From assembly GCA_016218305.1 (NCBI GenBank), contig JACREJ010000034.1, positions 1 to 36,885 of the forward strand: DNA of 36,885 nt, in the 5' to 3' direction. The position numbers and the translations under genes were made by a program. The stretch is from Gemmatimonadota bacterium (GTDB taxonomy: Bacteria > Gemmatimonadota > Gemmatimonadetes > Gemmatimonadales > Gemmatimonadaceae). The number at the start of each line of letters is the position of its first letter. Position 1 is the first letter of the stretch. Below are positions 1 through 36,885 of this stretch, in pieces. Under the pieces are notes generated by a model, which ran no database searches, was not told the DNA's origin, and was given only the letters and a program-made list of their open reading frames with translations.

Positions 1-107
1 ATGATGAGCATGAAGATCACCAGCAGCACCAGCAACACGTCGATCATCGGCGTCAGGTTGGGCTCGGCATTCAAGCCACCGCCCTTGCCGCCCACGGACA
101 TGCTCAT
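1..107 (-). CDS. exbD: ExbD-like biopolymer transporter, partial (3' end outside window)
   Basis: Only the first 35 or so codons are present; the gene runs off the left edge. The visible residues comprise a short cytoplasmic stretch rich in glycine, the ExbD signature NLTPMIDVLLVLLVIFM with the membrane-embedded aspartate, and the start of the single transmembrane helix. The ATG shares an ATGA overlap with the stop of the exbD copy upstream, so the two are translationally coupled. A second ExbD beside the first is common in operons serving TonB-dependent receptors. The paired copies may form a heterodimeric plug in the ExbB pentamer; this last point is inference. Confidence 0.9.
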   Translation of the reverse strand, partial: MSMSVGGKGGGLNAEPNLTPMIDVLLVLLVIFMLI

Positions 108-580
108 GGCTTGCCTCCCTGCGCCTTCATCGGCGACAGATTGTCCGTTTCGATGAGGGAACGTGAGCCAGGAATCTGGTCGGTGATCATGCCCGTGACG
201 CGCACCCCGTTCTTGGCGGCGATGTCGAGGGCGTCAATCACCTTCTCGTACTTGAGCTGGTTGTGCGCCTTCAGGAAGAGGATCTTGTCCTCCGTGCGGG
301 CCTCGTAGATGGCCTTGAGGAGGGTCGGAAGATCTTCGTTCTTGATCGGCTTCTTGTTCAGGTAATACGCACCCGAAGCGTCGATACCGAGCACCTGGTC
401 CGCGTCCTCCTCGGGATGCGGCTTCAGGTTCTGGCCCTGCGGCGGGACCGCGTTGAATCCCGCGTTGATGGCCGGCACGACGAGCATGAAGATGATGAGG
501 AGCACCAGCATCACGTCGATCATAGGCGTGACGTTCGGTTCCGCCTTGACTTCGCTATCCGAGCTGACTGCCATCGACAT
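104..580 (-). CDS. exbD: ExbD/TolR family biopolymer transport protein
   Basis: 158 residues, a usual length for ExbD. The N-terminal NVTPMIDVMLVLLIIFML segment (residues about 17-34) is the single membrane helix, with the conserved aspartate that carries protons in the ExbB-ExbD motor. The rest is the periplasmic domain. A good ribosome site (GGAGG, 6 bases before the ATG) fixes the start. It lies 33 bases downstream of exbB and overlaps the next exbD by 4 bases. Function from the family: uses proton-motive force to energise TonB for outer-membrane receptor transport. No TonB-dependent receptor is in the window, so the substrate is unknown. Confidence 0.95.
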   Translation of the reverse strand: MSMAVSSDSEVKAEPNVTPMIDVMLVLLIIFMLVVPAINAGFNAVPPQGQNLKPHPEEDADQVLGIDASGAYYLNKKPIKNEDLPTLLKAIYEARTEDKILFLKAHNQLKYEKVIDALDIAAKNGVRVTGMITDQIPGSRSLIETDNLSPMKAQGGKP

Positions 581-613
581 GGCCGTCCTCCATTAAAGGA
601 TGGATGGTCCAGG

Positions 614-1345
614 TCAGACCGGCGACTTGCCGGCGTTCTGCGCGGCCGTGTTGAACTCACGGGTGAAGCGCGAACGGCCGAACTCGCCCGACACGCCCTT
701 GATGAGATAGTCGATCATTTCCTTCGACGAATACGTCATCTCGGCCGTGATGTTGTCGATCTTCGTCTGGAAGAAGTTGAACGCCCACACCGCCGGGATG
801 GCCACGAGCAGGCCGAACGCCGTCGTGATCAGGGCCTCGGAAATGCCGGCCGCGATCGAGCTGATGCCACCACCGCCGCCGGCGGCCATGCCCTGGAACG
901 CGTTCACCACGCCCATGGTCGTGCCAAGCAGGCCGACGAACGGCGCCGTGGCGCCCGTCGTGGCGAGCATCGCCAGGCCGCGCTTCATGAGCACGATCTG
1001 CATGAGCATCTCACGCTCGACCGCGCGTTCGGCCGAGTTGATGTCCGACACCGTCACCGAGCCGTCCTGAATGAGCGGCTTGATCTCGGCGAGCGCGCCG
1101 CCGAGCACCTTGGCGACGTGCGACTTCTTGTAGCTCTCGGCCAGGTTGATGGCCTCGTTCAGGTTGTCCTCCTCGAGGAACTGGGAGAACTCAGGGGCGA
1201 ACTTGCGCGTCTGGGCCTGCGCGGCGCGCAGATACCACCACTTCTGGACCATGATGGACAGCGACCACACCGACATGATGACGAGGGTGTAGACGATACC
1301 CTTGGCGAAATAGCCCATGGAGTGCCAGAGTTCGATCATTGACAT
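614..1345 (-). CDS. exbB: MotA/TolQ/ExbB proton channel family protein
   Basis: 243 residues. An N-terminal membrane helix (about residues 12-35) is followed by a long cytoplasmic region. Then come two further helices in the MotA/TolQ/ExbB core: GLAMLATTGATAPFVGLLGT (about 125-145) and the stretch around SEALITTAFGLLVAIPAVWAFN (about 170-190). The threonines and glycines typical of the ExbB pore are present. The second codon pair also offers an ATG (MSM...), so the start could be six bases downstream. It sits between tonB and exbD on the same strand with short gaps, which separates it from the TolQ or MotA branches of the family. Forms the proton-conducting pentamer of the TonB motor. Confidence 0.95.
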   Translation of the reverse strand: MSMIELWHSMGYFAKGIVYTLVIMSVWSLSIMVQKWWYLRAAQAQTRKFAPEFSQFLEEDNLNEAINLAESYKKSHVAKVLGGALAEIKPLIQDGSVTVSDINSAERAVEREMLMQIVLMKRGLAMLATTGATAPFVGLLGTTMGVVNAFQGMAAGGGGGISSIAAGISEALITTAFGLLVAIPAVWAFNFFQTKIDNITAEMTYSSKEMIDYLIKGVSGEFGRSRFTREFNTAAQNAGKSPV

Positions 1346-1381
1346 AAAGAATGGCTCCCGCGGTTCAGTGGTGGTGACGAA

Positions 1382-2083
1382 CTACTTTTGGATGGCGAAG
1401 ACGAATGGCTGCTGGACGAGCTGCTTGACCTTCTTGCCGCCCACCTCGGCCGGGAGGAAGCGCATGCCCGGCAGGGCATTCTTGACGGCGAGGGCGAAGA
1501 GCTCGTGCGAGGTCTTGAGGACCTTGAACGACGACGGCTCCGCACGCCCTGTGGTGTCGACCGTGAACTGGGCGAGCACCTCGCCCTCCACGCCTGCCGA
1601 CTTGAGGATTTCCGGATAGCGGGGCGCCGACGATCCGGGCGCCTGCACGACCGGCTTCTCCACCTGGAACTCGAAATACGTCTGCGTCACGTCCGTGGGG
1701 ACGATGCCGCCCTTCACGCCGTTGGCCACGCCGCCCTGCACGCCCTTGCCCGAGAAGTCCGCCTCGTTCGTCACCGAACGCGACAGGTCGATCTCAGGAA
1801 TGACGTCCGGGATGTTGATCGGCGCCGTCAGCACCTGGAACCCCTTCACGACGGGCGCGACCGCCACGTCCTTGGGCAGTTCCTTCGGCTGCTCCTTCGG
1901 CTTCTCCTTCTTCACTTCGACGAAGTCGACCTTCTGCTCCTTCGCCTCGCGCAGTTTCTCGCCGGCGTTGGCAGTCGCGACGACCGCGCCCCAAATCAGG
2001 AACACGTGCATCACGCCGCTGACGAAACTGCCGCCAAGAGACCGCTGCTTCTGCGCCTTCGACTCAAGCAGGTTGTTGAACAC
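1382..2083 (-). CDS. tonB: TonB family energy transducer
   Basis: 233 residues starting at GTG. A cytoplasmic stretch with basic residues precedes one membrane helix (about residues 19-40). A Lys/Glu/Pro-rich linker (KKEKPKEQPKELPKD) of the kind that spans the periplasm follows. The C-terminal TonB domain (about residues 150-233) contains RYPEILKSAGVEGEV, the usual entry to the fold. The gene opens the operon tonB-exbB-exbD-exbD. Role from the family: transmits ExbBD motor energy to outer-membrane receptors. The start is chosen from the membrane helix position and a GGGGTG-type ribosome site; no in-frame ATG would keep the helix. Confidence 0.93.
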   Translation of the reverse strand: MFNNLLESKAQKQRSLGGSFVSGVMHVFLIWGAVVATANAGEKLREAKEQKVDFVEVKKEKPKEQPKELPKDVAVAPVVKGFQVLTAPINIPDVIPEIDLSRSVTNEADFSGKGVQGGVANGVKGGIVPTDVTQTYFEFQVEKPVVQAPGSSAPRYPEILKSAGVEGEVLAQFTVDTTGRAEPSSFKVLKTSHELFALAVKNALPGMRFLPAEVGGKKVKQLVQQPFVFAIQK

Positions 2084-2136
2084 TACGCACCCCGTGTGTG
2101 GCTGCGGTGAAACGGTTACGGCGGTTCGTGCAAGTG

Positions 2137-2165
2137 ATTCTATGGCACGCGGATGAAGGGAGTAA
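2137..2165 (-). promoter_or_regulatory. Putative tonB operon promoter with overlapping GTTAC repeats
   Basis: On the minus strand a TAGAAT hexamer (2137-2142) resembles a -10 box. The 17-base-upstream hexamer TTACTC (2160-2165) is a poor -35 match, as expected for a regulated promoter. CGGTTAC at 2113-2119 and GTAACCG at 2162-2168 form a perfect 7-bp inverted pair, and GTAAC recurs at 2171-2175, so a regulator could bind around the -35 region. This is pattern reading only. Confidence 0.35.
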
Positions 2166-2182
2166 CCGCAGTAACATTAAGA

Positions 2183-2197
2183 TTCGCTTAACGCGAA
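2183..2197 (-). terminator. Weak hairpin after the histidine kinase stop codon
   Basis: TTCGC and GCGAA form a 5-bp stem with a 5-base loop directly after the kinase stop codon (2199-2201). On the minus strand it is followed by a T-rich stretch (TCTTAATGTT). It is short for an intrinsic terminator and could equally belong to the tonB promoter region. Confidence 0.3.
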
Positions 2198-2198
2198 G

Positions 2199-3692
2199 TT
2201 AGGACTTCCTGTCGGGCTCCGGGGCCCCTTCACCGCCCTCTGGGAGAGCCGGATCGGGGGTGTGCAGGGGGATGGACACCGTGAAGGTGGACCCCCGCCC
2301 GAGCCGCGACGCCACCGTGATCGACCCGCCGTGGGCGTGCGCGATGTACTGGCTGATCGCGAGGCCCAGACCCACCCCGCCCCGTTCCGAGGTACGCGAG
2401 CGGGCCCGATCGGCGCGCCAGAACCGGTCGAAGACATACGGCAGGTCCGCGCCGGCGATGCCAAAGCCGGTGTCCCGGACGGCAAACTCCACCATGTCCC
2501 CGCGCCGCACGAGCGACAGGTCCACGCGGCCGCCCCGCGACGTGTATTTCACGGCATTTGTGACGAGGTTCAGGAACAGCTGCCGGAGCCGCAGGGCATC
2601 GCCAAGGACGGTGGCGTCCTCGAGCGGCGTGGCGCTGACCTTCAGCCCCGCCTCCTCGCCGAGGATCTGCGCCGTCTCGGCGACGTCGAGCACGAGCGGG
2701 ACGAGCGCCACCGGCTCGCGGTGGAGGTCGAAGCGCCCTTCGTCGGCGCGGGCGAGCGTCAGCAGCGACTCCACGAGGTCGGCCATGCGCGCCGTCTCCT
2801 GCAGCGCTTCTTCGAGGGCCACCAGCCCCTCGGTGGAGCGCGGCCCCGCCGACATCGCGCGTTCGATGTCGGCGCGCAACACGGTGAGCGGCGTCTTCAG
2901 TTCATGGCTGGCGTCGGCGGTGAAGCGGCGCAGGCCGGAAAACGACTGCTCGAGGCGCGCGATCATCGCGTTGAGCGTCGCCGACAGCCGCGCCAGTTCG
3001 TCATCGCCCTCGGCGTGCGGCAGCCGCCGGTGCAGCGACCGTCCGTCGGTGAGCGCCGACACCTCGCCGATGATCTCGTCCACGGGACGCAGGGCCCGCC
3101 CCGTGATCATATGGGCGACGATCACGGAGAGCAGCACCACCAGCGGGGCAATCAGCACGAAGACCCCGAACTGCTCGCTGCCGATGAAGTCCACGGAGGC
3201 CACGGAGCGTGCCGCCACCACCCGCCGCACCGGCCCGGCCTCGCCGTGCTCGAAGCGCCCCACCAGCAGGAGCTTGTCCGTGCTCAGCCGCACCGTCGCG
3301 ATGGGACGATCCTCGGTGAGCCGCATGACCGCGTCGAGCAGGACGTCGACGTCCTCCACCGACAGGCGCCGCACCGCCTCCGAGGCGTAGAGCGCGCGCG
3401 ACGAGTCGGCGACGACGAGGTATCCCGGGATCGCATCGAGGCGTGCGCGCAGCGGCGGCCGCAGCTCCGGTTCCTGCTGCTCTCCCGTCGTGTCCACGAC
3501 CACCGGGCTGATCTGCGTGCCGGCCTGCACCAGCACGAGATGTGCGAGGTTGGTATAAGTCCCGACGACCTGCTGGAGCTCCTGCAGCGCCGCAGCGCGC
3601 CGCGCGGTCCAGAGCGCGACGGCGAAGGCCAGCATCGTCCCGAACAGCGCGAGCGCGTACGCCGCGGTGACCCGGGAGCGAATGGTCGCCAC
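2199..3692 (-). CDS. Membrane sensor histidine kinase (HAMP-HisKA-HATPase)
   Basis: 497 residues from a GTG start. First membrane helix about residues 8-29, a periplasmic sensor domain of roughly 145 residues with no recognised fold, second helix about 176-196, then HAMP. The HisKA box ASHELKTPLTVL has its phospho-accepting histidine at about residue 263. The ATP-binding domain follows, with N box (NLVTNAVKYT), DTGFGIA and the GVGLGLAIS glycine loop. It begins 9 bases after the stop of the OmpR-type regulator at 3702-4370, so the two form a cognate pair. The signal sensed is unknown; the periplasmic domain has no cysteine or haem motif. Confidence 0.93.
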   Translation of the reverse strand: MATIRSRVTAAYALALFGTMLAFAVALWTARRAAALQELQQVVGTYTNLAHLVLVQAGTQISPVVVDTTGEQQEPELRPPLRARLDAIPGYLVVADSSRALYASEAVRRLSVEDVDVLLDAVMRLTEDRPIATVRLSTDKLLLVGRFEHGEAGPVRRVVAARSVASVDFIGSEQFGVFVLIAPLVVLLSVIVAHMITGRALRPVDEIIGEVSALTDGRSLHRRLPHAEGDDELARLSATLNAMIARLEQSFSGLRRFTADASHELKTPLTVLRADIERAMSAGPRSTEGLVALEEALQETARMADLVESLLTLARADEGRFDLHREPVALVPLVLDVAETAQILGEEAGLKVSATPLEDATVLGDALRLRQLFLNLVTNAVKYTSRGGRVDLSLVRRGDMVEFAVRDTGFGIAGADLPYVFDRFWRADRARSRTSERGGVGLGLAISQYIAHAHGGSITVASRLGRGSTFTVSIPLHTPDPALPEGGEGAPEPDRKS

Positions 3693-3701
3693 GACGCCCG
3701 C

Positions 3702-4370
3702 CTAGTCCTTGACCACGTAGCCGACGCCGCGGACGGTGGCGATGAGCTTCTTCTGGGCCGTGGCGTCCACTTTCTTGCGCAGGTGGTTGATCACCACGTC
3801 CACGATGTTGGTGCCGGGATCGAAATGATAGCCCCAGGCGTACTCGGTGATCAGCGTGCGGCTCATCACGCGACCAGCATGCCGCATCAGGTACTCGAGG
3901 ACGAGGAACTCCTTGGGCGTCAGGTCGATGAGCCGGCCGTCACGACGCACCTCGCGCGTATCGAGGTCGAGCGTCAGGTCTCCCACGGTGAGCAGCGGCG
4001 TGGCGATGGCGCGCGGCCGTCGCGCGAGCGCCTCCACCCGGGCCAGCAGCTCCTCGAACGCGAAGGGCTTGGTGACGTAGTCATCCGCTCCAGCGCGCAG
4101 CGTCGTGACCTTGGCGTCCACGGCATCCTGCGCGGTCAGCACCAGCACGGGCCGCTCGAACCCCCAGGCGCGCAAATCGCGCAGGATATCGAGGCCCTGC
4201 TTGCCCGGCAGGCGCATGTCGAGCACCACCACGTCGTACGGCTGCGTGCGCGCCAGCCGCTCGCCCTCGATGCCGTCGGCGACGAGGTCCACGCTCCAGC
4301 GCTGCTGCTCCAGCCCGCGCTTCACGAACTGCCCGACGGTCTTGTCGTCCTCAATGACCAGGACTTTCAT
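3702..4370 (-). CDS. OmpR/PhoB-family response regulator
   Basis: 222 residues. The receiver domain (about 1-120) begins MKVLVIEDD. The phosphorylated aspartate is about residue 51 in VVLDMRLPG, and the conserved lysine is in VTKPFAF. The winged-helix DNA-binding domain (about 125-220) includes the LTPKEFLVLEYL and INHLRKKVD segments typical of OmpR regulators. The reading frame extends upstream without a stop, but that extension has no family counterpart. The ATG at 4370 overlaps the stop of the Fis-type gene by ATGA, so it is the better start. Partner kinase directly downstream. Confidence 0.95.
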   Translation of the reverse strand: MKVLVIEDDKTVGQFVKRGLEQQRWSVDLVADGIEGERLARTQPYDVVVLDMRLPGKQGLDILRDLRAWGFERPVLVLTAQDAVDAKVTTLRAGADDYVTKPFAFEELLARVEALARRPRAIATPLLTVGDLTLDLDTREVRRDGRLIDLTPKEFLVLEYLMRHAGRVMSRTLITEYAWGYHFDPGTNIVDVVINHLRKKVDATAQKKLIATVRGVGYVVKD

Positions 4371-4585
4371 CGCGTGCGCGCCCCCGGACGCTGAAACCCA
4401 TAGACTCGGATCTTGCGGTACAACGTCTTCACCGAAATGCCGAGGGCATCGGCGGCGCGCCCCTGATGCCATCCGGTGCGCTCCAGCACCGCCGCGATGT
4501 GCCGGCGCTCCACCTCGGCCAGCGTCAGCGGTGCGGCGGACGCGATGGCGTCACCCGGCTCGGCGCGATGCGCGGACATCACCAT
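4367..4585 (-). CDS. Stand-alone Fis-type helix-turn-helix protein
   Basis: 72 residues, or 70 from the next ATG. Essentially the whole protein is one HTH_8/Fis domain: LTLAEVERRHIAAVLERTGW (about 21-40) is the leading helix, and AADALGISVKTLYRKIRVYG (about 45-64) is the helix-turn-helix. This is the domain that normally ends NtrC-type sigma-54 activators or PrrA/RegA-type regulators. Here there is no receiver and no AAA+ ATPase domain. It overlaps the preceding NtrB-like kinase by 7 bases and the following OmpR regulator by 4 bases, so all are co-translated. It could be a functional small DNA-binding protein or a remnant of an NtrC homologue. The intact frame and tight coupling favour a retained function. 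Confidence 0.85.
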   Translation of the reverse strand: MVMSAHRAEPGDAIASAAPLTLAEVERRHIAAVLERTGWHQGRAADALGISVKTLYRKIRVYGFQRPGARTR

Positions 4586-6126
4586 TCAATCGTCGGCAGC
4601 AGCACCCGGAAGGTGCTTCCCTTCCCGACCACGCTGTCCACCTCGATGCGCCCGCGATGGTCCTGCACGATGCCGTAGCAGATGGCGAGTCCGAGCCCGG
4701 TGCCGCGCCCCGGCGCCTTCGTCGTATAGAACGGCTCGAAGATCTTCGACAGCTCCGGCCGCGCGATGCCATGCCCGGTGTCGCTCACCTCGACGATCGC
4801 CCCGTCGGTCGGCGTCGGACCGGTGCGCGTGCGCACGGTGATGGTCCCCTGTCCATCGTTGGCATCGGTGGCATTGATCATCAGCGCCATCAACACCTGC
4901 ACAAGCTGCTCGGCGTTGCCGAGCGGCACGACCGGGAGCGCCGGATCGAGCTCCTTGACCAGCGTCAGCTTCTTGAAGCCGCCGTGGTGCTTCATGAGGA
5001 AGAGCGTCTTCTCCACCACATCGTTGAGGTCGACGCGCGACTTGGCCAGCTGCTTGGGCCGGCTGAAGTCGAGGAGCTGGTCCACGATCTGCTTGCAGCG
5101 GACCACCTCGTTCTCGATGATCTCGATGTAGTCGAAGAGATCCTTGTTGACGTCGGCGCCCTTCTTCTGGAGATCCTCGAGCCGGTAGCCGAGGCCGTCG
5201 CCGCACGCCGCGATGGTGGCCAGCGGGTTGTTGATCTCGTGCATCACGCCCGCGGCGAGCGTGCCGATGGCCGCCAGCTTCTCGGCCTGCGCGTACCGGT
5301 GCTGCCCCTCGCGCCACTCGGTCACGTCCTCGCCGATGGTGATGACGTGGGTCACCGCCGAGTCACCGAGTCGCATCGGGATCTTGGTGATGCGATAGGT
5401 GCGCGCCGAGCCGGTGGCCGACGACTCCATCTGGTATTCCTGGATGCGCCCCGTCGCGAACACCTCGTCGAACTCGCGGCGCAGCATCTCCACCGGCTGG
5501 CGGGACAGGATGTCGAAGATCACCCGGCCCAGCGCCTCGTCACGCGACACGCCCTGCATGCCCGTCTCGCGCTTGCGGTTCCACGCCTGCACGCGGTACT
5601 CCCGGTCGATGACGTACAGCCCGAGCGGGAGTGAGTCGATGATCTTCTCGGTGAATCGGCGCTCGCGGTCGATTTCCGCGGTGCGCGCCGCCACCTCCAC
5701 CTCGAGCTGGCGCGATCGCTCCGCGTGCGCCAACTCCGGCGCGAGGAGATTGGCCACGGCGGTGAGCAGCATCGCCTCCTCACCCTGCATGGCGCGCCCG
5801 AGGCGCACGACGAGGGCGCCGACGTGGCGGTCTCCACCCGTCACCGCGACGGCGCGCACGCCGTCCATCTCGTCGCCGGACGCGAGCGCCGCGGCAACCG
5901 ACGCCTCGGCAGCCTGCGCCTCCCCGGCGGCCCAGGTGCGCACCAGCCCGTCCGCGGTGTGCAGCCAGAGCGAGCACTCGTGCGCCTCGAGCGACTGGCG
6001 CAGCGCGCCCAGTGCGACGGATATGCTCGTCTCGAGCGGTCGCGCGGCGTTGAATTCGGCAATGACGGCGGCCAGGGCGTCGAGCGCCCGGGAAGTCCGT
6101 GCCGGAGAGGTGGACAGGTCGGTCAC
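4579..6126 (-). CDS. NtrB-like sensor histidine kinase with GAF-like and PAS domains
   Basis: 515 residues from a GTG at 6126; the frame is open further upstream but that part looks non-coding. No membrane segment is evident, so it is probably cytoplasmic. A GAF-like N-terminal region spans about residues 15-135, and a short coiled stretch with many E/R residues lies at about 137-160. A PAS domain follows at about 160-275. The HisKA box AAGVMHEINNPLATI has histidine at about 296. The ATPase domain has NATDAND (N box), DTGHGIA, FEPFYTTK and GTGLGLAICYGIV. The HEINNPL form and the FEPFYTTK motif are those of NtrB-type kinases, which usually pair with NtrC. The next gene encodes only a Fis domain, so its true partner is open. 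First gene of a four-gene operon. Start confidence is modest. Confidence 0.88.
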   Translation of the reverse strand: MTDLSTSPARTSRALDALAAVIAEFNAARPLETSISVALGALRQSLEAHECSLWLHTADGLVRTWAAGEAQAAEASVAAALASGDEMDGVRAVAVTGGDRHVGALVVRLGRAMQGEEAMLLTAVANLLAPELAHAERSRQLEVEVAARTAEIDRERRFTEKIIDSLPLGLYVIDREYRVQAWNRKRETGMQGVSRDEALGRVIFDILSRQPVEMLRREFDEVFATGRIQEYQMESSATGSARTYRITKIPMRLGDSAVTHVITIGEDVTEWREGQHRYAQAEKLAAIGTLAAGVMHEINNPLATIAACGDGLGYRLEDLQKKGADVNKDLFDYIEIIENEVVRCKQIVDQLLDFSRPKQLAKSRVDLNDVVEKTLFLMKHHGGFKKLTLVKELDPALPVVPLGNAEQLVQVLMALMINATDANDGQGTITVRTRTGPTPTDGAIVEVSDTGHGIARPELSKIFEPFYTTKAPGRGTGLGLAICYGIVQDHRGRIEVDSVVGKGSTFRVLLPTIEW

Positions 6127-6378
6127 GAGGTTCGGAAAAGGGCTGGATCGCGAAGCTACCCCGCCGCGCCGGACGAGACAAGATGACCGACCGCAAACCG
6201 GACGGGACCGCGTGCCTGCTTGGCAGGCGGGTCGTTCACGCTGACAGACCGGTTTGCCGAGGTGGCAAAATCGGCCCGGCACGCACGTTGCGCATCAGTC
6301 AGGCAGACGCGGCGCACGAGGGCGCCGCCCAGTGATCCTTCAACCCATCAACCGATGCGACTGGTAATAGGAGGCCCC
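6127..6378. promoter_or_regulatory. Divergent intergenic region between the PAS kinase and hsp20
   Basis: 252 bases holding the control signals of two outward-facing genes. GCAAACCGG (6193-6201) and CCGGTTTGC (6249-6257) form a perfect 9-bp inverted pair. TTTGCC (6253-6258) and GGCAAA (6264-6269) form another overlapping dyad. GCCTGC and GCAGGC make a small hairpin around 6214-6228. A sigma-54-type promoter follows at 6278-6291. The dyads lie where enhancer-binding proteins of sigma-54 promoters usually bind, which is inference. Confidence 0.5.
6278..6291 (+). promoter_or_regulatory. Putative sigma-54 (-24/-12) promoter of hsp20
   Basis: GGCACG-CACG-TTGC matches the sigma-54 core (GGCACG-N4-TTGC) exactly, with the invariant GG (6278-6279) and GC (6290-6291) separated by the required 10 bases. 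Predicted start of transcription is near 6303, giving a leader of about 75 bases before the hsp20 ATG. No sigma-70 promoter of comparable quality was seen between it and the gene. Confidence 0.6.
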
Positions 6379-6828
6379 ATGGTCCGCACCACCAAGTTTG
6401 CCGCGCCCGTCTTCGGGCTCCGCCGCGAGATCGACAAGCTGTTCGAGGACACCTTCGGGAACGTTGCGGCCCCCCTGCTCTCCAGTAACGGCTGGCTGCC
6501 CGCCGTGGATGTCAAGGAAACGAGCGACGCGCTGCTATTCGACCTCGAGATGCCCGGCGTGGCGGAGGACCGGCTCGAGATCACCTGCGAAGGCGGCGTG
6601 CTCGCCATCTCCGGCGAGAAGTCAGCCGTCAAGAAGGAGGGTGACGAGGGCAAGTGGCACATCGTCGAGCGCACCTTCGGCTCGTTCCGCCGCTCGTTCC
6701 AGCTGCCGACGAACGTGCACGAAGACAAGATCGAGGCCACGCTGACCAACGGCGTGCTGCACCTGCGCGTGCCCAAGATGGAGCTGCCGAAGCCGAAGAA
6801 GATCGAAGTGAAGGCAAGCACGAAATAG
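6379..6828 (+). CDS. Hsp20/alpha-crystallin small heat-shock protein
   Basis: 149 residues. An N-terminal arm of about 40 residues is followed by the alpha-crystallin domain (about 40-135), which includes PAVDVKETSDALLFDLEMPG and the closing strand TNGVLHLRVPK. The tail has a PKKIEVK segment in place of a clear I-X-I motif. An ATP-independent holdase that keeps unfolding proteins soluble in the cytoplasm. The ribosome site GGAGG at 6370-6374, 4 bases from the ATG, fixes the start; an upstream ATG at 6355 has none. It stands alone, diverging from the signalling operon, and is preceded by a sigma-54-like promoter. Its stop codon runs into the repeat array that follows. Confidence 0.95.
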   Translation: MVRTTKFAAPVFGLRREIDKLFEDTFGNVAAPLLSSNGWLPAVDVKETSDALLFDLEMPGVAEDRLEITCEGGVLAISGEKSAVKKEGDEGKWHIVERTFGSFRRSFQLPTNVHEDKIEATLTNGVLHLRVPKMELPKPKKIEVKASTK

Positions 6829-6961
6829 AGAGACAACAGAGAAACAACAGAGAGACAACAGAGAGACAACAGAGGTCACTGCTGTCCGCACGTCGAAACC
6901 GTCTCAGAGACCGTACTGTTGTCCCTCTGTTGTTTCTCTGTTGTCTCTCTGTTGTTTCTCT
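6827..6961. repeat. Inverted arrays of 11-bp tandem repeats between convergent genes
   Basis: Left arm 6827-6870 holds four tandem 11-bp units of form AGAGRRACAAC. Right arm 6918-6961 holds four units of the complement (GTTGTYYCTCT). The arms can pair over about 44 bp, with a 47-base loop. The left array starts inside the hsp20 stop codon (6826-6828), and the right array ends at the last base of the permease stop codon (6961-6963). It probably ends transcription of both convergent genes. The tandem composition and exact abutment to both stops are unusual for a simple terminator. Confidence 0.9.
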
Positions 6962-7782
6962 TACTTGAACCCACCAAACGCCAGTCCCCTGAGAAACGCT
7001 TTCTGCGCCACGAGGAAGACCACCAGCACCGGCACGAGCGCCGCGACGGCCGCCGCCATCTGCCACGGCCAATTGGCGTAGTACATCCCGTGGAACGATG
7101 CGACGCCGGCCTCGACCACACGCAGGTTGGGTGAGCGCGCGACGATGAGCGGCCAGAGCAGCGCCTTCCATGCGTCGATGAAGGCGAACAAGGCCACCGT
7201 GGCGAGGGCCGGACGCGCCAGCGGCAACGCCACCCGCGTGAACACCTGCCACTCCGATGCGCCGTCGAGCCGCGCCGCGTCTTCCATGTCACGCGGCAGG
7301 GAGAGGAAGTACTGCCGCATGAGGAAGATCCCCCAGGCGGCGACGAGCTCGACGGACACGAGTCCGGCAACGGTGTCCACGAGCCCCATCGCGTCCACGA
7401 TCAGGAACCGCGGCACGAGCAGCGCGATGCCGGGGATCATCAGCGTCCCGAGATAGACGGCAAAGAGCGGCGTGCGCCCGGCAAACCGGTGGCGCGCAAA
7501 GGCGTAGCCGGCCATGGCCGCCGTGATCACCTGCCCCGCCACCGTGGCCGCCGCCAGGATGAGCGAGTTGCGGAAATAGAGCGTGAACGGCAGTGCGGTC
7601 AGCGCCTCGGGGAAATTCGCGAAGCGCGGCGCGGCGGGCAGCAGCGGCGGCGGCGCCTGGTACACCTCGAACTCGTCCATCAGCGCCGTGGACAGCATCC
7701 AAAGGAACGGCGCGACCATCAGCAGCGCCAGCACGAACGCCGCCGCGTAGCCGAGCGCCTGGCGCGCGCGCCGGTCAGGCAT
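6961..7782 (-). CDS. Carbohydrate ABC transporter permease, MalG type
   Basis: 273 residues with six predicted membrane helices, the first at about residues 11-33. The cytoplasmic EAA loop reads EDAARLDGASEWQVFTRVALPLARP (split here by position: EDAARLDGAS then EWQVFTRVALPLARP, about residues 180-205) and docks on the ATPase. Length is standard for MalG-type permeases. It starts within the last 8 bases of the MalF-type gene and closes the sugar operon. Role: inner-membrane half-channel importing an unidentified saccharide delivered by the lipoprotein at 9301-10590. Confidence 0.93.
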   Translation of the reverse strand: MPDRRARQALGYAAAFVLALLMVAPFLWMLSTALMDEFEVYQAPPPLLPAAPRFANFPEALTALPFTLYFRNSLILAAATVAGQVITAAMAGYAFARHRFAGRTPLFAVYLGTLMIPGIALLVPRFLIVDAMGLVDTVAGLVSVELVAAWGIFLMRQYFLSLPRDMEDAARLDGASEWQVFTRVALPLARPALATVALFAFIDAWKALLWPLIVARSPNLRVVEAGVASFHGMYYANWPWQMAAAVAALVPVLVVFLVAQKAFLRGLAFGGFK

Positions 7783-9304
7783 CGGCCGGCTCTCCCTTCA
7801 CGGTGCGCCACTGGAGGGCGGTCAGCGCCAGGAGCAGCAGGCAGAGTACCACGCTCATCGCCGCCGCCACGTCGAACCGGCGGAATTCCCACGCCGTCTG
7901 GTAGATGCGATAGACCAGCACATCCGTGGCGTGCGCCGGTCCGCCCTCGGTCATCACGTACACGAGCGTGAAGCCGTGGAACGACCAGATGATCCCCGTC
8001 AGCAGCAAATACGTGGACACGGGACGGAGCATCGGCCAGAGCACGAGGCGGAACCGCTGCCAGGCGTCGGCGCCGTCGAGCCGCGCCGCCTCGAGAAGCG
8101 AGGCCGGTATCGCCTGCAGTCCCGCGAGGTAGACCACCATCATGTAGCCCAGCTGTCCCCACGCGCTCACCAGCATCAGGGCCGGGAGCGCCGTGGCGGG
8201 ATTGCCCAGCCAGTCCACGCGCGGCAGGTGCATCGCCGCCAGCGCCGCGTTGAGCAGGCCGAAATCGCGGTGCAGCAGCCACTGCCAGACCAGCGCGACG
8301 GCCACCGTGGACGCCACGTACGGCAGGAAGACCACGACCCGCAGCACCTTGATGCCCCGCAGCGGCTGGTCGAGCAGCAGCGCCGCGGCGAGCGCCGCAA
8401 CCATGGTCACCGGCACGTAGAGCGCGTAGACGAGACCATTGCGAAGCGCGCGCCAGAACAGCGGGTCGGCGCCAAGTTCGCGGAAGTGCGCGAGGCCCAC
8501 GAAGGGGCGGTCGCTCGCCAGCAGGTCCCAGTCGTGCACCGAGATCCACAGCAGGAAGGCCACCGGCGCGATGGTGAAGACCGCGAGGTGCACGAGGCTG
8601 GGCGCGATGAACCCCCACGCGCCGAGCGTCTCACGCACGCGAACGGGCCGTCCCGCCGTGTCGGCATGCCAACGCACCGCGCCGATCGCGACCGCGGCGC
8701 ACGCGGCAAGCAGCACCAGCGCGAGCGTGGCCAGCGCCAGCGACGGTTCGCGCAGGGCAAGCCGGTCGAGCGATGCCGCATCGCCGCCCGCGGGCGCGAG
8801 CGCCTCGGCGGCCGCCCGCAGCCGCACGCCGGTGGTCAGCGCGGCCGAGCCGAGGATCGCGGCGGCTCCGGCGGCCAGCGCCGCCGCGCCACTCCCCGCG
8901 ACAGTCGGCACCGCGACGAGCAGCATGGCGCCGAGCGCAAACGCCGCCGCCAGCGGCAGCGCCACCGCCGCGGCGCGCTCGCGCCAGCGCGCCGCCACGC
9001 CGACTGCGCCGACGATGTCCCAGTCGTCTGCATCCTTCACCGGCGCGGTGATCAACTCCCCGGAACGACCGCGCACCACCAGCGGCGTCTCCTCCGTGCG
9101 TACGGCCATGGAGTCGCCTGAGGTGAGCCCTGCGGGCCACGCCGGGACCGGCGTCGTGCCGCGCAACGTGCGCGCCAGGGCCAGCGCCTCGTGGCTGCGC
9201 GCCGAGCGATCGAGGCCGCGCAGGGCACGCCAGGCCACTCCGACGCTGGCGGCCGCCCACACCGCCACCAGCAGCACGGCAACCCGGCGATGCGCCGCGG
9301 TCAT
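7775..9304 (-). CDS. Carbohydrate ABC transporter permease, MalF type, with long N-terminal extension
   Basis: 509 residues, whereas simple MalF-type sugar permeases are about 290-320. The permease proper is the C-terminal half (about residues 215-509), with the EAA loop EAARLDGADAWQRFRLVLWP near residue 410. The first 210 residues hold a membrane helix (about 8-22), an extracytoplasmic stretch of about 75 residues including SGELITAPVKDADDWDIVGA, then several further hydrophobic helices. This layout differs from the E. coli MalF P2 loop, which is inserted later. The start ATG shares an ATGA overlap with the lipoprotein gene. The extension could be a docking or sensing domain for the binding protein; its function is unknown. 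Confidence 0.88.
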   Translation of the reverse strand: MTAAHRRVAVLLVAVWAAASVGVAWRALRGLDRSARSHEALALARTLRGTTPVPAWPAGLTSGDSMAVRTEETPLVVRGRSGELITAPVKDADDWDIVGAVGVAARWRERAAAVALPLAAAFALGAMLLVAVPTVAGSGAAALAAGAAAILGSAALTTGVRLRAAAEALAPAGGDAASLDRLALREPSLALATLALVLLAACAAVAIGAVRWHADTAGRPVRVRETLGAWGFIAPSLVHLAVFTIAPVAFLLWISVHDWDLLASDRPFVGLAHFRELGADPLFWRALRNGLVYALYVPVTMVAALAAALLLDQPLRGIKVLRVVVFLPYVASTVAVALVWQWLLHRDFGLLNAALAAMHLPRVDWLGNPATALPALMLVSAWGQLGYMMVVYLAGLQAIPASLLEAARLDGADAWQRFRLVLWPMLRPVSTYLLLTGIIWSFHGFTLVYVMTEGGPAHATDVLVYRIYQTAWEFRRFDVAAAMSVVLCLLLLALTALQWRTVKGEPADA

Positions 9305-10590
9305 CGGCTCAGCGCCCGGTCCACGACCGCGGCCGCCTCGCGCGTGGCCTCGCGCACGCTCACGCGGTCCACGACGACGCGGTCCACGAGGTCCATCATC
9401 GCCTTCTCCACTTCGCGGTACTGCGCCACCCGCGCCCCCCACGGCACGCCGCCGTACGGCACCTGCCAGAGGAAGTCCATCTCCATGCCGGTGCGGTCCT
9501 GCGCCGCCGCCTCGTACGCCACCGTCATCACGGTCGGAATCTCCAGCCCCGACGCGGCGCGGCGGCGCTGCGCATCGGCACGCACCATCCATGCGGCCAG
9601 CTCCACGGCCAGCTTGCGATGCGGCGTGTTGTACGGCACAGCCCAGCCGCTGGCGAAGAGCGGCGTCCTCACCTGATGCCCCGGCGTGCGCGGCACTGAC
9701 ACCACGCCCAGCTGCACGCGCCCCTGCTCGAGGTACCGCCGCATGCGCGGGATCATCCAGTGCCCGCTGGTCATCAGCCCCAGTCGCCCGCTGTAGAACA
9801 GCCGCTCCTCGTACCCGAGCGAACGCCCCACCGTGTGCGGCGGCGGTGCATAGCCGCGCTTCGGCAGGTCGGTGAGCAGCGTGAGCGTGCGCTCGGCGTC
9901 CGGCTGGTCAATGGCGCCCGTCGCGCGCGCACCGTCGGCGGTGAGCACATCGGCCCCCGCGCTCCAGATCCACGCCTGCCACGCGTACAGCCGCCGGTCG
10001 AGCACCGTCCCCCACTGGTCCACGACGCCGTCACCATCGGTGTCGCGCGTGAGCGCGCGCACGGCGGCGAGGAACTCGTCCTGCGTCCAGCCGTTCTTCG
10101 GCGGCGCGAGACCGGCGTCCGCGAACAGCGCGCGATTGAAGTAGTACACCATGGGCGAGAAGCCCTTGGGAAAGGCGAGCAGCTTGCCGCTCACGCGAAA
10201 CGGCTCGACGACCTGCGGGAAGAACAGCCCGAGTTGCACGCCCACGCGCTCGGCGAACGGCTGCAGGTCGAGGACGACGTCGCGCGCGGCGAATGCCGCC
10301 CCATCGATGCCGTCGAGCAGGAAGACGTCGGGCGGGGAGCCGGCGCCGATGGACGTCAGCACCTTCTCGCGATACTCCGCGCTGTTCGACACCGGGTCGT
10401 TGACGATGCGCACGCCGGGATGCGCCGCTTCGAACGAGCGAAACTCGACCGCGTCGATGGCGTTCTCTTCCGGGCTCTGCCACGACGTGATGCGCAGGGT
10501 GACGGCCCCGTCGGTGCCGCAGGCGGCGAGCACGCACGCCCACGCGGCGACGGTGGGGCGGGCGCGCACGCTACGCCAGCCGCGCGCCAT
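9301..10590 (-). CDS. Extracellular carbohydrate-binding lipoprotein of an ABC importer
   Basis: 429 residues. The N-terminal signal ends in the lipobox LAAC (cysteine about residue 23), so it is probably a lipoprotein. The mature sequence has the hallmarks of family 1 solute-binding proteins: VTLRITSWQSPEE at the first strand, VLLDGIDG-type hinge segments, and LAFPKGFSPMVYYFNRALFADAG, the usual conserved stretch. It overlaps the ATPase gene by 20 bases and the MalF-type gene by 4. It delivers a saccharide to the two permeases; the specificity cannot be read from sequence. Confidence 0.92.
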   Translation of the reverse strand: MARGWRSVRARPTVAAWACVLAACGTDGAVTLRITSWQSPEENAIDAVEFRSFEAAHPGVRIVNDPVSNSAEYREKVLTSIGAGSPPDVFLLDGIDGAAFAARDVVLDLQPFAERVGVQLGLFFPQVVEPFRVSGKLLAFPKGFSPMVYYFNRALFADAGLAPPKNGWTQDEFLAAVRALTRDTDGDGVVDQWGTVLDRRLYAWQAWIWSAGADVLTADGARATGAIDQPDAERTLTLLTDLPKRGYAPPPHTVGRSLGYEERLFYSGRLGLMTSGHWMIPRMRRYLEQGRVQLGVVSVPRTPGHQVRTPLFASGWAVPYNTPHRKLAVELAAWMVRADAQRRRAASGLEIPTVMTVAYEAAAQDRTGMEMDFLWQVPYGGVPWGARVAQYREVEKAMMDLVDRVVVDRVSVREATREAAAVVDRALSR

Positions 10591-11620
10591 CGCCGGCCCG
10601 GAAGCAGAGCCCCGCCCCCGGCGCGACGCGCACGCCCACTTCGTCGCCCATCCGACACGACGCCTCGCCCGGCACGCGCGCCACCAGGTCCTCGCCGCTC
10701 CGCAGCCGCAGGCGCACCAGTGATTCGGGGCCCAGCGGCTCCACCAGCACGACGGACGCGCGTGACGCGTCGATGGCCGGCCCGAGCACCAGGTGTTCGG
10801 GCCGCACGGCGAGCACCGCAGCAGTGCAGGCGCCCACCCGGGCGTCGCACGCCAGCGCGCCCTCGAAGCGCGTGCCCGTGGTGCGCCCGGCCACGGTGTT
10901 GATGGACGGGGATCCGATGAAGCGCGCGACGGCCAGCGAGGCCGGCTCGCGATACAGCGCCATCGGCGGCCCCTCCTGCAGGACGCGCCCGCCCGCCATC
11001 ACGGCCACCGACTGCGCCATCGTCATCGCTTCCACCTGGTCGTGCGTCACATAGAGCATCGTCGCGCCCAGCCGCCGGTGCAGCGCCACGAGCTCGGCGC
11101 GCGTCTGCGCCCGCACCTGCGCGTCGAGGTTGGAGAGCGGCTCATCGAACAGGAAGAGCGCCGGCTCGCGCACCAGCGCGCGGGCGAGCGCCGCGCGCTG
11201 GCGCTGACCGCCGGACAACTGGGCCGGCTTGCGGTCAAGCAGCGCGCCGATCTCCAGCAGCTCCGCCGCCTGCCGCACCCGCCGCGCCGCCTCGACGGGC
11301 GCCGTCTTCCGCACCTTGAGCGGGAAGCCAATGTTCTCGGCGACGGTGAGGTGCGGATACAGGGCGTAGTTCTGGAAGACCATCGCCACGTCGCGATCGC
11401 GCGGCGGGAGCCACGTCACGTCGCGCCCGCCGATCCGCACCTCGCCGCTCGTCGGCTCCTCGAGCCCCGCGACGCACCGCAGGATCGTCGTCTTGCCGCA
11501 CCCCGACGGGCCGACGAGCGCGGTGAAGGCCCCGTCGCCGACGGTGAGCGTGACGTCGTCCACGCCAATCACGCCGCCGGCGAAGTGCTTGACCAGCCGC
11601 GAGAGGGAGAGGGCCGCCAC
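10571..11620 (-). CDS. Sugar ABC transporter ATPase (MalK/UgpC type)
   Basis: 349 residues from a GTG at 11620, with the ribosome site GGAGGG just upstream. Walker A GPSGCGKTT (about residues 36-44), Q loop in VFQNYALYPH, signature LSGGQRQR (about 132-139), Walker B LFLFDEPLSNLDA and switch histidine in YVTHDQ are all intact. The C-terminal 110 residues form the OB/TOBE regulatory region usual in MalK and UgpC. It follows the glycosidase stop by 2 bases and overlaps the binding-protein gene, so one transcript supplies all importer parts. Confidence 0.95.
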   Translation of the reverse strand: MAALSLSRLVKHFAGGVIGVDDVTLTVGDGAFTALVGPSGCGKTTILRCVAGLEEPTSGEVRIGGRDVTWLPPRDRDVAMVFQNYALYPHLTVAENIGFPLKVRKTAPVEAARRVRQAAELLEIGALLDRKPAQLSGGQRQRAALARALVREPALFLFDEPLSNLDAQVRAQTRAELVALHRRLGATMLYVTHDQVEAMTMAQSVAVMAGGRVLQEGPPMALYREPASLAVARFIGSPSINTVAGRTTGTRFEGALACDARVGACTAAVLAVRPEHLVLGPAIDASRASVVLVEPLGPESLVRLRLRSGEDLVARVPGEASCRMGDEVGVRVAPGAGLCFRAGDGARLA

Positions 11621-11622
11621 GA

Positions 11623-13836
11623 CTAGCCCTCCAGTTCCACGGCTTCGCCGAGCGTGGACTCGATGCGCTCGCCGCCGGCGATGACGGTGAACTTGTCGCC
11701 GACGATGCGCACTTCGAGCGTGCGGCCCCGCACGCGCACACCCGTGAGCGTGAGCTGCTCGAGGCCGAGCGGGAACGGGTCCACCGTGACGCCGTGGTCG
11801 TTGGGGCGCACGCCGGCCGCGTACTGGAGAATCAGGTCGGCCACCCACGAGTGCTGGTAGTCGTCGATGCCGCGGTAGACCGAGGCGCGCCCGGTGAACG
11901 GGTTGTAGTGCTCGAAACAGTTCGGGCGCCGCAGGTCGCCGTCATGAAACATCATCCGGACGAACCGCTTGATCAGCTCCCCCGTCTGCTCGCGCAGGCT
12001 GTGGCTGTGCGCGCCAATGCGCGAGGCGGCGGCGAGCGCCTCCACCAGGTGGCTGTTCGTCATCGGCCACGTGCGCCCGTTCCACGGGCAGACGTGGCGC
12101 TTCCCCTTCCACTCCGCCTCGGCGCTGAAGAGCGGATCATCGAGCGACGACGACGGCACCGGGAATTGCGTCCAGAACTGCTTCTGGTCGAGGAGCGACT
12201 GCCGCAGGCCGCGGAGATGCGACTCGTCGACGATGTCCGTGAAGTACGGATAGAAGCAGACGGCCGCCTTCACGCGGGTCCGCATGCCTGTCTGGGGATG
12301 CACATCGGAGAACATCTCGCGATCCGCATCCCACATGTTGTCGCGCACGGCGTCGCGCGTGCGCGTGGCGAGGTGCTTCCAGTGCGCGGCGTCGCCGCCG
12401 GCGCGGGCGGCGCAACGCTCGAGCGTACGGAACAGGACGTACGCGTAGACCGTGACGTCGATGCCCTTGAGCCGCAGCCGGTTCTCCCAGCCGTAGCGGT
12501 CGGCGTCGGGATCCACGGCCTGGTACCGGCTCATGTACTCCTGTCCCGTCTCGTACTGGTCCACGACGTCGAACATGCCGGTGCCGTCCGCGTCGCGCGT
12601 GCGCACCATCCACTCGGCGAAGCGCGCCATGGCCGGGTACAACTCGGCGATGAACGCGTCGTCGGGCCATGCGGCGTCGAGCGCCATGAGCGCACCGCCC
12701 CAGTCGGCATGGTAGTAGTCGGTGCCGGTGAGGTGGTTGGCGTAGATGCGGCCGTGCAGCGACCCGTCCTCCCGCTGGTGCGCGAAGAAGGTGCGCAGGA
12801 CGCCGCGCGCGTGGGACGGATCGTTGAGCCAGCGCAGTTCGCGCGCGTGGCACTGCGCGGAGTAGGAGATCGGCTGGTGGAAGAAGCCGATCCCTTCGCA
12901 CATGGACGGCCAGCGATGATGGCCCTGCCCTGCGGCGGTGGCGTTCAGGTGCAGGCCGTACCACCGGTAGTAGTAGTAGGTCTCGAGGTAGGGATCGGAG
13001 CAGCGCAGCTGCGGCACGCGCTCGAACCAGGCGTGCCAGCGGCGGCGGCTGGCGCCGGCGATGGTGCCGTGGGTCGGCCGTACACTGCGCGGCGAATCCT
13101 GCACGGGAAGGGCCGGGTCATCCGCGACGATCTTCATCGCGAAGACCGCCGACGACCCCTGATATCCAATGTCCACCGTCCGGTGCACGGCAGCGTAGAA
13201 TAGCCCGTCCGGCGCGATCCCCTCGTCGCGCACCCGGCGCGGCAGCCCGCCGGCGCGCCACTGCTCCACGAAGGGCGTGTGCCGCCAGAATGGCTGCGGC
13301 GCGCTCTTTTCGCTGCGCGACGCGGCCCAGCTGGCGGCCTCGCCCACGCACGCGAGCTCCGCGCGCACGCGCAGCGGCTGCTGCCGGCGGTCGCTGAGCA
13401 CGCGTGGGAAGCAGACCGCGCCGTTGGTCCATGACGCCTCACCCATCGGCACCGACGCGCCGTCCTGCGCCGTCCACGCCACGAGGTGCACGCGCACCGG
13501 CTCGAACGCGGCGAACCGCCATTCCGATACGAAGACGCCGCCGGGGTGCACCGTGCGCACCTCCGTGGCCGTGATGCCCGACTCCAGGCGATACGAGACG
13601 GTGAGATCGGCTGGCGTCCAGCGGCGCGACGTGGCGCGAGCTGGAATCTCGCGGCCTGCCGCGTCGAGCACCGTCACGGTGAAGAGCGGCGCGAAGGCAT
13701 ACTGGTAGACGGTGGCCTCGTCCCAGTAGCCGGGCGTGTCGAGCCAGGCGGGATACGTCGGCGCGAAGAGCGTGCCGTCGCCGGCGCCCAGGTACCACTT
13801 GTCGTCGCGGGCGAGGTGTTCGATGGGATCGAGCAT
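11623..13836 (-). CDS. Glycoside hydrolase with (alpha/alpha)6 barrel, MGH1/GH63-like
   Basis: 737 residues with no signal peptide, so probably cytoplasmic. The N-terminal 230 residues look like a beta-sandwich, and the remainder a helical barrel. CPWNGRTWPMTNSHLVEAL (about residues 580-600) corresponds to the W-R-G-P-x-W-type motif of GH63/MGH1-like enzymes. YETGQEYMSRYQAVD further upstream is a likely sugar-binding loop. The best start is the ATG at 13836, although a TTG precedes it directly. As the first gene of the ABC operon it probably splits the imported saccharide. Trehalase-like, alpha-glucosidase or mannosylglycerate hydrolase activity are all possible; family assignment is moderate. 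Confidence 0.75.
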   Translation of the reverse strand: MLDPIEHLARDDKWYLGAGDGTLFAPTYPAWLDTPGYWDEATVYQYAFAPLFTVTVLDAAGREIPARATSRRWTPADLTVSYRLESGITATEVRTVHPGGVFVSEWRFAAFEPVRVHLVAWTAQDGASVPMGEASWTNGAVCFPRVLSDRRQQPLRVRAELACVGEAASWAASRSEKSAPQPFWRHTPFVEQWRAGGLPRRVRDEGIAPDGLFYAAVHRTVDIGYQGSSAVFAMKIVADDPALPVQDSPRSVRPTHGTIAGASRRRWHAWFERVPQLRCSDPYLETYYYYRWYGLHLNATAAGQGHHRWPSMCEGIGFFHQPISYSAQCHARELRWLNDPSHARGVLRTFFAHQREDGSLHGRIYANHLTGTDYYHADWGGALMALDAAWPDDAFIAELYPAMARFAEWMVRTRDADGTGMFDVVDQYETGQEYMSRYQAVDPDADRYGWENRLRLKGIDVTVYAYVLFRTLERCAARAGGDAAHWKHLATRTRDAVRDNMWDADREMFSDVHPQTGMRTRVKAAVCFYPYFTDIVDESHLRGLRQSLLDQKQFWTQFPVPSSSLDDPLFSAEAEWKGKRHVCPWNGRTWPMTNSHLVEALAAASRIGAHSHSLREQTGELIKRFVRMMFHDGDLRRPNCFEHYNPFTGRASVYRGIDDYQHSWVADLILQYAAGVRPNDHGVTVDPFPLGLEQLTLTGVRVRGRTLEVRIVGDKFTVIAGGERIESTLGEAVELEG

Positions 13837-14181
13837 CAACCGTCGGGGAAGCGTCGGCCCAAAGTTCGCACGCGGCGCACCGGGTCACAATGCGTCATGC
13901 CGACGCCGGCGCGGCCTGCGGAGCTCCCAAGATGACGGAAATGTCATCTCGGCGTCATCCTCACGTTGCCAACCACGTGACAGACTCCAAGGACGAGGCG
14001 ATGTGTGAGCCGGCGTCATGCCGTCCTCTCGCGCCGCCAAGCCACGACCGTATTCGCCCCCCGGGCACGTGGAGCACGGGTCCCGCCCGCATCGCATCCG
14101 GATGCACGGCGGGTGACGCGTTGGAAAGGCCCTGGGCGCCGGTGCCTGGGGCCGGCTATCACTCAAGGGGGCATACACGCC
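13837..14181. promoter_or_regulatory. Divergent regulatory region between the sugar operon and the mtrA-like gene
   Basis: 345 bases without a convincing gene. It must hold the promoters of two outward operons. The clearest signal is the dyad at 13930-13949. GCGTCATGCCG occurs twice (about 13891 and 14012) and GCGTCATCC once (about 13952), so the GTCAT word is enriched near the dyad. No high-quality sigma-70 hexamer pair was found. A GGGG stretch at 14168-14171 may serve as the ribosome site of the cytochrome gene. Confidence 0.5.
13930..13949. promoter_or_regulatory. CusR-box-like dyad
   Basis: AGATGAC-N6-GTCATCT is a perfect 7-bp inverted repeat. Its core ATGAC-N6-GTCAT has the same half-sites and spacing as the E. 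coli CusR/copper-sensor box (ATGAC-AANNTT-GTCAT). A CusR-like regulator is encoded at 17768-18439, immediately after the operon this site precedes. Regulation of mtrAB by that regulator is inference. Confidence 0.55.
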
Positions 14182-15096
14182 ATGCGACGTGCTATGAGGA
14201 GATGGGGGTTCGCGGTGGCCACACTGGCCCTGCTGCCGCTCATCGCAGCATCAGCGGCCGGCGCCCAGCAGGTGGATTGGGAACGCCTCAATCCCGCATT
14301 CAAGGGCGCCACGTTCGTCAACAACGACAAGACGTGCCAGGGCTGTCACGAAGAGATGGACCACAAGTTCGGCCTGAGTGCGCACGCCGGGGCATTCGCC
14401 GCAGGCAAGACGGCGCTGAAGGGGAGCTGTGAGTCCTGCCATGGGCCGCGCAGCAAGCACGTCGACGACCCGAAGCCCGGATCGGAATGGCGCTCCCTCA
14501 GCAAGGCCCAGCAGTCCGGCATCTGCATGCAGTGCCACGCGGGCGGCAGTCGCATGACATACATGACGGGCGCGCACCTCGCCGGCGAGGTGAGCTGCAC
14601 CTCGTGTCACGCCGCCAAGGCGCCTCGGAGCCAGACGGCGGTGCTTGCGCGCGCCCAGGCAACGGAGACCTGCTACCGCTGCCATGCCACCGCGAGGGTG
14701 CAGATGGCGAAGACCTCGCACCATCCAGTGCGCGAGGGGCGGATGGACTGCGCGTCGTGCCACAACGTGCACGGTTCGAATCCGGCGCTGCTGAAGACGG
14801 CCTCGTTGAACGACACCTGCAACAGCTGCCACACCGAGAAGCGCGGCCCCTTCCTGTGGGAGCACGCCCCGGTCCGCGAGAGCTGCGCAACGTGCCATGA
14901 CGCGCACGGCTCGACGAACCGCAAGCTGCTCAACAGGAAGGAGTCGTTCCTCTGCCTGTCGTGCCACTCGTACGGCGGACACATCAACCTTCCGCGGTAC
15001 AACCGCACGAGCAACCCGTCCGGCGAAGGCTGCGTGAACTGCCACATGACGATCCACGGGTCGCAGCATCCGTCGGGTCCGAAGTTTACCCGGTAA
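14182..15096 (+). CDS. MtrA/DmsE-family decaheme c-type cytochrome
   Basis: 304 residues. A signal peptide ends near AAGAQQ (about residue 28). Ten CXXCH motifs start at about residues 52, 83, 115, 139, 164, 190, 213, 235, 258 and 284, covering the full mature protein. Length and heme number match the MtrA/DmsE/PioA group, close to the 333 residues of Shewanella MtrA. Function from the family: a periplasmic heme wire that sits inside an MtrB-type barrel and passes electrons across the outer membrane. The MtrB-like gene follows by 13 bases. An inner-membrane donor (CymA type) and an outer-surface partner (MtrC type) are not in the window. The start at 14182 is chosen for the signal peptide; ATG at 14194 is possible. 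Confidence 0.93.
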   Translation: MRRAMRRWGFAVATLALLPLIAASAAGAQQVDWERLNPAFKGATFVNNDKTCQGCHEEMDHKFGLSAHAGAFAAGKTALKGSCESCHGPRSKHVDDPKPGSEWRSLSKAQQSGICMQCHAGGSRMTYMTGAHLAGEVSCTSCHAAKAPRSQTAVLARAQATETCYRCHATARVQMAKTSHHPVREGRMDCASCHNVHGSNPALLKTASLNDTCNSCHTEKRGPFLWEHAPVRESCATCHDAHGSTNRKLLNRKESFLCLSCHSYGGHINLPRYNRTSNPSGEGCVNCHMTIHGSQHPSGPKFTR

Positions 15097-15109
15097 GGAG
15101 ATCCAGACC

Positions 15110-17575
15110 ATGCGCAACTTGATTGCAAGCTTGACGCTGGCTGCCCTGCCGGTCGTCGCGTCCGCTCAGGGAGTCGCCGCCAAGGCGTCCCCTGCGCCGA
15201 ACGGGGGACAGGTCACGATTGGCATCCAGCAGGTGGACAACAACACGAATTCGAGCGCCTTCACGGAATACCGCGACTTGCGTGACGGCCGTACGCCGCT
15301 CGCCTTCACGTACCACACCCTGAGCGCCAGCGGCCTCTACCTCGACATCGCGGGCGCCGATGTCACGCGGCGCGACCAGAGCCTCGGATTCACCGCCGGC
15401 AAGCCCGGCATCTGGCGCATCCGCGCGACGTGGGACGAACTGCCGCACGACCTGAGCCATAAGGCGAAGTCGCCGTACGCAGCGACGGCGAAGGGCGTGC
15501 TCGACGTGCCGTCCACGATGGCGATCACGTTCAAGAAACTGGGCACGGGCGCGGCCGACGCGGCCAACGTGCAGGCGAGCGATGCCATCGCGGCGGCCTA
15601 CCTGCAGCAGTTCGCGAAGCCGGTGTCGCTGGGTACGACCTCGAAGAACGGAAGTTTCGGCCTGCAGTACAGCGGCATCAACTCCATGAACCTGTCGTTC
15701 GGCTACGCGCACCGCGAAAAGTCCGGAAGCCGCATTGGCTACGGCCCCATCGGCGACCGGCCGCCGCGTTCGCTCAACGTCCAGTTCGCCGAACCCGTGG
15801 ACTTTGCGACGGGCGACCTGACCGCCGCCGCCGAGCTCGTGCGGCCGACCTATCAGGTGCGCGCCGAGTACCTGCTGTCGCAGTTCGAGAACGAGATTGA
15901 CGTGCTCACCTGGCGCAATATCTGGGCGTCCGGCCCATCGGGCGCCTCGTACGACACGTGGGATCGTGCGGTGTCGGTCTACGGCCGGCGTCCGCTCGCG
16001 CCCGACAACCGCTACCAGAGCGTCACGCTCTCGGGCGGCGTGGCCCTTCCCTTCGCCAGTCGGCTGACGGGCAGCGTGTCGCGCGGCACCATGGAGCAGG
16101 ACGGCGCGCTGCTGCCGTACGCCTACGCTAACGACGTGCTGGCCAACAAGACGCTGCCGCGCAGCAGCACGCAGGGCAAGATGGAAACGACGGCGCTGTC
16201 CGCCGAGTACTCGATTTCGCCGCTGCCCCGCATGAACCTGCGCGCCTTCGCCCGGCACTACGCGCTCGACAACCAGACGCCCTCAGCGCATTGGCAGTAC
16301 GTCACCCAGGACGCTGCGAACATCAACGGCACCGTGTCGTACGTGAACAAGCGTGTCAATGAACCGTTCGCGTGGGACCGCCAGAATTTCGGCATCGAGA
16401 CGACGATTCGCGTGCCGTTGCTGAAGGGCAGCGTGATCCTCGGCTTCGAGCGCGAGGACTTCGGCCGGGAACGGCTCGAGGCGGCGGCAACGGAGGAAAA
16501 CATCCTTCGCCTCGCGTGGAATGGCCGGCCCGCCCGGTGGCTGTCGGTGCGCGCGAAACTGCTCCGCGGCAGCCTCGACGCCGGCGAGTACGACTGGAAG
16601 ATGCCGAGCCACTCGTACTGGTACACGCCGACAGAAGCGACCGACAACAACAACCCCCAGTTCGCCTTCGAGAACCACCCCGACATGCGGTCGTTCACGA
16701 TGACGGACCGCGAGCGCACCCAGGCGGATTTCACGATTACCGTGACGCCCAACGACAAGCTTTCGGTGTCCACCCGCTTCAAGGCGAAGTCTGATGACTT
16801 CGCCTCCGACGTCACGTCCATTCAGCCACTGCTCGGCCTCACCGTGGCGGATAACCAGGCCCGCACGCCGGGCAACCAGCTTGGCCTGCTCAAGCGGTCG
16901 CAGCAGCAGCTGTCGCTCGATGCCACCTACGCGCCGAGTGCGCGCGTGGGGCTCAGCGCCTCGTACGGCTACGACCTCGGCACGTCGGACATGAAGAGCA
17001 TCGAGTTCAACGAGAACAACCGCCTGAACCCGAGTGCCGTGAATACCGCGTCGCTGGGCCCGTGGACGCGCGCCACGAGCCAGTGGACCGCCGACTTCGA
17101 CGACCGCAACACGTTCATGATGGTGGGTGGCACGTTCGAACTCGTACCGGGCAAGGTGACCGTGGCCGCCAACTACACGAATGCGGCCGCGAACATGGAC
17201 ATCACGTACGGCGGCTTCGGCGCCGTGGACTTCACGGGCACGCCGTTCGCGTCGAACCACGAGTTCAGCTTCACGTCGCCGCCGACGGTCGAGCAACGCA
17301 ACCAGTCGCTGGACGTGTCCGTCCAGGCGCCGCTGTTCGGTCGCGTGGACGCCCGCGTCGGTCTGCGGTACGAGAAGTTCACACTCGAAGACTGGCAGCA
17401 GAGCGCCGGCACGGCGCAGTTCGAGACGGTCGGCAGCGACCTGCTGCTGCGCGACACGTCGCGTTCGCACCAGTGGGGGAACCGGCTGCCGAACATGGGG
17501 TCGTACCTCGCACCTAGCTACAATGGCACCGCCGTCTACGTGGGACTCACCTACGGGTTCGGCGGCATGAAGTAA
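15110..17575 (+). CDS. MtrB/PioB-family decaheme-associated outer-membrane beta-barrel
   Basis: 821 residues with a signal peptide cleaved near ASAQ (about residue 20). The rest is alternating amphipathic strand sequence rich in aromatic and polar residues, as in a large barrel. The regularly spaced segments YRDLRDG, WRIRATWDELPHDLS and GFEREDFGRE fit the MtrB/PioB family. The protein has no cysteine at all, so the N-terminal CXXC pair known from Shewanella MtrB is missing. It ends GFGGMK rather than in an aromatic residue. Ribosome site AAGGAG at 15095-15100 overlaps the mtrA-like stop, so the two genes are co-translated. It would sheath the decaheme protein in the outer membrane. Confidence 0.9.
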   Translation: MRNLIASLTLAALPVVASAQGVAAKASPAPNGGQVTIGIQQVDNNTNSSAFTEYRDLRDGRTPLAFTYHTLSASGLYLDIAGADVTRRDQSLGFTAGKPGIWRIRATWDELPHDLSHKAKSPYAATAKGVLDVPSTMAITFKKLGTGAADAANVQASDAIAAAYLQQFAKPVSLGTTSKNGSFGLQYSGINSMNLSFGYAHREKSGSRIGYGPIGDRPPRSLNVQFAEPVDFATGDLTAAAELVRPTYQVRAEYLLSQFENEIDVLTWRNIWASGPSGASYDTWDRAVSVYGRRPLAPDNRYQSVTLSGGVALPFASRLTGSVSRGTMEQDGALLPYAYANDVLANKTLPRSSTQGKMETTALSAEYSISPLPRMNLRAFARHYALDNQTPSAHWQYVTQDAANINGTVSYVNKRVNEPFAWDRQNFGIETTIRVPLLKGSVILGFEREDFGRERLEAAATEENILRLAWNGRPARWLSVRAKLLRGSLDAGEYDWKMPSHSYWYTPTEATDNNNPQFAFENHPDMRSFTMTDRERTQADFTITVTPNDKLSVSTRFKAKSDDFASDVTSIQPLLGLTVADNQARTPGNQLGLLKRSQQQLSLDATYAPSARVGLSASYGYDLGTSDMKSIEFNENNRLNPSAVNTASLGPWTRATSQWTADFDDRNTFMMVGGTFELVPGKVTVAANYTNAAANMDITYGGFGAVDFTGTPFASNHEFSFTSPPTVEQRNQSLDVSVQAPLFGRVDARVGLRYEKFTLEDWQQSAGTAQFETVGSDLLLRDTSRSHQWGNRLPNMGSYLAPSYNGTAVYVGLTYGFGGMK

Positions 17576-17592
17576 CCGGCCAGGGCAGGGCC

Positions 17593-17647
17593 CCCACCGC
17601 CCGGGGACGCTGGCTGCATCGCCAGCGCCTCCCGGGACCCGGGTGGG
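17593..17647 (+). terminator. Large GC-rich hairpin after the mtrB-like gene
   Basis: An inner perfect stem CGCTGGC (17608-17614)/GCCAGCG (17621-17627) is nested in an outer pairing of CCCACC (17593-17598) and adjoining CCCGGGG with CCCGGGACCCGGGTGGG (17631-17647). There is no U-tract, so it may act as a pause site or partial terminator between mtrAB and the two-component genes, or protect the mRNA 3' end. Confidence 0.55.
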
Positions 17648-17767
17648 TCGCTAGGTTTTGCAGGTCGACCTACGGTCGGCTGGCGTCCCCTCCTGCGCCT
17701 CGCCGACCGTGCGTGTATCCTGAAACGTCCCGCCCTGCACGGGCACCCCCGAGCCTCTCACGCCGAC

Positions 17768-18439
17768 ATGCGAATCCTGATCGTCGAAGATGAGCGCAAG
17801 GCCGCCGAGTACCTCCGGAACGGCCTGACGGAGTCCGGGTTCGTTGTCGACGTGGCGTACAATGGCGACGACGGATTGCATCTCGCGCTCGAGCAGCCTT
17901 ACGAGCTCATCGTGCTCGACGTCGGGCTCCCCCGGCGCGACGGCTGGTCCGTCCTCGCGTCGATCCGGCGCGCCGGCCGTCACACGCCGGTGCTCTTCCT
18001 CACGGCGCACGATGCCGTGCGCGATCGCGTCCGTGGCCTGGAGGAGGGCGCCGACGACTACCTCGTCAAGCCATTCGCGTTCTCCGAGTTGCTGGCGCGC
18101 GTGCGGTCCATCCTGCGACGGGGTCCGGCACGGCAGCCGGACGTCCTGACCGCCGCGGACCTCGAGCTCGATGTGACGCGGCATCGGGCGACGCGCGGCG
18201 GCCAGCGCCTCGACCTGACGCCCAAGGAGTTCGCCCTGCTGGCGCTGCTGGTACGCCGTCGCGGCGAGGTGCTGTCGCGCACGCTGATCTCGGAACTCGT
18301 CTGGGAGATGCACTTCGACAGCGACACCAACGTGGTGGACGTCGCGATCCGGCGCCTGCGTGCCAAGGTGGATGATCCCTTCCCCATCAAGCTCATTCGA
18401 ACCGTCCGCGGGGTCGGCTATGTACTCAACGAAGACTGA
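17768..18439 (+). CDS. CusR-like OmpR-family response regulator
   Basis: 223 residues. The receiver begins MRILIVEDE; phospho-acceptor aspartate about residue 51 in [12 protein letters not shown]; the conserved lysine lies in [14 protein letters not shown]. The winged-helix domain carries [20 protein letters not shown] and [16 protein letters not shown]. The [16 protein letters not shown] and [14 protein letters not shown] stretches are those of the CusR/CopR/IrlR heavy-metal group. The gene sits about 190 bases after mtrB on the same strand and overlaps its kinase by 20 bases. A likely target site is the dyad at 13930-13949. Confidence 0.93.
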
Positions 18440-19877
18440 GGCGCCGGCGCCTCCGACGGCTGGCTCGTGGTCGATCGCCGGGCGGCTCTCCGGTATCAAC
18501 GCGGTGAAGACGCTGATCATCGTGGCGGTGGTCGGCGGCGTGCTGTACTGGGGCCTGGCGCGTGAGTTGCGGCAGCAGGACGCCAAGCTCGTCGCCAGCA
18601 AGCTGTCGGTGCTCGAGCATCTGGTGTCCACCTACCCGCTCACGTCCGAGGCGATCGAGAGCGAGGTGGAGCACGAGGCCGGCGACGAGGGACCGCTGCG
18701 ATACTTCCTGCGCATCGTCGACGCGTCGGGTCGCGTGGCGCTCGAGACGCCGGGCACGCCGCCGGAACTCGGCGTGACGGCGTTCCCTCCCTTCGCCACG
18801 TCGACGCGCACCACGCTCGAGTGCGCAGAGTGCGTGATGAGCGACGATGCCGCGTACTTGCTGGCCTCGCGACGCACCGCCGGGCTGGCTGGCGCCGGGC
18901 AGATCGGGCTGCAGGTCGCGCTGGACGTCGGCCGCACCAATGGCGCGCTGCGACGCTATGGCTGGATGCTCGCCATCGTCCTGGGACTCGGCGTGGCCCT
19001 GTCCGCCTCCAGCACGTTGATCATTGCCCGCCTCGCAGTGCGTCCACTGCACGAGATCGCCGATCAAGTACGCGCCATCACCGCCAGCCGCCTCGACCTG
19101 CCGCCGCTCTCCGCCCGCCCGTGGCCCACGGAACTGCAGGGACTGGCCGGAGACTTTGACGAGATGCTGACCCGGCTCGGCGATGCGTTCGCACGACTCT
19201 CCCAGTTCGCGGCCGATCTGGCGCACGCCCTGCGGAACCCGATCAATAACCTGCGCGGCAGTGCGGAGGTTGCGCTTGCGCGGACCCGCACCGCCGACGA
19301 GTACCAGCAAACGCTGGGGTCGAGCCTAGAGGAACTCGACCGGCTCTCACGGCTCATCGACGGTCTCCTCTTCATCGCGCGCAGCGAGGATCCCCGACAG
19401 GCGATCGAGCGCTCTACCATCGCCATCCGGCACGAGATAGACGCCGTGCGGGACTTCTACGACGCGCTCGCCGCGGAGCGCGGCGTGGACGTGCGCTGCG
19501 ACGGTGAGGCGACGATCATCGGCGACCCCATGCTGGTGCGGCGTGCCGTCAGCAACCTCCTGGCCAATGCGCTGAAGCACACGGAGCGAGGCGACACGGT
19601 GGAACTCGTCGCGCGGGAGCGCCCCGACGGTGGGGCGAGCGTGGTGGTGCGCGACTCGGGCCGCGGCATCGCTGCGCAGCACCTGCCACACCTCTTCGAG
19701 CGGTTCTACCGCGCCGACGACGATCGGACCGACGCCTCGGGCGCGGGACTCGGCCTCGCGATCGTACGGTCGATCATGCGGCTGCACGGTGGCGAGGCGC
19801 GCCTGGAGAGCGAGGTCGGAGTCGGGACCACGGTGACGCTCGAATTCCCCGCGACCCGCGACCCCCGGCCCGCCTAG
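18420..19877 (+). CDS. CusS-like heavy-metal-type sensor histidine kinase
   Basis: 485 residues. First membrane helix about 31-46, periplasmic domain about 47-180, second helix about 182-204, HAMP about 205-258. The HisKA box [18 protein letters not shown] has histidine at about 269; in CusS-type kinases this reads FSADLAHELRTPINNL. The ATPase domain has [17 protein letters not shown] and GAGLGLAIV. The periplasmic domain carries a C-X2-C pair (about residues 135 and 138, ECAEC), which could bind metal or respond to redox state. The ATG lies inside the regulator gene, 20 bases before its stop. Confidence 0.92.
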
Positions 19878-19931
19878 CCAGCACCAGCAGCCGGTCCGCG
19901 CCGCACCACGCGCGGCCTCCCAGCAAGGAAA

Positions 19932-19963
19932 GAGCCGACGCGGACAGGTCGTCGCGTCGGCTC
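19932..19963 (-). terminator. Terminator hairpin between the kinase gene and ccmH
   Basis: GAGCCGACGCG (19932-19942) and CGCGTCGGCTC (19953-19963) form a perfect 11-bp stem with a 10-base loop. Read on the minus strand it is followed by TTTCCTT, so it most likely ends the ccm operon. It may also work as a roadblock for the convergent two-component transcript. Confidence 0.75.
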
Positions 19964-19986
19964 CGTCGAGCTTCCCGTGGCGCCCC

Positions 19987-20517
19987 TCAGTCGTTCTCAC
20001 CTGACGGAGCAGAACCGGCGGCGGCCGGCGCCGCCGTCCACTTGCGCACGATGAAGACCAGGAAGACGGCACCGCCGAGCACCAGCAGCACTGGGAGCGC
20101 GTAGATCACGATGTTGAACCCGTGCGCCTGCGGCTCGAGCAGGATCCACTCGCCGTACTTGGAGACGAAGTACGCCTTCACCTCGTCGGGCGACTTGCCG
20201 GAGGCAAGCTGCTCTTTCACCACCATGCGCATCTGCTGCGCCAGTTCGGACGGCGAGTCCTGGATCGCCACGCCCTGGCAGACCGGGCACCGCAGCTGGG
20301 CCGCCACCGCCGAGGTGGCGGCGTCGAGCACCGGGTCGTTCTTCTGCGCATCGGTGAGGGTCCCCTGCACCTTCACGCGCAGCGCGCCGCTGTCCTGCGG
20401 CGCCCCCTGCGGTGCCGCCGGCAGTTCCGGGGCCTGTGCCGCCAGCGCGCCGCTCACCAGCGTCAGCGCCGCCGCGGCACCCATCAGGGCGCGCGAGAGA
20501 GTCCGTGCCTGCGTCAT
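19987..20517 (-). CDS. ccmH: Cytochrome c maturation protein CcmH
   Basis: 176 residues. Signal peptide to about residue 27. The CcmH domain (about 55-135) has the redox motif LRCPVCQ, with cysteines at about 77 and 80. A membrane helix lies at about 135-158. A reductant and chaperone for apocytochrome haem attachment on the periplasmic side. A separate low-complexity Gln/Pro stretch precedes the domain. The ATG shares ATGA with the stop of the thioredoxin-like gene. No CcmI-type TPR extension or separate ccmI is visible. Confidence 0.94.
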   Translation of the reverse strand: MTQARTLSRALMGAAAALTLVSGALAAQAPELPAAPQGAPQDSGALRVKVQGTLTDAQKNDPVLDAATSAVAAQLRCPVCQGVAIQDSPSELAQQMRMVVKEQLASGKSPDEVKAYFVSKYGEWILLEPQAHGFNIVIYALPVLLVLGGAVFLVFIVRKWTAAPAAAGSAPSGEND

Positions 20518-21134
20518 TGGGCCTTCCCCGCCTTGGTGTTCGCGGCCGTGTCCGCGACCGGCGCGGGCGCAGCCGGCAGCGCCGCGGCCAACAGCGAATC
20601 GACCTTGAATCGCACGACACCCTGCGTCACCGGACCGGTGTGCTTGTACGCCACGCGCCCGCTGGCGTCGAGGAAGAACGTCTCGGGCACGCCGTACAGG
20701 CCGTAGTCGATCGCGACGCGTGCGCCGGGATCATCCACCGACGGATAGGACTGGCCGCCCATCTCCGCGATCCACGCCGTCCCCTTGTCGGGGACGTCGT
20801 TGTACAGCACGCCGAGGAACTGCACCGGCTTGCCGGCATACGACTGCGCCACGTCGGAGAGCGCGCTGTGCTCGTCACGGCAGGCCAGGCACCACGAGGC
20901 CCAGAAATTCAGGACCACGACCTTGCCGCGCAGGTCGGTGAGGCGCACCGTGTCACCTGCAGGCCGGGCGAGGTCGCCCTGCCCTGGCGCGAAGACCTGC
21001 AGCGCAAACGTGGGCGCCTCGCGCCCCGGCAGGGGCGACGGGATGCTGTTCGGGTCGCGCGTCAGCCCCCAGGCGAGGAGCCCGATGACGGGCGCGGCGG
21101 TGGCCGCGGCAATCGAGGCTCGTTTCCAGTTCAC
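20514..21134 (-). CDS. ccmG: Thiol:disulfide interchange protein CcmG/DsbE-like
   Basis: 206 residues from a GTG start. One N-terminal membrane anchor (about 6-25) is followed by a periplasmic thioredoxin fold with the active site NFWASWCLACRDE (cysteines about 82 and 85). The cis-proline region lies in YGVPETFFLDASGRV. It reduces the CXXCH cysteines before haem attachment. The GTGA overlap with the ccmF stop supports the GTG start. The active-site CLAC differs from the more usual CPTC/CVPC of CcmG but occurs in ResA-like relatives. Confidence 0.9.
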   Translation of the reverse strand: MNWKRASIAAATAAPVIGLLAWGLTRDPNSIPSPLPGREAPTFALQVFAPGQGDLARPAGDTVRLTDLRGKVVVLNFWASWCLACRDEHSALSDVAQSYAGKPVQFLGVLYNDVPDKGTAWIAEMGGQSYPSVDDPGARVAIDYGLYGVPETFFLDASGRVAYKHTGPVTQGVVRFKVDSLLAAALPAAPAPVADTAANTKAGKAQ

Positions 21135-23131
21135 GGCTGGCCCTCCGCGAGCGCGCTCGCGCGCACCGCCGGCGCGTCCGACGTCCGTTTACGCCCCGGC
21201 AGCACGCCGATGAGCGCGCCGAGGCAGAGCACGAAGCCGCCCAGCCAGATCCACGGCACCAGCGGCTCCCAGATCACCTTGACCGTCACGTTCGAGCCGT
21301 CCGGCTTGAACGCCATCAGGTTCAGGTAGATGTCGCCGCGCAGCGTGCTCTTCACGTCGGGGGTCGGCACCGGCGCTTCCTGCGTCGGGTAGTAGTTCAT
21401 CCGCGGCTCGATGGTGGCGCGCACGCGGTCGCCGTCCATCCACTCCATGGTGGCGCCGATGACCTGCCGCTGCGGCTCCTCGCGTCCCCACGCCGCCTTG
21501 AAGCGCAGCGTGTGCCCTGCCACGGTGATCGACTCGCCGGGCCTGAGCGTGGCTTCCTGCTCCTGCTTGAACGTGGACGAGGCGGCGACGCCAAGCGTGA
21601 CGAGCACGACGCCGATGTGCGCCGTGTAGCCGCCGTAGCGGCGGCGGTTGCCGCTCACGAGGCGCGACAGCGCCACGAGCCACATCTCGCCATGCGCCCG
21701 CACGCGGGCGTTGGCGCCCACCACGAATTCCCGGACATTGACGCCGAGCGCGAAGCCCGCAAAGAGGAACGCGAGCACGGAATACACCCCGCGCGCGCCG
21801 GCCAACAGCGCCGCCGCGGCGACGAGCACGCCGAGGACCGCGCCCGGCAGCAGCTTGCCCTTGAGCTCCGGCCCCGCCGCCTTCTTCCACGGCAGTGCCG
21901 GCCCCACGCCCATCAGGAAGATGAGCGCCACCATCATTGGCAGCGTCATCTTGTTGAAGAAGGGCTCACCCACGCTGACCTTCACGCCGCGCACCGCCTC
22001 GGCGACCAGCGGGAACAGCGTGCCGATCAGCACCGTGAACATGAAGACGGTGAAGAACAGGTTGTTCAGCAGGAACGCCGTCTCGCGCGAGAGCGGCGCA
22101 TCGAGCCGCCCGTCCGATGCCAGCTTGTCGCTGTTGCCCGCCACCAGGAAGAGCGTGGCGACCAGCACGATGCCGATGAAGGCGAGGAAATAGTAGCCGA
22201 TGGTGCCCTGCGTGAAGGCGTGCACCGAGGAGATGATCCCCGAACGCGTGAGGAACGTGCCGAGGATCGTGAGCACAAACGTGCCGACCATCAGGTTCAG
22301 GTTCCACAGCTTCAGCATGCCGCGGCGCTCCTGCACCATCACCGAGTGCAGGTACGCGGTGCACGTCAGCCACGGGATGAAGGAGGCGTTCTCGACGGGA
22401 TCCCACGCCCAGTAGCCGCCCCAGCCCAGCACTTCATACGACCACCACATCCCGGCGATGATGGCGGCGGTGAGGAAGGCCCAGGCCGTGATCGTCCAGC
22501 GGCGCGTGACCTTGATCCAGCCGTCGTCGGCGACTTCGCCGGAGAGCATGGCGCCCACGGCGAAGGCGAACGGCACCGTGAGTCCGACGTAGCCGAGATA
22601 GAGCAGCGGCGGATGCACACCCATCAGGATGTGGTTCTGCAGGAGCGGATTCGGCCCCGGGCCGTCGAACGGCACCGGGAACACCGGCAGGAACGGATTG
22701 GCCGGCCCGACGAGCAGGATGTGGAAGAAGAGCGCGACGATGAGCAGCGTCACGGCCGCGTACGGCACCAGGTTCCCTTCCCGCTTGCGGTTGAACCAGA
22801 CCACCGCGGCCGCGTACATCGCGAGCACCCACGCCCAGAAGACGATGGAGCCCTCGAGCGCCCCCCAGAGCGAGATAATCGTGTAGAAGGTCGGCGTCGC
22901 CCGGCTGCCCACCTGCGCCACGTAGGAGATGCTGAAGTCGTGCGACACAAGCCCGTAGATCAGGGCCAGCGTCGACAACGTCACGAGCGCGAAGTTGGTG
23001 TAGACGGCCGCGTAGAGGTACATCAGCCAGTCGCGGCGGCCCTTGCGCACGGCGATCGGGCCGAAGATCGCCCCGAGCGTCGTGACGGCCAGCGCGACGA
23101 CGATGGAGTTGAAGGCCAGCAGGCGCGTCAT
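21131..23131 (-). CDS. ccmF: Cytochrome c haem lyase subunit CcmF
   Basis: 666 residues, the usual CcmF length, with many membrane helices. The haem-handling WWD-type motif WGGYWAWDPVENAS is at about residues 237-250. Histidines in NHILMGVHPPLLYLG (about 166-180) are the usual haem-coordinating positions. It takes haem from CcmE and attaches it to apocytochromes with CcmH. The ATGA overlaps at both ends show tight coupling with ccmE and ccmG. Confidence 0.96.
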   Translation of the reverse strand: MTRLLAFNSIVVALAVTTLGAIFGPIAVRKGRRDWLMYLYAAVYTNFALVTLSTLALIYGLVSHDFSISYVAQVGSRATPTFYTIISLWGALEGSIVFWAWVLAMYAAAVVWFNRKREGNLVPYAAVTLLIVALFFHILLVGPANPFLPVFPVPFDGPGPNPLLQNHILMGVHPPLLYLGYVGLTVPFAFAVGAMLSGEVADDGWIKVTRRWTITAWAFLTAAIIAGMWWSYEVLGWGGYWAWDPVENASFIPWLTCTAYLHSVMVQERRGMLKLWNLNLMVGTFVLTILGTFLTRSGIISSVHAFTQGTIGYYFLAFIGIVLVATLFLVAGNSDKLASDGRLDAPLSRETAFLLNNLFFTVFMFTVLIGTLFPLVAEAVRGVKVSVGEPFFNKMTLPMMVALIFLMGVGPALPWKKAAGPELKGKLLPGAVLGVLVAAAALLAGARGVYSVLAFLFAGFALGVNVREFVVGANARVRAHGEMWLVALSRLVSGNRRRYGGYTAHIGVVLVTLGVAASSTFKQEQEATLRPGESITVAGHTLRFKAAWGREEPQRQVIGATMEWMDGDRVRATIEPRMNYYPTQEAPVPTPDVKSTLRGDIYLNLMAFKPDGSNVTVKVIWEPLVPWIWLGGFVLCLGALIGVLPGRKRTSDAPAVRASALAEGQP

Positions 23132-23580
23132 GTGGCGGGGCTCTTCATCAGGGACTTGTACATGTCCGACGGGCGTTCACCCTTGGCCGGCGCCTTGTAC
23201 TCGTTGGAGTGCTTCACCATCACGCTGGTGCTCTTGAAGACGCCGTCGTGCCCGTAGCGCCCCTCGACGACGACCCCCTGGCCGTCCTTGAACATCTGCG
23301 GCGGCGCCCCCTTGGAGTGCACCTTGATCTCTCCCGTGCCGTCCGTGACGGCAAAGCGCAGGTCCAGCTTCTGCTCGTCCCAGACCACCGAGCCGGGCTT
23401 CACCTGGCCGCCCAGCCGCATTGGCTTGTCGTAGCCCTCGGCGCCCTTGGCCAGCAACTCCTTCGGCGTGAGGAAGTACACGACGTTGCTGTCGAGGCCG
23501 CCGTAGATGAGCCAGCCGAACGCGATCACGAGGACGCCGACCGCAGCCAGCGCGCCCCACTTGGTCTTCTTCGTTGTCAT
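23128..23580 (-). CDS. ccmE: Periplasmic haem chaperone CcmE
   Basis: 150 residues. N-terminal membrane anchor about 8-27, then the OB-fold. The covalent haem-binding site VKHSNEY has histidine at about 124 and tyrosine at about 128, so this is the common His-type CcmE rather than the Cys-type. A longer frame upstream overlaps ccmD and has no family counterpart; the ATG at 23580 overlaps the ccmD stop. Carries haem from CcmABCD to CcmF. Confidence 0.95.
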   Translation of the reverse strand: MTTKKTKWGALAAVGVLVIAFGWLIYGGLDSNVVYFLTPKELLAKGAEGYDKPMRLGGQVKPGSVVWDEQKLDLRFAVTDGTGEIKVHSKGAPPQMFKDGQGVVVEGRYGHDGVFKSTSVMVKHSNEYKAPAKGERPSDMYKSLMKSPAT

Positions 23581-23735
23581 GTCCTGAACTCTCCCTTGGC
23601 CGCCTGATCGTATTCCGCCCGGGCGCGGCGCACCGATCCCACCGTGCGCACGAGCATGGCCCCGAGCACCACCCACGTGATGACGTACGACGCCACCACG
23701 TAGCCAACACCGCCGCCTGCGATTCCGCTAGCCAT
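23577..23735 (-). CDS. ccmD: Small haem exporter subunit CcmD
   Basis: 52 residues. One membrane helix (about 8-30) is followed by a basic segment VRRARAEYDQ, the usual CcmD pattern. Start ATG lies 8 bases inside the end of ccmC, and its last bases overlap the ccmE start. It stabilises the CcmC:haem:CcmE complex. Assignment rests on position and layout, because CcmD sequences are poorly conserved. Confidence 0.85.
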   Translation of the reverse strand: MASGIAGGGVGYVVASYVITWVVLGAMLVRTVGSVRRARAEYDQAAKGEFRT

Positions 23736-24441
23736 TGTACCCTCCCAACGCCGCCGCCTGGGCCGCATGTTCCGCCGCGCGCTCGTACCGGGCCGCCTCG
23801 TAGCGGCGCCAGATGAACCAGATCGTCAGCAGCGTGAACGCCGCCAGGTTCAGCATCAGCCCGCGCAGGTATTCCGGCGCGAGCCCCCGCGGGCTGCTCT
23901 GGATCTGGTGCAGCGTGCGCCACCACTGCACCGACATCCACACGATGGGGACGTTGATGGCCCCCAGGATGCCCACCGCCGCGCTCCACTGCCCGCGCCG
24001 GTGCGGATCCTCGACAAAGGACCGCAGGGACAGATACCCCACGAAGATGAGGAAGAGCACCAGCGTGCTCGTCAGGCGCGCATCCCAGGACCACCAGACG
24101 CCCCACGTCGGGCGCCCCCAGAGCATGCCCAGCACCAGCGTGAGGCCGCAGAACAGCGACCCGACCTCGGCGGCCGAGGCGGCCAGCAGGTCGGCGCGCT
24201 CATCGTCTTTCCACAGGAAGTAGAGCGATGCCACGAGGACGACGCCGAACGCGCCGAACGTCACCCAGGCGGCCGGGACGTGCACGTACATGTTCTTCTG
24301 CAGGTGTCCCATCATCGCGTCGGCCGGCGACGTCAGGACGGAGTAGACCTGCACGAAGATGAAGAAGAGGAACGCGAGCCAGCCGAGCCAGTTGGGGGCC
24401 GGCTTGGGCGGTCCGAATTGACCACTCGGTGCGGGGGACAT
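23728..24441 (-). CDS. ccmC: Haem handling protein CcmC
   Basis: 237 residues with six predicted helices. The WWD motif WGVWWSWDARLT is at about residues 113-124, flanked by histidines in MYVHVPAAW (about 54) and in WWRTLHQIQ (about 185). It presents haem to CcmE at the outer face of the inner membrane. Located between ccmB (6-base gap) and ccmD (8-base overlap). Confidence 0.95.
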   Translation of the reverse strand: MSPAPSGQFGPPKPAPNWLGWLAFLFFIFVQVYSVLTSPADAMMGHLQKNMYVHVPAAWVTFGAFGVVLVASLYFLWKDDERADLLAASAAEVGSLFCGLTLVLGMLWGRPTWGVWWSWDARLTSTLVLFLIFVGYLSLRSFVEDPHRRGQWSAAVGILGAINVPIVWMSVQWWRTLHQIQSSPRGLAPEYLRGLMLNLAAFTLLTIWFIWRRYEAARYERAAEHAAQAAALGGYNG

Positions 24442-24447
24442 GGGGAA

Positions 24448-25134
24448 TCAGACCTCGATCACGTATTCAAAGGCCAGGAAGGTTGCCACCAGGAAGATCA
24501 CATCAAAGATCACCAGCATCTGCATCCAGGCGCCCGCCTCATTCATGACATCGCCGAACAGCAGCGCCTTGGTTGCCGACATCGCGGCCAGCAGCACCGG
24601 GATGAGCATCGGGTACAGCAGGAGCGGCAGCAGCACCTCGCGCGCGCGGCTGCGGCTCGACATGGCGGCATAGAACGTGCCGAGCGACACGATGCCGACC
24701 ACGCCGAGCATCATGATGAAGACGATCAGCGGCCAGGTCGCCGGGATGTCCACCGAGAACAGGACGATCCCCACCGCGACGACGATCACCAGCATCAGCG
24801 TCACGAAGATCAGGTTGGCGATCAGCTTGCCGGCAAAGATCGCCCAGCGTGCGCCCGGGTAGAGCAGCAGCGCCTCGAGGGCGCCGCCGTCCAGCTCCAC
24901 CTGGTACGAGCGGTTGAACGCCAGCACGCCGGCAAAGAGGATCGCGAGCCAGAGCGCGCCGGCCGCAGCATCGTGCAGCGCCTTGCCGTCGGGCCCGAGC
25001 GCGAGGCCGAAGAGCACGAGGATGGTGACGCCGAGCGACGCGACCGAGTTGAACCCCGCCTTGGAGCGCCGCTCCGTGGTGAGGTCCTTCCATACGATCG
25101 CGCGGATGCGCCGGACGTCGTCGTTGAACGCCAT
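24448..25134 (-). CDS. ccmB: Haem exporter permease CcmB
   Basis: 228 residues with six hydrophobic segments. The N-terminal RIRAIVWKDLTTERRSK and the loop LDGGALEALLLYPGARWAIF match the CcmB family. Its ATG shares one base with the ccmA stop (TGATG). It forms the membrane part of the CcmAB ABC complex, which uses ATP to release holo-CcmE. Confidence 0.93.
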   Translation of the reverse strand: MAFNDDVRRIRAIVWKDLTTERRSKAGFNSVASLGVTILVLFGLALGPDGKALHDAAAGALWLAILFAGVLAFNRSYQVELDGGALEALLLYPGARWAIFAGKLIANLIFVTLMLVIVVAVGIVLFSVDIPATWPLIVFIMMLGVVGIVSLGTFYAAMSSRSRAREVLLPLLLYPMLIPVLLAAMSATKALLFGDVMNEAGAWMQMLVIFDVIFLVATFLAFEYVIEV

Positions 25135-25874
25135 CAGGAGATCCCCGCCGCGCCGGCTGGCAGCGTGATCGCCTGCGGCGACGCGCCGTCGTGCGCGAAG
25201 TCGTCGGACGTCGGCGTGTGCACGCGCCCGTCGCGGATGAGCACCGTGCGGTCGAGCACGCCGGCCGCCGGCACGAGGTCGTGCAGCACCACCAGCGCCG
25301 CGCCGCCCGCCGCGTTCAGCTCGCGAATGAAGCCGTTCATGAGCGCGATGCCGGCAACGTCGAGATTGTTGTAGGGCTCGTCGAGCAGCAGCAGACGCGG
25401 ACGCTGGAGGATGAGCCGCGCCAGCGACAGCCGCCGCTGCATGCCGGCCGAGAAGCCGCGCACGCGCTCGTGCGTGACGTGGGTGAGGCCCACCCGCTCG
25501 AGCGCGGCGTCGATGTCCGCCGACGGGAAGCCCAGCATCGTGGCCGCGAACGCCAGGTTCTCGCGCGCCGAGAGGTCGTCGTAGAGCCCCGGCACGTGGG
25601 AGAAGAAGCCCACGTGATGCCGCACGTCATCGCCCGCGGTCTTCACGTTCGACCCGTAGACGAAGCAGTCGCCGGCGGACGCCTTGAGCAGCGTCGCGAC
25701 GATGCGCATGAACGTACTCTTGCCGCAGCCGTTGTGTCCGAGGAGGCCGACCATCTCGCCGGCGCGCACCTGCAGGTTCACCCCGCGCAACACCCAGCGG
25801 GCGCCGAACCGACGCGCCACCCCGCGCGCATCGAGCGCGAGGTCTGGTGACAGGAGGGGGGCTGATGTCGACAC
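25134..25874 (-). CDS. ccmA: Haem exporter ATPase CcmA
   Basis: 246 residues from a GTG start. Walker A GHNGCGKST (about 45-53), signature FSAGMQRRLSLAR (about 140), Walker B LLLLDEPYNNLD, and the switch histidine in VVLHD are intact. First gene of ccmABCDEFGH. A short MSTSAPLLS leader precedes the domain. No strong ribosome site precedes the GTG. A promoter lies about 60-90 bases upstream. Confidence 0.93.
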   Translation of the reverse strand: MSTSAPLLSPDLALDARGVARRFGARWVLRGVNLQVRAGEMVGLLGHNGCGKSTFMRIVATLLKASAGDCFVYGSNVKTAGDDVRHHVGFFSHVPGLYDDLSARENLAFAATMLGFPSADIDAALERVGLTHVTHERVRGFSAGMQRRLSLARLILQRPRLLLLDEPYNNLDVAGIALMNGFIRELNAAGGAALVVLHDLVPAAGVLDRTVLIRDGRVHTPTSDDFAHDGASPQAITLPAGAAGIS

Positions 25875-25935
25875 GCCAGTAATCAGGGCAATTGCAGCCT
25901 TGTTTTCCAGCCGCAGGATGCCGATAAAATGTACG

Positions 25936-25965
25936 GTTTTACCTTACACCACAACATGATGTCAA
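25936..25965 (-). promoter_or_regulatory. Putative sigma-70-type promoter of the ccm operon
   Basis: On the minus strand TTGACA (25960-25965) is a perfect -35 and TAAAAC (25936-25941) a fair -10, separated by 18 bases in a conspicuously AT-rich patch. Predicted start of transcription near 25929 leaves a leader of about 55 bases before the ccmA GTG. Confidence 0.65.
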
Positions 25966-25983
25966 ATAAGGGGTTGCGTGAAA

Positions 25984-26011
25984 CAGACGGCGGACGGCAG
26001 ACGGCGGACCG
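25984..26011. repeat. Four tandem 7-bp units
   Basis: CAGACGG-CGGACGG-CAGACGG-CGGACCG, an alternating pair of 7-bp words, lies just upstream of the ccm promoter. The unit length equals that of the array flanking the four-helix-bundle gene, but no inverted partner was found nearby. Confidence 0.7.
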
Positions 26012-26068
26012 CTATCGCGCCACGACGCACAACGCGGGAATCGGCGAATGCCGACCCCCGCGTGCGAG

Positions 26069-26141
26069 TGGAGCGTATCGGGATCGAACCGATGACCTTC
26101 CGGTTGCAAACCGGATGCTCTCCCAGCTGAGCTAACGCCCC
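26069..26141 (-). tRNA. tRNA-Ala (UGC)
   Basis: 73 bases folding as a standard cloverleaf. Acceptor GGGGCGU pairs with ACGCUCC and includes the G3:U70 pair that identifies tRNA-Ala. The anticodon arm is UCCGG-UUUGCAA-CCGGA, with anticodon UGC reading GCA codons. The T-loop is GGTTCGATCCC-like. Discriminator base is A; the CCA end is not encoded. It lies alone between the ccm promoter and the repeat-flanked gene. Confidence 0.97.
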
Positions 26142-26169
26142 GTGGCCTCAAATCTAAGTGTCGATGGGT

Positions 26170-26222
26170 GTGAAGGGCAGATGGGAGATGGGAGATGGGA
26201 GATGGGAGTTGGGAGCACGCGG
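26170..26222. repeat. Left arm of inverted 7-bp repeat array
   Basis: Outer flank GTGAAGGGCAG (26170-26180), five tandem units ATGGGAG x4 + TTGGGAG (26181-26215), inner flank cACGCGG (to 26222). It is the mirror of the arm at 26716-26774. It begins 28 bases upstream of the tRNA-Ala 5' end. Confidence 0.9.
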
Positions 26223-26340
26223 GTTCACCATGACCATTGGCCCGGCCGGACCGCACCGCACCGCGCGTGGACGCAACGGAACGACCTCGCGCGCAATCGA
26301 CGGCTGCTGTACGCCCATGCCACCGCTGTTACCGTCGTTC

Positions 26341-26706
26341 ATGTTTCCCCTTGAGCGACTGGACGTCTACCAACAGGCCGTCGATTTGGCGCGAGATTGC
26401 GCGAGAGGATGTTCGTCGCTCCGCGATATCGACCTTCGTCAACAGCTTCTTCGCTCGATCCGGTCGATCGCCGCGAATCTCGCAGAGGGAGCGGGCAGCG
26501 ACTCACAGGCCGTGTTCGCCCGACACATCGCGATCGCACTCGGGTCGGCCAGGGAGAGTGAGTGTCACCTGCGCCTCGCCCGAGACGCAGGGCTTCTTGA
26601 CGCGTCGCTCCACGCGAGATTGCAACTCGCACTGGACAACCTCAGGCCTCGGTTGATCCGGCTACTCGTCGCCGTCCGCAGGAACGCGAAGCGGCGGAGT
26701 GAGTGA
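26341..26706 (+). CDS. Four-helix-bundle protein of the S23/IVP family
   Basis: 121 residues, the usual length of this family. LERLDVYQQAVDLA opens helix 1. RQQLLRSIRSIAANLAEGAGSDS (helix 2, about residues 38-60) contains the signature R-S-x-x-S-I-x-x-N-x-A-E-G. IALGSARESECHLRLARDAG is helix 3, and the C-terminal helix is basic. Relatives are encoded in intervening sequences of 23S rRNA genes, and as stand-alone genes or accessory proteins of diversity-generating retroelements (Avd). No RNA gene or reverse transcriptase is nearby here. There is no clear ribosome site. The gene is enclosed by inverted 7-bp repeat arrays and may be mobile or acquired cargo. Confidence 0.85.
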   Translation: MFPLERLDVYQQAVDLARDCARGCSSLRDIDLRQQLLRSIRSIAANLAEGAGSDSQAVFARHIAIALGSARESECHLRLARDAGLLDASLHARLQLALDNLRPRLIRLLVAVRRNAKRRSE

Positions 26707-26715
26707 CTCACCCCG

Positions 26716-26774
26716 CCGCGTCTCCCATCTCCCATCTCCCATCTCCCCTCTCCCATCTCCCATCTGCCGCTCAC
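26716..26774. repeat. Right arm of inverted 7-bp repeat array
   Basis: Six tandem CTCCCAT units, one reading CTCCCCT (26722-26763), with inner flank CCGCGT (26716-26721) and outer flank CTGCCGCTCAC (26764-26774). Its complement matches the left arm, including both flanks. It overlaps the actF stop codon (26771-26773). Confidence 0.9.
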
Positions 26775-26784
26775 TCGTGAGCGG
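26767..26784 (-). terminator. Hairpin across the actF stop codon
   Basis: CCGCTCAC (26767-26774) and GTGAGCGG (26777-26784) form a perfect 8-bp stem with a 2-base centre, so a compact hairpin overlaps the end of the ACIII operon. On the minus strand it is followed by the purine-rich ATGGGAG array, not by a U-tract, so it may stabilise the 3' end instead of terminating. Confidence 0.45.
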
Positions 26785-28114
26785 GCAACGGCTCCATCGT
26801 CTTCGGATCGCACGGCACCTGCACCTCGTCGCGGTACGGTGACGTCATCAGGAAGACGCGCATCTTGGGGAAGCCATCCATGAACTGGGCGTACAGCCAG
26901 CCGAATGCCCCGAGGAAGCCGACGAAGATCGCCAATTCCCACTTGCCCAGCGGCGGCCCTTCCGCGGCCGCACGCGGGCCGTAGATGGACGGATAGATCT
27001 CCGTGTACCGCGCCAGCCACAGCCCGACGAACGAGCTCGCCGCGAAGAACATCATGCTCGGCGTCCAGACCTTGGCCTTCACGCTCAGCAGGCCGAAGAA
27101 CGGCAGCAGGAACGTCAGCACCGCCGTCGCCACCGTGATGTTCGTCCACGCGCCCGTCAGGCGCAGCGTGAAGAAGTGCGTCTCTTCGGGCAGGTTGCCG
27201 TACCAGATCACCAGGAACTGCGAGAAGGTCAGGTAGCCCCAGAACGCGGTGAACGCGAAGCAGAGCTTGCCGATGTCGTGGTACTGCTTCTCGGTGATCA
27301 GGTCATGCGCATTCAGGTGGTGGTTGAACCAGCGGACGAGGCCGCTGAAGATCATCAGCGCCACCAGCCAGCCGCCCATGAAGACCTGCCACGCGTACAT
27401 CGTGCTGAAGAAGTGCCAGTCGAGCGACATCGAATGGTCCCAGGCCAGCACGCACCAGCCGAGGCCGAACACGAGGGCCATGACCACCGCCATCCATCCC
27501 TGCCGACTGTGCGTGGAGTGCAGTTCGCGCCGCTCCTCGCCGAAGTTGCGGCGCATGGCCGCCCGGATGCCGGCCGCCCAGCGGGCGCCGCCCTCCGGGC
27601 TCACGCCGACATCGAGCCGCACGGACGTCCACACGTACCACAGCTGCAGCGCCACCAGCACGCCCATGACGCCGATGGAGCGCGCCCAGAAGAAGCCGTG
27701 GCTGAGATACAGGTCCTTCTCCGGGATCAGCTCGCCCGTCCCCGGCATGTGCCACCAGGGATAGACGTAGTGCTTGCCGAAGAAGATCGTGACCATCAGG
27801 CAGACGAACGCGAACGGCAGGAAGGCGGCGAAGCCCTCCATGATGCGGATCACCGAGCGCGACCAGCGCGCCGTGGTGATGCGCTGCACGGCGACGAACA
27901 TCACCGCCGCCGACGAGATGGTCGTGAAGAAGAGCCAGTTGACGTGGAACGCCTGCCAGGCGCGGCCGTTGCCGCGGATCATCCCGTAGACGAGCACGGC
28001 GAAGCCGGCCACGAACATGGCGAGAAACGCCTGCTTGATGGCGGCCGGAATGGGCTTGTCGATCGCCGCCAGCACGCGTTCGCGCGACGGGGCGGGAGTC
28101 TCGTGGGCGCTCAT
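26771..28114 (-). CDS. actF: Alternative complex III membrane subunit ActF
   Basis: 447 residues with about ten predicted helices, starting after a cytoplasmic N-terminal segment. NrfD-like quinol-interacting proteins of this type end ACIII operons. The segments WAWDHSMSLDWHF-like (CVLAWDHSMSLDWHFFST) and YLTFSQFLVIWYGNLPEE are characteristic of ActF. It shares one base with the actE stop. It probably helps bind quinol alongside ActC; a functional quinol site in ActF specifically is less certain. It is the last gene of the cluster; no oxidase genes follow. Confidence 0.9.
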   Translation of the reverse strand: MSAHETPAPSRERVLAAIDKPIPAAIKQAFLAMFVAGFAVLVYGMIRGNGRAWQAFHVNWLFFTTISSAAVMFVAVQRITTARWSRSVIRIMEGFAAFLPFAFVCLMVTIFFGKHYVYPWWHMPGTGELIPEKDLYLSHGFFWARSIGVMGVLVALQLWYVWTSVRLDVGVSPEGGARWAAGIRAAMRRNFGEERRELHSTHSRQGWMAVVMALVFGLGWCVLAWDHSMSLDWHFFSTMYAWQVFMGGWLVALMIFSGLVRWFNHHLNAHDLITEKQYHDIGKLCFAFTAFWGYLTFSQFLVIWYGNLPEETHFFTLRLTGAWTNITVATAVLTFLLPFFGLLSVKAKVWTPSMMFFAASSFVGLWLARYTEIYPSIYGPRAAAEGPPLGKWELAIFVGFLGAFGWLYAQFMDGFPKMRVFLMTSPYRDEVQVPCDPKTMEPLPAHE

Positions 28115-28839
28115 CAGTCGTGGCCCTCAGTCTTGGTCTGCGCCGCGCCGTTCGCGGGCTTTGGCGTCGCCACCACCGCGGGACGCGCCAACGCCGGGTT
28201 GCGGTTGGGGCCGATCGGCGTGAAGCCGGGGAGCTTGTCCCCCGTCTCCCCGGGCCGTCCGGCCGGCGTCGTGTCGGGCACGACCCCCGCCAGCTGGCCC
28301 TGCACGGCGCGGATGTAGTTCACGACATCCCACCGGCTCATCTCTTCAATACGGTTATACGACGGCATGAGGCCGCGGCCATTGCGGATCATGCCCCAGA
28401 TGTAGCCGTCGGTCAGCGCCTTGGCGCGGTCGGAGGTCAACGGCATCGGCACCATGCCGAGCTTGGTCGCCTCCCCGTCGCCCTTGCCGGCGCGGCCGTG
28501 GCACACGGCGCAGTTGATCTGGTACTCGATGCGCCCGCGATGCAGCGACGCCGAGTCGGCGGGCACGGGGTTGGCGAGGGTCGACATCGAGTCGATGACG
28601 TTCGGCAGCACGCCGTACGACACGACCCAGGCCGGCATCATCGTGCCGTTGGTCGACACCGATCCGCTCGGGTTGCCGCGGAAGCCCTTGGTCTCGGCGG
28701 AATCGGGGTTGAAGACCTGCCACGGTCCGACCGACGGCTGCTGCTTGAAGTCCGAGAGCCAATTCCCGGTGCCGCAGGCGCCCAGCGCGAGCGGGAGCGC
28801 CACCAGCGCGGCGCCACGGATGAGACGCTTAGCGTTCAC
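28114..28839 (-). CDS. actE: Alternative complex III monoheme cytochrome c subunit ActE (lipoprotein)
   Basis: 241 residues from a GTG at 28839, backed by the ribosome site GGAGG 6 bases upstream. Lipobox LGAC (cysteine about residue 22) suggests membrane anchoring by lipid. A single haem motif CAVCH lies at about residue 110. The later GLMPSY probably supplies the axial methionine. A Pro-rich tail follows. It overlaps actD by 11 bases. Accepts electrons inside ACIII and hands them to a downstream carrier or oxidase. Confidence 0.93.
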   Translation of the reverse strand: MNAKRLIRGAALVALPLALGACGTGNWLSDFKQQPSVGPWQVFNPDSAETKGFRGNPSGSVSTNGTMMPAWVVSYGVLPNVIDSMSTLANPVPADSASLHRGRIEYQINCAVCHGRAGKGDGEATKLGMVPMPLTSDRAKALTDGYIWGMIRNGRGLMPSYNRIEEMSRWDVVNYIRAVQGQLAGVVPDTTPAGRPGETGDKLPGFTPIGPNRNPALARPAVVATPKPANGAAQTKTEGHD

Positions 28840-29329
28840 CGCGCACCTCCACTGCCCCATGCTTGCGGAGCAGCGCCTCGGCGGAACCGAGGCGATCGGG
28901 CGGGCACTCCACCCAGACGCCATAGTCGCCGCGACTGAAGCGCGGGTCGTAGCCGACCATCATGGTAAGGCGCGGGACGCCGGCGTGGATGAAGAGCCCG
29001 GCCACCGTGGACAATGCACCAACCAGCACGAAGACCTCGAATCCGAAGATCGTGTAGGGAATCCACGAGCCGATCGCCTTGCCGCCGACCACGAGGGGCC
29101 AGTAGTTCGACGCCCAGATCGGGATCCAGTAGCCGAACACGCAGCCGGCGAGGCCGCCGAACAGCATGTACATGCGCACCGGACTCTTCGGCGGCTGCAC
29201 CGCATGCTCCAACTCGTGCCGCGGCGTCGGCGTGAACACCGTCACGTCGCCGAGGCGCGCGTGTTTCAGCTCGGTGATGGCGTCCACCGCGCTGTCCAGC
29301 TCCCTGAAATGACCGAGGACGCCGCGCAT
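28829..29329 (-). CDS. actD: Alternative complex III subunit ActD (DUF3341)
   Basis: 166 residues. The MRGVLGHFRELDSAVDAITE N-terminal region and two membrane helices (about residues 60-80 and 95-120) match the DUF3341/ActD family. GYDPRFSRGDYGVWVECPP lies near the C-terminus. Starts at an ATG sharing one base with the actC stop (TAATG). A structural subunit lying beside ActC; no cofactor site. Confidence 0.93.
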   Translation of the reverse strand: MRGVLGHFRELDSAVDAITELKHARLGDVTVFTPTPRHELEHAVQPPKSPVRMYMLFGGLAGCVFGYWIPIWASNYWPLVVGGKAIGSWIPYTIFGFEVFVLVGALSTVAGLFIHAGVPRLTMMVGYDPRFSRGDYGVWVECPPDRLGSAEALLRKHGAVEVRGER

Positions 29330-30759
29330 TAGTGGGCCCGTCCCGTTTGAGGTTCGAAGTCCTCGGCATCCTCCGGCGTGTGCACGTGCACATGCCGGAC
29401 GCGCGGCGGCACGATCTCCTTGGTCTCGGAGATGGCGACCACGGGCAACTGCCGGACAAAGAGCAGGAACCACATGAAGAACCAGCCGAACGAACCGATC
29501 AGGATGGAATAGTCCACCCACGTCGGCGAATACGTCGTCCACTGCCACGGCTCGAACTCGTGCGAGAGCGACGGGACGACGATCACGAAGCGCTCGAACC
29601 ACATGCCGATGTTGATGAAGATCGACAGGATCCAGAGCCAGGCCGGGTTGCGGCGCAGCTTCTGCGAGAAGAGCGTCAGCGGGAGGATCATGTTGCAGGT
29701 CAGCATGATCCAGGCCGCCCACCACCACTGGCCGAAGACGCGGTTCCAGAAGTAGTCCTGCTCGGCCTGCACCCCGCCGTACCAGGCGATGAAGAACTCG
29801 ACGAGGTAGGCGCACCCGACGATCATCGACGTGGTGAGGCAGAGCTTCGCCGCCGCGTCGAGATGGTTGATCGTCACGTAGTGCTGGAGCCGGAACCACT
29901 TGCGGATCGGGATGATGATCGTGAAGACCATCCCGATGCCGGAAAAGATCGCGCCCGCCACGAAGTAGGGCGGGAAGATCGTCGTGTGCCAGCCCGGCGT
30001 GATCGCCATCGCGAAGTCGAAGGACACCACCGAGTGCACCGACAGCACCAGCGGCGTGCTCACCGCGGCAAGGAACAGGTAGGCACGCGCGAAGTGTCGC
30101 CACTCGCGCTCGGTGTTGCGCCAGCCGAACGAGAGAAAGGCGAGGATCCGCCGGCGCAGCGGGTTCGTCTCGCGATCACGCAGCACCGCGATGTCAGGAA
30201 TCAGGCCGACGAAGAGGAACGTCGTCGAGATGGTCAGGTAGGTCGAAATGGCGAAGACGTCCCAGACCAGCGGCGACTTGAACTGCGGCCAGAGAAGGCG
30301 CCAGTTCGGATACGGGATGAGCCAGAAGAACTTCCACGGGCGCCCGAGGTGGATGATCGGGAACAACCCGGCGGTCATGACCGCGAAGACCGTCATCGCC
30401 TCGGCGCACCGGTAGATCGTCGTCCGGAAGCCGGCGCGGAACAGGTACAGAATGGCCGAGATCAGCGTGCCGGCATGGCCGATGCCGACCCAGAAGACGA
30501 ACGTGATGATGTAGACGCCCCACATCACGGGCGGGTTGTAGCCCGCCACGCCCAACCCCTGGTGGAGCTGGTACAGGAACGCGCCAAGCCCAAGCGCGAG
30601 GCAGGCGACCGCCGTCATCAGCATCAGGAACCAGGCCTTGGTGGGCCTGAGCGTCGCGATGATATCGTCGTCGACCTGCTCGTAGTCCCGGACCGCCGGG
30701 AGCTGCACGTTGGCCGACGAGATGTTGGGCCGCCGTGGTTCGTAGGCGATGGTTGCCAT
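29329..30759 (-). CDS. actC: Alternative complex III quinol-binding membrane subunit ActC (NrfD family)
   Basis: 476 residues. A cytoplasmic N-terminus (about 1-40) is followed by about ten helices typical of NrfD/PsrC. HAGTLISAILYLFRAGFRTT and the SVHSVVSFDFAMAITPGWHTT region carry the conserved His/Asp residues proposed for quinol oxidation and proton transfer. Ribosome site GGGGG stands shortly before the ATG, 12 bases after actB. It delivers electrons from menaquinol or ubiquinol to ActB; which quinol cannot be read here. Confidence 0.95.
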   Translation of the reverse strand: MATIAYEPRRPNISSANVQLPAVRDYEQVDDDIIATLRPTKAWFLMLMTAVACLALGLGAFLYQLHQGLGVAGYNPPVMWGVYIITFVFWVGIGHAGTLISAILYLFRAGFRTTIYRCAEAMTVFAVMTAGLFPIIHLGRPWKFFWLIPYPNWRLLWPQFKSPLVWDVFAISTYLTISTTFLFVGLIPDIAVLRDRETNPLRRRILAFLSFGWRNTEREWRHFARAYLFLAAVSTPLVLSVHSVVSFDFAMAITPGWHTTIFPPYFVAGAIFSGIGMVFTIIIPIRKWFRLQHYVTINHLDAAAKLCLTTSMIVGCAYLVEFFIAWYGGVQAEQDYFWNRVFGQWWWAAWIMLTCNMILPLTLFSQKLRRNPAWLWILSIFINIGMWFERFVIVVPSLSHEFEPWQWTTYSPTWVDYSILIGSFGWFFMWFLLFVRQLPVVAISETKEIVPPRVRHVHVHTPEDAEDFEPQTGRAH

Positions 30760-30771
30760 CGTCCGCGCCCC

Positions 30772-33700
30772 CTAAGCCGTAGCCCCGGCCGGAGCCGGGT
30801 GGTTGATCTTCTTCAGGTAGACCACCGCGGTGAACGTGTTCAGTTCCTCGAACACGTGGTACGCACGGCGATCCTCGATGAGCTTCGTGACCGACCAGTT
30901 CTCGTCGGCTGCGTCGCCGAACACGATGGCGCGCGACGGGCAGGCCTGCGCACAGGCCACCGTGAACTCGTCGGCCTCGATCTCGCGGTTCTGCACCTTG
31001 GCCAGCGTCTCCGCGTCGCGGATGCGCTGCACGCAGAACGAGCACTTCTCCATCACGCCCTTGGCCCGCACGGTCACGTCCGGGTTGAGCTGCCAGTTGA
31101 GCGGCTCCGGGAATGCGTACTGCGCCCGGTCCGGCTCGCCATACCCGAACCAATTGAAGTAGCGGACCTTGTATGGGCAGTTGTTCGAGCAGTAGCGGGT
31201 GCCGACGCAGCGGTTGTAAACCTGCACGTTCAAGCCGTCCGGCGCGTGGTACGTCGCGTACACGGGGCAGACCGGCTCGCACGGCGCGTTGCCGCAGTGC
31301 TGGCACATCATCGGGATCACCCGGGCCTCGGGGTGATGCTCCGGGTCCCACGCCATGTCCTTGTACTCGCGGTCCATCTCGTAGTAGCGCTCGAGGCGCA
31401 GCCACGCCATCTCGCGCGAGCGCGTGATGTTGGCGCCGGGGAACTTGCGGTCCGGATACAGGATCGGGCCCTGCCACTCGGCGCCGACCGTCGGGATGTT
31501 GTTCTCGGCGTAGCAGGCCGTGACGCACGCCGAGCAGCCCGTGCACTTGGCCAGGTCGATCGTCATTGCCCAGCGCCGCTTGGCGCGGCCGCTCGGGTGG
31601 TTCGGATCGTACTCGCCCTTCAGCGTCGACTTGGGGTCACTCAGCTCACCCTGCGCGTCGGTGGCCTGCGGGGCGCGGAGGCCGGGGAGGAACTCGGTCG
31701 AGGCCTGTCCCGGGAAGTGGTGCCCGCCATGCTCCTCGCCCTTGAGCAGTTCCTCGATCGTCGCCGCGCGGGCAATGCCGCGCCCATGCTGGCGGCCCGA
31801 CCCCTCGGTCGTGACGATCATCGAGTGCCCTTCGGCCTTGCTCACCGTGCAACGCACGCCCACCAGCTGATAGCCGCCCGCCGAGTCGTTGGACGCGGGG
31901 AGCAGGCCCCAGGCGTTGCGGCCGGTGCCGGTCGCATAGCGTCCGGCCGCGGTCTGGCCGCGGCCGACCATCACCGCCACCGTGTCGGGGCGCACGCCGA
32001 TATACAGGAAGGCGGGAGCGGTGATGGAGCCCGCGACGGTCTTCACCGTCACGTGGTCGCCGCGTTCCACGCCCAGCTTCTTCGCCGTCTCCGGATGCAT
32101 CTCCACGACGGTCTGCCAGCAGATCTTGGTGACGGGATCCGGCAGTTCCTGCAGCCAGGGCTTGTTCGCCCCTCGTCCGTCGCCCATCAGCAGGTTGGCG
32201 TACGCCGCGAGATAGAAGTCGCCGTTCGCCTCGCCGGCGATCGCCGGCCTCATGATCTTTGCCACGGGCGCCACGCGCACCGGCAACGAACCGGCGAGCA
32301 GTCCCTTGGGCAGTGCATTCTGCAGCGTGGCGTTGCCGCCGATGTGCGACGCCACGACCCCGCGATAATCGGGCGGGAACTTGGCGACGTCCGCTGCGTG
32401 CCGCCGCTCTTCGGGCGGGTCCACGGGGCAGGAGAAGCACGGCAGGGGCGTCAGCGATGACAGCAGCACGTCGGCGGTGGCCCGCGTGTTGAAGACCGGG
32501 TCCATCGTCGGCTGCTGCAGTCCCAGCGTTCCCTTCACCGGCTCGGCGATGCCCCAGCTCTCGAGCGCGTGGTGGTCCGGGAGGATCAGGTCGCAGAGCG
32601 CCGTCGTTTCATCGGGAACCGACGAGAACGAGACCTTGAACGGCACCTTTGCCGCGGCCGCGGCGAAGCCAAGTCCGGCCGGCGTGCTGTAGACAGGATT
32701 TGCGCCGCGCACGAAGAGCGCCGGCACGTCGCCGGCTTCCATGGCGGCCACGACGTCGTTCAGGATGGCGGGCGGCACGACGCCTTCCCACGCGCCGTAG
32801 GCCTCGGCCGGCTTCACGGTCACGCCGACGTTGCCGAGCGACTTGTTCAGGTTGTTCACTTCCGTCGCGAGGTCGAGCGCGCGCGGGCCGGAGCCGCCGG
32901 CCACGAGCAGCGACGGCTTGGCGCCGGCGACTTCCCGCTGCAGCGCCGCGAGGATCTTCTGCGGCACGTCGGTGGCGGCGGCCGCGTCGGCGACCGACAT
33001 CTTGCCGGCCAGCATCTTGGCGATGGCGCCGGCCGTGCCCGGCTTCGCGGCGATCCACTGGTCGGCATTCAAGCCGGTCAGCGGGCGGCGCGGGCCGATG
33101 TAGATGAGGCGCGGCGCGCCCTCGATCTTCCCGCGCGCCTCGGCGAAGTCCAGCTGCTGCGGCACCGGCAGTCCCCAGCCATCGAGGAAGTCGGCGGCGA
33201 ACGACACGATGAGCTTCGCCGCACCGAAGTCGAGCTTCGGCCACGACACGCCGTACACCGCCTTGTTCGCGGCGATCGTCGCGAACGGCGCCTCGGCGTC
33301 GTAGCTGATGTGCTTCGGCATGCCGCGGTTCGCGAGCCAGGCGTCGAGGAACGTGTGCAGCAGCCCCTGCTCATGCTGGTTGATGAAGACCGCGTTCTGC
33401 GCCTTGCCGCCCTTCATCGCCGCGTCCACGCCCTTATGCAGCGCGTCGATGGCCTGGTCCCACGAGATCGGGACGAGCTGGCCGTTCTGGCGCATCATCG
33501 GGCCGCGGAACCGATCGGGATTGTACAGCCCCTGCAGCGCGGCCTGGCCGCGCGCGCAGATGGCGCCGCGGTTCACGGGATGATCCGGGTTGCCTTCCGC
33601 CTTGATGGCGCGGCCGTCGCGGGTCTCTACGATGATGCCGCACCCGGCCGCGCACTCGCGGCAGGTGGTGGCGTAGTAGTTGGAGACGCCCGGCACCGTG

Positions 33701-33846
33701 TGATCGGGCGACGCGACGTACGGGATCAGCTTCTCGACCTGGTCGGTGCTGCAACCGACCATGGTCGTCGCGGCGCCGGTGACGCCGAGGACCTTCAGGA
33801 AATCGCGGCGCTTGACGCCGTTGATCGTTTCCACGGGGTTCGTCAT
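30772..33846 (-). CDS. actB: Alternative complex III iron-sulfur subunit ActB (molybdopterin-like plus ferredoxin-like halves)
   Basis: 1024 residues. A twin-arginine-type signal RRDFLK (about 13-18) is followed by a hydrophobic stretch ending in VGC. Residues about 40-700 are the molybdopterin-oxidoreductase-like half. The C-terminal half (about 760-1010) holds the ferredoxin-like cysteine clusters CTGCSACVTACY, CQHCGNAPCEPVCP, CVGTRYCSNNCP, CSFCVQRI and CAQACP, for 3Fe-4S and 4Fe-4S centres. The N-terminal motif C-X2-C-X3-C-X27-C (62, 65, 69, 97) is kept even though ACIII is not known to hold molybdenum. Second gene of the operon. Confidence 0.95.
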   Translation of the reverse strand: MTNPVETINGVKRRDFLKVLGVTGAATTMVGCSTDQVEKLIPYVASPDHTVPGVSNYYATTCRECAAGCGIIVETRDGRAIKAEGNPDHPVNRGAICARGQAALQGLYNPDRFRGPMMRQNGQLVPISWDQAIDALHKGVDAAMKGGKAQNAVFINQHEQGLLHTFLDAWLANRGMPKHISYDAEAPFATIAANKAVYGVSWPKLDFGAAKLIVSFAADFLDGWGLPVPQQLDFAEARGKIEGAPRLIYIGPRRPLTGLNADQWIAAKPGTAGAIAKMLAGKMSVADAAAATDVPQKILAALQREVAGAKPSLLVAGGSGPRALDLATEVNNLNKSLGNVGVTVKPAEAYGAWEGVVPPAILNDVVAAMEAGDVPALFVRGANPVYSTPAGLGFAAAAAKVPFKVSFSSVPDETTALCDLILPDHHALESWGIAEPVKGTLGLQQPTMDPVFNTRATADVLLSSLTPLPCFSCPVDPPEERRHAADVAKFPPDYRGVVASHIGGNATLQNALPKGLLAGSLPVRVAPVAKIMRPAIAGEANGDFYLAAYANLLMGDGRGANKPWLQELPDPVTKICWQTVVEMHPETAKKLGVERGDHVTVKTVAGSITAPAFLYIGVRPDTVAVMVGRGQTAAGRYATGTGRNAWGLLPASNDSAGGYQLVGVRCTVSKAEGHSMIVTTEGSGRQHGRGIARAATIEELLKGEEHGGHHFPGQASTEFLPGLRAPQATDAQGELSDPKSTLKGEYDPNHPSGRAKRRWAMTIDLAKCTGCSACVTACYAENNIPTVGAEWQGPILYPDRKFPGANITRSREMAWLRLERYYEMDREYKDMAWDPEHHPEARVIPMMCQHCGNAPCEPVCPVYATYHAPDGLNVQVYNRCVGTRYCSNNCPYKVRYFNWFGYGEPDRAQYAFPEPLNWQLNPDVTVRAKGVMEKCSFCVQRIRDAETLAKVQNREIEADEFTVACAQACPSRAIVFGDAADENWSVTKLIEDRRAYHVFEELNTFTAVVYLKKINHPAPAGATA

Positions 33847-33856
33847 GCGTCGGTCT

Positions 33857-34588
33857 CTAGTAGTGGCAGTTGGCGCAGTCGTAGGACGCGACCTTGCGCA
33901 CGCCCTTACGCTCGTCGGCCAGGGCGGCCGAATCGGGCTCGTAACCGGCGAGCCGCATTCCCTCGGCGCGCGAATAGCCGTTCACATGGCAGCTGACGCA
34001 CCAACCCATGTTGAGCGAGGCGTACTGGAAAACCTGCTCCATGTTCTGCACCTGCCCGTGGCAGGTCTGGCAGGTGACGCCGGCATAGACGTGCCGCACG
34101 TGCGGGAACCGCACGTACTCCGGCACCTTATGCACGCGCACCCAGGCGATGGGCTGCTTCTTGTTGAACGCCTCGGCGACCTTCTTCACTTCCGGCCGGT
34201 CGATGGCGGTGATCGTGTGGCATCCCATGCAGGTCGACACGGCCGGCAGGCCCGGATCGGGCGACTTGAAGGCGGCGGCGTGGCAGAACACGCAGTTCAT
34301 CTGCAGCGTGTTCACGTGCACCGGGTGCGGGAACTTGACGGGCTGCGCCGGTGAGCGGCCCGTGCCCTGCCCCAGATAGTTGGTGTATCCAGAGGCGCCG
34401 CTGTATCCCCACGGACCGGGCTTGGCCTTGCCGAGGGCCTCGCGATTGGCCTTCTGGGTCGCCGTTTCCGTGGTGCCGGCGGCGACGGCGGCGGTCTGAA
34501 AATTACCGGCGTAGGCGGACAGCAGCGTCGAGGCAACTCCAATCGCCACGACGCCGGTGATCACCAGCCACTTCCTGCGTCCCGTCAT
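33857..34588 (-). CDS. actA: Alternative complex III pentaheme cytochrome c subunit ActA
   Basis: 243 residues with an uncleaved N-terminal membrane anchor (about 6-27). Five CXXCH motifs start at about residues 99, 120, 173, 197 and 238, the last one two residues before the C-terminus. The FPHPVHVNTLQMNCVFCH and GVTCQTCHG stretches are typical of ActA. The upstream frame extends to 34687 but the signal region begins properly at the ATG at 34588. First gene of actABCDEF. It relays electrons from the FeS subunit towards ActE. Confidence 0.95.
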   Translation of the reverse strand: MTGRRKWLVITGVVAIGVASTLLSAYAGNFQTAAVAAGTTETATQKANREALGKAKPGPWGYSGASGYTNYLGQGTGRSPAQPVKFPHPVHVNTLQMNCVFCHAAAFKSPDPGLPAVSTCMGCHTITAIDRPEVKKVAEAFNKKQPIAWVRVHKVPEYVRFPHVRHVYAGVTCQTCHGQVQNMEQVFQYASLNMGWCVSCHVNGYSRAEGMRLAGYEPDSAALADERKGVRKVASYDCANCHY

Positions 34589-34756
34589 CGGATGTCGTCC
34601 GGAAATGAGGGGTCTCGGGGGGGACACGCGCACGCACGTGCTGCTGAGCAAGCGAGGGAATTTCACCGCCCGTCTAGATGTGCGCAAGGCGAAGGGACGA
34701 AATCGCTTGGGGGGACTGCGGGCGTCGCCGTCAAGGCGCGCGCCGTCCTCGGAGCA
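34589..34756. other. Intergenic region upstream of actA
   Basis: 168 bases between actA and the TrmJ-like gene, both on the minus strand. It presumably holds the ACIII promoter, but no hexamer pair with acceptable spacing stands out. GCACGTGC (about 34635-34642) is a short palindrome of unknown meaning. Confidence 0.3.
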
Positions 34757-35557
34757 TCAGTCGGCGTCGCCCGGGGTGCCCGGCTGATCGCGCCGCCGCC
34801 ACGGCCCCTTGGCCAGACCGCGCGTGATCCGGTCGATGGTGCGCAGCACCTCGATCGCCACCGCGCGCAGCATCGTAACCTCGCGCTCATCGGGTTTGGC
34901 GCGAAAGGCGAGGCTGCGAATCGAGCGCATGACGAGTTCGGGATTCCGCGTGCGAAAGAAGGCGATGGCGTCGAGCGCCGCTTCGGTGTCGGCGAACATC
35001 CGCTCCCACTCCTCGTGCGTCGCGGGACCTGCCTGGTGCCGATGCGCCTCGACCCGGCGTGTCGCGTCGCCGGCCGCCACGTGGAATTCGTACAGCGCCA
35101 CGAGCACCGCCTGCGCCAGGTTCAGCGACGAGTGCTCGGTGGTGGGGATCATGCAGAGCACCTGCGCGCGGTCCAGCGCCTCGTTAGGCAGGCCGTGGTC
35201 CTCCTGACCGAAGAGCAGGGCGACGCGATGCCCCTCCTGCAGCTCGGGGAGGTAGCGGTCGGCGACGGCACGCGGCGCCAGCCGCTCCCACTTGGCGGAC
35301 CGCCGCTTTCCGGCGAATCCCACCACACGCCGGCAGTCGGCCAGCGCCTCATCGAGCGAGTCGAAGTGCCGGATGCGCTCCACGATGTCGCGCGTGTCGT
35401 GCGCCACACCCTCGATGCGGAACGGATCGTACGGGCACGGGCGCACCAGCCGTAGGTCGTGGACGCCCATGTTCTTCATCGCCCGCACCGTGGCCGCGAT
35501 GTTGACCGGGTCCTGCGGGTAGAGGAAGACGACGGAGAGGTGGTCGAGGACGGACAT
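34757..35557 (-). CDS. TrmJ-like SPOUT RNA 2'-O-methyltransferase
   Basis: 266 residues. The SPOUT fold spans about residues 1-165: VVFLYPQDPVNIAATVRAMKNMG (here in two parts, VVFLYPQDPVN and IAATVRAMKNMG) is motif 1. ALLFGQEDHGLPNEAL and CMIPTTEHSSLNLAQAVLVALYE-like sequence (MIPTTEHSSLNLAQAVL) form the knotted SAM site. The C-terminal helical extension fits TrmJ, which methylates tRNA position 32. ATG at 35557 is preferred because the upstream part of the frame is repeat sequence. It diverges from dedA. Other TrmH-type rRNA methylases are possible, hence no symbol. Confidence 0.85.
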   Translation of the reverse strand: MSVLDHLSVVFLYPQDPVNIAATVRAMKNMGVHDLRLVRPCPYDPFRIEGVAHDTRDIVERIRHFDSLDEALADCRRVVGFAGKRRSAKWERLAPRAVADRYLPELQEGHRVALLFGQEDHGLPNEALDRAQVLCMIPTTEHSSLNLAQAVLVALYEFHVAAGDATRRVEAHRHQAGPATHEEWERMFADTEAALDAIAFFRTRNPELVMRSIRSLAFRAKPDEREVTMLRAVAIEVLRTIDRITRGLAKGPWRRRDQPGTPGDAD

Positions 35558-35572
35558 GGGACCAAGATAACG

Positions 35573-35745
35573 GATTGGGAGCTCGGATTTGGATCGCGGA
35601 TCGCGATTCGCGAACAGGGAGTCGGAGTGCCGGCCGTAGCGTCCGAACGCGGCATCGCGCATCCCCATCGCGAATCCGAATCACCAATCCGGATCACGAA
35701 TCCGGATCGCGAATCCGGATCACGAATCTCAATCCGAGCTCCCAA
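35573..35745. repeat. Inverted repeat with 13-bp tandem array, between divergent genes
   Basis: TTGGGAGCTCGGATT (35575-35589) and its perfect complement (35731-35745) are the outer ends. The right side contains five tandem 13-bp units of type CGAATCCGGATCR (35671-35735). The left side has two or three degenerate complements around 35586-35613. It lies upstream of both trmJ-like and dedA genes, so it spans their promoters. Confidence 0.85.
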
Positions 35746-35782
35746 CCCTCAATCTCAGTTCCGGCGCTAGATTTCTCCGTCT

Positions 35783-36418
35783 ATGGACTTCCTTCTCGAC
35801 CTGATCCACAAGCTCCGCGACCTGAACGAACTCGTGGCGTGGGCCGGCACCGTTGGCATCACGCTGATCATCTTCATCGAGACCGGGCTGCTGTTTCCAT
35901 TCCTGCCCGGCGACTCGCTGCTCGTGACCGCCGGCCTCTTTGCCGCGCAGCGCGAGGGGTTGGTGCCGCTCAACGTCTGGACGCTGGGCATGTGGTGCAG
36001 CATCGCCGCCATCGTGGGCGACAGCATCGCCTACGGCATCGGCCGCCGCTCGGGGGAGGCGCTCTTCAAGCGCCCGGACTCACGCTGGTTCAAGCGGGAA
36101 CACCTCCTCGCCGCCCACGCGTTCTACGAGAAGCACGGCGGCAAGACGATCATCCTCGCGCGATTCATGCCGTTCGCGCGGACCTTCGCTCCGGTGGTCG
36201 CCGGCGCGGCGCAGATGCGGTACCGGACGTTCCTGTTCTACAACGTCATTGGCGGGCTGGCCTGGATCTGGTCCATGCTGCTCACCGGGTATTACGTGGT
36301 GCGGCTCGTGCCGGGGCTCGAGGAGCGCGTCGAGGCCCTGGTCGTCGGCATTGTCCTCCTCTCCATCACGCCAGGGATCTGGGGGTGGTGGAAGGGACGC
36401 CGCTCACGCGGTGCGTGA
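35783..36418 (+). CDS. DedA family membrane protein
   Basis: 211 residues. FIETGLLFPFLPGDSLLVTAG (about 31-51; here FIETGLLFPFLPGD then SLLVTAG) is the DedA signature. ILARFMPFARTFAPVVAGAA (about 126-145) and FYNVIGGLAWIW follow, with hydrophobic helices through to the C-terminus, which is basic. DedA proteins are undecaprenyl-phosphate or lipid flippase/scramblase-like proteins of the inner membrane. No clear ribosome site. Start by position of the first helix. Confidence 0.93.
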   Translation: MDFLLDLIHKLRDLNELVAWAGTVGITLIIFIETGLLFPFLPGDSLLVTAGLFAAQREGLVPLNVWTLGMWCSIAAIVGDSIAYGIGRRSGEALFKRPDSRWFKREHLLAAHAFYEKHGGKTIILARFMPFARTFAPVVAGAAQMRYRTFLFYNVIGGLAWIWSMLLTGYYVVRLVPGLEERVEALVVGIVLLSITPGIWGWWKGRRSRGA

Positions 36419-36473
36419 TCACACAAATTGCTTAGATTGAAAATTCCTGTCAGACGCCCCCGAGGAGACCCCC

Positions 36474-36885
36474 ATGGCCCATACGCTTCCCGCCCTGCCC
36501 TACGCCGCCGCCGCGCTCGAGCCGCATATCGATGCGCTGACGATGACGATCCACCATGGCAAGCACCACAACGCCTACGTCACCAACCTGAACGCCGCCA
36601 TCGACAAGGCGCCGGACCTGGCCAACTGGACGGGCAAGTGGTTCAAGATCAAGGTGAAGAACAGGGGGAACCTCGCCAGGGAAACGGCCCTGAACAACGA
36701 GGGTGACGGCGCCACCGGATACATGAAGATCTCTTCCTGGAATCCCGAGACACAGGTGCTTCATGCGGATCTCTACGGCCAGGACGCCACGACCAACGAA
36801 TGGCTATCCAGGCCCCTGCCGCTTCATTACACCGCGGGCAGCAATCAGGACTTCCATTTCTGGTCGCAGTTGCCCGGTGATGTGA
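36474..36885 (+). CDS. Reading frame starting as Fe/Mn superoxide dismutase, continuing with unrelated sequence; partial
   Basis: Runs off the right edge. Good ribosome site AGGAG 6 bases before the ATG. Residues 1 to about 51 ([46 protein letters not shown]) are a clear Fe/Mn SOD N-terminus, including the metal histidine in [10 protein letters not shown]. From about residue 52 ([10 protein letters not shown]) the family resemblance ends. The second SOD metal histidine region (NHSLFW-type) does not appear by residue 137. The remainder has lower GC and more AGG, GGA, CTA and TCT codons. It could be a real fusion, a disrupted gene, or a chimeric join near a contig end. Confidence 0.6.

Follow-up and report, generated by a model that had tools for sequence, protein, structure and literature searches.

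What does an MtrA/MtrB-like gene pair do in a Gemmatimonadota genome, what controls it, and where would its electrons come from and go? The pair lies at positions 14182–17575 of the window, by which we mean the whole stretch of 36,885 nucleotides that was analyzed, and a preliminary description had presented it as an outer-membrane electron conduit without neighboring CymA or MtrC. Our analysis supported this description in part; it had overlooked a two-component system, an operator-like site, an alternative complex III (ACIII) operon, and the placement of the pair in a separate clade. The features involved are the following:

13932–13958, + strand: operator-like site of 27 bp, a 6-4-6 inverted repeat plus a direct half-site (alignment of six orthologous loci)
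14182–15096, + strand: MtrA-like decaheme cytochrome c, 304 aa (ten CXXCH, TIGR03508, PDB 6R2Q_A; signal peptide by eye)
15110–17575, + strand: MtrB/PioB-like outer-membrane barrel, 821 aa, no Cys (PF11854, AF2, Foldseek 6R2Q_B)
17768–18439, + strand: OmpR-family response regulator, CztR/SilR/CopR subfamily (TIGR01387)
18420–19877, + strand: sensor histidine kinase, CztS/SilS/CopS subfamily (TIGR01386)
19987–25820, − strand: cytochrome c maturation genes ccmH, thioredoxin-like, ccmF, ccmE, ccmC, ccmB, ccmA (Pfam)
26771–34588, − strand: ACIII operon, ActA–ActF (Pfam for five of six genes)

The coordinates and translations confirmed that a cytochrome with ten CXXCH motifs and a barrel of 821 residues are encoded 13 bases apart, and the host genome is, as described, that of a Gemmatimonadota member. 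The motifs are found at residues 52, 83, 115, 139, 164, 190, 213, 235, 258 and 284 of the cytochrome, whereas 2000 shuffles of its residues contained 0.10 motifs on average and never more than 2. The proposed MtrA/MtrB-type identity was borne out by Pfam, NCBIfam and PDB 6R2Q profile matches and, for the barrel, by Foldseek. The cytochrome scored 232 bits against the NCBIfam model of DmsE-family decahemes (TIGR03508, cut-off 192), and clade profiles matched it to chain A of 6R2Q (MtrA, E = 8.7e-73) and the barrel to chain B (MtrB, E = 2.3e-27). The barrel also reached 280 bits against Pfam MtrB_PioB (PF11854, cut-off 23) and 209 bits against TIGR03509, under the curated cut-off of 240; on this last model, the clade member L131 scored 316 bits. 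The AF2 model of the barrel (pTM 0.65) contains 25 strands of at least eight residues plus shorter ones, and Foldseek aligned it with 6R2Q_B (E = 4.4e-32, TM 0.82 by target length), while the model of the decaheme cytochrome, computed without hemes, had a pLDDT of 35. By family and predicted barrel fold, the pair is an MtrAB-type outer-membrane electron conduit. A custom script was used to call the genes beyond the window; its starts are approximate (it places the start of mtrA at 14215).

When compared with known systems, the pair resembles Shewanella MtrCAB (6R2Q) in its adjoining decaheme and barrel, both of which matched the corresponding chains, and in its approximately 26 strands, the number described for the MtrB barrel in the crystal structure (PMC7198977). 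It differs in that no MtrC was found, that there is no CymA except NrfH, and that it has its own two-component system; the two barrels share 15% identity in the structural alignment. Gammaproteobacterial metal reducers have an MtrB with an N-terminal CXXC, whereas the barrel of the window, as had been pointed out, is devoid of Cys; the significance attached to this difference was unsupported, and we rejected it as a sign of novelty, judging it unremarkable. MtoAB and PioAB are also MtrAB homologs, but belong to a different phylum, and the N-terminal extension of about 200 residues described for PioA (PMC6831781) is absent from the window cytochrome, which has 304 residues in total and its first CXXCH at 52. 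Regarding Geobacter OmcK/GSU2204, whose genes are reported to be upregulated 1.5–2.7-fold with iron oxides (PMC4070692), the NCBIfam model GSU2203 gave 233 bits on the cytochrome, as high as the DmsE model but below its own cut-off of 325, and GSU2204 was the only other NCBIfam match of the barrel (86 bits, cut-off 350). The CXXCH of GSU2204-type barrels is absent here, since the window barrel has no Cys.

Directly 3' of the barrel gene, at 17768–19877, there is a regulator/kinase pair. The response regulator scored 338 bits against TIGR01387 (cut-off 279) and the kinase, scanned from 18360, scored 361 bits against TIGR01386 (cut-off 293), which places them with the CusRS/CzcRS/CopRS class. 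The neighbor of that class is a metal efflux or copper-resistance operon, whereas the neighbor of this pair is an electron conduit. According to hydropathy, the kinase has two TM segments with a CAEC motif between them, and CxEC is present in six of six genus orthologs, whereas the sensor domain of CusS is described as having His/Met/Phe sites (PMC10100754). In all five same-genus relatives possessing the conduit, the regulator adjoins it. This pair looks like a dedicated sensor switch of the conduit; among the matches listed in a limited search of the open-licence literature, no publication linked MtrAB conduits with a dedicated two-component system.

The tree separated 17 decahemes, designated clade A, from 33 other Gemmatimonadota decahemes with a support of 100/99. 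Conduits of this clade occur in Gemmatimonadota, Acidobacteria, Deltaproteobacteria and Elusimicrobia. Same-strand two-component genes were present within 3 kb in 13 of the 17 clade-A loci versus 2 of 34 other Gemmatimonadota conduits, designated type B (Fisher, 4e-7; 7e-5 with the genus of the window counted once), in a comparison that is confounded by phylum and in which contig ends cut the 3-kb flanks of 4/17 clade-A and 8/34 type-B rows. When both 3-kb flanks were available, the linkage was 12/13 for clade A versus 2/26 for type B. The type-B count covers the same strand only, and L074, L077 and L089 carry opposite-strand two-component genes; two of the 34 rows have no called barrel, and one row, L075, is missing from the 33 type-B rows of the tree since only nine motifs were called in it. 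Five of 22 clade-A rows were left uncounted as duplicate ids of the same loci (L052, L057, L059, L060, L085), and 8 of 23 loci, without a scorable full decaheme gene, stand outside the 17 (L126, L132, L137–L140, L143, L144); one of these, L138, has kinase and regulator matches on the opposite strand. All 23 clade loci come from MAGs, the title indicating groundwater for 11 of these loci, and at one conduit (L085/L130) the neighbors are cytochrome b, proteins with 9, 17 and 11 hemes, and cytochrome b561. As far as sequence comparison can tell, the main novelty of the locus is the membership of the pair in a separate clade of MtrAB conduits, most of which have a two-component system beside them. 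This pairing of conduit and sensor switch recurs in other bacterial groups, and conduits without an adjacent MtrC are extended to genomes of Gemmatimonadota, Acidobacteria and Elusimicrobia; a 2022 survey counted a single Gemmatimonadetes MtrCAB.

The operator-like site precedes mtrA by 223 bp and a divergent glycosidase-like gene by 95 bp; the latter gene is thus the nearer one, but the divergent neighbor is different in L124 and L125. Among 10 same-genus genomes, 6 contain the site with at most two mismatches, each of the seven sites being at a clade-A conduit, and it was absent from all four that lack this conduit; because the motifs were derived from the sites that they then recovered, only the absence of other sites is independent evidence. 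One target was found per genome; in G376, two sites lie at one conduit. The reversed pattern, used as a control in the 10 same-genus genomes, gave 0 matches, and scanning the window with up to three mismatches gave one match (expected, 0.00). The layout of the site, although not its sequence, was compared with that of the AgrR box, described as a 6-4-6 inverted repeat with a flanking direct half-site (PMC7380067), and matches it. Judged from these alignments, the site is a conserved, conduit-specific candidate operator in the genus.

The upstream regions of L127–L131, L133–L136, L141 and L142 were also searched. A recurring motif was present in Acidobacteria L128 and L129, and a palindrome in Deltaproteobacteria L131, L133 and L141, both differing in sequence from the site of the window; no shared upstream site was seen at the conduits of L127, L130, L134, L135, L136 and L142. 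The pattern of the window is thus repeated with other sequences: the 6.5-Mb Acidobacteria genome G395 has two sites, one before the regulator pair and the other before mtrA, and three Deltaproteobacteria genomes have sites before mtrA, which in one of them also precede a hexaheme MtrC/F-domain cytochrome. In G399, there is no two-component system at the conduit, and the three occurrences of the Acidobacteria motif have no kinase, regulator or decaheme nearby in the stretches read; the motif is therefore not conduit-specific in this genome.

Concerning the electron-transfer partners, the earlier statement that neither an inner-membrane donor nor a surface cytochrome adjoins the pair holds for the immediate neighbors, but the same window contains the ACIII operon (a quinol oxidase), 9 kb downstream of the conduit. 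It encodes pentaheme ActA, molybdopterin/FeS ActB, NrfD-like ActC, ActD, monoheme ActE and ActF; ActD was identified by name (138 bits), the gene at the ActF position had no Pfam match, and the names ActA–C, ActE and ActF are putative ones, assigned from gene order. ACIII is a candidate link to the quinone pool. A conduit linked to a quinol oxidase has also been reported in MAGs as PCC4 porin-cytochrome clusters with cytochrome bc1 (PMC13264449), but their layout resembles type B and not the window; the Rieske/cyt b/cyt c/MtrA/MtrB strings of other Gemmatimonadota were rejected as new for their resemblance to that layout. In the assembly as far as it was read, neither a CymA-like protein, other than NrfH by NrfA, nor a large multiheme cytochrome was found. 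The single NapC/NirT match is a tetraheme that we regard as NrfH-like because it adjoins NrfA (Cytochrom_C552, 438 bits), and the genome also contains a tetraheme/FeS/NrfD module. No other ORF with more than five CXXCH, as expected of an MtrC-like protein, appeared among 100 of 109 motif places and further stretches read, a search that covered contig C105 except for two parts, in a genome that is 91.7% complete.

The most likely reading is that of a conduit without MtrC, whose production is induced when required by a metal or redox sensor dedicated to it; we give a probability of about 0.7 to an MtrAB conduit lacking MtrC that a private two-component system switches via the site upstream of mtrA. 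From the family, barrel fold, clade, conserved linkage and conserved conduit-specific site computed here, we infer that the complex would assemble with the decaheme MtrA wire inside the MtrB barrel of about 26 strands, and would operate without an MtrC-type surface cytochrome. The CusRS/CztRS-class kinase, with its periplasmic CxEC, may detect a metal or redox signal, and the regulator would bind the site upstream of mtrA and turn on this conduit only. ACIII, NrfH or the tetraheme/FeS/NrfD module could carry electrons from the quinone pool into the periplasm, from which they would leave for metals, minerals or humics outside the cell. We slightly favor this outward direction over the possible reverse; reducing and oxidizing MtrAB homologs are reported to be indistinguishable by sequence (PMC8805035). 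A clade with a private regulator offers a handle here, given that the identity of the inducer would reveal the purpose of the conduit.

Flow in the inward direction, as in Mto- and Pio-kind conduits, is a tentative alternative, in which Fe(II) or another donor would be oxidized at the surface and its electrons passed through MtrAB to periplasmic cytochromes, a terminal oxidase or the quinone pool. The assembly shows no MtrC-type partner, as is described for the MtrAB homologs of the iron oxidizers Gallionella and Sideroxydans (PMC8805035), it carries a complete heme-copper oxidase gene plus a single short match, and ACIII lies beside the conduit. However, NrfHA and the tetraheme/FeS/NrfD module fit outward flow, the MtrC/F-domain cytochrome of one clade relative sits under a similar site, ABC sugar-type transporter genes point to heterotrophy, and RuBisCO was not found (a weak point).

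Rather doubtful is a broader proposal, that clade-A MtrAB forms a closed sensor-conduit module, which in three phylum-level groups would have a private two-component system, its own operator sequence and essentially one target. The kinase would respond to metal or redox conditions that the conduit itself produces, either in the periplasm or at the cell surface, and the wire would therefore act as a surface-redox probe or a regulated electron valve, without MtrC or a dedicated respiratory chain. It is unlikely that the conduit is devoted to metal defense or electron discharge, whereby a toxic metal or an over-reduced envelope would be sensed and the metal reduced outside, or electrons vented, without supporting growth. 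Consistent with this, the regulator and kinase pass heavy-metal subfamily models, CxEC is in the sensor domain, the site shares its layout with the box of AgrR, a silver-related regulator, and one target was found in each genome. Nevertheless, no metal efflux gene was detected among the neighbors scanned, and the clade-A kinases of Deltaproteobacteria have 5–6 TM segments and different sensor parts and the Elusimicrobia locus a 449-aa regulator, so the heavy-metal class is not general in the clade.

That the conduit is a relic, persisting without partners after the loss of other electron-transfer genes, seems improbable: the genome has 2 Cytochrome_C7 matches versus 10–20 in nine same-genus genomes, and 2.0 Mb versus 3.0–3.8 Mb, but all ten heme motifs are preserved, neither reading frame is interrupted, and the nearest ortholog shares 92% (cytochrome) and 80% (barrel) identity and retains the regulator, kinase and operator-like site. 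The least probable reading, a DmsEF-like module feeding a surface oxyanion or DMSO reductase, would agree with the match of the cytochrome to the DmsE-family model, but other conduit types also pass this model, and the window genes scanned include no molybdoenzyme except the ActB-like gene of ACIII.

In the stretches of this genome that were read, one gene neighboring the multiheme cluster of the relatives had only a 43% match. A dispersed palindromic repeat dominated the DNA search of the same genome with L103.

The preliminary description had placed a decaheme cytochrome gene and an MtrB/PioB-type barrel gene side by side, and the pair was borne out, with a gap of 13 bases between the two reading frames:

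14182-15096, MtrA-like cytochrome, 304 aa, ten CXXCH motifs
15110-17575, MtrB/PioB-like barrel, 821 aa, no cysteine

When the residues of the cytochrome were shuffled 2000 times, a maximum of 2 CXXCH was obtained, versus the actual ten. The family assignment also held in profile searches: the cytochrome exceeded the cut-off of the DmsE-family decaheme model (232 bits vs 192) and the barrel matched Pfam MtrB_PioB (280 bits); the cut-off of the narrower barrel model TIGR03509 was not reached (209 vs 240). Profiles were also built from the separate MtrAB group that includes this pair (clade A). In the PDB, the barrel profile matched a single sequence, chain B (MtrB) of the Shewanella MtrCAB structure 6R2Q (2.3e-27), and the cytochrome profile matched chain A (8.7e-73; the molecule name printed in this match is a misnomer), with four other multiheme matches being far weaker. 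An AlphaFold2 model of the barrel, obtained with 17 barrels as input (pTM 0.65, mean pLDDT 68), predicts 25 strands of at least 8 residues and several shorter ones; the MtrB crystal structure has 26 strands, the first four short (PMC7198977). The best Foldseek match of the model was 6R2Q_B (4.4e-32, TM 0.82 by target length), followed by an iron transporter (4.9e-10, TM 0.43). The window's conduit is a member of the MtrAB superfamily and would work like MtrAB, with the decaheme wire inserted into the barrel. It differs from MtrCAB in that neither MtrC nor a CymA-type donor was found in the assembly as read, in agreement with the absence noted earlier around the pair; from PioAB in that the cytochrome does not have the N-terminal extension of PioA; and from GSU2203/2204, where model cut-offs are missed.

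A tree separated the window-type decahemes from 33 other Gemmatimonadota decahemes with a branch support of 100/99. The clade extends to Acidobacteria, Deltaproteobacteria (two of them classed as Myxococcota by the tree tool) and Elusimicrobia, and 15 aligned members show 52-92% identity to the window's cytochrome. Within the genus, 6 of 10 genomes carry the clade conduit. Gemmatimonadota, the phylum suggested in the preliminary description, is correct. Of a sample of 395 genomes from this phylum, 36 gave an MtrB/PioB match (E <= 0.001), which exceeded the cut-off in 32; among the genomes listed are ten of the same genus, own included, and all ten have a match. The window's genome has one such gene and each of the nine others has two or three.

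The barrel gene is followed by genes for a response regulator and a histidine kinase, which exceed the cut-offs of the CztR/SilR/CopR and CztS/SilS/CopS subfamily models, respectively, and the order mtrA-mtrB-regulator-kinase is kept in the five same-genus relatives that have the conduit (5/5). A same-strand kinase and/or regulator was present within 3 kb in 13 of 17 clade loci (L129 scored by its kinase alone and L131 by its regulator alone) versus 2 of 34 other conduits, a comparison confounded by phylum because all 34 are from Gemmatimonadota. The linkage persisted when the genus was counted once (8/12 clade loci; Fisher 7e-5) and when only loci with complete 3-kb flanks were compared (12/13 vs 2/26). 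By similarity score, the clade regulators are CztR-like in Gemmatimonadota and Acidobacteria; the Deltaproteobacteria kinases have five or six TM segments, and the Elusimicrobia regulator has 449 aa. Since the regulators differ between groups, the association seems to have originated, or to have been rewired, on more than one occasion. No two-component system lies within 3 kb of the clade-A conduits at L085 1-12198 (genome G238), accompanied by a cytochrome b, 9-, 17- and 11-heme proteins, a cytochrome b561 and a Rieske match below the cut-off, and L142 1344-11886 (Acidobacteria), which carries relatives of these cluster proteins and a Rieske-like protein. In two Deltaproteobacteria, a TauE/SafE-type exporter gene follows mtrB (L131 10700-11473, L133 10722-11495), a hint of sulfur chemistry.

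In an alignment of the upstream regions of the genus (n = 6), a single block is conserved (window 13932-13958); for the most part it reads ATGACA-N4-TGTAAT, and a third half-site, GTCAT, comes after it. A search of ten same-genus genomes that tolerated 2 mismatches or fewer gave 7 sites: two in G376, one ahead of mtrA and the other between mtrB and the regulator gene, and one each in G000 (the window's genome), G031, G065, G222 and G301; as the pattern was built from those same sites, their recovery is no test, and the independent test is the absence of other sites. The four same-genus genomes without the clade conduit have no such site, and the reversed pattern gave 0 matches in the ten genomes. 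In these ten genomes, the operator-like site is specific to the conduit. A different motif occurs in Acidobacteria: the 6.5 Mb of G395 contain two sites, one preceding the regulator pair and the other mtrA, while G396 has one (before mtrA) and G397 and G398 have none. In G399, whose conduit has no two-component system, it occurs three times, and none of these copies has a decaheme, kinase or regulator in its vicinity within the sequence read, which counts against its conduit specificity there. A third palindrome precedes mtrA in each of three Deltaproteobacteria, and no further places were found in these genomes other than one in G400, before a hexaheme MtrC/F-domain cytochrome. At L131, the two-component genes and mtrA flank a hexaheme cytochrome gene (4747-6204; MtrC/MtrF domain match, 48 bits vs 30), which has an imperfect palindrome copy of its own ~175 bp upstream.

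The kinase would detect a metal or redox signal in the periplasm, possibly by means of a CxEC motif present in 6 of 6 orthologs; the regulator would bind the operator-like site and switch on mtrAB, and electrons would travel between the quinone pool and the cell exterior through the conduit. Candidate partners elsewhere in the assembly are:

window 26771-34588, operon of alternative complex III (ACIII) with a pentaheme, its ActD identified by name
contig C70, tetraheme NapC/NirT protein beside NrfA
contig C74, tetraheme protein whose start resembles that of a lipoprotein (by eye), with 4Fe-4S and NrfD genes downstream

The heme-motif scan gave 109 places; among the 100 listed and the further contigs read (C105 outside 15606-19999 and 36001-43046), no ORF other than the decaheme had more than five CXXCH. 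Seven of the nine relatives retain the C74 tetraheme at 69-82% identity; the match in G301 is weak, and G376 has none. Because FeS and NrfD genes related to those of C74 adjoin the MtrAB pairs of L063, L064 and L077, this module is at most a plausible inner-membrane partner; the tetrahemes of these loci are not detectably similar to the C74 protein.

The NrfD-type and NrfH modules, together with the clusters of the relatives, tip the balance slightly towards outward flow; the main rival is inward flow, as in Mto/Pio. A 12/13-heme plus 19-heme cluster, absent from the window's assembly, is present in 9 of 9 relatives (L102-L110; truncated by a contig end in G222), with a hexaheme neighbour in all nine and tetraheme neighbours too; the 19-heme protein of L103 terminates in a cytochrome b561. 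One complete heme-copper oxidase gene and a further short match occur in the window's genome; a RuBisCO search in it found none. Other same-genus loci encode adjoining 23- and 40-heme cytochromes (L113 7901-12927, L114 7671-12694) and a 34-heme protein (L111 8243-10810). In L116-L119, FeS-like, NrfD-size and 12/13-heme genes precede a histidine kinase of 624 aa that has a single CXXCH and is possibly a heme sensor tied to a redox complex; two regulators come next, except in L117 (contig end).

A survey published in 2022 included one MtrCAB from Gemmatimonadetes (PMC8805035), and conduits with bc1 genes are reported as PCC4 in PMC13264449, so conduits in the phylum are not new as such; judging from the literature matches listed, what is new is a regulated clade that lacks MtrC. 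In other Gemmatimonadota (L072, L074-L079, L082, L083, L086, L088), the conduit lies behind Rieske, cytochrome b/c fusion and small cytochrome c genes, tested with Pfam in L072 and for the L074 Rieske gene and otherwise recognized by gene sizes and heme counts; this layout resembles PCC4 as described there.

The window is one contig (C101) of a genome in 116 contigs. This genome is far smaller than those of its same-genus relatives, 2.0 Mb at 91.7% completeness vs 3.0-3.8 Mb, and has 2 Cytochrome_C7 matches vs 10-20. Between convergent genes at 6826-6962 lies a long palindromic intergenic repeat of short ACAACAG/AGAGA units with a predicted hairpin of about -80 kcal/mol; a related 120-bp stretch of G031 has 91 matches in the window's genome, on both strands.
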